From contig CANFTB010000018.1 in NCBI GenBank assembly GCA_947449735.1, positions 1 through 64,000 of the forward strand: DNA of 64,000 bases, written 5' to 3'. Below are positions 1-64,000 of the stretch, piece by piece. Numbering within the stretch: position 1 is the stretch's first letter; the number at the start of each line of letters is the position of its first letter. This DNA comes from Chthoniobacteraceae bacterium (lineage in GTDB: Bacteria > Verrucomicrobiota > Verrucomicrobiia > Chthoniobacterales > Chthoniobacteraceae). Position numbers and translations under genes: made by a program. The notes beneath the pieces were generated by a model. It ran no database searches. It had not been told where the DNA came from and was given only the letters and a program-made list of their open reading frames with translations.

Positions 1-2
1 AC

Positions 3-305
3 TGCATTGCGAAATACGACGGCTATTTCGAAAAGGAGGGCCAGTCCCTTGGGGTTCCCGGACTGGTCTGGTTAACGGCCCGGAGAATATTCAAGATCTA
101 CGAGCGCTCTAACCGGATGACAGACTGGGCTCTGTTTCAGGACTTGTGTACATACAGGGCAATGGATCAGGCAGACCTCGACGTCGGGAGTTCGGATGCC
201 GTGCTCACTGAGTTCCTTTGCTGCTGTGTGTGGGGAGCGCACGACCTTTTGATCAATGGGGGTTCGTGGATATTTCGAACACGTGATTCAGATTCTGAGG
301 CCTAA
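3..305 (+). CDS. C-terminal fragment of an unrecognised protein entering from the left edge
   Basis: The frame is open from base 3 to a TAA at 303-305, giving about 100 residues without an initiating Met at the window edge, so the gene probably begins outside the window. An internal ATG at 117 would give only 62 residues. The readable sequence is mixed polar and hydrophobic, with a Cys-rich stretch (LCCCVWGAH), and matches no family I recognise. Coding status is an inference from the open frame reaching the edge; a chance open frame of this length is possible. Confidence 0.4.
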   Translation, partial: CIAKYDGYFEKEGQSLGVPGLVWLTARRIFKIYERSNRMTDWALFQDLCTYRAMDQADLDVGSSDAVLTEFLCCCVWGAHDLLINGGSWIFRTRDSDSEA

Positions 306-342
306 AGGTATGCAAGCAGACGCTGCGAAGAGGGAGCGGCCC

Positions 343-1557
343 TCATGCTTGTGTCCCCCACTTTGGGAACGACAGATCAGGGAGCCAGGCCGCATTAGAT
401 AGATTGCCAGCAGGTACCGCGGTGATCCCCCTTGCCAGCTCCCATGGGGCACCTTGCCCATGGCACATCACGAAAACATGCTCCAAGCCCAACACCTCCA
501 ATGCGGTTTTCATGGATGCGGTCACTTTGGGGGCCTTTGTCAGTTTAATTTCAAAACCCAGGCGCGTTGAGCCCTTGACCACGAGCAAGTCCAGATCCGC
601 CCCGGAATGAGTACCCCAGAAAAAGGCTTCTCCCCTCTGCACATCAAAGCGATGAAGAAGCTCCCTGATGATGGCCCCCTCCCACGATGCACCGCACTTG
701 GGATGCGCCAGAAGGTCCTCGTGACGGGCAATGCCAAGAAGACTGTGCAAAAGACCCGTGTCTGAAACATACACCTTCGGAGACTTGATCTCCCGTTTTC
801 CCACGTTGGCGTGCCAGGGCAGTAGCCGGAAAGCCATGAATGTTCCCTCCAGAATGTCCAGATACCGGCTCACTGTCTTGTCGCTGACCCCCAGGGAACG
901 AGCAAGCTCACTGCCGTTCCAAGTCTGTCCATGGTGATGGGCCAGCATCGTCCAAAAACGCCGCAGAGTCAGGGCAGGCAGATTGATGCCCAACTGGGGC
1001 AGGTCACGCTCAAGGTAGGTTCGGATAAACGCGTCCCTCCATTCCCGACTCACCCCCGTGCTCTTCGCCAGAAACGCTCGTGGGAAGCCCCCCTTCAACC
1101 AACGTTCGTCCATCCACTCGGGGCCGGACCCTTCAAGAGCAGGAGAAACTTCATTCCATTCCAACCCGTCCAGCTGGTGGAACACCACCCGGCCTGCCAT
1201 TGTCTCCGACGTGGCTTTGAGCAGTTCTGGGGCAGCGCTTCCAAGTAGCAGAAACTTGGCGGGGCACTCCGGGCGATCTGCAAGCACGCGGAGCAGCGGG
1301 AACAAATCGGGTCGCAACTGCACTTCATCGATCACGACCAAGCCCTTCAGTTCCCTGAGTACAAAACTGGGATCCCCAAGCCGGGCTTGATCGTCTGGAT
1401 CTTCCAGATCGAAATGATGGGCTGGCCCCTTCCACTCTTTAGCCAGCTCCTTGGAAAGGGTCGTTTTACCGACCTGGCGTGCCCCCAACATCGCCACCAC
1501 GGGGAAATGCGAGAACTTCGCCTGCAGGGTAAGGAGATGACGAGGACGCGGAATCAC
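343..1557 (-). CDS. AAA+ ATPase with C-terminal DUF4143-type domain
   Basis: A 404-residue ATPase of the family often annotated 'ATP-binding protein, DUF4143'. Walker A is GARQVGKTT at residues 25-33 and Walker B is LVVIDEVQ at about 73-80. A winged-helix-like segment (NGSELARSLGVSDKTVSRY) follows near residue 215, and the C-terminal third resembles the DUF4143 nuclease-like domain (the WGTHSGADLDLLVV stretch). The precise role of the family is unsettled; members are common in accessory regions. It lies next to a BrnTA locus and recombinase remnants, which fits a mobile or variable segment. Length is normal for the family and no frameshift was seen. Confidence 0.85.
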   Translation of the reverse strand: MIPRPRHLLTLQAKFSHFPVVAMLGARQVGKTTLSKELAKEWKGPAHHFDLEDPDDQARLGDPSFVLRELKGLVVIDEVQLRPDLFPLLRVLADRPECPAKFLLLGSAAPELLKATSETMAGRVVFHQLDGLEWNEVSPALEGSGPEWMDERWLKGGFPRAFLAKSTGVSREWRDAFIRTYLERDLPQLGINLPALTLRRFWTMLAHHHGQTWNGSELARSLGVSDKTVSRYLDILEGTFMAFRLLPWHANVGKREIKSPKVYVSDTGLLHSLLGIARHEDLLAHPKCGASWEGAIIRELLHRFDVQRGEAFFWGTHSGADLDLLVVKGSTRLGFEIKLTKAPKVTASMKTALEVLGLEHVFVMCHGQGAPWELARGITAVPAGNLSNAAWLPDLSFPKWGTQA

Positions 1558-1645
1558 ACATCCAATTTACATGAAAAATCGGATCCGTAATCCGAATTTT
1601 CACACTTTTGATTTACCGCTGTCTCCCAGGGACGGTCAGATGCTT

Positions 1646-1876
1646 TTACGCAGACCGTTCCATCTTCAGGCGCTCGGCCAGCCAGACCTTGATGATGGAC
1701 TGACGCGTAACACCCACCCTGTCGGCCTCTTTGTCCAAGTTCTCAATCATCCAGATGGGCAGGTCCACGTTGACTCGTTTCTGCTCCAAGTTGGGTCTTC
1801 TCACCGTCGAGAGATCCAGATGCGGCAACAGATCCGCTCCTGAGTCAAAGACATCATCAAGTTGCTCGGCCTTCAT
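1646..1876 (-). CDS. brnA: BrnA-like CopG-family antitoxin
   Basis: A 76-residue protein with a ribbon-helix-helix core in its C-terminal half (RVNVDLPIWMIENLDKEA, then GVTRQSIIKVWLAERL), typical of BrnA antitoxins that bind their own promoter. The ATG at 1876 lies inside the last codons of the upstream toxin frame, which ends at 1857, so the two reading frames overlap by 20 bases as in normal brnTA operons. The toxin frame is broken by an early stop, so this antitoxin may now be an orphan. The family call rests on the fold, size and adjacency to the BrnT-like frame. Confidence 0.8.
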   Translation of the reverse strand: MKAEQLDDVFDSGADLLPHLDLSTVRRPNLEQKRVNVDLPIWMIENLDKEADRVGVTRQSIIKVWLAERLKMERSA

Positions 1877-2129
1877 AGTACAATTCCTCCTCGTTGGTTC
1901 TGCTTCTGCGGGCTGAAATAATCCGGATCTTTGAAATTCTCTCTGTAAAAAATACGCTCCAGACCTTTCCCTCCATTCTGGCGATTAGGGCGAATCTGGG
2001 CTCGGTGTCGCTCTTTGCCTGAATCTGGAGGGCATGAAGGTCTTTCCAGAGTTCTTGAGCTTGGATGAAATCGATGCCGTGCTTGAGGCGGTTGGTTTCG
2101 CTCTTGGCGTGGTCAAACTAAAAATCCAT
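1857..2129 (-). pseudogene. brnT: BrnT-like toxin with an in-frame TAG at codon 4
   Basis: Reading leftward from ATG 2129 gives M-D-F-stop, then an uninterrupted frame of 86 codons that reads as a BrnT toxin: FDHAKSETNRLKHGIDF near the start, WSVFFTERISKIRIISARR and RTNEEELYYEG at the end. The TAG is at 2118-2120, where BrnT proteins normally have the residue before F/W-D-x-x-K. No alternative start lies in frame before the Met in RMEGKV, two thirds of the way in. BrnT toxins are ribonucleases of the RelE-like fold. I infer a nonsense-inactivated toxin. Readthrough, suppression or a sequencing error are alternatives. Overlap with brnA supports a genuine ancestral operon. Confidence 0.75.
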
Positions 2130-2314
2130 TTCAACCCCTTATTTATACCTTAATGGATCCACCTTGGCAACCCCAGTCTTGATCAAAATCAGCACTAGAC
2201 TCAACGCAGTCGTACTAGATCGCAGGACTTTGGATACAGCGCCAGAGAGGTTCGAGGCGAGAGGCAGGCTGAAAATCCAGCCGCACGAGAACTGTTCGGG
2301 GCCTCCTCGGTAAA

Positions 2315-2494
2315 TTACTTCGCGTTCTGGATCGAAAACACCGCCGACCTGAAGGTTTCGAGCACCAAGTGGCTGTAGCCCTGATGGATGGACTCGGTTT
2401 GGTGGGCAACCAGTATCGTGCGGACGTCATCTGCCGCTTCAGCGTTCGCGAGCATTGGGACGAAAGTTTCGAGGAGGGAGTGGAGGGTCTCAGG
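2315..2494 (-). pseudogene. Decayed tyrosine-recombinase C-terminus, second copy
   Basis: The leftward frame ending at TAA 2315-2317 reads ETLHSLLETFVPMLANAE, then HQTESIHQGYSHLVLETFRS. It aligns without gaps to the neighbouring remnant at 2553-2820 (FHSLGHTFISALANTG, then HKVYTHHEAERLRSA): HSL, TF, LAN, the H-x-x-Y-x-H block and RSA are shared. The HxRH catalytic box has become HSLLE, so the copy is dead. The alignment was made by eye and only the most conserved segment is recognisable. It could be an older duplicate of the same integrase. Confidence 0.45.
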
Positions 2495-2552
2495 AGGTCC
2501 GCCACCACAGTCGCAAAGCTTAGGTCCGGATAGTCGGAAAGGGGACGCAAGC

Positions 2553-2820
2553 TCACAGGATGCTTGGAATGGTCGTTATGGCTGAGCGCAGGCGTTCAGC
2601 CTCGTGGTGCGTGTAGACTTTGTGAACCACCCCCGTGGTCTGCCCGACAAATTCCATGCGAAGCTCTTTGCTTACACCCGTATTTGCCAGCGCAGAAATG
2701 AATGTGTGCCCCAAGGAGTGGAACGTCAGCCCGCTCAAGTTGTGGCCCGACTCTCCCTTTGCTTTGCGGATTAGTTCGCCCCGGACTCCGGCGCGCGTTG
2801 AAAGATCTAAAAATGGCGGC
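2553..2820 (-). pseudogene. Truncated tyrosine recombinase (phage-type integrase), C-terminal part only
   Basis: The frame ending at 2553 encodes the C-terminal catalytic block of a tyrosine recombinase: LTFHSLGHTFISALANTG followed by KVYTHHEAERLRSA. Intact family members have H-x-L-R-H here; this copy reads H-S-L-G-H, so the second catalytic Arg is lost. The Tyr nucleophile (VYTHHE) is still present. Upstream the frame runs into the end of the sulfatase gene without any N-terminal recombinase domain, so the gene is cut off at about 2820. The residue change and truncation show a non-functional relic, probably marking an old integration end. Confidence 0.7.
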
Positions 2821-2823
2821 CTA

Positions 2824-4746
2824 TCACTCCAACGGCTGGTCCGAGAGATCAACATCATCGATCCATACGCGGCCCGCGCCGTCAGCAGCGCGCATAAACA
2901 CGATATCCACTGAGGCCGCGTTCGCGGGGGCGTCGGCGACCAGATGCTGAGCCTCGAACCGGTCATTGCTGCCGATCGCAGCAGCACTCTTTTGCTCGAT
3001 AAACCTGCCGCTCACATCGAAGAACCGGAGATGAGCGGTGATGTTACCGGCGTCAGTGTGATGCCACATCCATCGCAAACGATAACGGCTCCGAGGCGTC
3101 GCTATCCCAGCCATGCTGCGCCACTGGCTGATCTGCTGTTTGCCGGCAGGGTTCTCGGCGATGTATAGAGAATGGCCACCGCTGGAGCATTTTTCGGTCG
3201 ACCACTGCACACCGCCCTCGCTGCGATACCAAGCGGCTGGCCAGATGCCTCCGGGCTGCGCTTCCTCCATATTGCCGTTGGATAACAAATTTCCGAACAA
3301 AGGCCGTCCATCAGGACGTAAAGGACGGATCTGGTTCCAGCGCGGCGGGCTCATTTCACGCTCCCAAGTCTCCAAGTCGCGGTTTAGTTCTGCCAGAAAG
3401 TCCGGTCGATCTGCTGCAAGGTCTTTCGACTCCGTCAAATCCGCCGTCAGATCGAAAAGCTGATCCTTCCCATTGCGCTCTTTGACGAGCTTCATCCGGC
3501 CTTTTCGTACTGCCTTGAACGTGTGATACCGCCAGAAGAGGGTTTGGTGTACTGCGCCAGTCTTCGCGCCGCTCAGGAACGGCGTGAGATCCATCCCGTC
3601 TGTTTTCTCGGCAGGCGGTGCGCCTGCGGCGGCCAGTAGGGTCGGCACGATGTCCAGCGATGACGCCGGTTCGTCGAAAGTAATTCCTCCCGTTATTTTT
3701 GCGGGCCACTCGACGAGGTATGGCACGCGGATGCCGCCCTCCCAACACTCGCCCTTATAGCCTCGCAGCGGTGTGTTGAGGGAATAGTTCGCGCAGGTCG
3801 GATCGACGGAGGTGTGATTGCCTCCGGGGCTCCCGCCGTTGTCGGACAGAAATATCAGCAGCGTGTTTTCGGCAAGGCCCCGCTCTCTCAGATGTTCGCG
3901 CAGTTTGCCGATGTCTTCATCCATTGCAGCCATCATCGATGCGACGGCCCGGCGGACCGGATTCTCGATATGCCGCAGCTTATCCTCCCAGCGCGGACAG
4001 GGCGTGATCGGCGTATGAACAGCGTTGTATGCGAGGTAAAGGAAGAAGGGCTGTTGCGGCTTTTCATCGACAAATCGCAGCGCCTCGCGGGTAAAGGCAT
4101 CTGTGAGGTATTCCTCTTCCGCGACAACCTCGCGTCCGCGAAGTATCGGCGCCTTGCCGGCCTCTTTGAAATGGACGGTTTTGAAGGGCGGGGTGGGTTT
4201 AAAATAGAAATTCCCGGGGTCATCATCGGAGAGATAGGCGCGGCCGCCTTCAAGGAAGCCAAAGAACTCGTCAAAGCCGCGTTGCTGGGGATGAAAGTTC
4301 TCATGCGCACCGAGATGCCATTTTCCGATGCAGGCCGTGCGGTAGCCCGTTGCTCGCAGCCGGTCGGCGATCGTTTTTTCCTCAACGGGCAATCCCATCA
4401 GCTCTGCGTGTTCAATCTCCCAGCTCTGGCCGATGTTGTTCTCATGCCCGAAGCGGTGTTGGTATTTGCCCGTCAGCAGTGCGGCGCGTGTCGGGCTGCA
4501 CACCGGACAGGTGACATAACCGGAGGTGAACCTTGCGCCTGCCTTGGCCATTGCGTCGAGGTTCGGCGTCGGGGCATCCTTGCCGCCGTAGCAGCCGAGT
4601 TCACCGTAACCAAGGTCGTCGGCGAGAATGACGATGATGTTGGGTTTGGCCTTGGTCTGGGATGCTTCAACGCCGGATATCGAGGCAAGCAGGACGGCGA
4701 GGATGGCCCGTAAGAAGGCTGAGGTCGGAGCGCTAAAGAGGTTCAT
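2824..4746 (-). CDS. Secreted sulfatase with C-terminal carbohydrate-binding-like domain
   Basis: A 640-residue type I sulfatase. The start at 4746 gives a signal peptide (MNLFSAPTSAFLRAILAVLL) followed directly by the family opening KPNIIVILADDLGYGELG with metal-binding Asp residues near 43-44. The formylglycine motif is CSPTR with Cys near residue 83, so an anaerobic or FGE-type maturase is needed elsewhere. After the alpha/beta sulfatase domain (to about residue 490) comes about 150 residues with beta-sandwich character (SNGNMEEAQPGG to VWIDDVDL), similar to CBM4/9-type modules. The start at 4746 follows the upstream gene by 25 bases, so the two form an operon. The substrate is probably a sulfated polysaccharide, not determinable here. 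Confidence 0.9.
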   Translation of the reverse strand: MNLFSAPTSAFLRAILAVLLASISGVEASQTKAKPNIIVILADDLGYGELGCYGGKDAPTPNLDAMAKAGARFTSGYVTCPVCSPTRAALLTGKYQHRFGHENNIGQSWEIEHAELMGLPVEEKTIADRLRATGYRTACIGKWHLGAHENFHPQQRGFDEFFGFLEGGRAYLSDDDPGNFYFKPTPPFKTVHFKEAGKAPILRGREVVAEEEYLTDAFTREALRFVDEKPQQPFFLYLAYNAVHTPITPCPRWEDKLRHIENPVRRAVASMMAAMDEDIGKLREHLRERGLAENTLLIFLSDNGGSPGGNHTSVDPTCANYSLNTPLRGYKGECWEGGIRVPYLVEWPAKITGGITFDEPASSLDIVPTLLAAAGAPPAEKTDGMDLTPFLSGAKTGAVHQTLFWRYHTFKAVRKGRMKLVKERNGKDQLFDLTADLTESKDLAADRPDFLAELNRDLETWEREMSPPRWNQIRPLRPDGRPLFGNLLSNGNMEEAQPGGIWPAAWYRSEGGVQWSTEKCSSGGHSLYIAENPAGKQQISQWRSMAGIATPRSRYRLRWMWHHTDAGNITAHLRFFDVSGRFIEQKSAAAIGSNDRFEAQHLVADAPANAASVDIVFMRAADGAGRVWIDDVDLSDQPLE

Positions 4747-4771
4747 ACTTGGGGGGTGCGGCGTACTTGGA

Positions 4772-7243
4772 TCAAGGTGTCTTTTTTGGCGACTGATGCG
4801 GGGGCGCCTGGCCCGAAGGAGGAAGTGTGGCGTTTGCTTCCTTGTAAAGGGTTGCAAGCTGGGTGGGCGTGACAAAGACGATATCCGAGCCCGCGTTCTT
4901 AACGATCTCATCCACGTCCTTCGGGTGGAACGTCCAACAGTGCACGAACCCATTCACAAATGCAGGGCGCTGCGTACCCGCTTGTTCGCGAATCTCCCCC
5001 ATAAATCCGCTTCCAAAGTTGCGCCAGGTTGTGACTGCACGAAAGACAGGCATCCCGTCTGGCAATTTGTAAGTGAGATTCGCGTAGCCGCTGTGCCCTG
5101 AATAACAACCCATGTCCGCAAAGAGACTGTGACAAAACGGAAGCGCCTTCGCGTACTCCGATAAAAAGGCATCCTCACCGTGGACTGTTCGAACGGTTCG
5201 CAGCCCGAGCGGCGGGAGTAATTTCGCCGTCCATTTCAGGAACCCTGCAAGGACTTCGGATTTGTTGGTGTAGGCCTCGCCCCAGTGATCGGGCTGCATG
5301 TAACTCGCGCCACTCACGTCGGCAATAAATTCGGTCGTTGGCGTCGCGCGTTCATAGTACCACTCGGCAATGGCAGGCTGCAGTTCCCGAATCGCCGGCC
5401 CTATCCCGAATGCCAGTGGGTATTTACCGTGGTTCGGACTCTCGAAATACTGCCGGAAAAACAGGTGCCACGCGTTTTGGTTGTCGCCGTCGGACATCGC
5501 CAGTGCCACGTAGATTTTGTCCTTCTCAAGAACCGGAGCGGGCGGCTGCTCCGGTTGCCTTAACTGCGCAACGCGCACGCCGCTCATGACGCCCGCATTG
5601 AGCATGTGGTCCGAACAGACGAGCCCCTTTCCATACCGGCTCGCCAACGCCACTCCCGGCGGCTCTCCAATGCCGACTCCCTCACCGGCGGCCGGAAAAC
5701 CAAAGATGGGTATGTTCACGGGCATCTGCGAGAACACGTTTGCGACCGCTCGTTTTTCCGCACCGCGATCAGCTCCCGGATTGACCTCGTCTTCCTGACC
5801 GCAGATCCAGACCATCGGCGCCTTCCACTGATAGGCGTACGCAAACTTTCCATTTTTTAGACGCTCAGGGTGCATGTAGTCGCACACATGCTGGTTCAGG
5901 CGATCCTTGTACGTTGCCCAAACCCACTCCAAGCCCTCGGCGTACGTCTTGAAACGGCCGCGCAAATCCATTTTAACGACCAACCCAAGCGACTTCGCCA
6001 GCTCCGGCGACGCCACAATCCAGTCCTCGCAGGCAGCCACATTAACCGCCAGCAAGTCCCCGCGGTAAAGGTCAGGATCCGCAATGACGGCTCCTTTCAC
6101 CTCGTCCTTGTATTTCGCAAACAGCGTCTTCCAGTTTGTTTCCTCGCGAAACCCGTCGATGTGCCCCTGCTTTTGATGCCATTCCAACCAAAAGCGGTCG
6201 GCTGCCGTATGCAGCAGCCAGATCTGCGGTTCTGTGCGACATGTCAACCCCTGGAGGCACGTCAATGCCACCCGCTCCTCGAGGCTCAGCTTGTTCAACG
6301 CGACGGCGGTAAGCTGGCGGGCGGGAGGATTCGATTTCGGCAAGAAGGATTCGCCCCAGGGTCTCGGTAGCTCTTGGGCCAGCAGACCATTGGGAAGCTG
6401 TCCCGGGAGCTTCATTTGGCCTAACCGGGCAAGTTTGGTGCTGAAGTCGTCCGCCGATATCTGCTGCTTCTCGCGCAAACACCAGAGGACTCCACGAACC
6501 AGGAGCTGGTTTGCCATGAACACGTCGGTTTCATCCGAGCCGCCGATCATGTGTCCGAGCCACACGTCACATGCACCGGAAAACGTCGGGCAACGATGCC
6601 TGATCAGCGCCGCGCTTGGCTGGGGCTTTTGTTCCGGGCCCACGCTGGTGAGAAGCGGCACCACCTCGTCGAGAGGATCCAAGGTCTCGACATCCAGCCA
6701 TTGGGTCCGGCCGTCTTTCCCTGAAAACCATTCCTTCGGAATGGCAAGGGGACTTTCCGGCACCTGCAGTGTCCACGTTTGCCCCGCTGGCGCCGACTTA
6801 AAGCCGCCTGTGGCGATCCCGTCTTGTTGATGGCGGAAATAACTCCGGTGCCCCAAGTCGCGCCATTTGCCGTCCACTCGCTCGCAGGGGTGGGTGAAGG
6901 GCACTCCAGTTAAAACAAAACTGCCCCCCGCGCGGTGGAATGCCTGAAGATTTGCAAACGCTGGCTCTGGAAAAGAGTTTCCGGTCGCAAGCACCAACAC
7001 CGAAGAATCAGCCTCCTCCAGAAAGGAAGGACTTTCCAGTGTTGCCGCATCGACAGCCCGTGCGTCGACGCCCGATTCCTGCAGTTTCGCCACGATCTTT
7101 TGCGCAGAGATGGCTACAGCTCCCCCCGTCCGAGGGAAATGACGCTCTCCGAATACAGAAACATGTCCCTTGCCTGCAGCCGCTACCGTTGAGAGCAGGA
7201 GAGGCGTTGCTAAAAACAAGAGTGCGCGGAGGGTAGGGACCAT
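4772..7243 (-). CDS. GxGYxYP-like secreted protein, putative glycoside hydrolase
   Basis: An 823-residue protein with an N-terminal signal peptide (about residues 1-23). The C-terminal half carries YVALAMSDGDNQNAWHLFF and, later, SGASYMQPDHW, which I match to the DGDN and GxGYxYP motifs of the GxGYxYP family of putative glycoside hydrolases. The second motif is divergent here (GASYMQP). The N-terminal 250 residues look like a Rossmann-like or glutamine-amidotransferase-like region (VLATGNSFP, GGSFVLTGVPF). It is the first gene of an operon with the sulfatase, which fits a joint role in polysaccharide breakdown. The family assignment is moderate; the gene itself is certain. Confidence 0.7.
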   Translation of the reverse strand: MVPTLRALLFLATPLLLSTVAAAGKGHVSVFGERHFPRTGGAVAISAQKIVAKLQESGVDARAVDAATLESPSFLEEADSSVLVLATGNSFPEPAFANLQAFHRAGGSFVLTGVPFTHPCERVDGKWRDLGHRSYFRHQQDGIATGGFKSAPAGQTWTLQVPESPLAIPKEWFSGKDGRTQWLDVETLDPLDEVVPLLTSVGPEQKPQPSAALIRHRCPTFSGACDVWLGHMIGGSDETDVFMANQLLVRGVLWCLREKQQISADDFSTKLARLGQMKLPGQLPNGLLAQELPRPWGESFLPKSNPPARQLTAVALNKLSLEERVALTCLQGLTCRTEPQIWLLHTAADRFWLEWHQKQGHIDGFREETNWKTLFAKYKDEVKGAVIADPDLYRGDLLAVNVAACEDWIVASPELAKSLGLVVKMDLRGRFKTYAEGLEWVWATYKDRLNQHVCDYMHPERLKNGKFAYAYQWKAPMVWICGQEDEVNPGADRGAEKRAVANVFSQMPVNIPIFGFPAAGEGVGIGEPPGVALASRYGKGLVCSDHMLNAGVMSGVRVAQLRQPEQPPAPVLEKDKIYVALAMSDGDNQNAWHLFFRQYFESPNHGKYPLAFGIGPAIRELQPAIAEWYYERATPTTEFIADVSGASYMQPDHWGEAYTNKSEVLAGFLKWTAKLLPPLGLRTVRTVHGEDAFLSEYAKALPFCHSLFADMGCYSGHSGYANLTYKLPDGMPVFRAVTTWRNFGSGFMGEIREQAGTQRPAFVNGFVHCWTFHPKDVDEIVKNAGSDIVFVTPTQLATLYKEANATLPPSGQAPPHQSPKKTP

Positions 7244-7274
7244 CTCTCGAACCTAACAGAAGCACCCTGCCGCG

Positions 7275-7300
7275 TCTTGTCGGGCGTTTGAGCGACAAGA
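7275..7300. promoter_or_regulatory. Perfect inverted repeat between divergent genes
   Basis: TCTTGTCG at 7275-7282 is matched by CGACAAGA at 7293-7300 with a 10-base spacer. It sits in the 150-base gap between the leftward GxGYxYP/sulfatase operon and the rightward histidine kinase, a typical place for an operator. No T-run follows on either strand, so an operator is more likely than a terminator. No regulator is assigned. Confidence 0.35.
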
Positions 7301-7393
7301 CAGCGGCGCACAAAAGCAGGTTAATCTGTTTAAGACCTGCGAGAGCAGATACGCCTCTGGAGTTGTCGCCAGATTAACCCGCCCCATCAGGAC

Positions 7394-9130
7394 ATGCCTT
7401 CGCTTTTCTTCCCTCAGCTCCGAAGCGCCTGCGTGTCGCTGCTTTTACTGGTCGCAGGTCGGAGCGCATCGGCTCGGTCTCCCCAGGACGTGAACACCAA
7501 GCCGCTCGGGGTTGATCTCGTGTCCCTTGAAGTGAATGACACCCCTCTTGCTGCGAACGCCTGGAGTGCAGCAACACGGCCCAGCGCCGGGCCCCTGAGC
7601 TTCTCCTCTGTGCGTTCGATGCGTGTTCATTTCAAAGAATTCTCTCCCGAAAACGGCTCGTCCCCGAAACTCCAATACTTCCTTTCAGGCTATGACACCC
7701 AATGGCACGCCCTCAGAGCCCACGCCCAACTCACGGTTCGTTTTTTAGACAAAGACGGAGCCATCATCGGTACCGAGGATCTAAACGCGAACGGGGACAG
7801 CGCGGGGTGGATGGGAACGATTGCCAACTCAGAGTTTTCAGCGCGCTCAGCCACACTCAGCGCACCCCCGCGATGCAACCGGATTCAACTCCTGATCATT
7901 TCAAGTGTGCCTCAAATGATCGGCCAGTACGCGCTTCGCGACATCACGCTCTCGATCGCACACTCGGAAGGGCGCGGGAGGTCGACGGCCGTACTATCGA
8001 CCGACGAGGGGGTGGAGATGAACAATGCGCTTGGCGGTCCCCTTCAATGGGCAAGAAGCGGCACCCGCGCCCAGCTAGCCCAGGTGGTAACACTGCCCGA
8101 TGGAAAGCACGCGCTTGCACTCTTGGATAACGCGTCGACAACGTTTGGCGCATGGATTCTAAAACCGCCGCATTGTCCGGAAGTGCGTGAAGGCGAAGAA
8201 ATCGTTCTCAACTGGAGAGAATGCTTCAGTTTGGGCCGTGGCGGAGACGGGTTGGCTTTCTATGAAAACCTTCCTCCGGGAAACTACAATCTGCTGGTCG
8301 CGGGACAAACCATGGAAGGCCGCAGCATCGCAGAAAGCAGCGTTCTTGCGTTCAGTATTCCCCCGCCATTTTGGGAGCGCCCCCTGTTTTGGATCGTTGC
8401 AGGAGTCGCCTCCACCGGGTGCGCCTTCGGCCTCACAAAGTTCACCGCGAGACGTCGGATGGAACGCCATTTTGCTGAGCTCGAGCGCCAGCATCTTGTG
8501 GAAAGAGAACGCTCTCGAATTGCGCGTGACATCCACGACGAACTGGGGGCCAGCCTTGCCGCTATCGCGTTGATCAGCACCCGCGCCCTGGAAAACCTCT
8601 CGGTCCATCCTGAGACCGCCGAACCATTAAATGAGATCTCAAAGCGCGCCAAACAAACTGCCCGTCAACTCGCCGAAATCGTCTGGGCCGTGAACCCTGC
8701 CCGCGATTCCGTGGAGAATCTCGTCGATTTTGTCTGCCAGTTTGCACAAGAACATCTCGAACTCGCAAACATCCGGTTTCGCGCTCAAATCCCCAGCGAA
8801 CTTCCCGAGCTCGCGCTTTCCTCCAACGCAAGGCACGAGGCTTTTCTTGCGGCAAAAGAACTCGTGCACAACGCCGTACGGCACGGCAAACCAACGCTGG
8901 TTGTGTTAATAATCCAGTGTTCTCCCGGATGGCTATCCGTCGAGATCGAAGACAATGGCTGCGGTTTTATCCCTGTCCCAGACAACATGCACGGCGGACT
9001 CGCCAACGTCGCTGAACGCATGAAAAAAGTGGGTGGCGAGTTTGGGGCACACTCCGTTCCATGTCAGGGAACTCGGATGCAACTGCGGATCCCCCTTAGC
9101 ACTGCCCATGGTTCAAAACAGCATGTCTGA
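7394..9130 (+). CDS. Membrane sensor histidine kinase (NarX/LytS-like, HisKA_3)
   Basis: A 578-residue kinase. Residues 1-28 look like a signal peptide, followed by an extracytoplasmic sensor region and one membrane helix near residues 329-350 (FWIVAGVASTGCAFGLTKF). The H-box ERSRIARDIHDELGASLAAI places the phosphorylated His near residue 381, as in the HisKA_3 class. The ATPase domain has ELVHNAVRHGK, EDNGCGF and GGLANVAERMKKVGG. The stop TGA overlaps the ATG of a response-regulator frame that is cut short after 36 codons. A decayed second copy of this gene's 3' end lies at 20186-20356 next to an intact response regulator, so the natural partner is probably encoded 11 kb away. Confidence 0.9.
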   Translation: MPSLFFPQLRSACVSLLLLVAGRSASARSPQDVNTKPLGVDLVSLEVNDTPLAANAWSAATRPSAGPLSFSSVRSMRVHFKEFSPENGSSPKLQYFLSGYDTQWHALRAHAQLTVRFLDKDGAIIGTEDLNANGDSAGWMGTIANSEFSARSATLSAPPRCNRIQLLIISSVPQMIGQYALRDITLSIAHSEGRGRSTAVLSTDEGVEMNNALGGPLQWARSGTRAQLAQVVTLPDGKHALALLDNASTTFGAWILKPPHCPEVREGEEIVLNWRECFSLGRGGDGLAFYENLPPGNYNLLVAGQTMEGRSIAESSVLAFSIPPPFWERPLFWIVAGVASTGCAFGLTKFTARRRMERHFAELERQHLVERERSRIARDIHDELGASLAAIALISTRALENLSVHPETAEPLNEISKRAKQTARQLAEIVWAVNPARDSVENLVDFVCQFAQEHLELANIRFRAQIPSELPELALSSNARHEAFLAAKELVHNAVRHGKPTLVVLIIQCSPGWLSVEIEDNGCGFIPVPDNMHGGLANVAERMKKVGGEFGAHSVPCQGTRMQLRIPLSTAHGSKQHV

Positions 9131-9245
9131 GATGGGTGCCTCTATCCTCGTGGCGATTGTGGAAGATGATGCGGCGCTCCGAAAGAACCTGCATGCCATC
9201 GGTTCCTCGTTCTTTCTTACGCGGGCACTTTAGCGCGCCCCGCGA
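8958..9245 (+). repeat. Left member of a diverged direct repeat flanking an 11-kb cassette
   Basis: The last 170 bases of the kinase gene and the first 100 bases of the truncated regulator are repeated, diverged but collinear, at 20186-20465. The final 17 bases, TTTAGCGCGCCCCGCGA at 9229-9245, recur exactly at 21203-21219, downstream of the intact regulator. The two copies therefore share ancestry across kinase tail, regulator and downstream flank, with the regulator body missing here. Confidence 0.75.
9123..9233 (+). pseudogene. Truncated response regulator (5' end only)
   Basis: ATG 9123 overlaps the stop of the histidine kinase and reads ILVAIVEDDAALRKNLHAI, the first strand and acidic pocket of a REC domain. 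It then runs into TAG at 9231-9233 after 36 residues. The sequence is closely similar to the start of the intact response regulator at 20349 (ILVAIVEDDAELRRNLHAI). The last bases before the break, GCACTTT, align with GCACTTTT in that gene, and the following 17 bases match sequence downstream of it. The body of the gene appears to have been deleted. Confidence 0.8.
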
Positions 9246-9362
9246 TCATTCCGAGCGCGCGGGCCGCGGAAATCGGGGCGAAAAGGCAGATTCAGCATTC
9301 GGTTTATTTTTTCTAAGATGGGGACGCTCTGTTGGTTTTTTGTCATGTAGACGCGTTTTTAT

Positions 9363-10184
9363 ATGGCAACAAACCGAAACCGCTCCTCCTCGCTCCTTGC
9401 CGAGCGCAAGGCGCCCTCCAAATACAGTGTGCCCAATCTGGACCGCGCGCTGAGTATTTTGGAGATATTGAGTGCTGCGCCGGCCGGCCTGACGCTCAGC
9501 GAGCTTGCCGCCACTCTTGAGATCCCGACAAACAGTGTCTTTCGGATCAGCCGCACTTTGGAAGAGCGGGGGTATTTGGAGCGAAACGAGGGTTCCAAAA
9601 AATTCCACCTCACCCAGAAGCTGTTGCGGCTGAGCTGCGCCCCCGCTGCTGGAGAACGGAGCCTGACCGAGTCGGCGCTGGAAACGATGCGCAGCCTTCG
9701 GGACGCGACGATGGAGACCGTCCTGCTGGGGACCATCTCGGGCGCGGAAGGAATCGTGCTCGAACAGGTTCCGGGCCGTCATCCATTCCGGTTTTGCGTG
9801 GACGTGGGGGTCCGTTTTGAGCTGCACACGGCAGCCCCTGGGAAGTCGATGCTCGCAGCCCTGCCTCCCGCGGAGGCGGGCGCGCTGATGGACCGGATGC
9901 CTTTCACACGCTTCAACGCGCGCACGATCACAGAACGCGCCGCGTTCGAGGCCGAGTTGCAGCGCACCCGGGCCTGCGGCTTCGGTGTGGATGAGGGAGA
10001 GGAACGCGAGGGGGCGCACTGTGTTGGGAGCGTGATTCTCGACCGGCAAGGCGCTCCGGTGGGAGGGATCTGGATCACCGGCCCGTCCTCTCGGCTGCCC
10101 GCGTCGAGGTTTGCTTTCGTGGGCAGTCTGGTCCGGGAGGCCGCCCTTTCGGTCTCTGCAAAGCTCGGCTATTTTCCTAGCTGA
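9363..10184 (+). CDS. IclR-family transcriptional regulator
   Basis: A 273-residue regulator with an N-terminal winged helix-turn-helix at about residues 24-85 (LDRALSILEILSAAPAGLTL, then TNSVFRISRTLEERGYLER). The IclR effector-binding domain follows, including the APGKSMLAALP stretch. IclR proteins commonly control catabolic operons and bind a small metabolite. It is the first gene of the cassette that continues with a PSD1 cytochrome, DUF1501, beta-propeller, SDR and ABC importer on the same strand, so it is the obvious local regulator. The short 22-base gap to the next gene suggests cotranscription. Confidence 0.92.
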   Translation: MATNRNRSSSLLAERKAPSKYSVPNLDRALSILEILSAAPAGLTLSELAATLEIPTNSVFRISRTLEERGYLERNEGSKKFHLTQKLLRLSCAPAAGERSLTESALETMRSLRDATMETVLLGTISGAEGIVLEQVPGRHPFRFCVDVGVRFELHTAAPGKSMLAALPPAEAGALMDRMPFTRFNARTITERAAFEAELQRTRACGFGVDEGEEREGAHCVGSVILDRQGAPVGGIWITGPSSRLPASRFAFVGSLVREAALSVSAKLGYFPS

Positions 10185-10206
10185 ACCGTTTGTGAGCCTG
10201 CATTTT

Positions 10207-13134
10207 ATGAACATAAAGGTTCCGTCCTCCGTCCTCGGTTTTTGCTCCGGACTGCTCCTGCTTTCGAGCGGCTCCGTTTTCGCAGCGCAGGGCACTCCGG
10301 AAGCGGAACAGTTTTTCAAGGAGCAGGTGCACCCCCTTTTGAAGGCGCACTGCATCAAGTGTCACGGCGGGGAAAAGACGAAGGGTGGTTTTGTGCTCAC
10401 CTCGCGAGAGAGCTTGCTGAAGGGAGGCGAAAGCGGCGCGGCCATCGATTCCGCCGCCCCGTCGAAGAGCCGGTTGCTGGAAATGCTCAGCTACCGGGAT
10501 GCGGACCACGAGATGCCGCCCGCTGGAAAGAGGCCCCAGGCGGAAATTGATATCATCCAGAAATGGCTTGAGATGGGCGCGCCCTACGACCCGGCCCTGG
10601 AGAGCGCCCCTGTCAAGACGGCGCACGCCCAAGCACCCGGAGTCACGGAGGACCGCGCCAACTGGTGGGCCTACAAGCCCGTGCGCGCGGATGCCCCCCC
10701 GGCGGCGGCCGACCCAGCGTGGCGGAAGAACCCGGTGGACGCGTTTCTCGCAAAGCAACACGCCCAGAGGAACCTCCGCCCGAACCCGCCCGCTTCGAAG
10801 GAGCAGCTTGTCCGCCGGGCCTATTACGACGTTACAGGCCTTCCCCCATCGCCCGAGGAGGTCGCAAGCTTTGTGGCAGACGCCTCGCCCGACGCCTGGC
10901 CGCGGCTTGTCGACGCGCTCCTCGCCAAGCCCCAGTACGGGGAGAAGTGGGCCCGCCACTGGATGGACGTGATCCGCTACGCCGAGTCGGAGGGTTTTGA
11001 GCGCGACAACGAGAAGCCCCACATCTGGCGGTACCGCGACTACCTGATCGAGGCCTTCAACTCGGACCTGCCCTACAACCGTTTCATTCTCGAGCAGCTT
11101 GCAGGGGATGAGTTGGAGCAGCCCACGCTACAGTCGCTCACCGCGACCGGCTTCCTCCGCCTGATGCAGTGGGACGACGAACCCTCCGACCGGCTCCAGG
11201 CCAAATACGACCTGCTGGCCGACAACGTACTGGTCACCAGCGAAGCGTTCCTCGGCATGACGATGGGCTGTGCGCGCTGCCACGATCACAAAAAGGATCC
11301 GATCTCGCAGAAGGATTATTACAGTTTCATGGCGTTCTTTCACGGCCTGAAAGACTACGGCGCCACGCGTAACAACCCGCGCCTGTGGGCGCCCGAGGTG
11401 GACCGCGCCCGGCTCAACCTCGAGCAGAACAAACGGCTCGCCAGTCTGGACGCGGAATACCAGAAGAACCGGGAGCTCCTGATGGATTGGCATGCCAAGA
11501 CCGGCACCGCGTCTAGGAAGGGCGAGGACGCACCCCCACTCGTTGCACCCCGGGGAGGGGAGGAGAACGCCTGGCAGCACACCACCAAGGCGCCTGCGTC
11601 CAACTGGCGAGCGGAGAGCTTCGCCGCCAAGGGTTGGAGCACGGCCAACACCACAGACGCCGGGGCAGGTGCCGAGGTTTGGATGCGCGCCAAGTTCGGG
11701 CTGGCAGAGATCCCGGCGGATTTCTATCTGGACCTTGAATACCAGAACGACACGGAGGTTTTCCTCAACGGGTCCCCGATCCTTCAGGGACATAACCTCC
11801 CCAAGGGACGCCGCGCCATAGAGCTGGCTCCAAACTTCAAGCGCCTGCTCCATACGGGCGCAAACTTCCTGGCCGTCCGAACCGTTGCCGCGGGCGCCGG
11901 TGCGCTGCCCAACGTAAGCCTATACACTGGGCTCTCGCCCGAGGGACGGGCAGAAAAGCTGCTGCGCGGTCCGAAAAGGTCCGAGCAAGGGGACCTCAAC
12001 CGCCTCGCGGGCGGGGACCTTTTGGAAAAGATCAAAAAAGCCAACCCCTCGTGGCTGGCGGAAGCAGGCCGGTTGGTCGGCATTCCAATCAGTGCGGCTT
12101 CGGAAGACGGCGCCACCCCCGCGCCCCTCGCCGTCCACCGCCGCGGCAGCCCTCAGAATTTGGGAGAGCTTGTGGAACCTGCGTACCCGGTGATTCTCAC
12201 CAAGGGCGGCCCTGCGCTTCTCTCGAGCGCACCAGTCGGCGGCGGGGCATCGTCCGGGAGACGTCTGGCACTGGCCAACTGGCTGACGCAACCGGACAAC
12301 CCGCTGGTGAGCCGCGTGGCAGTCAACCGGATCTGGCAGCATCATTTCGGCCGGGGGCTTGTGCCCACGCCAAACGACTTTGGGCGTCTGGGCGAGCTGC
12401 CGACGCATCCCGAACTGCTGGACTATCTGGCGCGCACCTTTATCGAAAAAGGGTGGAGCTTCAAAGCGATGCACCGGCTGCTGTTGACCTCGCAGGCGTA
12501 CCAGATGAGTTCTGCCGGAACACAGGACTCCCTTGAAAAGGACCCGGAGAACTCTCTTTTCTGGCGGTTTCCGATGCGCAGACTCACGGCGGAGGAGCTA
12601 CGGGACTCGATTCTTTCGATGTCTGGAGTGTTGCTGCCGCAGATGTTTGGTCCGCCGGTGCATCCCCCGCTGCCGCGTGCTGTTTTGGAAACCCAGTCTG
12701 TTCCGGGCCGCAACTGGCCGGTGGAAAACGAGGAGGACACGACGCGCAGGAGCATTTACGTCCATGTGAAACGCACCCTTTCGGTGCCCTTGCTCGCCGA
12801 CCACGACCAAGCCCCCACCGACACGCCCTGCGCTGTGCGGTTTGTGAGCACGGTTTCGACGCAGGCCCTTGGGCTGCTCAACTCGGACTTCATGGAGAAC
12901 CAGTCCAGGTTGTTCGCGGAGCGCTTGCGCAGGGAAGCGGGCGACGACGTCAAAGCACAGATCCGCCGCGGCCTCCAACTCGTACTGCAACGCCCCCCCC
13001 GGGAAAGCGAAATCGCCCTTTGCCTCAAGACGTGCGAGAGGCTCAAAAGCGAGTTGAACATCTCCGACATGACCGCCCTCCAGCGTTTTGCCCTGATCGC
13101 TCTCAACTTGAACGAGTTCATCTATCTGGACTAA
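10207..13134 (+). CDS. PSD1-type protein: cytochrome c-like domain with DUF1549 and DUF1553
   Basis: A 975-residue secreted protein. The start at 10207 gives a clean signal peptide (ends SVFAAQG); an earlier in-frame ATG at 10111 lies inside the IclR gene. Residues 49-53 are CIKCH, a haem c-binding site in a Planctomycete-type cytochrome domain. The DUF1549 region follows (WWAYKPV, then FLAKQHAQRNLRPNPPASKE, YAESEGFERDNEKP), then an insert of beta-sandwich character, then DUF1553 (LANWLTQPDNPLVSRVAVNR, LLTSQAYQMSS). The family is almost always paired with a DUF1501 protein, as here 15 bases downstream. The reaction is unknown; extracytoplasmic redox chemistry on carbohydrate is an inference from context. 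Confidence 0.92.
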   Translation: MNIKVPSSVLGFCSGLLLLSSGSVFAAQGTPEAEQFFKEQVHPLLKAHCIKCHGGEKTKGGFVLTSRESLLKGGESGAAIDSAAPSKSRLLEMLSYRDADHEMPPAGKRPQAEIDIIQKWLEMGAPYDPALESAPVKTAHAQAPGVTEDRANWWAYKPVRADAPPAAADPAWRKNPVDAFLAKQHAQRNLRPNPPASKEQLVRRAYYDVTGLPPSPEEVASFVADASPDAWPRLVDALLAKPQYGEKWARHWMDVIRYAESEGFERDNEKPHIWRYRDYLIEAFNSDLPYNRFILEQLAGDELEQPTLQSLTATGFLRLMQWDDEPSDRLQAKYDLLADNVLVTSEAFLGMTMGCARCHDHKKDPISQKDYYSFMAFFHGLKDYGATRNNPRLWAPEVDRARLNLEQNKRLASLDAEYQKNRELLMDWHAKTGTASRKGEDAPPLVAPRGGEENAWQHTTKAPASNWRAESFAAKGWSTANTTDAGAGAEVWMRAKFGLAEIPADFYLDLEYQNDTEVFLNGSPILQGHNLPKGRRAIELAPNFKRLLHTGANFLAVRTVAAGAGALPNVSLYTGLSPEGRAEKLLRGPKRSEQGDLNRLAGGDLLEKIKKANPSWLAEAGRLVGIPISAASEDGATPAPLAVHRRGSPQNLGELVEPAYPVILTKGGPALLSSAPVGGGASSGRRLALANWLTQPDNPLVSRVAVNRIWQHHFGRGLVPTPNDFGRLGELPTHPELLDYLARTFIEKGWSFKAMHRLLLTSQAYQMSSAGTQDSLEKDPENSLFWRFPMRRLTAEELRDSILSMSGVLLPQMFGPPVHPPLPRAVLETQSVPGRNWPVENEEDTTRRSIYVHVKRTLSVPLLADHDQAPTDTPCAVRFVSTVSTQALGLLNSDFMENQSRLFAERLRREAGDDVKAQIRRGLQLVLQRPPRESEIALCLKTCERLKSELNISDMTALQRFALIALNLNEFIYLD

Positions 13135-13149
13135 TCCAAAGGCCCGCTC

Positions 13150-14601
13150 ATGCGCACTTCTTCCCACTCCAACTTCTGCGGCAACGTCCGGCGCCGGGAA
13201 TTCCTTACCACCGTAGGCGGCGGGTTCACGCACATGGCGCTTTGCGGGCTTCTGGCAAAGGACGGCTTCTTCGGCACGCAAGCGCAGGCGGCGGCGTCCC
13301 CAGCCCCGGCTGGGGTGAGACTTCCGGGCAAGGCAAAGAGCGTGATCTTTTTGTTCATGTACGGAGGCCCGAGCCACATCGACACTTTTGACTACAAACC
13401 CGCGATGCTCGGGATGGATGGCAAGACCATCCAAATCCAAACCAAGGGCCGCGGCGGCTCCAAGAACGAGGGCCGGATTGTGGAGCCCAAATGGAAGTTC
13501 AAACAGTACGGCCAGTCCGGAAAATGGGTTTCCGAACTCTTTCCCAATGTCGCTCAATGCGTGGATGATCTTGCGTTCATCCATAGCATGACGGCCGAGT
13601 CCCCAATCCACGGTTCGGCGATGCTCAAAATGAACACAGGATCCATCATCGGGGGCAAGCCGGCCCTTGGTTCTTGGATCAACTACGGCATGGGCAGTCT
13701 CAACCAAAACCTGCCCGGCTTCGTGGTGATGCTCGACAAAAAGGGCGGCCCCATTTCCGGCGCAAAAAACTGGTCCTCTGGCTTCATGCCGGCCACCCAC
13801 CAGGGCACGGTGTTCCGGGCCGCGGGTGCTCCCATTCTGGATTTAAGTCCTCGCGAGGGTGTTAGCACTGGGGAACAGAGACTCCTGTTGAATTCGCTCA
13901 ACGAACTCAACCAGTCCCACCTGAGCGGGCGCAGCGACAACACCAACCTTGCCGCCCGCATCGAAAGCTACGAGCTCGCCTACCGGATGCAGGCGGCCGC
14001 CCCCGACACCATCGATCTCTCCAAGGAGTCCGCAGAGACCCTCGCCCTCTACGGAATGGACAACCCACGCACCGAGGACTTCGGGCGCAAGTGTCTCCTC
14101 GCCCGCCGATTGGTGGAAAGCGGGGTGCGCTTCGTCCAGATCTACTCCGGGGGCGCGCACACCGACGACAACTGGGACGCGCACGGGGATCTGGTCAAAA
14201 ATCACGAGTTTCATGCTGGCAACACGGACAAGGCGGTGGCGGGTCTTCTTAAGGATCTCAAACGGCGGGGTCTCCTAGATGAAACCCTGGTGGTGTGGGG
14301 CGGCGAGTTCGGCCGCCAGCCCACCGCGGAATACGCCGCCGGCACGGGGCGCGACCACAACTCGGCCGGCTTCACCATGTGGATGGCCGGGGGAGGAATC
14401 AAGGGGGGCGTCAGCTACGGAGAAACCGACGAACTCGGCAACCGCGCGGTCGCCAACCGATGCGAGGTCAAAGACCTGCACGCCACAATCCTGCACCTGC
14501 TGGGCGTGGACCCAAACCACCTCTCCTTCTTCTATGGCGGCCTCGACCAAAAGCTCGTGGGCGTCGAGGGTGCGGAACCCATTAGTGCCATCATGGCTTG
14601 A
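13150..14601 (+). CDS. DUF1501 family protein with Tat signal
   Basis: A 483-residue protein with a twin-arginine leader (RRREFLTTVGGG near residues 14-25), so it is probably exported folded. The body shows the DUF1501 layout, a sulfatase/alkaline-phosphatase-like fold: FLFMYGGPSHIDTFD near the start, RRLVESGVRFVQIYSGGAHT in the middle and VVWGGEFGRQP followed by GRDHN in the C-terminal part, likely metal-ligand regions. It starts 15 bases after the PSD1 gene. DUF1501-PSD1 pairs are a hallmark of PVC bacteria, but the biochemical activity of the pair is not established. Confidence 0.93.
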   Translation: MRTSSHSNFCGNVRRREFLTTVGGGFTHMALCGLLAKDGFFGTQAQAAASPAPAGVRLPGKAKSVIFLFMYGGPSHIDTFDYKPAMLGMDGKTIQIQTKGRGGSKNEGRIVEPKWKFKQYGQSGKWVSELFPNVAQCVDDLAFIHSMTAESPIHGSAMLKMNTGSIIGGKPALGSWINYGMGSLNQNLPGFVVMLDKKGGPISGAKNWSSGFMPATHQGTVFRAAGAPILDLSPREGVSTGEQRLLLNSLNELNQSHLSGRSDNTNLAARIESYELAYRMQAAAPDTIDLSKESAETLALYGMDNPRTEDFGRKCLLARRLVESGVRFVQIYSGGAHTDDNWDAHGDLVKNHEFHAGNTDKAVAGLLKDLKRRGLLDETLVVWGGEFGRQPTAEYAAGTGRDHNSAGFTMWMAGGGIKGGVSYGETDELGNRAVANRCEVKDLHATILHLLGVDPNHLSFFYGGLDQKLVGVEGAEPISAIMA

Positions 14602-14662
14602 TACTTTCGATCTAATCGGTCGCGCTGAATTGCATACCCCTCTTCCTAACCCCCAAAACCCA

Positions 14663-15664
14663 ATGAAAAACAACCTGATGCACTGCCATTCCCTCCTTCG
14701 TCATCGTCTTTCCTCCCTGCTGCTCGGCGCCCTCGCCTCGACGTTCCTTCTGGACGTTCGCTCCCTTCATGCCGAGCAAATGGGCACTCAGCACCGCCTG
14801 CTTGTGGCCAACACGGGGCGCGTCGCCATCGTCGCTCCGGACGGCACGCTCGAGCGCGATGTCAAAAGTGCCGGGCTCCACGACGCCTCGCTTCTGCCCA
14901 ATGGAAACCTTTTGTTCCAGTCCAGCTGGACCAAGGTGACGGAGCTCAACCCCGAAGGCAAAGTGGTATGGGAATACGATTCCGCGACCTCAAACGGAAA
15001 CGCTGGAGTACCTATGGAGGTACATGCCTGCCAAAGGCTGGAAAACGGGCTGACCATGATTTCCGAATCCGGTGTGGGCCGCATCATCGAGGTCGATCGC
15101 GACGGCAAGCTGGTGCACGAAATCAAGCTGGTGCGGGACCGCCCGAACAAACACAGCGACACAAGGCTCGTCCGGCGCACCCCGGCAGGCACCTATCTGG
15201 TGGCACACGAGGCGGACGGCAAGGTGAGGGAGTACGACAGGGACGGAAAAGTTGTGTGGGAGTTTGCGGTGCCGCTCTTTGGTAAGAAGCCGGCTGGAGG
15301 CCACGGGCCTGAGGCTTTTGGGAACCATCTTTTCAGCGTGGTTAGGATTGCAAACGGCAACACCCTGATCGGCACGGGAAACGGCCACAGCGTCCTCGAG
15401 GTCAATCCGAAGGGTGAAATCGTCTGGAAACTCGAGCAGGACGACCTCCCCGGCATCAAGCTCGCCTGGGTGACGCGCGTGGAACGCCTGCCCAACGGCA
15501 ACACCCGCCTGGGCAACTGCCACGCCGGACCTAACATGCCGCTGAGTATTGAGGTAGATTCTTCCAAGAAAGTGGTCTGGTCCTACTCGGATTTCGAGCG
15601 CTTCGGAAACTCGACCGTGGCCGTGGATGTCGTTGACGGCGTGGGGACCGCTGCGGGAAAGTAG
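14663..15664 (+). CDS. Secreted PQQ-like beta-propeller protein
   Basis: A 333-residue protein. The start at 14663 gives a signal peptide (ends SLHAEQ); longer in-frame versions would overlap the DUF1501 gene. It contains repeated blade motifs of the type G-x-(V/I)-V-W-(E/K) (GKVVWEYDS, GKVVWEFAV, GEIVWKLEQ, KKVVWSYSD) and NGN turns (LLPNGNLLF, IANGNTLIG, LPNGNTRLG), typical of PQQ/WD40-like propellers. No catalytic site was recognised. It lies between DUF1501 and an SDR in the cassette and may bind or oxidise a sugar extracytoplasmically; that is inference. Confidence 0.8.
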   Translation: MKNNLMHCHSLLRHRLSSLLLGALASTFLLDVRSLHAEQMGTQHRLLVANTGRVAIVAPDGTLERDVKSAGLHDASLLPNGNLLFQSSWTKVTELNPEGKVVWEYDSATSNGNAGVPMEVHACQRLENGLTMISESGVGRIIEVDRDGKLVHEIKLVRDRPNKHSDTRLVRRTPAGTYLVAHEADGKVREYDRDGKVVWEFAVPLFGKKPAGGHGPEAFGNHLFSVVRIANGNTLIGTGNGHSVLEVNPKGEIVWKLEQDDLPGIKLAWVTRVERLPNGNTRLGNCHAGPNMPLSIEVDSSKKVVWSYSDFERFGNSTVAVDVVDGVGTAAGK

Positions 15665-15733
15665 TCTCCTGCGCGGCCGTGCATCTGCAATTGATCGGCC
15701 CACTTTCCACACCTCAACTCCTGCTCTCTTTCC

Positions 15734-16501
15734 ATGTTTGATCCCTCTTCTTTCTCTCTGAAGGGCCGCGTAGCCCTTGTCACCGGCAGCTCTACAGGCC
15801 TTGGAAAAGCGATGGTCGCCGGCCTGGGCAAAGCAGGCGCCAAAGTCGCCCTGAATTATCAAAACAATGCCGCACGCGCCGAATCCGCATTTGCCGAACT
15901 GGAGGCGGCCGGCATTGACGGCATGCTGGTCAGAGGCGACGTGACCGACGAGGCCGAGGTGGGCAGGATGGTGGCGGAGATTGCAGGCAAGCTTGGACCG
16001 GTGGACATCGTCGTGTTCAACGCCACTCCCGCCCAACCGCAGAAGCCGATTGAGGAATACGACTGGGAGTTTTACCAGCAGATGCTGGACTTCTTCATCA
16101 AGAGTCCGTTTCTGCTCACGCGCGCCTGCCTTCCGCATATGAAGTCCCAAAAGTGGGGGCGCATCATCAACGTAGGCTCAGAGGTTGTGGCCCGCGGCGT
16201 CGGCAACTTCACCGCCTATGTCGCCGCCAAGGGCGGACAGAACGGCTTCAACCGTAGTCTGGCCTCCGAGCTCGCCCCTTGGGGCATCACCGTCAACATG
16301 CTCTCCCCCGGCTGGATTCCGGTCGAGAGGCACTTGGATGATCCGGAGGAACAAAAGGCGGCCTACCGCAGTCTGATCCCGCTCGACCGCTGGGGCCTTC
16401 CGGACGACGTCGCCGGCGCCACAGTCTTCCTAGCGAGCGAGGCCGCTGCATTCATCACCGGTCAAAATCTTCACGTCAACGGCGGCATGACCACCCACTA
16501 G
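15734..16501 (+). CDS. Short-chain dehydrogenase/reductase (FabG-like SDR)
   Basis: A 255-residue classical SDR. The nucleotide-binding motif is [11 protein letters not shown] near the N-terminus, the structural NVGSE motif holds the catalytic Ser region, and the active-site YVAAK (Y-x3-K) follows. The C-terminus [14 protein letters not shown] is standard. It is cytoplasmic and NAD(P)H-dependent. In this cassette, upstream of a ribose-type importer, oxidation or reduction of an imported sugar is more likely than fatty-acid synthesis. No substrate can be named. Confidence 0.92.
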
Positions 16502-16514
16502 TCTTCTCCCCACC

Positions 16515-17564
16515 ATGAAATTACACTCCCTCCTCCGTAACGCAGCCCTGCTGGGCTTGCTCTCCTTGAGCCTTGGCGCATGCAACAAACCAGCCTCCAC
16601 CGAGGGAGGCACGTCTTCACCGTCGGGCGGTGAGAAGTCGAAAAAAATTGCCTTCGTCACAAACGGAGTGGCCTCCTTTTGGACGATCGCAGCTGCTGGG
16701 GTCAAGGCTGCCGCCCGCGACCTTAAAATTGATGCCCAAACACTCATGCCGGCAGAAGGCATCAGCGACCAGAAACGCATGGTCGAGGACCTGTTGACCC
16801 GGGGGATCGATGGCATCGCGCTCAGTCCGATTGATCCGGCCAATCAGACGGAACTCATCAATATGGCCGCCAAAAAAGCCAAGGTGATCACCCACGATTC
16901 GGATGCGCCGAAAAGCGAGAGGCTTCTCTACATCGGGATGGACAACTACAAGGCGGGGCGGATGTGCGGAGAACTGGTGCGGGAGGCGATGCCCGCGGGC
17001 GGAACGGTCATGATTTTCATCGGACGTCTGGAACAAGACAACGCCAAGCGGCGCAGACAAGGCGTGATCGACGCCCTCCTTGGACGCCCGGAGGATAGCA
17101 GCCGTTTTGACGAGACCTCCGCCGTTCTCGAAGGCAAAGGCTTCAAAATCTTGGGCACCCTGACAGACCAGTTCGACCGGGCCAAGGGCAAGGCGAACGC
17201 CGAAGATGCACTCGCCAAGTATCCAGATCTCGGCTGCATGGTTGGACTGTTTGCCTATAATCCTCCGCTGATCCTTGAGGCGCTCTCTCAGTCAAACAAG
17301 CTGGGTAAAGTCAAACTGGTCGCCTTCGACGAGGACGACGCCACCCTCGACGGCATTGAAAAGGGCAGCGTGTTTGGAACCGTTGTGCAGGATCCCTACA
17401 TGTACGGCTACAAGTCGGTGGAGGTGCTGTCCGGGCTTTTGAGTGGCAAGCCCGAGGCAGTGGGTGCGGACAAGTTCCTCGACATTCCGGCGCGTAAAAT
17501 TCTCAAAGAAAACGTCGTCGCGTTTCGCACGGAGCTCAAGACGCGGCTCGGGGCGGCGCAGTAG
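16515..17564 (+). CDS. Sugar ABC transporter substrate-binding lipoprotein (RbsB-like)
   Basis: A 349-residue periplasmic-binding protein with a lipoprotein signal (SLSLGAC, lipobox Cys near residue 23). The mature part is a type I PBP of the ribose/xylose/galactose class: [31 protein letters not shown] and [19 protein letters not shown] are characteristic. It starts 13 bases after the SDR and is followed by an ATPase and a permease, completing an importer. The ligand is probably a monosaccharide or polyol. Confidence 0.92.
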
Positions 17565-17678
17565 TCGCTCTCGATTGCCGCGGTGCGTGGTGGAGTCCTA
17601 TTCTGTTTGAGGGCTCCACCCGGTTCCGTTCGGAGGCAGACACCTGAAAGGGCTCGAGCCTTAAAACTTTTCGATCAC

Positions 17679-19193
17679 ATGGCATCGCCCCTTTTGGAAG
17701 CAAGGCAGATCAGCAAGTCTTTTGCGGGCGTTCGCGCGCTCAAAGGCGTAAGCCTCAGCGTTTATCCGGGCGAGGTATTGGCCGTCGTCGGTGAGAACGG
17801 CGCTGGCAAGAGCACGCTGATGAAGATCCTTGCGGGAGTGCAGAGGCCTGACTCCGGTGAACTGGTTGTGGATGGGGCCGTTCGCACGATCGGTTCGGTG
17901 CAGGAGGCGCTTCGTTTCGGAATCGCTTTAATCCACCAGGAACTCAACCTCGCCGAGACCCTGGATGTGGGGGCCAATATTTTTCTGGGACGCGAACCTC
18001 ACCGTTGCGGGTGGGTGGATGCCGTCCGTATTGAGACGGAGGCGCGCATCGTATTGGAACGTGTTGGGCTTAGCGTGGAGCCGGGTGCCTTGGTGGGCGA
18101 TCTAACAATCGGCCAGCAACAGCTTGTGGAGATCGCCAAGGCTCTTTCTGTGAACGCCCGTGTGCTCATCATGGACGAGCCCACGTCCAGCTTGTCCGAC
18201 CATGAAGCCAAGGTGCTTCTGAGACTCATTCGGGAACTGCGCAGCAAAGGGACCGGTATCGTTTACATCTCCCACCGCCTCGGCGAGGTTCAGGGCCTTG
18301 CTGACCGGGTGGAAGTCCTAAGGGACGGTGATAACGCAGGACGACTCTTGCGGGAGGAAATTTCACACGGCGCCATGGTCCAACTGATGGTCGGCCGCGC
18401 ACTGGCACAGTTTTATCCGCACGAGCCCCATGAAACGGGTGAGGTCGTTTTGGATGTGGTTGGACTTCGGACCCGCGCCAACCCAGGCAAGGTCGTTGAT
18501 TTTCAACTGCGTGCGGGTGAGATCGTGGGATTGGCAGGACTGGTGGGAGCCGGTAGGAGCGAATTGCTCGATGCTCTCTTCGGTGTGGTGCCCGCCCTGC
18601 AGGGAACGGTGCGCGTGTCTGGGGAGTTGGTAGAGCTTCGCTCCCCGCGGATGGCGATGGATGCTGGGATCGCGCTCGTGCCGGAAGACCGCAAGCATCA
18701 GGGGCTCTTTTTGGAAATGGGCGTTCGCGAAAACCTGAGCATCGCATCGCTGCATCGGGAGCAGACGGGTGGGTTTTTGAACCGAGCCAAGGAAAGGGCA
18801 CTCTGCGAAGAGATGATGCCCGCGCTGCGCATCAAGGCGGCCGGAGTTGAGCAACCTGTGCAGTTTTTGTCGGGCGGCAATCAGCAGAAGGTCGTTATTG
18901 GAAAGTGGCTTGCGACACGGCCGGGAGTGTTTTTACTGGATGAGCCGACGCGCGGCGTGGACATTGGTGCAAAGCAGGAGATCTACCGGTTGATGGAGGA
19001 ACTCGCGGCCAACGGGGCCGCCGTCTTGTTTGTGTCGAGCGATCTGGAGGAGATCTTGGGCATGTCCGACCGTGTTTTGGTGCTGCACGAAGGCCGCCTG
19101 AGCGGAGAACTGCTCAGAAAGGATCTCAGCGAGGAAGCCGTGATGCGGCTAGCCACGGCAGCGCACACAGAAGTCGCGGCCAGCTCCATTTAA
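17679..19193 (+). CDS. Sugar ABC transporter ATP-binding protein with two nucleotide-binding domains (RbsA-like)
   Basis: A 504-residue duplicated ATPase. The first domain has Walker [11 protein letters not shown] and [14 protein letters not shown]. The second has the degenerate first-site [16 protein letters not shown] and an intact signature [19 protein letters not shown]. Both domains have Walker B ([20 protein letters not shown]). This arrangement is that of ribose/xylose-class importers. The start at 17679 ([15 protein letters not shown]) is preferred over an upstream in-frame ATG at 17583 because homologues begin here. The permease begins one base after its stop. Confidence 0.93.
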
Positions 19194-19194
19194 T

Positions 19195-20184
19195 ATGAAG
19201 AAAAATCTCGGAATTTTCGGTTTGCTTGTCGTGGTGTGTGTTGTAACAGCGCTTCTTTCAGACAGTTTTCTGAGCGCGTACAATGTGGAGAACGTGCTGC
19301 GCCGGTCGGCGCTTTTTGGAATTTTAAGCATTGGCGTTGGGTTCGTCATCATCACGGGCGGCATCGACCTTTCGCTCGGGTCCGTGGTTTGTCTGGTGGG
19401 CTGTGCGCTGCCCTGGCTGCTCACGGTGCAGCACTGGCCTCTACCGCTCGCTCTGCTGGCTGTCGCTGCGGTTTCTTTGGGAATCGGCCTCTTTCACGGC
19501 CTGCTGATCACCAAGCTCCGCATCCAGCCCTTTATTGTGACCCTGTGCGGCCTGCTGCTCTACCGCGGGGTTGCGCGGGGGTTCACAGCCGACCAAACCG
19601 TCGGCTTTGGAACCGAGTTTAAAACACTGCGCCTGTTGTCCACCGGAAAGGTCCCGTTCCTTCCCGGCTTCGATCTTCCCGCACCGCTTTTTTTCCTGGC
19701 CCTAGTCGCCATCCTTGCCGCGCTCTTTCTCAACCGGACCATTTTCGGGCGGTACCTGCTGGCCCTCGGCCGCAACCCGCAGGCTGCCACCTACAGCGGG
19801 ATTCCTACCCAACGCATGACGGTTCTTGCGTATGTCATCAGCTCGGGGCTCGCAGGCCTGGGTGGCGTGCTGTTCGTTCTGGATGTGAATTCGGCACAAC
19901 CCGTCGACTTCGGCAACTTTTACGAACTTTACGCCATTGCCGCCGCTGTGTTGGGTGGCTGCAGCCTGCGCGGAGGTGAAGGCTCAATCGTCGGGATCCT
20001 CATCGGGGCGACTCTCATGCAGGTGCTGCGAAATACGATCACTCTGGTAACCACCCGCAACAATGTGGAGTTTGCAATTATCGGCGCGGTGATCCTTGTG
20101 GGCGTCGTCGCGGACGAGCTTGCCCGCCGTGTCGCGGCGCGGCGCCGCGCGGCGCGCGTTCTGCTAAGTTCCAGTGCAGGCTGA
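19195..20184 (+). CDS. Sugar ABC transporter permease (RbsC-like)
   Basis: A 329-residue membrane protein with about eight to ten hydrophobic helices and the family signatures GILSIGVGFVIITGGIDLSLGS and YAIAAAVLGGCSLRGGEGSI (given in part), typical of RbsC/XylH permeases. It is the last gene of the IclR cassette. The stop at 20182-20184 is followed at once (from 20186) by a decayed copy of the histidine-kinase 3' end, so the cassette boundary is sharp. The C-terminus is Arg/Ala-rich (RRVAARRRAARV). Confidence 0.93.
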   Translation: MKKNLGIFGLLVVVCVVTALLSDSFLSAYNVENVLRRSALFGILSIGVGFVIITGGIDLSLGSVVCLVGCALPWLLTVQHWPLPLALLAVAAVSLGIGLFHGLLITKLRIQPFIVTLCGLLLYRGVARGFTADQTVGFGTEFKTLRLLSTGKVPFLPGFDLPAPLFFLALVAILAALFLNRTIFGRYLLALGRNPQAATYSGIPTQRMTVLAYVISSGLAGLGGVLFVLDVNSAQPVDFGNFYELYAIAAAVLGGCSLRGGEGSIVGILIGATLMQVLRNTITLVTTRNNVEFAIIGAVILVGVVADELARRVAARRRAARVLLSSSAG

Positions 20185-20185
20185 G

Positions 20186-20356
20186 CTGCGGTTTTATCCC
20201 CTCCCACGACAATACGTACGGCGGACTCGCAAGCTTGGCTGAATGCATGAGAAAGTGGGTGGCGGGCTTGCGGTACGCTACGTTCGGCTTCACGGAGTTC
20301 GGATGCAGTTGCGGGTTTCCCTCAGCACCACCCATGGTTTGACACAGCATGTTTGA
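20186..20356 (+). pseudogene. Decayed 3' end of a sensor histidine kinase
   Basis: From GCTGCGGTTTTATCCC to the TGA overlapping the next ATG this stretch is collinear with the last 170 bases of the intact kinase gene (8958-9130), including TACGGCGGACTCGC, ATGAGAAAGTGGGTGGCG and CACCCATGGTTTGACACAGC. Small indels have shifted the frame and created stops, so no protein can be made. It begins directly after the permease stop codon, marking a recombination junction. Confidence 0.75.
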
Positions 20357-20465
20357 GATTCCTTCTTCTATACTAGTAGCGATTGTGGAGGATGATGCGG
20401 AACTCCGAAGAAATCTGCATGCCATCGTTTCCTCCGCCCCGGATCTCTGTTGCGTGGGCACTTTT
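20186..20465 (+). repeat. Right member of the diverged direct repeat flanking the 11-kb cassette
   Basis: Collinear with 8958-9230, covering the kinase tail and the first 110 bases of the response regulator. A further exact 17-base match (TTTAGCGCGCCCCGCGA, 21203-21219 against 9229-9245) lies downstream of the intact regulator. Divergence is substantial, so the duplication is not recent. Confidence 0.75.
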
Positions 20466-21029
20466 GCTTCGGCAGAAGAAGCCTGGGATTTGCTTCCCGG
20501 AAAGTCGCCTGCAGTTGTGTTGATGGATATCAATCTCCCCAAGGCAAATGGCATTGCCTGTGTCGCCCGCCTTTCCGGCGTGTTACCCCACACCCATTTT
20601 TTAATGCTCACAGTATACAATGATTCCGAGGCGATTTTTGATTCACTGGCGGCGGGTGCGAACGGGTATTTAAGGAAGCCGATGGAGCCCGCTGAGCTGT
20701 TGGAAGCCATCCGCGACGTGCACCGGGGCGGAGCACCAATGAGTAGCAGCATCGCGCGGCGGGTGATTCAGGCGTTCCGAAAACCTTCAGACCCGCCGGT
20801 GGCAGACAACTCCAGCCGCGTCGCCGTGCTTGAAAAACTGGCGCCTCGCGAGCGGGAAGTCCTCGAACTTCTTGCGAAGGGGTGTTTACAGAAAGAGATC
20901 GCAGATCAATTGGGGATCAGCTTCTCCACGGTCCGAACGCTCACCGGCCGGATATACGAGAAACTTCATGTCCATTCGCGGGGACAGGCTGTTGCCAAAT
21001 ATATCGGCGCCGCAGCGCCCTCGCCATGA
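20349..21029 (+). CDS. NarL/LuxR-type response regulator
   Basis: A 226-residue regulator. The REC domain has the acidic pair VEDD near residues 13-16 and the phosphoacceptor Asp near 60 (VLMDINLPKANG). The C-terminal LuxR HTH occupies roughly residues 160-215 (LAPREREVLELLAKGCLQKE, then STVRTLTGRIYEKLHVHSR). NarL-type regulators pair with HisKA_3 kinases such as the one at 7394-9130. The immediately upstream kinase is a relic, and the intact kinase has a truncated regulator beside it, so these two survivors are probably partners. Start ATG 20349 overlaps the relic kinase's stop. Confidence 0.92.
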   Translation: MFEIPSSILVAIVEDDAELRRNLHAIVSSAPDLCCVGTFASAEEAWDLLPGKSPAVVLMDINLPKANGIACVARLSGVLPHTHFLMLTVYNDSEAIFDSLAAGANGYLRKPMEPAELLEAIRDVHRGGAPMSSSIARRVIQAFRKPSDPPVADNSSRVAVLEKLAPREREVLELLAKGCLQKEIADQLGISFSTVRTLTGRIYEKLHVHSRGQAVAKYIGAAAPSP

Positions 21030-21529
21030 GCTTGCGGCGAGTGTGCGTTTAAAAGGGGGGAGTTTGATTTGTTGAGAGGCAACGATCCAGTTCGGGTCTC
21101 TGAGGCCCCAAGGCAGAAAAACCGTTTTGCCAATGAGCTGTGAGGCCCAAGGGCTGGTTGAAAGTGGTTTTCGGCTGTGATCTTATCCACTGCTTTGAGG
21201 CTTTTAGCGCGCCCCGCGACACAGGACGGACACGGGTAAACGGAGCCGGTGAGATCGTAATCTTGAGAGAGAGTTTATGGGGGAAAAGAACCATCCTCAG
21301 ATCAGTGTTCGCCCACGCGAATGTGCTCATTTAATATACGGTTTTAAGAAGCCATACATTATATCGGCCAGCGTGATCTAACCGCTTTCGTTCAGGGCCT
21401 AACAAGGCTGTGAGAGGACTCGGTAAGAGGGGTGAAGCGCCACTCGCTACTTCATCAATGGCAAACGGCTGTCGATGCTGGAGGGCTCCAGAATCTCAGC
21501 TTGCACTAGTTCGAGAGCACCTTCCGCTG
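21030..21529. other. 500-base non-coding interval
   Basis: No convincing gene, RNA or terminator was seen between the rightward response regulator and the leftward metallopeptidase. It contains the 17-base match to 9229-9245 at 21203-21219. The first part is probably the ancestral downstream flank of the regulator. Confidence 0.4.
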
Positions 21530-23248
21530 CTAGCCTTTGGGTTGCGGTAGAGGCGCTTCGATTCGCTCATAAAACGGGCAGGGAGATGCGATATTCAAAT
21601 CCCGCTTGAGATGTTGGAAAAATTCCCGCAACCGCTCAGCTTTTGCCCTCATGATAGGATCATTCAGAAGCTTTGTGATGAAGGTCTGGTCGCCACGTCC
21701 TTCATCGGCCTGTGTCATCGTCATCAGCCTCGCGTAAAGGGTGGCCCGGTCGTCTGTCGCCACATTCATCCCGTAGGGTTCTGCGAAGCCCTGCCACTTG
21801 GTGTTGTCCTTGTAGTAGGTGGACTGGCTCGGGGCATTCGGATAGTTTGGTGCGGCGGCGGCAAGCGCCGAGACCCTCCCGATTTTATACATGAATCCTT
21901 TTTGATTGAGACTGTCCCAGGCATCTCCGTGTATGGGTCCGCCCTCTTTTGAGAATTCTTTGTCCAACAGGTGCAACACTTCGTGATGGATCGTCCTCCG
22001 GAGAAAATCCATGGAAGCAGTCTTCTGTGGATCGAAACTGTGCAAACCGTAGGCGAATGAGACTTGCGGCAGCCAACTGAGTCCCTGTCCTGCTACGCCT
22101 GCACCCCTGAAATTGAAGTCATTCAACACATAGAGATTCTTCACATTCAACCTTCGCGTGACCTCAACGGGATAGATCGCCAACTCCTCCCGAATCATCT
22201 TCAGTAAAATTCTCAAGTGGAGCTGCTTATTGTCGGTAAAGTAGGAGTATTCCAAGCGGACTTTCGGCGGCATCGGCGGCGGAGGTGACCCCGGTTGCCA
22301 CAGCACCTTGAAGCCCCATTGCGTCTCCAGAAACTGAAGGTCGGATTGAATCGAGGGATCCGCCTTGATCTGGTCCGCCGCATGGGTGTCGGAGAGGTCG
22401 TTGAGGCAGACAATTCGCTGGCTCTCCGGAACAGTGGACAGGATCGCCCAGTAGGACTGGTTGAACTGAGGGTCGAGATTTTGCAGGAACCTCTGCACAA
22501 GATCGATCCGCTGCTTCAAACGGGCGTCGGTGCTCGAAAGGGTGATGAGCTCATTGAAATCGCTGGGATCCCACATGATCTTGTAGAGGCCGTCCCTGGT
22601 GTTGCTGGACTTTGTGAGCCTTTTTCCGCTTTCAGTCTCGGGTTTGGTGTCGTCCGACTCGATCGACTTCCAATGTGCGGCAGTCATGTCAGGGGCCAGC
22701 GCACTCGCATCTCCAAGCAGGTAGTTGAAAAGAGTTGAGTGAATGTAGCCTTTCCCGAGAGCCTCAATAGTTGGGGTAATGACTGCGGGCACGGTTACGA
22801 AGATGGAAGCCGTGCTCTTGTCGCCGATAAAGGTCGGGGAGTAATTCGGATTAGTTGTCTTCAGAGCTCTAGCGGTAAAGGCATTAGCCAAGACAAAGCT
22901 CTTCACTCCAAATTTTTTGACGCATCCGGCCGGGTACCTCTTCAACTCGGCGTCCATCCAGGCGAAAATCGAAAGAGCGTTCTCCACGTGCTCGGGTTTC
23001 AAGGGGGTGACCTCGTAGTTCCTGGAAAGCTTTGGGTTGTTTCCCAAGCCCAGCTTGAGGTCTATCTCATAGGCCTCTTGAAGACGTTGAGCGACCGCGA
23101 GAAGGGCCGGATTTCTGGCAACTGGGACAGCCTCTACCAAGGGTCTTTCCGTCGGCTCTGTCTTACCGGATGAAGGTTGCTGCGCTGGCGTGGGCGTTAT
23201 AACAGCAAGTATGGCCACAAGACCGAGAAGGGGAGATAAACGGGCCAT
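21530..23248 (-). CDS. Secreted putative zinc metallopeptidase with a duplicated domain
   Basis: A 572-residue protein with a signal peptide (ends PTPAQQ). The C-terminal half has HHEVLHLLDKEF, an HExxH zinc site near residues 421-426, followed by GFAEPYGMNVATDDRATLYA, in line with the putative zinc-binding metallopeptidase family. The N-terminal half repeats the same layout (LSIFAWMDAELKRYPAGCVK against LLKMIREELAIYPVEVTRRL; VKSFVLANAFTARAL against VKNLYVLNDFNFRGA), but the zinc motif is replaced by ALGKGYIHSTLF. I infer an internal duplication with one inactive domain. It ends the leftward gene run that starts at 31649; the gap to the lipoprotein gene is 65 bases. Confidence 0.75.
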   Translation of the reverse strand: MARLSPLLGLVAILAVITPTPAQQPSSGKTEPTERPLVEAVPVARNPALLAVAQRLQEAYEIDLKLGLGNNPKLSRNYEVTPLKPEHVENALSIFAWMDAELKRYPAGCVKKFGVKSFVLANAFTARALKTTNPNYSPTFIGDKSTASIFVTVPAVITPTIEALGKGYIHSTLFNYLLGDASALAPDMTAAHWKSIESDDTKPETESGKRLTKSSNTRDGLYKIMWDPSDFNELITLSSTDARLKQRIDLVQRFLQNLDPQFNQSYWAILSTVPESQRIVCLNDLSDTHAADQIKADPSIQSDLQFLETQWGFKVLWQPGSPPPPMPPKVRLEYSYFTDNKQLHLRILLKMIREELAIYPVEVTRRLNVKNLYVLNDFNFRGAGVAGQGLSWLPQVSFAYGLHSFDPQKTASMDFLRRTIHHEVLHLLDKEFSKEGGPIHGDAWDSLNQKGFMYKIGRVSALAAAAPNYPNAPSQSTYYKDNTKWQGFAEPYGMNVATDDRATLYARLMTMTQADEGRGDQTFITKLLNDPIMRAKAERLREFFQHLKRDLNIASPCPFYERIEAPLPQPKG

Positions 23249-23313
23249 ACGGTTTTAAACTGATGGGTCCGAAAGGGGCTCACTAAGCGTCCTAACCGGC
23301 CCGCGGAGAGGTC

Positions 23314-23835
23314 TCATGGAGTGCGTTCTAGCAGCCCAACAAGCGACTCGTTGTTTGACATGATAAGGTCGGAAAACTGCCACGTCGCTCCAGAGGTCGG
23401 GCGTTCAAACTTCATAAGAACCGACTGCGGAATCCGGCTTTTGGGACCCAACACGAATAAGTATTGAAATCGAACTACAGCCTCTGAATCTTGGGCTTTT
23501 AGAGTTGTAAAACTATATGGTTGGGAAATCTCACCGTCTTGGGCGTTGGTCCAAGGATCTCGATCCAAGGCGCCAATCAGCCGCGTTCTTTCGAACTCGT
23601 CGTATTGGTGCTTCAAGGTCCGGAAAAGCCTCGGTGTAAGCAACTCTTCGAACAGAGTTGGATCCTCATAATAAAAGTCGTAGTGGCTTTTGAAGAGATT
23701 CTTGGCCGCGACGCCTGGGTCTGACTGTAGCGCGTCGATGCACACGGCGGGGCCATGGGTTGGGGTGCGGCAGGCGCTCATGCAAAGGACTGCAGAAAGA
23801 AGAGCGGTGGCTGCCTTTCGAGGGGCGGGGCGCAT
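23314..23835 (-). CDS. Small lipoprotein of unknown function
   Basis: A 173-residue protein with a lipoprotein-type leader (LLSAVLCMSAC, Cys near residue 22). The mature part begins with SDPGVAAKNLFKSHYDFYYE and FEELLTPRLFRTLKHQYDEF, resembling DUF3828-like folds in size and pattern, though I would not assert the family. It lies 40 bases after the third paralogue and 65 bases before the metallopeptidase, so it probably belongs to the same transcript. The base composition is slightly more AT-rich than its upstream neighbours by eye. Confidence 0.7.
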   Translation of the reverse strand: MRPAPRKAATALLSAVLCMSACRTPTHGPAVCIDALQSDPGVAAKNLFKSHYDFYYEDPTLFEELLTPRLFRTLKHQYDEFERTRLIGALDRDPWTNAQDGEISQPYSFTTLKAQDSEAVVRFQYLFVLGPKSRIPQSVLMKFERPTSGATWQFSDLIMSNNESLVGLLERTP

Positions 23836-23875
23836 GGAATCTAAAGTGTGGAGCCGGGCCGCAAGATTTGCGGTT

Positions 23876-25135
23876 TCAGTATTTCTGGAAGATCACAGGG
23901 GTCGGAAAGCGGTCCTCCGGGTTGCTTCCGTCGCCCACGTATTCTTCGCGGGGCAAATTCACCGCGGGCCAGCTGGTCGGGCGGACGCGGACGACGCGAC
24001 CCTGGCGGATGCCTTCGATGATCAAGTCGGTTTCAAAACGGATCTGGATGCCGCTGCTGCCCATCGGAACATTGGCGGTCGCTTTGGTGACCTCGGTGAT
24101 GGGCCCCTTCGATGCCATGTGCGCCGGGCCGTAGCCGCCGCCCGCGTGCTTCAGGGTGTTCTCAGCGCCGTTCATCACGGCGGGGGCATCCTTGGCAAAA
24201 TCAGCGTACAGCGATGCGTCCATGCCCCCGAAAAGCGTTGCGGTGATGGTGGCGCGGCCGAATTTTCCATACTCGACGGCGTCGATCCAGGCGGGCATCC
24301 AGCGGCTGCGGACGAAGGCTTTGTGCGTTTCCGCTTGATTGGCTGCGGAGCGCGCCATCGCATCGTGGTCCAGCCAGATGTCCGAGATGTGGAAGCGGGT
24401 GAAAATGCCATCAGGTGTAGGCTTCCACATGATGCCGAGGAGAACGTTTTGGGCGTCGAGGGATTTCTTGCCTTCAGCGGGCCAGGCGCCTTCGGCGATC
24501 AGTTCGCGGATTCCGAGGCGTTCGCGGCCGCGCCAGACGCGGGTGGCAGCGTCGAAGGTCAACTTCTCCACCTCCGCCTTGGCTTGCCCCTCCTGCCTGG
24601 GTTCGCAGCTGGCGAGAATCATGCCTTCGTTGTTCTTCACGTCCACTTCCTTCAGCTTCCATACCAACCCCTCGCGCAGGCAGTGGCTGGGTTCGTCTTC
24701 AAAAAGAAGCACATGGTTCTCTGCGGGTGCGATGCCTATGCCGCTGTATCCCGCGGTCTTCTTTCGATTGTCCACCGCTAGCACCGGTACGGAAGACGTC
24801 TTCGGGTCGGGGGGAAGAAAGGCGCGAATGTGAAGCACCGTTCCAAGCGGAATGTCCCGGAGATCCGCCGGGGCTCCGTGGTATTGCACCATGCCGTAGG
24901 GTAGCATGGCGAAGGGGTGCGGCGGGTTGCGGAAATACGTGCCTGCTCCCTGCACACGGACGCTGCCGCGGCGGTTTGCATGGTCCACTAACACGAGTTC
25001 ACCGCGGTAGGAGTGCGCCTTTTCCAACGGTGGAAACTTTCCCGGTTCAGGCCGGAAGGGTTCGTCTTCTGCGCGTGCAGCGCACAAACCGAGAGCGAGG
25101 AAGGTGGAGGCCAAGGCGAAAAAGGAGCGTGTCAT
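23876..25135 (-). CDS. Unrecognised secreted protein, third of three tandem paralogues
   Basis: A 419-residue protein with a signal peptide cut after ARA. The start at 25135 is chosen because the leader and the first conserved block ([17 protein letters not shown]) align with both neighbours; a longer open frame runs back into the preceding gene. Blocks shared with the two paralogues include [71 protein letters not shown] and a C-terminus [11 protein letters not shown]. No catalytic motif is recognised. The pattern (short beta strands, Pro-Gly turns) suggests beta-rich domains. The operon with DUF1552 and DUF1592 proteins suggests a shared extracytoplasmic task. Confidence 0.8.
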
Positions 25136-25160
25136 AGGGCGGGGTTTGCTGTGGTGAAAA

Positions 25161-26426
25161 TCAGTATTTTGGAAAGATGGCCGGAGTTGGAAAGCGCTGC
25201 TCGATGCTGAAACCCACTCCGTCTCCAACGTATTCTTCGCGAGGCAGGTGGACGTCAGGCCAGCCGGCGGGGCGGATCCGGACCGCCCGCGCTGGGCGCA
25301 TCCCTTCGGTGATGAGGTCCGTTTCAAACTGGATCTGGATGCCGCTGCTGCCCGGTGGAGCTTCTCCGGGCGTATGTGTGACATCCCGGACCGTGCCTCT
25401 GGCTGCCATTTGTGACGGGCCGGCGGTGCCGCCCTCGGTGTGCTTGAGCGTGTTCTCCACGCCATTCATAAAGGCGGCGGCGTCCTTTTTAAAATCGGCG
25501 TAGAGCGAGGGATCCATTCCACCGAAGAGGGTTGCGGTCACGGTCGCCCGGCCGAACTTGCCGTACTCGACTGCATCGATCCAGGCGGGCAACCAGCGGC
25601 TGCGGATGAAGGCCTTGTGCACCTCGGTCTGGTGGCGGGTGGAACGCTGTATCGCTTCGTCGTCGAGCCAGATGTCCGATAGGTGAAAGCGGCTGAACAC
25701 GCCGCCCAGTGTGGGCTTCCATGTGATCCCAAGCAGTACTGAGTGGTCTCCAAGTGGTTTTTTGCCGCTGGCGGGCCATGTGCCTTCGGACACTAACTCC
25801 GCGATGGTGAGGCATTCGCGGCCGCGCCACATGCGTGTGGTGGCGTCGATGGTGAATGTTTCCTCGCCAGCCTCGGCGCCTCCTCCAAGTTTTGGTTCGC
25901 GGCGAGCCGTGAGCATGCTTTCGTTAGTCCCGATCTCCACCTGATTCAGTTTCCATACCTTGCCTTCTCTGAGGCAGTAGCTGGGCTCGTCTTCGATAAA
26001 AAGGAGGTGGTTCTCGGCGGGTGCAGTTCCGGCGCCGCCCAGACCGGTCTTCTCCCGGTTGTTGATCGGCAACACCGGCACGGCGGATGTCTTCGGGTCG
26101 GGCGGGAGGAAAGCCAGGACGTGCAGAACGGTGCCGAGCGGAATGTCCCGCAAGTCCGCCGGCGCGCCATGGTGGCGGACCATCCCGTATGGAAGCATCG
26201 CGAAGGGGTGCGGAGCGGTGAAGCGAAAAGCGCCCTTTGACTGCACGCGGATGCTACCGCGCCGGTTGGCGTGGTCCACAAACACGAGCTCGCCCCGGTA
26301 GGAGAGCCCTTTTTCCAAAGGGGGAAACTTCCCGGGCAAGGGCCGGAACGGCTCTTCCTCCGCGAATGCCGTGTACGAGCCGAGGAGTAGTGGCAAGAGG
26401 CCAAGCACGAAAAAGAAATGCTTCAT
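25161..26426 (-). CDS. Unrecognised secreted protein, second of three tandem paralogues
   Basis: A 421-residue protein with a signal peptide (ends TAFAEE). It shares all blocks with the flanking paralogues: [117 protein letters not shown] and [11 protein letters not shown] at the C-terminus. It begins 25 bases after the first paralogue's stop. No family name is known to me. Conservation is highest in the N-terminal 110 residues and the C-terminal 120 residues, with a variable middle. Confidence 0.8.
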
Positions 26427-26451
26427 GGTGCGGGAGAAAAACGAAAGGGCT

Positions 26452-27696
26452 TCAGTATTTTGGGAAGATTGCCGGCGTAGGAAACCGGTCTTCGAGGCTG
26501 GCGCGGTGGTCGATCAGGTATTCCTCGCGCGGGGCTGAGACGTGGGGCCAGATGGCGGGCCGGACACGGACGATCCTTCCCGGACGGATGCCTTCGATGA
26601 TGAGATCGGTCTCCAAGCGGATTTGAATGCCGCTGCTTCCCAGCGGAGGATGTGCGTCCGTTTTGATGATGTCCACTATGGTGCCTTTTGAGGCGATGTG
26701 CGACGAACTGACGATGCTGGACCAAGGCTTCAAGGTGTTCTCCGCAGCTGCGATGACGCCTTGCTCCCCTTTTGTGAAATCGGCGTAAAGGGATTCATCC
26801 ATGCCGCCGAAGAGGGTTACCGTCACCGTTGCGCGGCCAAACTTTCCGTACTCCACTGCATCAACCCAGGCGGGCATCAGCCGGGTACGGATGTTAGACC
26901 TGTGTGTCCCTGTCTGCTGGCTGGAGGTTCGATGCATGGCGGTGTCGTCCAGCCAGAGGTCCGTGATGTGGAACTGGTTTTCCACCCGGTTCTCCCAGGT
27001 GCCGGCGGGCAGCCAGGTGAGTCCGAGCAGCGCGGGCTGGCCGCCGAGAGATCTTTTTCCCTCGGCCGGCCACACTCCCTCGGCCACCAGGTCTGCGACC
27101 CCAAGGCATTCGCGGCCGCGCCAGACGCGTGTACCATCGTCGAGGGTAAGCTTTTGCTCCGCCGTCTTTCCCTCGGTGTCTGCTTTCGGCCCGAGCGTAG
27201 CGCTGATGACTGCTTTGTTTTTTTGTAGCTCCACCTCCTTCAGTATCCAGACTTGGCCCTCACGCAGGCAGTGGCTCGGCTCGTCCTCCAGAAGAATGAC
27301 GTGGTTCTCGGCGGGTTGTTCCACCGAGGGCTTGGGCACTGCCGGGAGTGAGGACATCGACGGGTCCGGCGGGAGAAAGGCGCGAACGTGTAACATGGTC
27401 CCGAGGGGGATGTCTTTGAGGTCCGCGGGCGCGCCTCGGTAGCGGACAATGCCATAGGGAAGCAAGGCGAAGGGGCTGGGAACATGTTGGAAAAACACTT
27501 CACTGCCTCCTTGCACGCGGATGCTGCCGCGCCGGTTGGCGTGGTCCACAAACACGAGCTCACCGCGGTATGCCTTCGCCTTCTCCAGAGGAGGAAACTT
27601 CCCGGGCACGGGCCGCAACGGTTCGTCCTCGGCGAGTGCGGCGCACAAGCCGAAGACAAGGAGCGAGGCGCCGAGAACCCGTGGAAGAAACGTCAC
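26452..27696 (-). CDS. Unrecognised secreted protein, first of three tandem paralogues
   Basis: A 414-residue protein with a signal peptide (ends AALAED). The start codon overlaps the stop of the DUF1552 gene by four bases (27693-27696), evidence of translational coupling. Shared blocks: [130 protein letters not shown] and [11 protein letters not shown]. It is the most divergent of the three by eye. Function unknown; the coupling to DUF1552 is the best functional clue. Confidence 0.8.
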
Positions 27697-29051
27697 AGGG
27701 CGACCACCTTGTTGCTATCACCGAAATGGTCCGTCTCCACGCCCATGCGCTGGGCCATGAGGAGCAGGAGGTTGCTCATGTGGGCGTCCGGGTTCGCGGG
27801 ACGGCTGCAGAGCCCGTAATGCTCCGAGGGCTTTTCGAGTTGGTACCCGGCGAAATGGCCTTGGTTGAAGTCGAGATGGCTGCCGTGCTTGAGCCCGAGG
27901 TCCGTGCCCCCGGCGAACACGAGGGGCAAGTTGGCGTTGCCGTGGCTGTGGCCGTAGGACATGCCGCTGCCGAAGAGGGCCATCGTTGAGGCCAGAAGCG
28001 GCTTTCCGCCCAGGTCCTTCGTCTCCGCGAGGCGGGTGAGGAAATACCCGAACTGCTCGATGGCGAACGTGTCGTAGTTGGTGAGCTTCTCCATGTAACC
28101 GGCGTCGCCGCCGTGGTGGCTGAGCTGGTGGCGCGACTCGGTGATGCCAATCTCGGGTATCGAGATGGCATCCCCCTCGCCGCCAAGGCTGAAGGTGGCA
28201 ACGCGCGTCACGTCCGTCTGGAAGGCAAGCACCATGAGGTCATAGACGCTGCGAAAATAATCCCCGGCCATGGTGGCGGCGATGTCGCGGTTGGTACGCT
28301 TGCGGTCGGCCTCGGAGACGGCAGGCAGCGGTGTGTCGAGCCATGCGTCGGCGCGCCGAGTCCGGATCTCCGCCTCGCGGACGGAGGTGAGGTATTGCTC
28401 CATCCGCCCCTTGTCCTCCGAGCCCATCTTTTTCTCCAGCTGGCGCACCTCCGCGAGATTGGCGTCGAGAACGCTCCCCTTGCGGCGCAAAGCGCGCCTC
28501 TGAGCAGTCTTGCCGCCCTTGGGCTCCTCAAACAATGACGCGAAAATCTCGCTGCAACGGCGCATCGCGGGAAGCCGCACGCCATCCGCTGTCCAGGCAA
28601 GGGAGTCCTGCGTGATGGCAACCTCCATCGAGGGATAGCGTGTGTGCTGCGCTGTGATCTCCGCCATCTTCTGGTCCACGGAGATCGTATTGCGGTCCGA
28701 GGGTCCGAGCTTTCCACCGGTGAGCCACACAGAGATGCAGTTGTGGTGGTGGCTGAGGGCCCCCGGATGGTGCAGACCGCTGATGGGCGTGATCACCTCG
28801 CGGTGCTTCTCCAAGGGCTTCAAGGAACGCGAGAACTCGTAGTCCTTTCCCGCCTTTGTGATCTGATAGTTCAGCGAGTGGACGCCGTTTGCGAGGTAGA
28901 TGAAGGCGCTGCGCCGGGGGGCGGATTCGGCGGCCTTTTCCGCGGCCCGCAGAGGAACCATGCATTCCAAGAAGGGCAGCGAGATGAAACTGCCGAGGGC
29001 GCGAAGGGCGTGGCGGCGGTCGATGAGCCAGGATTGGGAGAGGTAGTTCAT
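27693..29051 (-). CDS. DUF1552 family protein
   Basis: A 452-residue protein with a leader containing [18 protein letters not shown], a Tat-like start typical of DUF1552. Family features seen: [50 protein letters not shown] and a C-terminal [20 protein letters not shown]. The fold is related to DUF1501 (sulfatase-like). DUF1552 proteins are normally encoded beside DUF1592-type cytochrome proteins, as here (29193-31649 upstream). The activity is unknown. It overlaps the first of three unrecognised paralogues by four bases. Confidence 0.93.
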
Positions 29052-29079
29052 GACTGTTTTTTTCAGTTCTGGGTTCTTT

Positions 29080-29179
29080 GTTCTTGGTTCGTCGTTCCTA
29101 GTTCCTAGTTCCTAGTTCCTAGTTGTTGGTTCCCCGTTCGTGGCGTCGGCTGCTCGCTTTGCAACCACGAACCAAGAAC
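29080..29179. repeat. Heptamer tandem repeat flanked by a 12-base inverted repeat
   Basis: In the 141-base gap between the DUF1592 and DUF1552 genes the heptamer TTCCTAG occurs four times in tandem at 29095-29122, followed by a degenerate TTGTTGG. The region is bracketed by GTTCTTGGTTCG (29080-29091) and its exact reverse complement CGAACCAAGAAC (29168-29179). Such heptamer runs are dispersed in some bacterial genomes; its effect on the operon is unknown. Confidence 0.8.
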
Positions 29180-29192
29180 TATAAAGATTTGA

Positions 29193-31649
29193 TCATCGCT
29201 TGCGCATCAGTTCGGACAGCGCCACGGCGCGGACGATGTCCTTCACCCGGTAGTGGCTTTTTTTGGCTTCTGCCTGAATGGCGCCGAGGCTGTCTTGGTC
29301 GTCAAAGGTCAGGGGGCGGCGGAGGCTGTAGGTGCAGAGGTGTTCGATGAAGGCGCGTGCGAACTTGTCGCGGTCCTCAAGCAGGAGTTGTTTGAACTCG
29401 CCGGCATCCTTGAAAGCACGCCCGTCGGGCATCAAGCCGGAGGGGTTGATCAAGGGATCTTCGCCAACGCCCGCAGCAACCTTCTCGCGGGTGCGCCACT
29501 GTCCGATCGCATCGTAGTTGTCCCAGGCGAGGCCAAGCGGATCGATCTTTGCATGGCAGGCGGCGCAGTTTGCGTCGTTGCGGTGGGCCTCAAGTTTGTC
29601 ACGGAGGGTTGCCTTCGGGCTCTTCGGGGGATTGGGCTCGATGGCGGGTACGTTCGCAGGGGGGGGCGGCGGCGTCTTGCCAAGCATCACCTCGCTCAGC
29701 CACACCCCGCGGTGGACGGGGCGGTGGCGCGTGCCGTCCGAGGTGAGACCGAGCACTGCGCCCATCGTGAGCAGGCCGCCGCGACGGTCCTCGGCTTTGA
29801 GTGAGACGCGCTCGAAGCCGCCGCTCTTCGGTTCCGGCAAGCCGTAGAAATCGCACAACCTGGCATTCGCCATGGTCCACTTGGAGTCGATGAAGCCTTC
29901 GATGGGGATGTTTTCACCAAACAAAACCCGGAAGAACTCGACCGGTTCGCTGCGCATGCTGGCCTCGAGCCATGCGTCGTATCTCGGGTAAAGCTTCTTG
30001 TCCGGGGGGAACATGCCCACCCTGTGGAGTTGCAGCCATTGGCGCGAGAAGTCGTTGATAAAGCGGTTGATCCGGCTGTCCGCGAGCATCCTGTCGACCT
30101 GCTTCCTGAGGCTGTCTCCGTGGAGTCCGCCGCTCCGGGACGCGGCGAGCAGGCCGTCGTCCGGCATGGAACTCCAGAGGAAGTAGGAGAGCCGGGAGGC
30201 GAGTTCAGGGTCCGAGAGGTGTTCACGGGCAACCGGATCGCCCTGGACAAGGTAGATGAAGTGTCTGGAGGTCAGCACGCCCTGGATTGCGACGCGGTAG
30301 GCGTCGGCCGTCTTTTCGCCAGCCTCCCGCTCCGCGCGATAGGATCGCAGATACTCGTCCAGTTCGGGTTTTTGCACCGGCCTCCGCCAGGCGCGTTCGG
30401 CGAAGCGCTGCAGATGTTCGGCGACCACCTCGGCCGTCGCGTCTTCGGGAGGATACACGCCCGCGCGCCGCGACTTTTCCGCCTCCGTTTCAATCGGGCC
30501 CTCCCATTCGATCCAATCAAGCAGCACGGTGGAGAAAAGACCGTTTCCCTTGTCATCGAACATTTGCGGGGCGTTCGGATTCAGGAGGAGTGTCTCGCTG
30601 CTGTGTGTGAATATGTACCCGCCCCTGCTGGAGAGTGCGTTTCGAAATGCGGCGCCGGATCTTCGGTCCACCACGTCGGTTGCCACCACGCAGAATTCGA
30701 GGGTCGCGGGCATCTCGAGAAAAACCTCGAACTCGTAGACTTGCGGGCTGTCCTCCGGAGCGGTGATGTCGAATTCGAAGAGGGCGTCCACCGTCTCCTC
30801 GCCGGTGCGCTTGCCGATGCTCAGGTGTGCCGGCTGGCCTCCGGGCGGGCGGATGCCGCTGGCCTGGATCCGGACTTTGTAGAGGCCGCTGTGCTCCGGG
30901 CCGGTCTTTCCGAACCAGTTGGTCGAAAATGCGTTCTGTGTGGTGCCTGGAAACAGGAGGTAGCGCAGCGGCCGCTTGATGCCGAACCGGTCGAGCGCTG
31001 CCTGCTGGTCCTTCCCTCCCGCGTACCTCAGGTCGGCCGCCGTCTTGCGGACTTTGCGGGCTTCGCTGGAAGCGGATGGGAAGGCGCGTTCGAGAACGAG
31101 GTCCGCCGCGCGGTAGTAGCGGTCTACGTGCGAGGGCGAAAGCGAAAGCTGCGCTCCGATGCGCTCAAACCCGTGCCAGAGGGTGTCTTCGTTCAGCTCG
31201 CCCGGTTTTGCGGGATCATATCGGACGCCCAGAAGATCGTAGACCGTGTTCTGGTACTCTTTCCGGCTCAGGCGGTAATGGGTCACGGGCGGCCGTGCTG
31301 CCATGCGCGCATCCCGGCCCTCTTTAAGCCGCGCGTCGAGCTGGGTCACAAACGCCGAGATCTCCTCCTGCGTCGGCCTTTTTTCCTTTTTGGGAGGCAT
31401 CTCGCCACTATTCACCTGCTCGATGGCCTCCGCCCAGTGATGGCTGTCCGCGCCCAGCTTGAAATCGCGGGAGAGCCGGTCCAGACGCAGGTCTCCCTTC
31501 TCCTTCTCCGGCCCGTGGCAGCCGATGCAATGCTTCTCCAAGAATGCCTCGAACGGCTCGGCGGCGCGCAATGTGCCGGTAGCGCAGGCCGTGGCGAGTA
31601 TTGCGGCGGCGGAAAGGCAGTGACGCCAGAACTTATTGGGGTGGAACAT
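29193..31649 (-). CDS. DUF1592/DUF1588-type cytochrome c-like protein
   Basis: An 818-residue secreted protein. The start at 31649 gives a signal peptide (ends TLRAAE). CIGCH near residues 41-45 is an N-terminal haem c site in a Planctomycete cytochrome domain. Order after that: DUF1587 ([18 protein letters not shown]), DUF1595 and DUF1592 ([34 protein letters not shown]), DUF1588 with [20 protein letters not shown] and a second CAACH near residue 695 ([19 protein letters not shown]), then DUF1585 at the C-terminus. It is the first gene of the leftward run and partner of DUF1552. Extracytoplasmic electron transfer is likely; the substrate is unknown. Confidence 0.93.
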
Positions 31650-32060
31650 GAGAGGGAGTGGAGTTTGATCCAGATCAGGCCCGGGTGCTCTGGGCGTCTG
31701 TGCGCGTCCCGCCGCTGCGGCGCCTGCGGAGGTGGAGAAATCTGAAGCGGGCATCCCTTGAGGCGTGAGGGTGCGGATGCGACATTTCTGGGATCATAGG
31801 GGTGGCGGGCTGCGGCAGTCGGAAATAGAGCCGACCGCTGCCTACCTTATAAACCCCAAGCTGGAACTTTTTCTGACTAAAAAACGTAATATTGTGCGCG
31901 TCGGACGCGACCGGTAGGGAAATGCCCGTCTCTAACGCAGGTCAACTCCGGAAAAAGGGAAGCACATCTGGTGCAAGATGCGGTCCTGCTCCTGGCCCGT
32001 AGCCAAGGCTTCCCAAGGCGGCGGCGTTCTATCAAAGTGTCACTCCTCACCCCTCCGCCC
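31650..32060. other. Divergent intergenic region
   Basis: About 410 bases separate the leftward DUF1592 gene and the rightward ThuA/dehydrogenase gene, so promoters for both must lie here. An AT-rich patch near 31865-31895 is the likeliest promoter area. I see no convincing operator, RNA or small gene. Confidence 0.4.
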
Positions 32061-35000
32061 ATGATTCGCAAACTGCCCCTTGCACTGCTCGTTCTGCTAG
32101 CATCACCCTTCGCCAGAGCCGAGACCAAACCCCTCCGCGCGCTGATCATAGCGGGAGGATGCTGCCACGATTACGAAAACCAGCCGAAGATCCTGAGCGC
32201 GGGAATCCAGGCGCGCTCCAACGTGCAGGTGGACGTCGTGTGGACGGATGACAAGAGCACGACGCCCTATTTTCCGCTCTTTGAAAAGGAGGACTGGGCC
32301 AAGGGCTACGATGTGATCATCCACGACGAGTGCGCGGCCGGCGTGAAGGATCTGGCGCTTGTCCAGCGCATCATCAAGGCGCACGAGACTTTGCCCGCGG
32401 TGAACCTGCACTGCGCGATGCACTCCTACCGGACGGGCACGGACGACTGGTTCAATTACCTCGGACTCCAGTCGAGCTCCCACAACTGGCAGAAGCCGAT
32501 CGCGATCCACTACACCGATGCAGAGCACCCGATCACCAAGGGGCTCTCAGACTGGCCGACGGTCAACGAGGAGCTTTACAACAACGTGAAGATGCACGGC
32601 GGAAAGCCTGTGGCGTCAGGCGTGCAGGACCAGAAGTCGAATGAAGGCGTCGAGGCTCCGGTGAACTACACGGTCGCCTGGACGAACGAGTTTGGCCCCA
32701 AAAAAACGCGCAGCTTCAGCACCACGATCGGGCACAACAACACCACGGTGGCCGACGACCGCTATCTGGATCTTGTGACGCGCGGTCTGCTTTGGTCCTG
32801 CGACAAGCTGAACGCGGAATACCTCAAGCCTTTCACCGGCAAAAATGAGGTGACCTTTATCAAGGGCAAGCCGCCGGCCGCAGCCCCCACTGCGCCTCCG
32901 GCCGTGAAGGACGGGACTCCGGTAACGATCACGGCGTCAAGCACGCAGCCCGGCAACGAAGTCTGGAAGGCTGCGGACGGGAACGACGGCACGCGCTGGT
33001 GCGCGAACGGTGGAGAGAAGCCGCAGTGGCTCCAGTTCGAATTTGAGGCTCCGCGCTCGCTCACGGGTGTGAAGATCACTTGGGAGTCAAAACAAGTGTA
33101 CAAGCACAAGGTTGAGGGCTCGCCGGACGGTAAGGCGTGGACGTTGCTGGTGGACGCGACGGAGAACAAGAACGAGGGCGTCGACGAACACGCACTCAAT
33201 GCAAAGGACGTACGTTATCTGAAGATCACCTGCTCGGCCACCGGCGGCGGCTGGGTGAGCATCCGGGAGGTGTCGATCAAGGGAGATGGCATCAAGGCTC
33301 TCGCCCCGAAGTTGAGTGCGGCGCAGCTTGCCGAGGCAAAGAAAAGCGGCGGCGACCCGAACGACCCCCTCAGGAACGAGGGCAACATCACGCCCAAGAT
33401 CACGAAACGCACCCCGCAGGAGGAAGCCGAGATTTTAAAGGATGCGCGTGCGGCCGATGGATTCGACATGACGCTCTTCGCCGCCCCTCCCGCGGTGAAC
33501 TATCCTGTGTTCGTCTCGGCTTCGCCGGACGGAGCTCTCTATGTCTCAAGCGACGGCAACGGTTCCGTCGAACGCAAGCCGCACCGCGGCCGTATCATCC
33601 GCCTCCGTGACACGGACGGCGACGGACGCGCGGACGAGGTGAAGGAGTTTGTGAAGGACCTAGATTCTCCGCGCGGCCTGGTCTGGGACCGCGACCGGCT
33701 CTACGTGGTCCATCCGCCAGATGTGAGCGTGTACATCGACAAGGGCCGCACCGGTGTGGCGACAGAGGAGAAGACGCTCATCACGGGCATCGCGTTTGGC
33801 TTCAAGGACCGACCGGCGGACCATACGACAAACGGCCTCGAGCTGGGGATCGACGGGTGGCTGTACATCGCGGGCGGCGACTTTGGTTTCATGGATGCCG
33901 TCGGCACCGACGGACGGCACTTGCAGCACCGCGGGGGAGGCGTGATTCGTTTTCGGCCGGACGGCTCCGGAATCGAGCTCGTTTCGCGGGGAACCCGCAA
34001 CATCCTCGAGGTGGCGGTCGGCCCGCTCATGGAAATGTTCGCGCGTGACAACACGAACGACGGCGACGGGTGGGACGTGCGGTTCCATCATTTCACTGGG
34101 ATGGAACACCACGGCTACCCTACGCTTTACAAAAACTTTCCGGACGAAGCCGTCAAGCCGCTCAACGACTACGGCGGTGGCTCGGGCACCGGGGCTGTAT
34201 TCCTCGACGAGCCTGGCTTTGGAAGATGGAACAACGCCCCGCTCACGGAGGACTGGGGGACGGGCGCTTTGTGGCGCCACAATGTGACTCGGAAAGGTTC
34301 GACCTACGTCGAGACGGAGAAGCCGGAGCCTTTCATTAAGATGACGCGCCCGACGGATGCGGACGTGGACGCGCTTGGGAATGTGTACCAGGCGAGCTGG
34401 AAGGGCGCTACCTTCGGCTGGGCCGGCCCGGAGGTCGGCTACATTGTGCGCGTAACTCCGAAGGAGTTCAAAGCGCCCGCGGTTCCCGATTTTGACAAGC
34501 TCGAGGACACCGCGCTTGTGAAGTTGCTTGAATCCCCGAGCCACCGGACACGGCTCGAGGCGCAGCGCACGATTCTAAGCCGCGAAGACAAGGCCGCGAC
34601 GCGGAGCCTGCTTCTCGTGCTCGCTGGCGACGTCTCGAAGCCGCTTCCGACGCGCGTCGCGGCACTCTACGGAGTCTCGCAGCGCAATGTGGACGCGCCT
34701 GCAGTTGAGAATATCAACGCCGTCGCGGAGCTTGCGAAAGACCCTGCCATACAGCCTTACGTGGTGCTCGCGCTGGGGGACTCCGGCCTAGGAGCCAAAC
34801 AGCAGTCGTCCTCGCTCGTGCCCGCGTCCGTTTTCGGCGCCGGACTCAAGAGTGGCGATCCCCAGACACGCCTGAACGCCGTCATCGGAGCGGCTCGCCA
34901 GCGCATCAATTCCGTTGCCTCGGAAATCGCTGCGCTGCTCAGCGACGAGGACGAGGTCATCGTGCACACCGTCCAGCGGGCGCTTGCGACGCTTGGCGCT

Positions 35001-36482
35001 CACGAGGCTTGCCTGGCTATCGTAGACGATCCGGGTGCGCCGTCCAAAAAGCGCGAAAGCGCGCTCCGTTCGCTGCGGATGATGCACAACGCCGATGTCG
35101 TGGACGGGCTTGTGAAGCGCCTCGCAACGGCGAAGGGTGCCGAGATCCGCAAGGGCATACTCGGCGCGCTGTGCCGCCTGCATTTCACCGAGGGAAAATG
35201 GGATGGCGCCAGCTGGGGCACGCGCCCCGACTACCGCGGGCCCTACTACCAGCCCGAACCGTGGGGAGAGACGGACAAGATTGCGGGAGTGCTTAAGGCG
35301 ACGCTCGCCGGCGCCCAACCGGAGGAGGCTGCATTCCTGGCAGGTGAATTGAACCGCAACCGGATTCAATTTAACGAGGCGCTCCAACGCATCCTCGATC
35401 TTGCGAAGTCGGATGTGAAGGTCGTTCCGGATCTGGTGATCCAGCTTGCCGGCGCGGATGCTATTCCGGCAGAGGCCGTCCCTCTGTTGATCCAGGCGGC
35501 CCGTTCCACGGAGTTTAGCGCCGTGGTGGTTTCCCAGGCTGTCACTGCGCTTTCGAAGGTGGACAGCGCCGACGGCGCGCGTGCGTCACTGGAGGGAGTG
35601 GTGCGGCTCGCCGGTATGTCCGCCGCATCAAAGGAGCGCGAGGCGGGCCGCAACGCCTTCCTCAATGCGCCGAAGCTGGAGAACCACCACCAGATGTTCG
35701 AGGCCATCGCCGAGAAGATGGAAGGGAAGCCCGCGCAATGGGCCGACGCCGCGCTCCTCACGCTCAGCGCCCGGAAGACGGGGGCCCCCGAGTCGCGCGA
35801 GCTTTCGGCCAAGGCCCTCGAAGCCGGCTGGCAGAATGCAAAGCGCCGCGCGCAGATCCTCCGCGCCGCCGGCGAGATCAAGCACGCCCCCTACGCCGAC
35901 AAGATCCTTGCCGCGCTCGACGACCCGGACAAGGCTGTCGCCGACGAGGCGAAGAGCGCCGCCGGGAAGATGAGACTGACGAAGAGCGTCAAGGACAGCG
36001 GGCCTTTGATCGGAACCATGCAGGTGAAGGATGTGATCGCGCAGGTGCTGAACACGAAGGGCGACGCGGCGCTGGGCGAGCAGCTCTTCACCCGGCAGAC
36101 CTGTGCTGCATGCCACACTGTTTCGCAGGATCAGGCGCAGAAGGGCCCCTATCTCGGCAACATCGCGCAGACCTACAAGCGGCCCGACCTCGCCGAGAAC
36201 ATACTGGACCCGAACAAGACCATCGCGCAGGGGTTCGTCACGAACGTCTTCACTCTCAAGAGCGGGGAGGTCAACATGGGTTTTGTCGTGCGCGAAGGCT
36301 CGGACAAGGTGACGGTGCGCAATGTCGCCTCCCAGGAAGCGACTTACGATGTGAAGGACATCGTGAAGCGCGAAACGCTGCCGACTTCGATCATGCCGCC
36401 GGGACTGGTGAACAGCCTGACGGTGCGCGAGTTCGCAAGCCTTCTCGACTACTTGGAGGCGCTGGCTGCAAAGAAGCAGTGA
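32061..36482 (+). CDS. ThuA / discoidin / PVC-type dehydrogenase / HEAT / haem-binding fusion protein
   Basis: A 1473-residue exported protein; the start at 32061 gives a signal peptide ending FARAET. Domain order by motif: ThuA-like at about 25-265 (ALIIAGGCCHDYENQPKIL, HCAMHSYRTGTDDWFNYLG); F5/8 type C (discoidin-like) at about 290-420 (NDGTRWCANGGEKPQWLQFE); PVC-type membrane-bound dehydrogenase propeller (TIGR02604-like) at about 490-830 (GFDMTLFAAPPAVNYPVFVS, LRDTDGDGRADEVKEF, NGLELGIDGWLYIAGGDFGF); HEAT-like repeats at about 860-1320; Pirellula/Verrucomicrobium-type haem domain with CAACH near 1348-1352 (QLFTRQTCAACHTVSQ). The combination suggests sugar binding, oxidation and electron transfer in one polypeptide. 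The substrate is unknown. Confidence 0.9.
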   Translation: MIRKLPLALLVLLASPFARAETKPLRALIIAGGCCHDYENQPKILSAGIQARSNVQVDVVWTDDKSTTPYFPLFEKEDWAKGYDVIIHDECAAGVKDLALVQRIIKAHETLPAVNLHCAMHSYRTGTDDWFNYLGLQSSSHNWQKPIAIHYTDAEHPITKGLSDWPTVNEELYNNVKMHGGKPVASGVQDQKSNEGVEAPVNYTVAWTNEFGPKKTRSFSTTIGHNNTTVADDRYLDLVTRGLLWSCDKLNAEYLKPFTGKNEVTFIKGKPPAAAPTAPPAVKDGTPVTITASSTQPGNEVWKAADGNDGTRWCANGGEKPQWLQFEFEAPRSLTGVKITWESKQVYKHKVEGSPDGKAWTLLVDATENKNEGVDEHALNAKDVRYLKITCSATGGGWVSIREVSIKGDGIKALAPKLSAAQLAEAKKSGGDPNDPLRNEGNITPKITKRTPQEEAEILKDARAADGFDMTLFAAPPAVNYPVFVSASPDGALYVSSDGNGSVERKPHRGRIIRLRDTDGDGRADEVKEFVKDLDSPRGLVWDRDRLYVVHPPDVSVYIDKGRTGVATEEKTLITGIAFGFKDRPADHTTNGLELGIDGWLYIAGGDFGFMDAVGTDGRHLQHRGGGVIRFRPDGSGIELVSRGTRNILEVAVGPLMEMFARDNTNDGDGWDVRFHHFTGMEHHGYPTLYKNFPDEAVKPLNDYGGGSGTGAVFLDEPGFGRWNNAPLTEDWGTGALWRHNVTRKGSTYVETEKPEPFIKMTRPTDADVDALGNVYQASWKGATFGWAGPEVGYIVRVTPKEFKAPAVPDFDKLEDTALVKLLESPSHRTRLEAQRTILSREDKAATRSLLLVLAGDVSKPLPTRVAALYGVSQRNVDAPAVENINAVAELAKDPAIQPYVVLALGDSGLGAKQQSSSLVPASVFGAGLKSGDPQTRLNAVIGAARQRINSVASEIAALLSDEDEVIVHTVQRALATLGAHEACLAIVDDPGAPSKKRESALRSLRMMHNADVVDGLVKRLATAKGAEIRKGILGALCRLHFTEGKWDGASWGTRPDYRGPYYQPEPWGETDKIAGVLKATLAGAQPEEAAFLAGELNRNRIQFNEALQRILDLAKSDVKVVPDLVIQLAGADAIPAEAVPLLIQAARSTEFSAVVVSQAVTALSKVDSADGARASLEGVVRLAGMSAASKEREAGRNAFLNAPKLENHHQMFEAIAEKMEGKPAQWADAALLTLSARKTGAPESRELSAKALEAGWQNAKRRAQILRAAGEIKHAPYADKILAALDDPDKAVADEAKSAAGKMRLTKSVKDSGPLIGTMQVKDVIAQVLNTKGDAALGEQLFTRQTCAACHTVSQDQAQKGPYLGNIAQTYKRPDLAENILDPNKTIAQGFVTNVFTLKSGEVNMGFVVREGSDKVTVRNVASQEATYDVKDIVKRETLPTSIMPPGLVNSLTVREFASLLDYLEALAAKKQ

Positions 36483-36728
36483 CGAGGGCGGGTTTTGGCA
36501 CGCTCGGCGAAAATCCGGCGTGTTGAAGCTGCCGGAATAAGGAAGAGGACAAAATCGTTCTCTTTATTTTTGAGAGACCGCGATGAGCATCAACGGCTCG
36601 GAAGCCGGTTCGCTTTATGGATTGTACGCCGAACGGTGGATGCTGGAAATCTTGCCAAACGTGTCCCGCCAGTCTGAACACCTCCCTCAGACAGCAGGAC
36701 AACGAGAGCTGGCTCGGGGTGCGGAGGG

Positions 36729-38468
36729 TCATTTGGCGTGCGTGGACCGGAGGGAGTGGATTTCTAGGGCCAGGGTGAGCGCCATGGCGCCGCCGCGGTC
36801 GTCGTGGCCGAAAATCGCGTCGCGGTGGAGGTAGTGCGACCGGTCGCAATCCTTTTTTGCGCCGGTGCCAGTGCAGACGTCAACCAGCGAGGCGTCGTCG
36901 CCGATGCGGACGGCGATCGCGCGCCAGCCGCGTTCGACCACCGGGAGGAACTTGTCGCGCTCAAGCCATCCGAGGCGGATGCCACGTGCCATCGCGGTCG
37001 TGATCATTGCCGTTGCCGTAAACTCGCGGTAGGCGCCCGGTTCATCGATGACCTGTCTCCACGCCCCGTCGGGGGACTGCTGCGCGATCATCCCGTGCAT
37101 CTGTTTGCGAAAGACTTCGAGCAGGGCGTCCTGGTTTGTCCCGTCCTTTGGAAGATGGCTCAGGGCCTCCATCAGACCGAAAGCCGCGAAGCCGTTCCCG
37201 CGGCCCCATGCGAAGGGGCTCGACTCCACATGGATGAAGACGCCGTCCGGCCGCTGGAGCCGCGCGGAGTAGGATTCAAGGAGCCGTTGGGTCGCCTCGG
37301 AGAAGGCGGCTTCGCGGGTGGCTCCGGCGACGCGGGCGAGGACGGCGCTTGCCATGAACATGTCGTCCGTCCAGCGGGTGGCCGAGGGCAAAAAATGATC
37401 CTTCGAACCGGAGGGGCGGACGAGGTGTTCCGCCGCTTTTCGAGCGAGTGCGGCGGCCTCGGGGGCGGCCTCCATTGCCGCAAGGTCGCTGAAGGCGAGG
37501 TGGCCGGCAACGGACGGGAGGTTTGCGTTGTCCGCTAGGGCTGGCTTCGTGCCGTTGAGAAAGGGAGTCATCTGGTTCAGTGCCTTTTCGCGGAACGAGG
37601 GATCCCCGGTGAGCTGGCTGACACGGATGGCTCCGGACCATGCGAGTGCGGGGATGTAGCTCATGCCTGGTGAGTTGGGGTAGCGGCCGGCTAGCAGGCG
37701 TGCGATGTCGAGCGGGGAACGCACGGCGCGCTGTTCGATGGTTTCGCGCAGCTTTGAGCGGGGAATGCTGCGCGCAACGATGGCTTGCAGGGATTCGCCA
37801 AGGTGTTGAGAGGAGCCGTGGATGCGTATGCCCGGGACCGGGGCGAGGCCGGAGGGCGCGCCGGTGCCGAGTGCGTTGACGAGTTCGTCCGAAGCGGTGG
37901 CAGTCGCGTCGGGAAAGAGCGGGAGCGCCGGCGCGTTGGCGTGAATGGCCGGCTGAGGGGCGGGACGGAGGTCCACGACAAGGTCGGGACTGCTCATGGC
38001 TGTCCACCGCCAGAGGTATCGGTATTCAGGAGCGGCCGGATCGTTGAAGAAACCTTTCTGCGGGGGGAATGCGGGTGGAGCGGCATTGGGCCCGTCGGGC
38101 AGGGCGTTGGGAACAACGGCGATTTGCCAACGTGCGCGGACCGGTTCCGCCTCCGGGCTGGACCACCAGGCGATGAATGCCTTCGCGGCGGTGGTGGCGG
38201 AGTCGGGGTGGTTGACCGGGACGGACTGATCAAGGCCCGCAAGGATGACGAGGCGGTTCTGTTCGGCGGTGGGCGGCTGGACGGGTTCGAAGGAGGCGAT
38301 GTCGGCCAGGGCTAAGGAGATGCCGGCGGCTGCCAGGGTGTAGCCGGGAGGCGTGGGAGAGGCGGGGGCGGCCTCCGGTGCGGCGAGCGACAGGACCGGA
38401 GCCGACAAAAGCATCAGGAGCAGCGCCGGTTGCGGTTTGACGGTTGGGGTGTAAACAGGGGAGGGCAT
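36729..38468 (-). CDS. GH105/GH88-like unsaturated glucuronyl hydrolase with an extra N-terminal domain
   Basis: A 579-residue secreted protein. The C-terminal 320 residues are an (alpha/alpha)6 hydrolase of the GH105 type (YteR-like): ATRWTDDMFMASAVLARVAG, RPDGVFIHVESSPFAWGRGN with the WGRGNG signature near residue 423, and GAYREFTATAMITTAMARGI. The N-terminal part (about 45-240) carries PPQKGFFNDPAAPEYRYLWR and SSPDLVVDLR and resembles an M14-peptidase-like fold seen in some PVC proteins, lacking obvious zinc ligands here. GH105 enzymes cleave unsaturated uronic acids from lyase products, which fits a polysaccharide-degrading genome. Confidence 0.8.
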   Translation of the reverse strand: MPSPVYTPTVKPQPALLLMLLSAPVLSLAAPEAAPASPTPPGYTLAAAGISLALADIASFEPVQPPTAEQNRLVILAGLDQSVPVNHPDSATTAAKAFIAWWSSPEAEPVRARWQIAVVPNALPDGPNAAPPAFPPQKGFFNDPAAPEYRYLWRWTAMSSPDLVVDLRPAPQPAIHANAPALPLFPDATATASDELVNALGTGAPSGLAPVPGIRIHGSSQHLGESLQAIVARSIPRSKLRETIEQRAVRSPLDIARLLAGRYPNSPGMSYIPALAWSGAIRVSQLTGDPSFREKALNQMTPFLNGTKPALADNANLPSVAGHLAFSDLAAMEAAPEAAALARKAAEHLVRPSGSKDHFLPSATRWTDDMFMASAVLARVAGATREAAFSEATQRLLESYSARLQRPDGVFIHVESSPFAWGRGNGFAAFGLMEALSHLPKDGTNQDALLEVFRKQMHGMIAQQSPDGAWRQVIDEPGAYREFTATAMITTAMARGIRLGWLERDKFLPVVERGWRAIAVRIGDDASLVDVCTGTGAKKDCDRSHYLHRDAIFGHDDRGGAMALTLALEIHSLRSTHAK

Positions 38469-38665
38469 GGGATGAAGGTTTGCCTTTGCACAGGACTCTG
38501 GGAAGCGGATTGTTGGGAGCGGATCCGGGACCGTAGAGTCGTTCCATGCGAGACGTGTGATCAGCTTTTGGGGGTAACGGCTGACCGCGGGGGGCGAACG
38601 GAAAGGCCCCCTCCGTCCTGCGATTTGCCTTCGGGTCGTCCGCGTCCGCGTTTAGCTTTCCTCGC

Positions 38666-39034
38666 ATGAATGAACGTGCCCTCATTCTGGACACCGAGGA
38701 CTCCCTTGCCATGCGGATGGCGGATGACGCCCTCGCCGAGGCTGGAATCTCCCGCTTCATCGTGGAATTCACAAAATCCGGTATGAGCATGGAAATGCCG
38801 TGCGCCCCCTCTCTGGGTCGCGGAACCCGCTGGCAGATCGCAGTCTTGAAGGAGCACCAAGCGCAGGCGGAGGAGGTGTTGAGTGGTCTGCCCATGGAGC
38901 TTTCCGCCAGCCCGAATCTCCTGAAGGACCTTCCCGCGCCACCGAAAGCCAAGCGGTGGTTGGCCTGGTACCGGGCTTTGTGCGCGGCGGGTATCGCCGG
39001 CCTGGCGCTCGCCTTTTATTTTTTGAGCCGCTGA
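38666..39034 (+). CDS. DUF2007-like small protein with C-terminal membrane helix
   Basis: A 122-residue protein. Residues 1-85 have the compact alpha/beta pattern of DUF2007 'putative signal transducing' proteins: a strand, a helix (DDALAEAGISRFIVEF), then WQIAVLKEHQAQAEEVLSGL. A single hydrophobic helix (ALCAAGIAGLALAFYFL) ends the protein, so it is probably membrane-anchored with the domain in the cytoplasm. It is transcribed away from the GH105 gene. The function of the family is unknown. Confidence 0.65.
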   Translation: MNERALILDTEDSLAMRMADDALAEAGISRFIVEFTKSGMSMEMPCAPSLGRGTRWQIAVLKEHQAQAEEVLSGLPMELSASPNLLKDLPAPPKAKRWLAWYRALCAAGIAGLALAFYFLSR

Positions 39035-39242
39035 CAAGGCGTCTCTTGAAAAGGGTTCGGGAAATCTTGATGCCCGGGGGACTGGTGGGATGCGTCTAGT
39101 CTTGAGGGCTCGCGGTTGCTACATTCCGAATATCTAAACGATTAGAGGGCAACTAAGTTTCCTCACTGAGCAACTGAGGCTTCACGCATCATCTTGCGAT
39201 TGCTAATCTTCAAGACACCGGACTTCTCACCCCCAATAGATT

Positions 39243-41051
39243 ATGAACACCTCGGCCAAGTCCCCCCCGTGCTCGACGAAGTCAGGCTGGCTCCTAATAA
39301 CCGGCATTGGGGTCCTGTTGGTCGCAAACACGGCATTTGGAAATGCGTTGAAACTTGCGCCGCCGAAGGCACCTTCAGTCCCACTTTCGAGTGGTGGCAA
39401 AAGCGATCCAGATTCCTCGAAAAAGGAAGTCTTGCCGGAGAAACCTGTGCCGACCGCCCCAGCCGAGCCGACACCCGGACCCTCCCCTCAAACCGCTCCT
39501 GAACAAGCCCCTAAAAAAGCGCCGCCGCCGCAAGAGCCGAGTCCTTCTTTGCCGCCAATTCCTCCGGCGGATCCCTCAAAGCCTACGCCGCCGCCGGCAC
39601 CGCCTGCTAGTCCCGCGCCTGCGCCGGCCAAACCTGCCGCGCCGCCTCCTCCGGCTGCGCCGCCGTTGCCGGCTGTTCCCTCAAAGCCTGAGCCCACGCC
39701 GGTTCCCGTGCCGCCGCCGTTACCACCTGCTGGTCCCGCGCCTGCGCCGGCGTTGCCGCCTGCTCCCTCAAAGCCTGAGCCCACGCCGGCTCCCGTGCCG
39801 CCGCCGGCACCGCCTGCTAGTCCCGCGCCTGTGCCGACCAAACCTGCCGCGCCGCTACCTCCGCCTGCGCCGGCGTTGCCGCCTGCTCCCCCAAAGCCTG
39901 AACCCATGCCCGCTCCCGTGCCGCCGCCGGTACCGCCCGTCAGCGCGGCGCCCGGTTTGTCCAAGGGCCAGCCGACGGCCTTTCAACCAAAGATTTCAGC
40001 AGGTGCGAGGCACGCCATTGTTGTCAGGGCCGACGGGTCGCTCTGGGCTTGGGGTGCAAACCAACAAGGCCAGCTTGGAGACGGCAGCACGCAATCCAGC
40101 GCCTTTCCTGTTCAAGTTGCCCAGCCGGTGTCCAAAGACCACTACTGGACATCATCCGCCGCGGGGCGCGCCCACTCCCTGGCGCTTCGCGACGACGGCA
40201 CGGTTTGGACCTGGGGCGGCAACGATTACGGACAGCTTGGCCTTCCCGGGGGCCCAGTGTCTGCGAATCCGCGGAAAGTTCCCCTGGCCGGCCCCGCCGT
40301 TTTGGTCGCCTGCGGCCCGGAGTGCAGCTTTGCCGCTCTTTCGGACGGTTCGCTCTGGGCCTGGGGGAAAAATGATCAGGCACAACTGGGTACTGGCGAC
40401 CGCGGTGAACATTCGCAACCCGTCAGAATACGCATCGCCGGCCCAGTTGTTTCCCTCACAATTCGTAAATCCAACGTCTTTGCCCTCACCGCAAACGGAG
40501 CTGCGTGGATTTGGGGTGACGGCGACTTTGCCCGAGCGGGGGTCCTTCCGAACCGGGATAAAGCCCAGCCTGCAAGAATCAGCACGGATGCGGACTGGAC
40601 CGCCTTCACCGGCGGGGATTCCCACGCCCTGGCGGTTCGCAAGGACGGAACCCTGTGGGCCTTCGGTAACAACCGGGCCGGACAGCTGGGCGACGGCGCA
40701 TTCAGCAACAGGCTGACTCCTGCCCAGACCGGGCAGCAAACCCACTGGGTGGCGGTCGAGGCGTTCGGTCGACGCTCCTACGGATTGACCCGGACCGGAG
40801 ATCTTTTGGCGTGGGGTGAAAATACCTACGGCACTTTGGGCGATGGAACCACGCACCCGCAGATCACGCCCTTTCCCATATCCCCGGCCGGCAACTGGAC
40901 CGCAATCACCGCCGGAGAAACTTTTGCCATGGCGCTTCGTGGCAACGGCTCAATCTGGACGTGGGGTGAGAATCAAGACGGTCAACTCGGCTCCGGACGA
41001 TCTTTCAGTTCTTGGAAGCCTGTGGAAGTCTCGTTTCCAAAAGCCGAATAA
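39243..41051 (+). CDS. Secreted RCC1-repeat beta-propeller with a long proline-rich linker
   Basis: A 602-residue protein with a hydrophobic leader (WLLITGIGVLLVANTAFG). Residues about 65-245 are almost entirely Pro, Ala, Lys, Glu and Val, encoded by repeats. Residues about 255-600 hold seven RCC1 blades: examples are DGSLWAWGANQQGQLGDGST, DGTVWTWGGNDYGQLG, DGSLWAWGKNDQAQLGTGD, DGTLWAFGNNRAGQLGDG and NGSIWTWGENQDGQLGSG, enough for one seven-bladed propeller. Surface display or cell-wall spanning by the Pro-rich arm is inferred. A long Arg-rich open frame on the same strand is only the shifted reading of the repeats. Confidence 0.88.
   Translation: MNTSAKSPPCSTKSGWLLITGIGVLLVANTAFGNALKLAPPKAPSVPLSSGGKSDPDSSKKEVLPEKPVPTAPAEPTPGPSPQTAPEQAPKKAPPPQEPSPSLPPIPPADPSKPTPPPAPPASPAPAPAKPAAPPPPAAPPLPAVPSKPEPTPVPVPPPLPPAGPAPAPALPPAPSKPEPTPAPVPPPAPPASPAPVPTKPAAPLPPPAPALPPAPPKPEPMPAPVPPPVPPVSAAPGLSKGQPTAFQPKISAGARHAIVVRADGSLWAWGANQQGQLGDGSTQSSAFPVQVAQPVSKDHYWTSSAAGRAHSLALRDDGTVWTWGGNDYGQLGLPGGPVSANPRKVPLAGPAVLVACGPECSFAALSDGSLWAWGKNDQAQLGTGDRGEHSQPVRIRIAGPVVSLTIRKSNVFALTANGAAWIWGDGDFARAGVLPNRDKAQPARISTDADWTAFTGGDSHALAVRKDGTLWAFGNNRAGQLGDGAFSNRLTPAQTGQQTHWVAVEAFGRRSYGLTRTGDLLAWGENTYGTLGDGTTHPQITPFPISPAGNWTAITAGETFAMALRGNGSIWTWGENQDGQLGSGRSFSSWKPVEVSFPKAE
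39600..39945 (+). repeat. In-frame repeats encoding the Pro-rich linker of the RCC1 protein
   Basis: Related units such as TCAAAGCCTGAGCCCACGCC and GTGCCGCCGCCGG recur about three times with a period of roughly 100-130 bases and encode variants of SKPEPTPAPVPPPAPPASPA. This tandem structure could expand or contract by slippage or recombination, changing linker length between strains. Confidence 0.7.
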
Positions 41052-41124
41052 CACCATCTCTTTCAATGTAATGGATTATCAAAGGGCGCCTGTTTCGGTG
41101 CCAAGCCGCTGCGATATCCGCGCC

Positions 41125-42372
41125 CTACCGGTTGCGGCTGCGGCCGGTGAGCTGGAAGTATTCGGCGTCAGAGAGAGCCGCCTTTTCCACCCAGGCGCGC
41201 GCATCGTCGGGTGCGGCCTTGAACCATGCCGAGGCGACTCTTTCCAAGGCGGAAATCCTCTGGAGCGGCGAGGCCGAGGGAATCGTGAGAGCCCATTCGG
41301 CGGCGGCCGCCGGATCCTTTCGGGCTGTCTGTTCGACGAAGCCGCGGGTGGCGGCTGCGTAATCCTGTGAGCCGGAAAGCTCCTCCAGCCGCTTAGCCGC
41401 TGCCGCCGGATCTTTGTCCGCCTGGTCCCGCAGTGACGCGGCGAAGGCGCTTTCCCTCGCCGGTCCCTCCGGAAGGGAGGGCGCGACCTTCACGAGTTCG
41501 CGTCCGAGGCGTCTGGCATCCTCGGGTTCGATTCGAGCAAGCGCCGCCAGCGCCTCCGGACTCGGTTCGGCGCCGGACTGCTGTCCTTTGAGCGTCTCGA
41601 CCAGGGCGGCGTCCCGGACGGGGCCGGAGGGTAGTTTCTGAGCGTATTCCAGCACCTGTTCCGCGCTGTATTTAGCCTGACCGCGCATCCCTTCAATGGC
41701 GCTTCTTGCTGCTATGGGGCCGGCCGGGGAGGACGAGAGGGAGGCGGCGATGTCGGCGAATTTTTCGGGATCAGCCTTGGCTAGATTTCCGAGGACGGAG
41801 GCACTCGCTTTCTGCACGTCGGGGTTCTGGGCGAGGGTCCACGAGGCAAAGGCGGCGGGTTCTTTCTTAGCCCAGTCGCCGAGGAAGAGATCCGACTGGA
41901 TCCTGTAGTAGGCGTTCCCTGCCCACAGGTTTGCGGCGCGCTCCGGGTCAATTTCCGCAAGCCGTCGGACGGCAAACTGGTAATCCTTGTCCTTCTGGTT
42001 GAATATGGAGGAGGTGGCTCCTTTGATCACCGCCTCAAGCTCGTCGGGCTTTGCCTGGGCCAGAGCCGTGCGTCCCAGCCAGCGCTTCAGCATGCGGTCT
42101 GCTGCCTCGGATCCGTCGGTTTGAGCTGGATCCAGGGATTGATTGAGAATTGGCGGGTTGTTCGGATCGCCGGCGACTCCCTGCCGCATGGGGTTGCCTG
42201 CTGATCCTGGAGCCGGGATGACTGATCCGGCTTCGCGGGGCCGGGTGATGTTGGAAGCCACCGGGGGCGCTGCCGGGCGGGAGGCCGCTGGCGAGGGCTG
42301 GAAGTTGCGCGCTGCTGCAAAACCGGCTGCTGCGAATGTGATGCTCAGGGGAATGACAAAACGGGGGTACAT
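41125..42372 (-). CDS. Secreted alpha-solenoid protein of unknown function
   Basis: A 415-residue protein with a signal-like N-terminus (FVIPLSITFAAAGFAAARN), a Pro/Ala-rich linker and then Ala-rich amphipathic helices in repeats of about 35 residues: DPERAANLWAGNAYYRIQSD, DPAAAAKRLEELSGSQDY and KDPAAAAEWALTIPSASPLQ. The pattern is that of TPR/Sel1-like solenoids common in secreted verrucomicrobial proteins. It lies 32 bases after a similar protein (42405-43799), and both are probably cotranscribed. No enzymatic motif; a scaffold role is inference. Confidence 0.65.
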   Translation of the reverse strand: MYPRFVIPLSITFAAAGFAAARNFQPSPAASRPAAPPVASNITRPREAGSVIPAPGSAGNPMRQGVAGDPNNPPILNQSLDPAQTDGSEAADRMLKRWLGRTALAQAKPDELEAVIKGATSSIFNQKDKDYQFAVRRLAEIDPERAANLWAGNAYYRIQSDLFLGDWAKKEPAAFASWTLAQNPDVQKASASVLGNLAKADPEKFADIAASLSSSPAGPIAARSAIEGMRGQAKYSAEQVLEYAQKLPSGPVRDAALVETLKGQQSGAEPSPEALAALARIEPEDARRLGRELVKVAPSLPEGPARESAFAASLRDQADKDPAAAAKRLEELSGSQDYAAATRGFVEQTARKDPAAAAEWALTIPSASPLQRISALERVASAWFKAAPDDARAWVEKAALSDAEYFQLTGRSRNR

Positions 42373-42404
42373 GGCCGCGGAATTTGGACAGCAAGCTCTA
42401 GGGA

Positions 42405-43799
42405 TTACTTGCCTTTGAGCGGAGCAACGCGGCGGTACAGCTCTTGTTTGTCATCGTCCGAAATGGGCAACTGGGCGATGAGCTCCGAGGGCGCGGATCC
42501 CCGGCCCCCGAACCGCCTGTCGCTCATCAGGGACGCAAAGTAGTCCATGCGGGAATTCTTGGAGAGCAAGGCCGCTCCGGCGTCGATGGCGGCGCGGTCG
42601 CTTCCCCAGCTCATGGATTGCATCCAGGCATCCATCATCACGGAGTTGAGGACACCTTGTCGAAAGACGCCTTGCGGGAGGGATTCGATCCAAGCCATGG
42701 CGGTCGGCCTATCCTGCTGGGCCAGCCCCCACCAGGCGCCGCTTGCCGCGCGCTTGGCGAACTCGGGATTCTCCTGCTTTTCTGCCAGGGAGATGGCAGC
42801 GTCGACTCCCCCGGTTCTAAATCTGGAAAGCGCCTCCTCGGGAAACATCCATGATGTCTTGGAGGCGTCCGGAATGGCGTCGAAGAATGCCGACGCGGCC
42901 TGAGGGTTTTCAGACCTGAGTCTGTTGAGGGCGCTCTGAAAAATCCCGGATGTCAGTCGCTCGGGGTTGAAACCCTGATCCCCGTCCTTTTTGAGCCGGG
43001 CGAATTCTGTGACCAGTTCCTTCACCGTTGCCAGCGCCGAGGCCGGATCGGCTGCGGCGGTTTTCGAGAGCAGATTGCCCAGGGTTTCCGTAACACCGTG
43101 CGCGCCGTTCCAGCCGAGTTCGTTGAGGACCGGCAGGTTCGCAAGGGTTTTGGCGACCTCCAGGGGAGAGCCCCCGAGATTGCCGGCGTCTGCTTTTTGG
43201 AAGTAATCCTGGAGCACACCCTTGCCCAGTTCCTTTGGCAGGCTCTGGATGAATTGCAGCGCTTTTGCGGTGTCCTTTTCCCCAATCACGGTGAGGGCGG
43301 CGGAGAGAACGCTGCGGTCCTCAAGTTTTTTGCCGAGCTCCAGGGCGCGGCTGGGGTCGATGTCCGCGAGCCTTTCGGCGAGGATTCTGCGGACCTCCTC
43401 GTGTTCGACTTTGCCGGAGGGGGTTTCCTGGAGGAGTTCCTCGATGCGGTCCGCCGGGAGGGTCGGAACCATCTTGGCCAAGAGCAGGATGGAAGAGGGC
43501 GGCAGGTTGATGCCCGCCTTGGAGGAGATGCGCTTGAGGATGTCCGTTTGTTTTTGAAGATCGAACGCGTTGAATTCCTGCGTTTCGGACTGGTTGGCAA
43601 GCGGCTCGGCCGGCGGCGCGGGCGAATTTGCAGAGCTTTCCGCGGCGGATGATTGACCCTCCGAGGGACCGGTCTCGAGGTCCATGGCCACTCGGGAACC
43701 GGGCGCAGGAACGAGGCGGCCGGCGGCAGCCCCCACGCAGAGAGATCCGGCCAAAATGAGGAGCGTCTGATTTTTGGAAAGGCTCATGCGTGGGTCCAT
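42405..43799 (-). CDS. Secreted alpha-solenoid protein of unknown function, upstream partner
   Basis: A 464-residue protein with a hydrophobic leader (QTLLILAGSLCVGAAAG). The start at 43799 could be replaced by a Met four codons on. After a Ser/Ala/Pro-rich segment the chain is helical, with repeats such as DIDPSRALELGKKLEDRSVL, KTAAADPASALATVKELVTE and QDRPTAMAWIESLPQGVFRQ. The DP-x-x-A-x-x-W/L pattern matches the neighbouring protein at 41125-42372, so the two look like relatives in one operon. No named family is assigned. Confidence 0.65.
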   Translation of the reverse strand: MDPRMSLSKNQTLLILAGSLCVGAAAGRLVPAPGSRVAMDLETGPSEGQSSAAESSANSPAPPAEPLANQSETQEFNAFDLQKQTDILKRISSKAGINLPPSSILLLAKMVPTLPADRIEELLQETPSGKVEHEEVRRILAERLADIDPSRALELGKKLEDRSVLSAALTVIGEKDTAKALQFIQSLPKELGKGVLQDYFQKADAGNLGGSPLEVAKTLANLPVLNELGWNGAHGVTETLGNLLSKTAAADPASALATVKELVTEFARLKKDGDQGFNPERLTSGIFQSALNRLRSENPQAASAFFDAIPDASKTSWMFPEEALSRFRTGGVDAAISLAEKQENPEFAKRAASGAWWGLAQQDRPTAMAWIESLPQGVFRQGVLNSVMMDAWMQSMSWGSDRAAIDAGAALLSKNSRMDYFASLMSDRRFGGRGSAPSELIAQLPISDDDKQELYRRVAPLKGK

Positions 43800-43865
43800 C
43801 TTAAACCCTGCCTTGGCTCTCAGGTAGTCCGATGTCCTTTCGGCGGCGTTTTTTTGTGAAGGCTT

Positions 43866-44771
43866 CTATTTGACCTTGGGAGGTATGTACGCGGGGTTGA
43901 TATGCGCCTCGGGCGCGGCGGTTTTGAGATTTGGAGGCACGTCTGCCTTCAAGTCGCCGCAGGCCCAGCGCACTCCCCCCGTGAGGATCGTGCGGAAGAT
44001 CGGATTGGTCCAAACGTCTTCCCGATGGCCCATGGAAGTGTACCAGACTCGCCCCTTGCCTTCGAGCCGGGCCCAGGAATTTGGGAAGGCCGGGCGCGCG
44101 TACTCCGGGCCGGTCATCGCAGGCGAATCCATGACGGTCAGGACGTGGATGTCGGGGGAGAAATCCTTGAGGGAGTACCATTCCTCCTGAAATCCAAAAT
44201 CTGCACCAAGGGTCTCAAAGCCGGGAAACTTTGGGTCAATCACCGTGTTTTTGGCCACCTGCTGCGCTCCGTGTTTGATGAACTCCCCGCCGAGAAAACG
44301 CACGTAGGCATCGGCCTTTTCGTTGTGGTTCACGTAGCGCTCCGGTCCCTTGAGGGATTCGTTGTCCGTGTGGAAGGTGTCGCTGGCGGAATGGGTTCCG
44401 AGGAATCCTTTTCCTGAGCGAACGTAGTCGAAGAGGGCTGCCTTGCCTTCGGGGGTCATGGGCGGGTTGCCGTCAGTGCCCGGGGAGCAGAGGTCGCCAG
44501 TGGTGTAAAACATCACGGCGTCGAAGCCGTCCAGATAGGCTCGGGAAAACTGGGAGCCGTCCTTGGAGAAAGTGAATTCCCAGCCGTTTTGCGCGCCGAG
44601 TTCGAGGAGGGATTTTTCCGCGATACTTGGCTGCCCCTTTTTCCAGGAAATCACCTCGTGCTCGAACCCGCTGGACTTGGTGAAGAACAGGATTTTGCGC
44701 GCCGGGTGTTCGGCCGCAAAAAGGGTGCCGGAGAGCAGGGTGCAGAGGGGGAGGAGAAGGCGGGCGTTCAT
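43866..44771 (-). CDS. Secreted ThuA domain protein
   Basis: A 301-residue ThuA-like protein with a signal peptide (ends TLFAAE). ThuA motifs: KILFFTKSSGFEHEVISWKK, VMFYTTGDLCSPGTDGNPPM, FLGTHSASDTFH and VWYTSMGHREDVW. The domain has a glutamine-amidotransferase-like fold and is named after trehalose utilisation, but its reaction is not settled; many PVC members are exported. It stands alone, though the same domain is fused in the large protein at 32061-36482. Confidence 0.88.
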   Translation of the reverse strand: MNARLLLPLCTLLSGTLFAAEHPARKILFFTKSSGFEHEVISWKKGQPSIAEKSLLELGAQNGWEFTFSKDGSQFSRAYLDGFDAVMFYTTGDLCSPGTDGNPPMTPEGKAALFDYVRSGKGFLGTHSASDTFHTDNESLKGPERYVNHNEKADAYVRFLGGEFIKHGAQQVAKNTVIDPKFPGFETLGADFGFQEEWYSLKDFSPDIHVLTVMDSPAMTGPEYARPAFPNSWARLEGKGRVWYTSMGHREDVWTNPIFRTILTGGVRWACGDLKADVPPNLKTAAPEAHINPAYIPPKVK

Positions 44772-44956
44772 AGGAGACGGGAATTCTTTCCGTTAGGAGC
44801 GCCTTTCGCAATTTAATCGTTAGCGCCGGGCCGGCGAATGGCGGAGGGTCAGTCCAGGTTCAGTTGGATGCGTTATCTGTCGCTTAAATGAGGAAAAATG
44901 ATATTTTATCTGGCAAATGCCACAGGCTTGGGAAGAGTGGCTATCAAGAACCCCCT

Positions 44957-46390
44957 ATGCGAGTTAAGATCGAGTTCACTCAGTTTCCACGTTTGATTTT
45001 GTGGACAGGTTTAGCAGTGATGATGTGCTTTGGCTTCCCGTTGAAAGGAGGCGCCGAAGTTTTCAACTATGAAAAGCTGCACCAGAGGGCGCTGTCCGAT
45101 GAGGGGTTCAAGCAGGCGGATGAAGAATTGAACGAAGCCTACGTGCGTGCGATGCGCAAGCTGCCAAAGGAGGAGCGGGCAAAGCTGAGGCAGGAGGAAA
45201 GGGCTTGGATTCAGGAGAACGCTAGGGCGCTTCAGCAGACTCCGGGACAGGAGGTGGAGGTCCTTCGGGAACGCACCCGTAAGCGACTGGAGGAATTGCG
45301 GCGGCGGGGAGACGGAGGAACCGACTCAAAAGCCGGGGATGCACCCCGGCCGAAATTGGATCCGCCGTCCGGACTCCCGTTGGGGACGGTGCCGGCCGCC
45401 GACGATGCGGCTGGAAAGTCCGCTGCATCAGGTAAATCAAACTCAAACATCCATCCGGCAAAGGAGACGGCTCCGAAGCCAGTCGCCAAGGAGGAGGAAG
45501 TTCGCAGGGACGTAGTAAAGTCGGCGGAGCAAAGCGGCGAAACTTCCGGGGAGGAGGCGAACTGGACGCCGAAGCTCGCGGCAAACCTGGAGAGGGTGTA
45601 CCAGAAGTCTCTCAAGGACGCCGAGTTTGAAGCTGCAGATTCCGAGTTGCGTTCGTTGTACCGGCAGGCGATGCAGGTGCTCAGCTCGGCGGATCGTGAG
45701 AAACTGCGGGTGGCGGAGAAGGCTTGGGTGCGGCAAAACGGAACGCTTTTGCGGAACGCTGGGGAGAAGGAGGCGGCAGTTCTAAAGGATCGGACCGTTC
45801 AGCGCAGGACGGAGTTGGAGCAGATGACCAAGGAGCGCCGTTTTCAGGAAGGCGCACCGGTTGTGGAGAAGACGGCGGCGCCCGCTCCGAGTCCGGTCAA
45901 GGCGCCGGCGGTGCTGGAGCTTCCTGTGGAGCCGTTGTCTGTCAAGCCGCCCGAGCCAACCCCGGCTCCCGCAACGCCTCAGGCGCCCACGGCTGCGAAG
46001 TCCCCGGTGGATTCCGATGAGGCCGCGGAGCCCGGGCATTTGACTGAAAAGGGCTTCTGGATGTTTCTTGCGAGCTGGATTTTCGGGCTGACGGCCCTCC
46101 ATTACGGGGCGTTTCGGAGCGTGCAGAAGAATCCTTCCAAGGCACTGACGCGGGAGTTGAGCCCGGTGAGGTTGTACATTCTCTCCGCGGGTTGCGCGGG
46201 AACTTCGCTGAGCATGCTGGCAAGCGGCGGCGGTGTTGTTTGGATGGCGGCGAGCGTGTTTCTGACAGCTATGGGTCTGCTGGTGGTTTGGTATGCGGCT
46301 CTGGCCGTCGCCGTTTTGAGCCGGGACTCCGCCGACATGGTGGCGGCATCCCCACCGCAGGGGGCGACCGTCGACGATGGCGGGCGCTGA
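44957..46390 (+). CDS. Membrane protein with two LprI/DUF1311-like domains lacking cysteines
   Basis: A 477-residue protein from ATG 44957, which gives a signal-type leader; an in-frame ATG at 44888 would add 23 residues. Two helical domains of about 80 residues are related to each other: EELNEAYVRAMRKLPKEERA with EERAWIQENARAL, and DSELRSLYRQAMQVLSSADR with EKAWVRQNGTLL. Both fit the LprI/DUF1311 lysozyme-inhibitor-like pattern but have none of its usual Cys residues. After a Pro/Ala-rich linker come about three membrane helices near the C-terminus (GFWMFLASWIFGLTALHYG and two more). Role unknown; periplasmic helical domains tethered to the membrane are suggested. Confidence 0.65.
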   Translation: MRVKIEFTQFPRLILWTGLAVMMCFGFPLKGGAEVFNYEKLHQRALSDEGFKQADEELNEAYVRAMRKLPKEERAKLRQEERAWIQENARALQQTPGQEVEVLRERTRKRLEELRRRGDGGTDSKAGDAPRPKLDPPSGLPLGTVPAADDAAGKSAASGKSNSNIHPAKETAPKPVAKEEEVRRDVVKSAEQSGETSGEEANWTPKLAANLERVYQKSLKDAEFEAADSELRSLYRQAMQVLSSADREKLRVAEKAWVRQNGTLLRNAGEKEAAVLKDRTVQRRTELEQMTKERRFQEGAPVVEKTAAPAPSPVKAPAVLELPVEPLSVKPPEPTPAPATPQAPTAAKSPVDSDEAAEPGHLTEKGFWMFLASWIFGLTALHYGAFRSVQKNPSKALTRELSPVRLYILSAGCAGTSLSMLASGGGVVWMAASVFLTAMGLLVVWYAALAVAVLSRDSADMVAASPPQGATVDDGGR

Positions 46391-46454
46391 CCTGATCGGT
46401 CCTTCGCGCTGGCCTTTTTGCCAAATCACCCGGGTCCTCTTCTGAGAAACTTTT

Positions 46455-47540
46455 ATGAAACGAACCTCCTATCTGCGCTGGGTTGTTGGAGCTTTGGCGT
46501 TTGCGGTGTTGCTGCGTTCCGGAACGGACGCCGCGACTCCGGCCGCGGCGCCTTTAAAGTATAGCGATCCCGCGCCCAAGGCGTATGACCTGAGCGCTAG
46601 GGCGAGTGAGATCGACCCCAGGGCGCAGCCGCACCCGGAGATTGACTTCCTCTTTGAAAAAAACGGAAAGCCGGCCGACACCGAGCGGGCCGCCGTGGAC
46701 ACGCGCGTGTCCCCGCAGGGGAAGCTTGTGGTGTGGCTGATGGGTTACAACCAGTCGCTTTTTGAAAGGGTCAACAGCTACGGCTTGCATGCGATCCAGG
46801 TCAGCTACGCAAACGGTTGGTTTTCGAAGCTGAACAAGGAGCCCGCGCCCGCGGACGAGCAGTATCTTGGGAAAATCCGACTGGAGGCGACGACCGGCAT
46901 CAACGCCAGCGACGCCGTTGAGATTCCGGTTCCCGATTCGATGCAGGAGCGCGCCCACCAGTTTGTGAAGTGGCTGGTAAAGAGTAATCCCCAGGGCGGC
47001 TGGGCGTATTTTCTCAATGCGGACGGCAATGGGCTTGATTGGACGAAAGTGATCATTTGCGGCTCTTCGCACGGGGCGACGTCCTCGGCGCGCTTTGCGC
47101 TCCAGCAGAGGGTGGACCGGTGCGTCATGTTTTGCGGGCCCCGTGATCAATACGAGTCCTGGCAGGGGCTGCCGTCAGCGACTCCTGCAAACCGGTTCTT
47201 CGGGTACAGCCACACGCTCGACTCTGGATGGTCGGGCGACCACTATCCAAGGTCGTGGATTTTACTTGGGCTGAACAAGTTTGGCCCTGTTGTGAACACG
47301 GACGAGGCGAAGCCGCCGTATGGAAACTCGCGTAGGCTGATTACCTCTGCAGAGGTAAAGGGTGACGCCAACCGTGCGCACGGATATGTGACACCGAATG
47401 CGAAAAGTTCACCGCGGGATGCTTCGGGGAATTACGTCCAGGATGATGTTTGGCGCTACTTGTTCACACACCCGGTGGAGGCGGTGGGGACGCCGGTGCA
47501 GCCGGAAGCGGCCACGCGGATGAACCTGCGGCAGAAGTGA
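46455..47540 (+). CDS. Secreted alpha/beta-hydrolase-like protein (BPSS1187-like)
   Basis: A 361-residue protein with a hydrophobic leader (VVGALAFAVLLRSGTDA). The nucleophile elbow is ICGSSHGATSSARFAL (G-S-S-H-G, Ser near the centre), preceded by VVWLMGYNQSLFERVNSYGL in place of an oxyanion-strand motif and followed by CVMFCGPRDQYESWQG. The layout and sequence resemble BPSS1187-family proteins. An esterase-like activity is likely; the substrate is not predictable. It follows the LprI-like gene by 64 bases and may share its transcript. Confidence 0.65.
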   Translation: MKRTSYLRWVVGALAFAVLLRSGTDAATPAAAPLKYSDPAPKAYDLSARASEIDPRAQPHPEIDFLFEKNGKPADTERAAVDTRVSPQGKLVVWLMGYNQSLFERVNSYGLHAIQVSYANGWFSKLNKEPAPADEQYLGKIRLEATTGINASDAVEIPVPDSMQERAHQFVKWLVKSNPQGGWAYFLNADGNGLDWTKVIICGSSHGATSSARFALQQRVDRCVMFCGPRDQYESWQGLPSATPANRFFGYSHTLDSGWSGDHYPRSWILLGLNKFGPVVNTDEAKPPYGNSRRLITSAEVKGDANRAHGYVTPNAKSSPRDASGNYVQDDVWRYLFTHPVEAVGTPVQPEAATRMNLRQK

Positions 47541-47625
47541 GACGGTGCCGCCTGAGCTGCCCGGTTCGGCGGTGATCTTGGAAACCGGGACTCACGCTGT
47601 GGCGATCTCGGAGTGACTTCTGATG

Positions 47626-48903
47626 TTACAGCGGGGCCACCGTGAGCGTGTGCCTGACCGGTACGAGCTTTGTACGAATTTCCGAATCAAGGCGGGTCTG
47701 TGATGCGGTCAGCTTCTGGCGCAGCTTCTCGAAAAGGGCGCCCAGTTCCGGGTCGTTCTGCACCTCTGTATTGAAGGCGCGGAACTGGCTGATCATTCCC
47801 TTGATCATCATGGTCTCGTAAGCCTGCTTGGCCGCCACGGCGTTCATCACCCCTGCAAACGGCTTGTCGAAGGGCGTGACGGTGAACTCTTCCGCCAGAT
47901 TGATGCCCGCCTCGAGCTGCGCCTTGGTGAATTCGCGGCTTTCGGCTCCCCAGGTGACCTTTGCCTTGGAGGAGGCGAGATTTGCGACTTTGAGCGTGAA
48001 CCGGTTGAGGTCCTTGTTGAACGGAAGATACGGCAGGATGCTGCGGGTGCTGCCGGGGGATTTGGGATCGGGATCAAAACAGAACGGATAACGTTCGCTT
48101 TCGATCTCGGCCTTGCCCGCGCTGGAGGTGGTTACCTTGTGGCCTTTGGACGTCGTGGTCTTTCCGGCGGCGTCCATAGTGATTTCACCGACGGCCCCGT
48201 CGCAACCGAGTCCCTTTAGAAAGGCATACGCCATGGCGAGGTGGCCGTTTGGTCCGGGGTGGACTCCGTCGCGGCCGCAGACGTCATAGTCAGCGCCGTA
48301 AGCGGCTTTGGCCTTTGCCATGGAATCGATCATGGGCGAGTGGACGTCGGCGAAGCCTCCTTGAAATTCACCGGCAAGCTTCCTCCCGATCTGTCCCAGC
48401 GTGGAGAGGCTCTGGTTGTAGCTGTCCGCCGAGTTGAGGTTGTTCGGAAATGGCTTGGAGAAAAACTTGGTGTCCACGGCTCCCGGCGTGCCGACCACAA
48501 CGTGGATTTTGTCCCCCTTCAGCTTGGTGAGCACGGAGCGCATGGAATCTTCGTAGCGCTTTCCAACGGCATCTTCATAAGGCTTGTAGGTGCCGTCGTT
48601 CATTCCGTAGCAGAGGGTGACCACGTCCGGCTTGAACCCCGCGAGATCGTTTTTGAGGCGGGCGTCAAAACCTCCGGCGGTCTCTCCGCCCCAGCCAAAC
48701 TGGAACACGTGCACGTCGGGGCGTCCTGCCGCAGTGAGGAGATAGGTCTCGATGAATTTCGAATACAACTTCTGCTCCGTGATGGAGTCGCCGACAATCG
48801 CAAGGCGCCCGTCCTTGGGCAGGGAGGCGGGTGTTTCCGCGGCGATACAAAACGGCGAAACGAGCGAAAGGACGGAGAGGGTGAGGGAGGTCGATGGTTT
48901 CAT
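47626..48903 (-). CDS. Secreted SGNH/GDSL hydrolase
   Basis: A 425-residue protein with a signal peptide (ends CIAAET). SGNH blocks: block I LAIVGDSITEQKLYSK with the catalytic Ser, block II FGWGGETAGGF, block III VTLCYGMNDGTYKP and block V VCGRDGVHPGPNGHLAMAYA with the catalytic Asp-His pair. About 180 extra residues follow the hydrolase domain and look beta-rich. Such enzymes remove acetyl or other esters from polysaccharides. It is divergent from the dienelactone-hydrolase gene to its right. Confidence 0.9.
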   Translation of the reverse strand: MKPSTSLTLSVLSLVSPFCIAAETPASLPKDGRLAIVGDSITEQKLYSKFIETYLLTAAGRPDVHVFQFGWGGETAGGFDARLKNDLAGFKPDVVTLCYGMNDGTYKPYEDAVGKRYEDSMRSVLTKLKGDKIHVVVGTPGAVDTKFFSKPFPNNLNSADSYNQSLSTLGQIGRKLAGEFQGGFADVHSPMIDSMAKAKAAYGADYDVCGRDGVHPGPNGHLAMAYAFLKGLGCDGAVGEITMDAAGKTTTSKGHKVTTSSAGKAEIESERYPFCFDPDPKSPGSTRSILPYLPFNKDLNRFTLKVANLASSKAKVTWGAESREFTKAQLEAGINLAEEFTVTPFDKPFAGVMNAVAAKQAYETMMIKGMISQFRAFNTEVQNDPELGALFEKLRQKLTASQTRLDSEIRTKLVPVRHTLTVAPL

Positions 48904-49079
48904 TGTAGAGGGGGAGGAGGCCGCCGCGCCGTGCTGGCGGAGGGACTTCGCATAGGGAAAATAATGCTATGGAACAAGCTTTTAGAGCGCAGGATGGCCC
49001 CCGGGGAAACGGGGTGATCCCGGCGGGTGTGCGGAGGAAAGCGCTTGCGGTGGGGGCGACGGCTCCTAGTTTGGGAGGG

Positions 49080-49859
49080 ATGAAACTCCTCCTGCCAGCT
49101 CTGTTCGCGTTGGTTGCCTCTCTTTGTCCGCTTTCCGCGGCCGTCGTCGAGAAAACGGTGGAATACAAGTCGGGGGACCTGCTGTGCGAGGGATGGCAGG
49201 CCTACGACGATTCCGTTTCAGGCAGGCGTCCGGGCGTGCTGGTCGTGCACCAGTGGACTGGCATCAGCGAGCACGAGAAGGAGGCCGCCCGGAAGCTCGC
49301 GACGTTAGGTTACAATGTTCTCGTCGCCGACATCTATGGCAAGGGCGTGCGGCCCCAGCCTCCGGAGGCGGGAAAGGAAGCCGGCAAGTACAAGGCGGAC
49401 CGGGTGCTTCTGCGCTCCCGCGTCAACGCGGCGCTTGACGTTTTGAGCCGGGACGCACTTACGGACGCGTCAAGACTTGCGGCCACCGGCTACTGCTTTG
49501 GCGGAACGACGGTGATCGAGCTTGCCCGCAGCGGCGCGGCGGTAAAGGGGGTCGTCAGCTTTCACGGCGGTCTGGACTCGCCCGCTCCGGCCGACGGAAA
49601 GAACATCAAGGCGAAGGTTCTCGCTCTTCATGGCGCGGATGATCCGTTCGTGCCCGCCAAGGACCTTGCGGCCTTCGAGGCCGAGATGCAGTCCAACAAC
49701 GTCGACTGGAAGCTCGTCAGCTACCCTGGCGCGGTGCACAGCTTCACGCACAAGGCCGCGGGCAGCGACAATTCCAAGGGCGCGGCCTACAACGCCGAGG
49801 CCGACCGGGACTCCTGGCTCCAGATGGAGCGCTTCCTCAAGGCGGTGCTGGGGCGGTAA
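49080..49859 (+). CDS. Exported dienelactone-hydrolase-family protein
   Basis: A 259-residue alpha/beta hydrolase. The start at 49080 is preceded by GGGAGG and gives a signal peptide (ends PLSAAV); an upstream in-frame ATG at 48969 lacks these. The nucleophile is Cys in ATGYCFGGTTVIELA, the Asp is in ALHGADDPFVPAKD, and the His is in YPGAVHSFTH, the usual dienelactone-hydrolase triad. Exported members of this family are common in PVC bacteria; the natural substrate is unclear. Confidence 0.88.
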   Translation: MKLLLPALFALVASLCPLSAAVVEKTVEYKSGDLLCEGWQAYDDSVSGRRPGVLVVHQWTGISEHEKEAARKLATLGYNVLVADIYGKGVRPQPPEAGKEAGKYKADRVLLRSRVNAALDVLSRDALTDASRLAATGYCFGGTTVIELARSGAAVKGVVSFHGGLDSPAPADGKNIKAKVLALHGADDPFVPAKDLAAFEAEMQSNNVDWKLVSYPGAVHSFTHKAAGSDNSKGAAYNAEADRDSWLQMERFLKAVLGR

Positions 49860-49894
49860 AACGCAGCTTATGTCTCGCGTCCCTGGTAAAGGGG

Positions 49895-50230
49895 TTAACG
49901 CCAGAACCAAGCGGCTGAGGTCGCGACGAGGCAGATGATCGATGCGGCCGACAGGAGTCGCGCCAAGGGGAGGAGTTCCGCCTCCTTGCGTACCCGCCAC
50001 CAGGTTCCGAGGGTGCGTCCGACAAAGAGCATTGAGGAGAGAAACGGGAGCATGAAGGTCCACTCCGGTTTGGTGTGGGTTACCGCGTGGTATGCTGCAA
50101 AGAGGAGGCAGGCGCTTCCAAAGAAACAGTTGAGCATGATCGACCGGCTTGTCGTGATGCGGAAGAGCATGGCGCCGAGGGCGATTATCGCGAGGGAACA
50201 GGTGGCCAGAAGGATGGAAAGCGGATTCAT
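49895..50230 (-). CDS. Small integral membrane protein
   Basis: A 111-residue protein made mostly of hydrophobic helices: ILLATCSLAIIALGAMLF, SIMLNCFFGSACLLFAAYHA, FMLPFLSSMLFVGRTLG and LSAASIICLVATSAAWFW, so about four membrane segments. No family recognised. It lies on the same strand as, and downstream of, the glnK/amt operon, but a terminator-like hairpin at 50258-50287 separates them. Coding status is supported by consistent helix pattern and typical length. Confidence 0.6.
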   Translation of the reverse strand: MNPLSILLATCSLAIIALGAMLFRITTSRSIMLNCFFGSACLLFAAYHAVTHTKPEWTFMLPFLSSMLFVGRTLGTWWRVRKEAELLPLARLLSAASIICLVATSAAWFWR

Positions 50231-50257
50231 GGAAAAGGCTCGAACAGGAAAACGAAA

Positions 50258-50287
50258 GGGGCGGCGGAACTTTAGTCCCGCCGCCCC
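50258..50287 (-). terminator. Rho-independent terminator of the leftward amt-glnK operon
   Basis: GGGGCGGCGG and CCGCCGCCCC flank a 10-base loop. Read on the minus strand the stem is followed by TTTCGTTTT. It lies 28 bases after the leftward glnK stop. Confidence 0.75.
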
Positions 50288-50314
50288 CCATTGAACAGAC
50301 GCGGTTTCTACAGA

Positions 50315-52608
<2,294 letters not shown>

Positions 52609-52714
52609 GGTTTGGATTGGGTTTCGGGTTGCTGTGCCGGTGCTCAGGTTTCGCAGACGCGCAGGGGGTGGATTGCGGCTTCGAGTGGCCTGAGCGCTTC
52701 GAAGCGTTTCCTTC

Positions 52715-52730
52715 AGCATCGCTTGTGCCA
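52715..52730 (-). promoter_or_regulatory. Sigma-54 promoter of the leftward amt-glnK operon
   Basis: On the minus strand the sequence reads TGGCACAAGCGATGCT, against the consensus TGGCACGNNNNTTGCW: the -24 GG and -12 GC are both present with correct spacing. It points to the leftward amt gene, leaving an untranslated leader of about 95 bases. This fits nitrogen control by RpoN with an NtrC-type activator; no convincing activator site was identified. Confidence 0.75.
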
Positions 52731-52967
52731 ATATGCGCAAGCGCAACAAAGGAAGGAGTTTGATTTTAATCGCCTCCGGAGCGGCTCCGTTTTCGCAGGC
52801 GTTTATCGATCGCTGTGGTGCAAATCGACCATTCTTTTTCGCCAAAGCGCGGACCAGGCGCCGCGGTGTCTGAATTTTTACAGATGACTCTTTTTGAGCA
52901 CTGAAATGAGGTGTGGTTGTGAGGGGTGAAATCGTTAAAAGCATGATTAGAAATAGCTTAAAGATGT

Positions 52968-52983
52968 TGGCACGGCTTTAGCT
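52968..52983 (+). promoter_or_regulatory. Sigma-54 promoter of the rightward amt-glnK operon
   Basis: TGGCACGGCTTTAGCT matches the sigma-54 consensus in the -24 block (TGGCACG) and the -12 GC with correct spacing. It lies 103 bases before the rightward amt start. Together with the opposite copy at 52715-52730 the two promoters face away from each other across 240 bases, where a shared enhancer would be expected. Confidence 0.8.
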
Positions 52984-53086
52984 ATTGGTTGGGCCCGCGG
53001 AATGGAGCTTTGCCCACTCCGCGCCTGCCGAACCTCGCCCCTCATCCGGGCGGGCGTTGGGTTGGAGTCCAAAAACTAAACCTACA

Positions 53087-54745
53087 ATGCATCCTATGAT
53101 TAAGATCCCCCGAGTAGCGGTCCTGGCGGCTTGCCTGGCCTCCCTGCTCGCTCCCACCGGCCTGCGTGCGCAGGACAATGCCCCAGCCCCAGCTCCCGCC
53201 GCCGTTCAGACCCCGGCCGCTCCGGCACCCGCGCCGGCCGCCCCTGCGGCCCCTGCGGCAGCGCCCGCAGCCGACAAGGCGGCAGGTCCCGAGGTGAGCC
53301 TGGAGATGCGCATCAATGCGCTGGAGTCGTACCTGCAGAACACCAGCCCGGACGACGCCTTCAAGAGCCTCAAGGTGAAAAAGAAGAACGACAAGGGCGA
53401 GGAAGAGGAGGTGTATCCCGAAGGATTCTCTCAGAAGACCCTCGGCGTTGCGGGTCCCGGCCACAACGGCTGGATGATGACTTCCGCCGCTCTGGTTCTT
53501 TTCATGACCTTGCCCGGCCTTGCGCTGTTCTACGGCGGCTTGGTGCGCAAAAAGAACGTCCTGAGCGTGCTCGCGCAGTGCCTCGGGTGCGCCGGGATGG
53601 TCACCCTTCTCTGGTGGGCCTTCGGCTACAGCCTCGTTTTCGGCAAGAATTTTGACAACCCCTTTCTGGGCGGCAGCGAGTTCTTCTTCATGAAGGGCGT
53701 CGATTCGGCCCCCAACACGGACTACTCCTACTGGGTGTCTCAGAACGTGTTTTCGATGTATCAGATGATGTTTGCGATCATCACCCCGGCGTTGATCGTC
53801 GGTGCGATCGCTGAGCGCATGAAGTTTACTGCGGTGATGACCTTCATCGGCGCCTGGATGTTCCTCGTGTACTTCCCGATGGCCCACATGGTCTGGGGCG
53901 TGACGGGCTTCATGAACGGCGTCTGGAACAAGGCGGCGTCCATTCCTGCGATCGACTTTGCAGGCGGCACGGTGGTGCACATGACTTCCGGGTGGAGCGC
54001 ACTGGTGCTTTGCATGATCCTTGGAAAGCGCGCCGGTTTCGGCAAGGAACGCATGGCGCCGCACTCGATGGTGCTCTGTATGGTGGGCACGGGGATGCTG
54101 TGGGTGGGATGGTACGGCTTCAACGCCGGTTCGGCCCTCGCCGCCGACGGGATCGCCGCAAACGCCTTCACGACTACGACGCTTGCAGCTGCAACCGCCT
54201 CCTTTGTGTGGGCGTTGATGGAGCGCGTGATGCGCGGTCACGCTTCGATCCTGGGCTTCTGCTCGGGCGCGGTCGCCGGTTTGGTGGTGATCACCCCGGC
54301 CTGCGGATTCGTGGGAACGACCGGAGCCGTGGTGATCGGCTTGGTCGCCGCCGTGGTGCCTTACATCTTCGTGATGCACCTCAAGGGTATCTTCGGTTAT
54401 GACGACGCGTTGGACACCTTCGGCGTGCACGCTGTGGGCGGAACGCTCGGGGCGGTCATGACGGGCATCTTCGCAGACAAGGCGGCGAACGCCAACCTCG
54501 ACACGGCTGTGACAGCTGCGACGGACGCGGCTGAACCCGGCAACGGCCTGGCCAAGCTCGTCGCGGACGGCGGACTCGTCGGTGTACAGTGCAAGGCGAT
54601 CCTGCTGACCCTGGTGATTTCCGTCGTCGCGACGGTGGTCATCGCCATGGTGTTGAAAGTCGTGATGGGCCTGCGCCCGAGCGCCGAGGTGGAAGACGCC
54701 GGTCTCGACATCAGCGAACACGGGGAGGAAGGCTATCTCCTGTAA
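53087..54745 (+). CDS. amt: Ammonium transporter (Amt family), rightward copy
   Basis: A 552-residue protein with signal peptide (ends GLRAQD) and an Ala/Pro-rich extension of about 50 residues, then a charged segment (NALESYLQNTSPDDAFKSLK). The Amt core begins near residue 125: VLFMTLPGLALFYGGLVRKK, FAIITPALIVGAIAERMKFT, DFAGGTVVHMTSGWSALVLC and GFNAGSALAADG. It is clearly a different paralogue from the leftward Amt, not a recent duplicate. The start at 53087 could be replaced by a Met three codons later. It is followed 75 bases later by glnK. Confidence 0.94.
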   Translation: MHPMIKIPRVAVLAACLASLLAPTGLRAQDNAPAPAPAAVQTPAAPAPAPAAPAAPAAAPAADKAAGPEVSLEMRINALESYLQNTSPDDAFKSLKVKKKNDKGEEEEVYPEGFSQKTLGVAGPGHNGWMMTSAALVLFMTLPGLALFYGGLVRKKNVLSVLAQCLGCAGMVTLLWWAFGYSLVFGKNFDNPFLGGSEFFFMKGVDSAPNTDYSYWVSQNVFSMYQMMFAIITPALIVGAIAERMKFTAVMTFIGAWMFLVYFPMAHMVWGVTGFMNGVWNKAASIPAIDFAGGTVVHMTSGWSALVLCMILGKRAGFGKERMAPHSMVLCMVGTGMLWVGWYGFNAGSALAADGIAANAFTTTTLAAATASFVWALMERVMRGHASILGFCSGAVAGLVVITPACGFVGTTGAVVIGLVAAVVPYIFVMHLKGIFGYDDALDTFGVHAVGGTLGAVMTGIFADKAANANLDTAVTAATDAAEPGNGLAKLVADGGLVGVQCKAILLTLVISVVATVVIAMVLKVVMGLRPSAEVEDAGLDISEHGEEGYLL

Positions 54746-54796
54746 GGTTTAGCCCGCTTGTCAATTGGACCCCGAGGGGGTTTAAAGACAGACTAA

Positions 54797-55159
<363 letters not shown>

Positions 55160-55187
55160 CACGCTTGGTTAGACGTTAGAAAGATCC

Positions 55188-55229
55188 GCTCCGGCGGTGG
55201 AGAATTCTCCACCGCCGGAGCTTTTTTTT
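55188..55229 (+). terminator. Rho-independent terminator of the rightward amt-glnK operon
   Basis: A perfect 17-base inverted repeat (CTCCGGCGGTGGAGAA half-sites around the centre GAATTC) spans 55188-55221 and is followed by eight T residues. It lies 28 bases after the glnK stop. Confidence 0.92.
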
Positions 55230-55616
55230 GAAGGCACCGGCGTTGGAGAAGGGCTGGGGGTGGGGGAGAATGGAGGCGGAGGAAAACCGAGAGGACCCCT
55301 GATGGCCGCAGAAACTCAGCCTCCAGGGCATCCAGTTTGATCCGGGCGAAACGGAACCCGGGCCAGTGCTCTCGCTGCCAGGGCCAATGGGGGCGGCCTT
55401 TCACGATATAAAGGCCGTTCGTTTATGCCTCACATATGAAGAGTATCGTGAGCTATAAACTCGGCGGCTATTCCGCATGTCGGAAAGCCGGAATCAACGT
55501 TCTCCCCAATCTAATTTGAACATGATCGTAAATCTCTTTTGGACCGTTTTCGCAGCTTGCGGGCACGAACGCGAGTCACTTCTTGTGAAACTGTGATTCT
55601 GTGGCAGTGTCGGTAT
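55230..55616. other. Non-coding interval before the VapBC-like module
   Basis: No gene with support was seen. A weak inverted pair, TCACGATA (55401-55408) and TATCGTGA (55444-55451), and an AT-rich stretch near 55500-55540 are the only features; the latter may hold the toxin-antitoxin promoter. Confidence 0.35.
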
Positions 55617-55880
55617 ATGAAGAACATCACCGTGAGTGTGGATGATGACACCTATCGGATGGCGCGCATTCGAGCGGCAGAACGTGCGACCTCTGTCTCA
55701 GCACTGGTGAAGGCTTATCTCCTTCAAATTGCAAGCGGTGGAACTGGAGAAACTGATTTCCAGCGACTTGAACGTGAAGAGCGAGAGCTTCGTGACGAAT
55801 TGCGTTCTCAACGACTCGGCTTGAGTGGCGCGCATAATTTAAGCCGAGATGAGTTTTATTCCCGCCATGAGATTCGTTGA
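55617..55880 (+). CDS. VapB-like antitoxin
   Basis: An 87-residue protein. The start at 55617 (MKNITVSVDDDTYRMARIRA) is chosen because ribbon-helix-helix antitoxins begin with such a strand; an earlier in-frame ATG at 55539 has no homology. The helix AAERATSVSALVKAYL completes the DNA-binding fold, and the charged C-terminal half (FQRLEREERELRDELRSQR) would contact the toxin. It overlaps the downstream PIN gene by 14 bases, as in coupled TA operons. Confidence 0.85.
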   Translation: MKNITVSVDDDTYRMARIRAAERATSVSALVKAYLLQIASGGTGETDFQRLEREERELRDELRSQRLGLSGAHNLSRDEFYSRHEIR

Positions 55881-56280
55881 TACTAATATCCTTTTGTATT
55901 CCTTGGAATGGGATGCCGTGGAGTCGGAGAAGGGAGAAATAGCGCGGAAGATTTTGTTGAGTGCTGATTTAGCCCTTTCGGTCCAGGTACTTCAGGAGTT
56001 TTATGTTCAAGCCACTCATTCCCGGCGTCCTGATGCGCTAACGCATGATTTTGCAGTGCGATTGATTGAGAAATGGATGAGATTTCGGATTCAAGACAAT
56101 ACGGTTTCGATTTTACGTGATGCACTTGAAATTAAAAAGCGGTACGGAACATCGTATTGGGATGCCGCAATTCTAGCAGCTGCTCAATGTGCCCGGTGTC
56201 ATGAGTTATTAAGTGAAGATCTGAATCACGGGCAGCAGTATGGAAGCGTGACGGTAGTGAATCCTTTTTTAAAAACGTAG
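55867..56280 (+). CDS. VapC-like PIN-domain toxin
   Basis: A 137-residue PIN protein. The start at 55867 (MRFVDTNILLYSLEWDA) places the first catalytic Asp at residue 5 as in the family; ATG 55849 would add six residues. Other acidic residues: Glu in VLQEFYVQATHS, Asp in YWDAAILAAAQ and Asp/Glu in LLSEDLNHGQ. PIN toxins are Mg-dependent RNases that cleave tRNA or rRNA. The base composition here is visibly more AT-rich than its neighbours, in line with horizontal acquisition. Confidence 0.9.
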   Translation: MRFVDTNILLYSLEWDAVESEKGEIARKILLSADLALSVQVLQEFYVQATHSRRPDALTHDFAVRLIEKWMRFRIQDNTVSILRDALEIKKRYGTSYWDAAILAAAQCARCHELLSEDLNHGQQYGSVTVVNPFLKT

Positions 56281-56668
56281 GAGCGTGGAAGGCCCATCGA
56301 TGCTGCACTTCTAAAAATGGGAGACTATGAGGCTCTAGAATCCAGCGGAGATGGGGAAAGAGCACCAAAGGGCTATTTTTCGGCGTGAATGTTTCGTGGC
56401 AGTTGTCTTGTGGACTTCTTGCATCGAGGGCTCGATTCAGAAAGATGGCCTTGGCGCCATTTGCTTTTGAGGCAACGCACCTAAATGCCATCAGTTCCAT
56501 CTAGGCGTTCTGATAAACATGCGTGCCTTGGTGATGTGGGGAGGAGGGGGGTAGCCACGCTTCCCATCCATTGAAAGCGGCGCGGATTTGGGTGGGAGGG
56601 GCAATTTTCGACGTTCTGTGAAGACTTGAGAGTGCACTTGGTTCGGAGTGTGCTAAGCTCAATGGGAA
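56281..56668. other. Non-coding interval
   Basis: About 390 bases after the toxin gene show no supported gene, RNA or repeat. Open frames on the minus strand here lack family features. Confidence 0.35.
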
Positions 56669-57523
56669 ATGATTGGAGGACTTCCAAGACAAGACCGGGG
56701 CCCTTGGTTTGAAGTGGCCGGTCATCCTGTCAACGCTCCGCTGGCGTTGGTCGCGGGGTGCATATTGTCCATGCTTTTGACGACTGCGGCGCTGGCTTTC
56801 AGTCACAATTGGGAGGGGTTGCTGGGTTTTTCGAGCGCCGCGGTGCTGCAAAAGGGGGAGGTCTGGCGTGTGGTGTCCTATGCGTTGTGGAACCCGCCTT
56901 CCATCTCTCTTGCTCTGGACATGCTGATGCTTTGGTGGTTTGGGCGTGAACTGGAGGGGTTTTTCGGACGGGCCGTGTTTTTGAAGCTCTGCGCCGGGGT
57001 GGTGCTGGCGCCCGCCTTGGCGGGGCTTTTGACGGGACTGTTTCTTCCGGTCCAGTGGTCCGGATTGCCGGGGACGTTTGCTCTTTTCGTCGCTTTTGCC
57101 ACGATGGCGCCGGGGGTGGTGCTTTTGTTCGGGGTCACGGCCAAGTGGACCGCGTTGATATTCCTAGGGCTGCAGGTGCTGTCCTGTGTTGCGGGGCATG
57201 CTTGGAGCCAGCTGGTGCATTCGCTGGTCTCGGCGGGATTCGCCTTCGGTTACATCCGGTTTCAGCAGGGGCGCTGGAGCATGCCGGAGATCAAGATTCC
57301 GGTGCGGCGTCCGCAGTTCCGAGTGCTGGAGCCCGTGCCTGCGCAGAAGGTTTCGACGCAGCTTCTGAGGGAGGAGTTTGACGAGGCGGACGCCTTGGAG
57401 TTGATCGATCCGCTTCTGGAAAAGATCGGCAAGAGCGGGATGGCGAGTTTGACGGCGGCCGAACGGGCGCAGCTGGAGCTGGCGCGGGAGGCGTTGATCC
57501 GGAAGGGCAGTTCCCGCCGCTAG
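56669..57523 (+). CDS. Rhomboid-like membrane protein without the catalytic serine motif
   Basis: A 284-residue protein with about six membrane helices and a soluble tail. Helix pattern and the LWWFGRELEGFFGRAVFLKL segment resemble rhomboids of PVC and Bacteroidetes bacteria. Where active rhomboids have G-x-S-G the sequence is GLPGTFALFVAF near residue 133, so the nucleophile is missing. A His (HAWSQLVHSLVSAG) remains near 176-183. The C-terminal tail (LLEKIGKSGMASLTAAERAQ) matches the helical tail seen in some bacterial rhomboids. I infer a pseudoprotease; another membrane family is possible. Confidence 0.6.
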   Translation: MIGGLPRQDRGPWFEVAGHPVNAPLALVAGCILSMLLTTAALAFSHNWEGLLGFSSAAVLQKGEVWRVVSYALWNPPSISLALDMLMLWWFGRELEGFFGRAVFLKLCAGVVLAPALAGLLTGLFLPVQWSGLPGTFALFVAFATMAPGVVLLFGVTAKWTALIFLGLQVLSCVAGHAWSQLVHSLVSAGFAFGYIRFQQGRWSMPEIKIPVRRPQFRVLEPVPAQKVSTQLLREEFDEADALELIDPLLEKIGKSGMASLTAAERAQLELAREALIRKGSSRR

Positions 57524-57540
57524 GGCTGATCGGATTTGGT

Positions 57541-57576
57541 GCCGGGGGTGGGGCCGGGGGTGGTGCCGGGGGTGGT
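57541..57576 (+). repeat. G-rich tandem repeat, possible G-quadruplex
   Basis: A 12-base unit close to GCCGGGGGTGGT is repeated three times, giving five G-runs of four or five within 36 bases, 18 bases after the rhomboid-like gene's stop. This is enough for an intramolecular G-quadruplex on the plus strand. Confidence 0.6.
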
Positions 57577-57710
57577 ACAGTCGCGCCCGGTGGGGCGACT
57601 ATGGATGGAAACCTAGAGGGGTGGCATCGTTTGTGAGTTTTTGGCGGGCTTGCGAAGCCCTCGGATCGCGATGCAATAAGTGGAGGCGCTTTGAAATGGC
57701 GATTCCTGAC

Positions 57711-57853
57711 ACCCGAACGCCGAAGCGCTGGAGAAAAGGGGATCTCACGCGCCGCGGAGGGCGCGGGAAAAATTGACAGAACCAAATGAAGCAAAAGCAT
57801 TTATCTCCCACTCCGCGCCTCCGCGGCCCCTCGTGAACTTCCGGTTTCGGGTT
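57711..57853 (+). mobile_element. MITE-like element, copy 1
   Basis: A 143-base element with imperfect terminal inverted repeats (ACCCGAACGCCGAAG at the left, CTTCCGGTTTCGGGTT at the right). Its whole length is related to the inverted copy at 61937-62074: shared tracts include GGAGAAAAGG, GATCTC, CCAAATGAAGCAAAA, TTTATC, CTCCGCGGCCCC and GTGAACTTC. It has no coding capacity, so a transposase elsewhere would be needed for movement. It lies just upstream of the DUF2270 gene and could carry or disturb its promoter. Confidence 0.7.
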
Positions 57854-57885
57854 AAAACGTGGAATTGTAGCTGGAGAGGTGGGCT

Positions 57886-58602
57886 ATGGAGGACGCACAG
57901 GAACGGAAAGCTTCAGGGTTGGGAACAGGGGAAGGCCCCTTGCTGGACCCCGTGTACGCCAACGCGATGTCGCATTTTTACCGGGGCGAACTCGGGAGGA
58001 TCATGGGTTGGCGGATGCGGCTGGATGCCACGACGAACTGGGCGATCACGGTGACCTCGACAGTCTTCACCGTGGCTCTCTCGATCCGCGAGGTGCCGCA
58101 TGGGATCTTTTTTTTCAACCTCGCCGTCGTCTGGATTCTGCTTTGGATCGAGGCGCGGCGGTACCGTTTTTACGACGCCTTCCGCGCCCGGGTACGGCTT
58201 CTGGAGGCGCATTTTCTGGTGCCTGTGGTGCTGCAAAACACACGGTTGCTGCAGGGGGACTGGAGGCGGATCATGTGCGAGGACCTGCTCATGCCGTCCT
58301 TTAAAATGAGCAAACTCGAGGCTCTGGGGCGCCGGCTGAAGCGGAACTACATTTATCTGTTTTTGCTGATTCTGGGGGCGTGGATGATGAAGATCTTTCT
58401 ACACGCGCCCGCACCCGTGGACTCGTGGCAGAGTTTTTATGAGGCGGTGGCCGCCGGGCATGGAATGGCTGCCTGGCTGGTTGTGGGCGTGTTTGCGGTG
58501 ACGTTTACCGGTGTGATGGGCTTGATGGTGTATATCAGCCGGGCGTCGCCCAGCGAAGTCTCGGAGTTCGGGATGCGGAACCGGGATATGTGGAGGATTT
58601 GA
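57886..58602 (+). CDS. DUF2270 family membrane protein
   Basis: A 238-residue protein. The N-terminal part has MSHFYRGELGRIMGWRMRLD, the typical DUF2270 opening, followed by two helices (AITVTSTVFTVALSIREV, IFFFNLAVVWILLWIEARRY). The middle carries FRARVRLLEAHFLVPVVL, and two further helices follow (YIYLFLLILGAWMMKIFL, AWLVVGVFAVTFTGVMGLMV). Function of the family is unknown. The start at 57886 overlaps nothing and is preceded by a MITE-like element 33 bases away. Confidence 0.85.
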   Translation: MEDAQERKASGLGTGEGPLLDPVYANAMSHFYRGELGRIMGWRMRLDATTNWAITVTSTVFTVALSIREVPHGIFFFNLAVVWILLWIEARRYRFYDAFRARVRLLEAHFLVPVVLQNTRLLQGDWRRIMCEDLLMPSFKMSKLEALGRRLKRNYIYLFLLILGAWMMKIFLHAPAPVDSWQSFYEAVAAGHGMAAWLVVGVFAVTFTGVMGLMVYISRASPSEVSEFGMRNRDMWRI

Positions 58603-58686
58603 GGTTGCCACGCATGGCGCGATGCGGGGAGGCGGGGGTGGAAAATGGGAGGACAGGAGCGGGCCCGTCGGCTAGGATGTCGGCCT

Positions 58687-59520
58687 ATGCCAGGCCAGCT
58701 TCCGCCCGACCCTTCCCTTCCAGCGATCGAACAGCTCCGGGCCGTTGTGGCGGCGTTGCGCGCTCCGGACGGTTGCCCGTGGGACCGGGAGCAGACGCAC
58801 GCCACCCTGCGGGGCGGGCTTTTGGAGGAAGCTTACGAAGTGGTGGCCGCCATTGACGCGTCGGATGATCCCAACCTGAGCGAGGAGCTGGGCGACCTGT
58901 TGTTGCAGGTGGTGTTTCACGCGCAGATCGCCCGGGAGGAGGGGCGCTTCGATTTCGACCGGGTGGCCCTCGGGATTTCGGAAAAACTGGTACGGCGGCA
59001 TCCGCATGTTTTTGGTGCCGAGAGCGCGGCGGATTCCGATGCGGTACTGGTGCGATGGGAAGAGATCAAGCGGCAGGAAAAGGGAGCCGCGCGCGAGGCC
59101 TCGGTTCTGGACGGGGTGTCGGAGGGCATGCCGGCGCTACAGTACGCTGCAAAAATTCAAAAGCGGGCCGCTCGGATCGGGTTTGACTGGCAGGAGGCGT
59201 TGCCGGTTCTGGCCAAGGTGCGGGAGGAACTGGGGGAGGTTGAGGCTGCGCTGCAGGAGGGGCCGGAGCGTCTGGAGGAGGAGTTGGGCGACTTACTTTT
59301 TTCGGTGGTGAATTTGACCCGCAAATTGAAGGTGGACGCCGAGGTGGCGTTGAGCGCGGCGACCCGGAAGTTCGCCGGGCGTTTCCGGGCGGTGGAGGGG
59401 CTGGCCCGCGAGCGGGGGGTGGTGCTGGAGGGGGCCGGGCTCGAGGAACTGGATGTGTTGTGGGACGAGGTGAAGCGCGTTGAAAAGTCAAAGGCAGCGG
59501 AGGGCCGGGAGGTTGGTTAA
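58687..59520 (+). CDS. mazG: Nucleoside triphosphate pyrophosphohydrolase MazG
   Basis: A 277-residue protein with two MazG domains. Domain 1: LRAPDGCPWDREQTHATLRG, LLEEAYEVVAAID and LSEELGDLLLQVVFHAQIA, with the EExxD-type metal ligands. Domain 2: RIGFDWQEALPVLAKVREEL, EELGDLLFSVVNLTRKL. It hydrolyses non-canonical or excess NTPs to NMP and PPi in the cytoplasm. The start at 58687 is preferred (homologues begin near here); ATG 58645 would add 14 residues. The glycosyltransferase gene begins three bases after its stop. Confidence 0.92.
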   Translation: MPGQLPPDPSLPAIEQLRAVVAALRAPDGCPWDREQTHATLRGGLLEEAYEVVAAIDASDDPNLSEELGDLLLQVVFHAQIAREEGRFDFDRVALGISEKLVRRHPHVFGAESAADSDAVLVRWEEIKRQEKGAAREASVLDGVSEGMPALQYAAKIQKRAARIGFDWQEALPVLAKVREELGEVEAALQEGPERLEEELGDLLFSVVNLTRKLKVDAEVALSAATRKFAGRFRAVEGLARERGVVLEGAGLEELDVLWDEVKRVEKSKAAEGREVG

Positions 59521-59523
59521 AAG

Positions 59524-60819
59524 ATGAAGCTGCTTTTTCTCACCCCCGGGACGGGAAGCTATTACTGCGGCGTCTGCATGCGCGACAATGCGCTCGCAAA
59601 GCAGCTTTGCGCGGACGGTCACGACGCCGTTTTGCTTCCGCTATACCTTCCCCTGACGCTTGAGGAGGCTGCTGCGTCTCCGGATGCGCCCGTGTTTTTC
59701 GGCGGGTTGAACGTCTACCTGCAGCAGCGCTTTCCCTGGTTCCGCAAAGCACCGCTCTGGTTGGACCGCTTGCTGAACCACCGGGTGATTTTAAAGTGGC
59801 TGGGACGTTTTGCGGGAATGACCCACGGGGCAGATACGGCGGCTCTGACCCTGTCCATGCTCAAGGGAGAAGAAGGGGCGCAAAACAGGGAAATCGACAA
59901 GCTCATCGACTGGATTTTAAAGTTCGAAAGGCCGGATGCCATCTGGCTCTCCACCGGTCTTCTCGCGGGGGTGGCCCGCAGAATCAGGAGCGAAACCGGG
60001 GTGCCCGTTTTTTGTTCGCTGCAGGGTGAAGATAGTTTTTTGGATGGCCTTCCGGAGCCTTGGAAAACCAGTTCCTGGGAGGAGATGGCGCGGCGCTTGG
60101 AAGAGTTGGACGGGGTCGTGGCACCGAGTCGTTTTTTTGCGGAGGTGATGGAGGGCCGCCTCGGACTGAAGGCCGGGAATGTAGAGGTCATTCCCAACGG
60201 AATGGCCCTGCAGGGGTACGGCCCGGCATTGGTTCCGCCTTCGCCGCCCGTCGTGGGTTATCTCGCGCGTTTTATCCGTGGAAAAGGTCTGGGGGCGGTT
60301 GTGGAAGCCTTTGTGGAATTGCACCGCAGGGGCAGGGTTCCGGAGGCGCGACTGCACTGCGCAGGAACCATGATTCCGGAGGACCAGCCGTTCCTGGAGC
60401 AGCAGAAGGCGCGTTTGAGGGATGCCGGGCTTTTGCATCTGGCTGAGTTTTCACCGAATATCAGCCGTGAGGAAAAGGTGCGGTTTTTACAGTCGCTCAG
60501 CCTGCTTTCTGTGCCGGCTACCTACGGTGAGGCGTTCGGGTTGTACCTGATTGAGGCCATGGCGTGTGCAGTCCCGGTGGTCCAACCCCGAGTGGCGGCT
60601 TTTCCCGAAATTATTGAGTCCAGCGGGGGTGGCGTTCTGGTGGACCCCGGGTCGGTTTCGGAGATGGCCGCGGCCTGGGAGGCTCTTCTTTTGGACCCGG
60701 CCCGCCGGCAGGCCCTGGGTTTGGCTGGTTTGGAGGCGGTTCACCGGGACCATTCCATGGCGCGGATGGCGGAGCAGTTTTTGGAAGTTTCCGCCCGGGG
60801 GAAAAGGAAGGAGATGTGA
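59524..60819 (+). CDS. Glycosyltransferase family 4 protein
   Basis: A 431-residue GT-B enzyme. The N-terminal domain begins MKLLFLTPGTGSYYCGVCMR, a form common in PVC genomes. The C-terminal domain has IPNGMALQGYGP, VGYLARFIRGKGLGAVVEAF and the nucleotide-sugar-binding EAFGLYLIEAMACAVPVVQP (the E-x7-E region). It is probably cytoplasmic and adds a sugar to a glycolipid or polysaccharide. It is translationally close to mazG and followed by a thioesterase gene 30 bases later. Confidence 0.9.
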   Translation: MKLLFLTPGTGSYYCGVCMRDNALAKQLCADGHDAVLLPLYLPLTLEEAAASPDAPVFFGGLNVYLQQRFPWFRKAPLWLDRLLNHRVILKWLGRFAGMTHGADTAALTLSMLKGEEGAQNREIDKLIDWILKFERPDAIWLSTGLLAGVARRIRSETGVPVFCSLQGEDSFLDGLPEPWKTSSWEEMARRLEELDGVVAPSRFFAEVMEGRLGLKAGNVEVIPNGMALQGYGPALVPPSPPVVGYLARFIRGKGLGAVVEAFVELHRRGRVPEARLHCAGTMIPEDQPFLEQQKARLRDAGLLHLAEFSPNISREEKVRFLQSLSLLSVPATYGEAFGLYLIEAMACAVPVVQPRVAAFPEIIESSGGGVLVDPGSVSEMAAAWEALLLDPARRQALGLAGLEAVHRDHSMARMAEQFLEVSARGKRKEM

Positions 60820-60849
60820 GCGCACACTTCTGCTACGATCAGGCGTCCT

Positions 60850-61275
60850 ATGGGTTTTGAATTTGTACACCAGCGCCGCGTGGAGTTTTCGGAAACCGAC
60901 ATGGCCGGAATCGTCCATTTCGCCAACTTTTTCCGTTGGATGGAGTCGGCGGAGCACGCATTTCTGCGTTCACTGGGCTATTCGGTGCACCCGCATGGCG
61001 AGGGAACCGGCTGGCCGAGGCTGAAGGTGAGCTGTGACTATTTGAGACCGCTGCGTTTCGAGGACCTGGTCGACACGGTTTTGAGCATCCGCGAGGTGCG
61101 CACGCGTTCAGTGCGTTACGGGTTTGAATTCCGCCGGCCGGAATCCGGCGAGGTGGTGGCCCGCGGGGAGGTCGTGGCCGTGCATTCCGGCGTGGACGCC
61201 GCGAGCGGAGCGTTGAAGGCCCTTTCCATTCCGGAGCCGCTCCGGAGTGTGTTGGCGGAAAAATGCGGAGCCTGA
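60850..61275 (+). CDS. Hotdog-fold acyl-CoA thioesterase (YbgC/4HBT-like)
   Basis: A 141-residue protein. The family motif is RRVEFSETDMAGIVHFANFF with the catalytic Asp near residue 17, followed by RWMESAEHAFLRSLGY. The second half has PRLKVSCDYLRPLRFEDLV and VRTRSVRYGFEFRRPESGEV. It hydrolyses short acyl- or aryl-CoA thioesters in the cytoplasm. It is the last gene of the mazG operon and is followed by a bidirectional-type terminator. Confidence 0.9.
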   Translation: MGFEFVHQRRVEFSETDMAGIVHFANFFRWMESAEHAFLRSLGYSVHPHGEGTGWPRLKVSCDYLRPLRFEDLVDTVLSIREVRTRSVRYGFEFRRPESGEVVARGEVVAVHSGVDAASGALKALSIPEPLRSVLAEKCGA

Positions 61276-61285
61276 ACTTCAATAA

Positions 61286-61333
61286 AAGACCCCGGGCGAA
61301 CCACCTTGAGGCGGATCTGACCGGGGTCTTCTT
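61286..61333. terminator. Terminator hairpin between convergent genes
   Basis: AAGACCCCGG (61286-61295) pairs with CCGGGGTCTT (61321-61330), followed by CTT. It lies between the thioesterase stop and the leftward EF-hand gene's stop and could serve both strands. Confidence 0.75.
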
Positions 61334-61353
61334 AAAAGGCTCAGCGGTTGGGG

Positions 61354-61692
61354 TTATTTGTCCTTCTTTTTGCCCTTCTTGGCGCCAGCAGCAAACTCTT
61401 CGAGGCTGAGCTTACCGTCCCCGTTTGCATCCAGCTTTTTGAAGGCTTCCTCCACGTCGGAGGCTTCCTTTTTGCCACGAAATTCGTCGATGCTCAGCGA
61501 ACCGTCGCCGTCTTTGTCCAACTTTTTGAAGCGGTCTTCGGGAGTGGGCTTGGTTTTTTCGGCGGGAGCGTCGGCCTTTGGCGCGGGGGTGGATTCCGCC
61601 TTGGCTTCGGTTTTGGCTTCGGGCTTGTCCTGAGCAAATACGGGAGTGACAACGAAGGCGGCCAGGGTCGCCAGTGTGAGAATGGATTTCAT
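61354..61692 (-). CDS. Secreted EF-hand calcium-binding protein
   Basis: A 112-residue protein with a 20-residue signal peptide (ends TPVFAQ), a Lys/Ala/Glu/Pro-rich linker and two EF-hand loops: DKDGDGSLSIDE at 59-70 and DANGDGKLSLEE at 88-99, both with all ligand positions acidic or polar. The C-terminus is Lys-rich (GAKKGKKKDK). It probably binds calcium in the periplasm or outside the cell. The start at 61692 is chosen for the signal peptide; ATG 61728 would add 12 polar residues. Confidence 0.88.
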   Translation of the reverse strand: MKSILTLATLAAFVVTPVFAQDKPEAKTEAKAESTPAPKADAPAEKTKPTPEDRFKKLDKDGDGSLSIDEFRGKKEASDVEEAFKKLDANGDGKLSLEEFAAGAKKGKKKDK

Positions 61693-62072
61693 TTGGGTAC
61701 TAGGGTTCTTGTTTTTGGCTCCGTCCATCGCGGCGAGGTTTCAGTATGCGTGAAAAAAGCGCGGCTCCGGACAGAGATTTGGGGGTGGAACACGGTGAAT
61801 AAAGACGCCAGGTCTGCGAGGGAATCCTTGGGGGGATCGGAGTCCAACCAGACCTGAAGCGTCCAACCTTGAAACTCCGCAAGCGCGCAGAAGTAGCGGC
61901 GAATTTTTTGGGAGGATATTTTTTGCAGGTTCCTTAAACCCGAAAACAGAAGTTCACGCGGGGCCGCGGAGAGGGGAAGAGGGGGATAAACATTTTTGCT
62001 CCATTTGGTGCTGTAGATTTTCTCCTCGCCCCCCCGCGAGATCACCTTTTCTCTGGTGCTTCGGCGTTCGGG
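61693..62072. other. Intergenic region with promoter and MITE-like element
   Basis: The part nearest 61693 must carry the promoter of the EF-hand gene. 61937-62074 is a MITE-like element. No gene is supported; an open frame on the minus strand spans the element and lacks family features. Confidence 0.4.
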
Positions 62073-62074
62073 TT
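61937..62074 (-). mobile_element. MITE-like element, copy 2
   Basis: A 138-base element in inverse orientation to copy 1 at 57711-57853. Read on the minus strand it begins AACCCGAACGCCGAAGC and ends CTTCTGTTTTCGGGTT, so the ends are imperfect inverted repeats. Its first bases overlap the stop codon (TAA, 62073-62075) of the metallo-hydrolase gene, so insertion may have supplied that stop. Confidence 0.7.
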
Positions 62075-63455
62075 AAAGGTCCAAGGGCACGCCGGAAGGT
62101 GCGGAAAGAACCTTCGTGCCGGGAGCTCGAACCGACAAAGTCTGGCGCATCCATTCCTGCGCGTCGGGGTCGCCATGTACGAGGACGACCTGTTTCGGGG
62201 CTGCTCTTTGGACGTAATCGATGAGGCTTTCCCTGTCGCCGTGCGCGCTGAACCCGAAGGTTTCAACCTGGCAGCGCAGGGTTTCCGGTTGGATGTCCGG
62301 CGCCACCTGAAAGGAGTCACCCTGTTTGGCGGACCGGAGCCTGCCCGCGGGAGAGTCGGGGTCGGCGTACCCGACGAAGAAGATGCCGTGGGCGGGGTTG
62401 GGCAGGAAATGCGGCGCGATGACGTTTGAGAGGGTGTGTTCGGTCATCATGCCGCTGGAGAGGGCGTAGATGCGGCCGGGGCGGATGGGTTGCTGGTTGA
62501 CCTCCCGTCCGCTGATGGTGAAGGGGGAAATCGTCGGGAGCAGGCTCAGTCCGGGGTGCTGCCGGTGGGAGGCGCTGGCAAGTTTGTCGTGTATCTCGCT
62601 GAGTTTGGTGCTGAGACCGCCGATGTACACGGGACACTCGGGCAGGAGCCCCTTCTTGCGAAGGGTGAAGATCATCGTGAGCAGCTCCTGGGATTTCCCA
62701 AGGGCGAACACGGGAACGAGCACGCTTCCGCCCCTAGCGAAAACCTCGCGGATGGCGGCGGCAAAGCGTTCTTCCTCTTTTTCCCGGGTGAAATCGGCGG
62801 GTTGGGGAACGGCGCCTCGCGTGCACTCGATGATGACGGTGTCCAGGTCCTTCTCTGGCAGGCGCGCGCCGTGCATGAGGGACTGGTTGTGGAAATTGAC
62901 GTCGCCTGTGTAGAGGATGCGGCGGCCGTTCGCCTCGATGAGAACGGCGGTGGAGCCCAGAATGTGGCCGGCGTCCTCAAACTGGAAGGAAACCTCGGCC
63001 GTTTCTCCGTAAGGAATGCGCTCTCCTGAGGGGGTGAAGCGCTCGTGCAGGGGCAGGGAATGGAACCGGCGGACACAGTTGGTGGCCTCGCGGTGGAGGA
63101 AGGTGGGAACCTCACCCTCGCCGTTCTCATGTCGCTTGGACATGACGTTGACGGAGTTGTGAAGCATCACATCAGCCAGTTGACGGGTCGGCTCCGTCAT
63201 GAAGGCGGGCGCTGACGGGTGCTGGCGCATTAGGACGGGGAGAGAGCCCAGGTGGTCCTGGTGCGCGTGGCTGAGAATGATCGCGTCCACGTGTTTTCCG
63301 GACAGGTGGTCCAGTTGCGGGAGGCTGTCGCGGCCCTCATGCTTGGGGTGGGCGCCGCAATCGAGGACGATCCGGCGTTCGCCAGCCTCAAGAAGGTAGC
63401 AGTTGGCGCCGATCTCGATCTGGCGGGTGAGGTTGGTTAAGCGGAGTTTGGACAT
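62073..63455 (-). CDS. Beta-CASP metallo-beta-lactamase-fold RNA/DNA hydrolase (YSH1-like)
   Basis: A 460-residue protein. The zinc motif is HAHQDH at residues 63-68, later ligands include FEDAGHILGSTAV and LYTGDVNFHNQ, and the beta-CASP part has SVLVPVFALGKSQELLTMIF, IYALSSGMMTEH and GFSAHGDRESLIDYVQ with QVVLVHGDPDA. This is the layout of mRNA 3'-end processing exonuclease-like MBL proteins. It is cytoplasmic. The last codons overlap the end of a MITE-like element. The SRP RNA gene lies upstream on the same strand. Confidence 0.92.
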   Translation of the reverse strand: MSKLRLTNLTRQIEIGANCYLLEAGERRIVLDCGAHPKHEGRDSLPQLDHLSGKHVDAIILSHAHQDHLGSLPVLMRQHPSAPAFMTEPTRQLADVMLHNSVNVMSKRHENGEGEVPTFLHREATNCVRRFHSLPLHERFTPSGERIPYGETAEVSFQFEDAGHILGSTAVLIEANGRRILYTGDVNFHNQSLMHGARLPEKDLDTVIIECTRGAVPQPADFTREKEEERFAAAIREVFARGGSVLVPVFALGKSQELLTMIFTLRKKGLLPECPVYIGGLSTKLSEIHDKLASASHRQHPGLSLLPTISPFTISGREVNQQPIRPGRIYALSSGMMTEHTLSNVIAPHFLPNPAHGIFFVGYADPDSPAGRLRSAKQGDSFQVAPDIQPETLRCQVETFGFSAHGDRESLIDYVQRAAPKQVVLVHGDPDAQEWMRQTLSVRAPGTKVLSAPSGVPLDL

Positions 63456-63790
63456 GAGGAGTGGGCGCGCCTCTGGGGGCGCGTCTTGGAAAAAGCAGGG
63501 TGAGCTTGGAAAATGGTAAAAAGGTGAAACCCCTGCAAACAGCCAGTCTCTCTGAGAAAATTTGGACTGCTGGCTGGCGGGGGGAGTTCGGACAACGAGA
63601 TAGGAAAAGAGGATAGGACAACAGGAAGGAGACGGCTTCGCAACCGTGCGCTTCCTCGGCTTTGGGGACTACCTCCAAAGCGGAACGGCCGCGGTTGTCC
63701 CTCAGGCGGCCGGCGTTCGTGTAAGAAACGCGCTTTCGCGGGCCAACTAACGCGCCTTCGCAGGCCATTCTACGGTTTGAGCAAGGGGGT
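63456..63790. other. Interval between the SRP RNA and the metallo-hydrolase gene
   Basis: No gene is supported. It must hold the metallo-hydrolase promoter. A GC-rich inverted sequence (CGCGCC near 63466, GGCGCG near 63479) and a short tandem repeat at 63727-63766 are the only structures seen. Confidence 0.35.
63727..63766. repeat. Two 18-base direct repeats next to the SRP RNA
   Basis: AACGCGCTTTCGCGGGCC (63727-63744) and AACGCGCCTTCGCAGGCC (63749-63766) differ at two positions, with a period of 22 bases. They lie just downstream of the SRP RNA gene. Confidence 0.5.
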
Positions 63791-63886
63791 GCCGCCAGGG
63801 GTGTGCGACAAACAGAGTCAGACTACCGTTGCTGCCTTCCGGCCCTGGCGGGGTTTGCCCGCCCTCAATCCGCATCCCCTGACGGC
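63791..63886 (-). ncRNA. ffs: Signal recognition particle RNA (small bacterial type)
   Basis: On the minus strand the apical hairpin reads CAGGGCCGGAAGGCAGCA, with the GGAA tetraloop and the asymmetric loop that binds Ffh. The ends pair: GCCGTCAGGGG at the 5' end (63886 down) with CCCCTGGCGGC at the 3' end (63791), continued by TGCG/CGCA. About 96 bases is right for the short SRP RNA without an Alu domain. It guides membrane and secreted proteins to the translocon with Ffh and FtsY. The ends are set from the pairing, so a few bases of error are possible. Confidence 0.93.
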
Positions 63887-64000
63887 GTGGGTTAGTATGG
63901 AGTAGACTTCGGGAAACTCAACTGCCGCCGCGCATTTTTTTACGATACATCCCTCTTGCAAGCAGACACTCCGGCGCGGATATGATAAAACCAGAGTTGC

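Follow-up and report, generated by a model that had tools for sequence, protein, structure and literature searches.

An 11-kb sugar-use gene cluster lies between the kinase and the regulator of a two-component system whose genes are adjacent in relatives

Introduction

How does a sensor kinase come to be separated from a response regulator by 11 kb of sugar-use genes, with a damaged piece of the missing partner left at either end? The question is raised by a stretch of 64,000 nucleotides (the window, meaning all of the DNA analyzed here) on contig C18 of a Chthoniobacteraceae genome (G000; 4,183,214 bases, 67 contigs, 89.6% complete). The closest relatives of this genome are metagenome-assembled genomes (MAGs) labelled Chthoniobacteraceae, Spartobacteria, Opitutus, and Akkermansia. 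An earlier note, made from the sequence alone, had mapped the locus as a split pair flanking a cassette, with a doubled stretch at the two ends, and this map proved correct by Pfam, alignment, and ORF coordinates. We describe the locus as a clear and fairly ordinary record of genome rearrangement: an 11-kb sugar-use cluster inside a pair that is adjacent in relatives.

Results

The split pair

Features are listed in Table 1. As the earlier note had it, the left side carries an intact kinase (K1) and a regulator cut after 36 codons (R1), according to the ORFs and their start and stop coordinates, and the right side carries a decayed kinase tail and an intact regulator (R2), according to Pfam; the decayed tail has a 1-base deletion. 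The stop codon of R1 falls within a dispersed repeat (described below). K1 is longer than its counterparts in the relatives' loci L057 and L059 (573 aa in both) because its native stop was lost; the strings that we take to be its catalytic H, N, and G boxes are present at residues 375, 489, 520, and 534. R2 has the receiver acid pair, Asp60 (presumably the acceptor), Lys110 (whose role we likewise assume), and a LuxR-type helix-turn-helix (HTH). Every kinase and regulator score listed by NCBIfam was far below its cut-off. The two genes stand 11 kb apart in the window and so lack the adjacency of a cognate pair. Many paralogous pairs were considered as a source and rejected: at thresholds of E 1e-20 and 1e-10, the genome holds only one other pair, on contig C32.

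Table 1. Coordinates of the features of the locus within the window
Feature	Position	Strand	Basis
GxGYxYP putative glycoside hydrolase, left neighbor	4772..7243	-	Pfam; collinear with congener contig L057
Intact sensor kinase K1, HisKA_3 + HATPase_c, 578 aa	7394..9130	+	Pfam; open frame
Left junction copy (kinase tail + regulator start)	8958..9234	+	Nucleotide alignment
Regulator remnant R1, 36 codons, 7-base deletion	9123..9233	+	ATG 9123, stop TAG 9231-9233
Complete dispersed-repeat copy, cassette left edge	9229..9306	+	nhmmer 1.9e-14; covariance model 70.4 bits (copy is among the model's own source sequences)
IclR-family regulator, first cassette gene	9363..10184	+	Pfam
PSCyt1-PSCyt2-PSD1 protein; true start probably near 10208	10111..13134	+	Pfam
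DUF1501 protein	13150..14601	+	Pfam
ORF with propeller-like C-terminal part (Mala_s_1-like / ASST-like; PF22701); true start probably downstream of 14601	14279..15664	+	Pfam
SDR oxidoreductase	15734..16501	+	Pfam, NCBIfam
Ribose-type periplasmic binding protein	16515..17564	+	Pfam, NCBIfam
Sugar ABC transporter ATPase, two ABC domains	17583..19193	+	Pfam, NCBIfam
Sugar ABC transporter permease, last cassette gene	19195..20184	+	Pfam, NCBIfam
Right junction copy (decayed kinase tail + regulator start)	20185..20467	+	Nucleotide alignment
Intact response regulator R2, Response_reg + GerE, 226 aa	20349..21029	+	Pfam
Exact 17-base repeat start, remainder absent or unrecognizable	21203..21219	+	Exact match

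The duplicated junction

The two junction copies align with 76.8% identity over 285 columns (E 6e-55), scoring 208 bits; when the right segment was shuffled 100 times in two-base blocks, the highest score was 25.6. The nucleotide alignment that the earlier note had proposed thus found the two sides collinear, homologous, and far above shuffles, and the duplication of the junction is real. As had been claimed, the first base past the permease stop codon (TGA, 20182-20184) is also the first base of the right copy. Among the cassette loci compared (the window, L092, L093, L094, L098, and L101), a long direct repeat in the flanks is seen in the window alone: the flank comparison found none in L092, L093, L094, or L098, and a single 35-base match (E 0.05) in L101.

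The unsplit pair in relatives

We searched 57 genomes, G000 included, for the regulator, and 25 of them had a match at E 1e-45 or better. In five other genomes (G009, G003, G005, G006, and G002) the regulator match reached 81-92% identity, and at all five loci read the kinase and regulator genes are contiguous and the cassette is absent. These loci all come from MAGs; that of G005 lies on a 95-kb contig, and the other four contigs are just 6.5-10.8 kb long. G009 and G003 are identical (100%) at the pair locus yet only 79% identical in rpoB, which we read as a sign of cross-binning; because they carry the identical contig, the five genomes count as four independent loci. The comparison with relatives suggested beforehand therefore turned up an uninterrupted pair without the cassette four times over, and the claim that a single split pair flanks the cassette holds. 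Window positions 3945-9209 match positions 1-5262 of the congener contig L057 (88%, blastn), and 20185-21031 match 5011-5858 of the same contig; since the two matches overlap on L057 by only about 250 bp, the window amounts to the relatives' locus plus an insertion and a doubled junction. To the right of the regulator the window is not collinear with the relatives, which counts against treating the right edge as a demonstrated ancestral flank.

The cassette and its other addresses

Family searches confirmed the cassette content given before (IclR, PSD1, DUF1501, SDR, and a sugar ABC importer); the propeller-like ORF had been absent from that gene list. Nearly the whole cassette (9334-20155) is present in G003 (84%) and G001 (76%), with pieces in G004, G010, G005, and G009, and the copies in congeners sit at other addresses than the window locus. 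By sequence comparison, then, the cassette is a conserved unit whose address differs among congeners. Its neighbors in the ORF lists differ among G003, G001, and G004; the G005 and G009 cassettes share one neighbor, a spermidine-synthase-like gene (named by reading ORF lists), whose version in G000 is 70% identical and lies on contig C48, away from the cassette. Among the best eight tblastx matches per congener flank, most were low-identity noise. No kinase-regulator pair was seen beside the cassette in the flanks of G003, G001, G004, G005, or G009, as judged by eye from the top tblastx matches and ORF lists over 2.4-5 kb a side (one side for G009), and the short G010 flanks gave no tblastx match. 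The cassette of G013, which belongs to another genus, does have a kinase-regulator pair next to it, but a different one and on the opposite strand; this may be coincidence. Pfam found no transposase among the cassette genes, and a duplication of 277 bp is not the short target duplication of a transposon insertion.

Age, lineage, and selection

The left and right junction copies are 77.9% identical to each other, and they are 85.9 and 79.9% identical, respectively, to G009. The duplication is thus old, since the copies differ by 22%, against 14% for the left copy and G009. The two copies have 5 sites in common against all three relatives, 18 sites being private to the left copy and 30 to the right. 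A tree of the junction joins the two copies with weak bootstrap (71); separate trees of the kinase tail and the regulator start lacked resolution, and that of the kinase tail fails to join the copies. The likeliest order, which these data would favor weakly, is a split from the relatives, then doubling of the junction, then decay of both remnants; a foreign copy could in principle have taken part in the duplication. The pair locus is 85-88% identical to that of G003/G009 and G005, above the 79-82% of rpoB, and it may itself have passed between species, because locus identity exceeds that of rpoB in these comparisons. Against G006 and G002 there is no such excess (72-76% at the locus; rpoB 77 and 74%).

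Pairwise dN/dS values, which do not isolate the window lineage, were 0.20 and 0.16 for the kinase against G009 and G005 (0.19 between G009 and G005), and 0.10 and 0.09 for the regulator (0.12 between G009 and G005). There are thus signs that the left kinase and the right regulator are under purifying selection similar to that on the unsplit pairs.

The dispersed repeat

The exact 17-base match between 9229-9245 and 21203-21219 reported in the earlier note is present, but it cannot serve, as proposed there, as the trace of a once-complete left regulator: these bases open a repeat of about 72-78 bp that is dispersed genus-wide and sharply bounded on its left, and two nearby pieces of such a repeat prove no common descent. 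The 17-mer has four exact places in G000 and 20 with at most two mismatches (3 for the reversed control). A covariance model matched the repeat at 25 or more places in G000 and gave hits in 11 of 12 genomes of the genus and in none of seven others, these counts being lower bounds with 150 candidates scored per genome. The right piece at 21203-21219 was detected neither by nhmmer (E 0.1) nor by the covariance search of the window. Some sequence further left is common to 10 of 59 repeat copies.

Among 150 listed sites, neighboring repeats less than 15 kb apart have the same orientation in 49 of 54 pairs, two of the 49 being second copies (the sequence of G003 C74 recurs in G009 C115); the five opposite pairs are all in G001 and G007. 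Several repeats bracket GDSL lipase, esterase, or DHDPS-like genes, and several bracket PSCyt/PSD genes whose partners, by Pfam, are DUF1501 or DUF1552, one of three such bracketed clusters being PSCyt3/PSD2-5 with DUF1552. The flanks of another repeat cluster (C2) matched different contigs in relatives, among the matches listed, and no empty site was found there. No link between repeat orientation and GC skew was seen by eye at 12 loci and the window. Integron arrays would have an IntI integrase beside them; in the repeat array on G009 C115, the one array searched for such a gene, a phage-integrase-like gene lies at a distance of about 1 kb (Pfam E 1.4e-6).

Three identities considered for the repeat found no support. 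Half of an insertion sequence does not fit the inter-repeat genes tested (lipase, esterase, DHDPS-like, PSCyt/PSD, and DUF1501/DUF1552); for a target-duplicating insertion, the observed mean was reached by 36 of 200 permutations (59 of 68 copies used); and for a structured RNA, 61 distinct copies showed no covariation beyond shuffles (hence no covarying hairpin of the integron type), alignment folding gave no paired columns, and Rfam gave no match at the gathering threshold in the window, L132, L133, or L135. Integron attC-type sites carry a GTT crossover box; the majority consensus of the repeat has no GTT on either strand, and GTT or AAC occurs somewhere in 59 of 68 copies without a fixed box. 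Among the open-licence papers listed in a literature search, none dealt with this split pair or this repeat.

Discussion

Probably, an ancestral pair was interrupted at its kinase-regulator junction by the cassette of about 11 kb, in a way that placed a 277-bp stretch of the junction on either side. The left end would then have kept the whole kinase and 36 codons of the regulator, and the right end the kinase tail and the whole regulator, so that one insertion with a duplicated junction would yield both truncations at once. Of the earlier account, the split pair with its doubled stretch therefore stands, and the later, opposite losses drop out as unneeded, because the doubled junction alone gives both truncations. 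The event may have come about by illegitimate recombination or template switching, or by a single crossover with a circular molecule that held the 277-bp segment. At the left join, the repeat's TTTAGC abuts regulator sequence resembling GGGCACTTTTGC of the right copy; regulator and repeat nearly match over a short TTT-GC stretch that contains the join, a near-match that would suit illegitimate joining.

Two alternatives differ from this explanation in route only. The whole pair may have been duplicated in tandem beforehand, with the cassette then replacing the inner part, so that the 3' end of R1 and the second kinase's 5' part were lost; in that case redundancy would have made the insertion harmless. 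The final map would be identical, and the age of the copies, the decay of both, and their grouping in the tree (bootstrap 71) all agree with it, yet at least two events are required where one would do, a tandem pair is absent from all five orthologous loci read (four of them on contigs of only 6.5-10.8 kb), and the duplication's own joint has left no trace; we regard it as possible but unlikely. Somewhat more doubtful is a Campbell-type integration, in which the chromosomal pair recombined with a circle that carried the cassette together with 277 bp of kinase/regulator sequence. Such an event predicts exactly both truncations with no later losses, the target does stand as a direct repeat on either side, and the cassette's address varies among congeners; against it, the cassette genes include no replication, mobilization, or recombinase family, the origin of a mid-kinase fragment on a circle is left unexplained, and the flanks of the other cassettes lack such a repeat, apart from the short match in L101.

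The dispersed repeat invites a third reading, that direct copies of it bracket 9229-21219 and that the whole unit, regulator included, moved as one. The two pieces do share an orientation, as do most adjacent pairs, and several pairs bracket catabolic genes, but the right piece is only 17 bp long, the congener cassette loci searched gave no hit to the repeat, there is no target duplication around the repeats, and the 277-bp duplication would go unexplained, which together make this exchange improbable. A broader version, in which same-orientation repeats are the exchange sites of an undescribed gene-shuffling system that moved 9229-21219 and carried the regulator along, strikes us as more improbable again; if it were true, the regulator would be a passenger, and possibly the controller, of a mobile sugar-use cassette. 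Least credible of all is that two unrelated two-component systems flank the cassette by chance or that the map is an assembly error. The genome is indeed a draft in 67 contigs; however, nucleotide homology between the copies far exceeds chance, the only other pair to pass the genome thresholds (C32) has a regulator just 43% identical, and the longest exact match between the junction copies is 17 bases. Usual assembly k-mers are longer than that, so a mis-join is unlikely.

Whatever the route of the insertion, the kinase and the regulator it separated probably still function as one pair. Partner choice is set by the kinase dimerization helix and the first receiver helix, and both are nearly unchanged in the survivors; together with the signs of purifying selection and intact catalytic residues, this argues for a working pair that would still exchange phosphate across 11 kb. 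R2 starts 164 bp past the permease stop on the same strand, with one weak terminator-like site there (20175-20190), and such sites are about equally frequent in the sequence and in shuffles (19 observed vs 16.7). Joint transcription of R2 with the cassette is possible, at least in part; that the surviving pair controls the cassette is speculation and finds no support in the congener cassette flanks read, where no kinase-regulator pair was seen.

The locus preserves both joints of an event that separated sensor and regulator neighbors, and it lets one ask whether partner specificity was kept and whether the regulator came under new transcriptional control. It also documents a PSD1/DUF1501/sugar-importer cassette whose address changes from one related species to another. 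Its analysis further brought to light a dispersed, directional repeat without an Rfam match in the four sources searched.

Compared with HisKA_3/NarL-type pairs such as UhpB/UhpA and NarX/NarL, the pair has the same domains (HisKA_3, HATPase_c, receiver, and LuxR-type HTH) and is adjacent in congeners, but in the window its genes are far apart and its NCBIfam scores are low. A Campbell-type single crossover leaves an insert flanked by direct copies of the target segment; the window cassette is likewise flanked by direct copies of its target, the circular donor being hypothetical. In freshwater Verrucomicrobia, PSCyt/PSD gene groups place a PSCyt2 gene beside a fixed partner family, and a role in carbohydrate use has been suggested (PMC5615132); the passages on these groups describe domains and neighbors, and no moving cassette in a split two-component locus. 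A further parallel is SgmT/DigR of Myxococcus xanthus, an orphan kinase and an orphan regulator reported to work as a pair (PMC3509222); in the window, by comparison, the joint of the split can still be read from the duplicated remnants on either side.

Kinase-regulator locus

The locus of the split kinase-regulator pair was 85-88% identical to its counterparts in the related genomes G003/G009 and G005, where rpoB reached 79-82%, and this excess suggests transfer within the genus; for G006 and G002 the locus was not more similar than rpoB. G009 and G003 also had identical stretches in common (kinase-regulator loci L057 and L058; repeat loci L135 and L136) despite rpoB identity of only 79%, a sign of cross-binning. 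A 37-codon frame retained in the kinase-tail remnant runs into the beginning of the intact regulator gene, and translational coupling could therefore persist.

Dispersed repeats

Copies of a dispersed repeat occur genus-wide, often flanking catabolic genes on both sides, and adjacent copies nearly always share one orientation. The repeat had no Rfam match (window, L132, L133 and L135 searched), no target duplication was found around copies (59 of 68 used) and no covariation among 61 distinct copies. A phage-integrase-like gene lies about 1 kb from a four-repeat cluster. In G013, from another genus, the catabolic cassette of the window is also present, with a propeller-type kinase and a regulator next to it on the other strand.

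Features of the window and compared loci
Feature	Position	Strand	Remark
Sensor kinase	7394-9130		
Dispersed repeat	9229-9306		~72-78 bp; further copies in L132-L143
Kinase-tail frame	20243-20356		
Bacterial small SRP RNA	63790-63884	minus	Rfam RF00169
Phage-integrase-like gene	L135 2877-4061		
Propeller-type kinase and regulator	L101 1908-5894	opposite to cassette	G013
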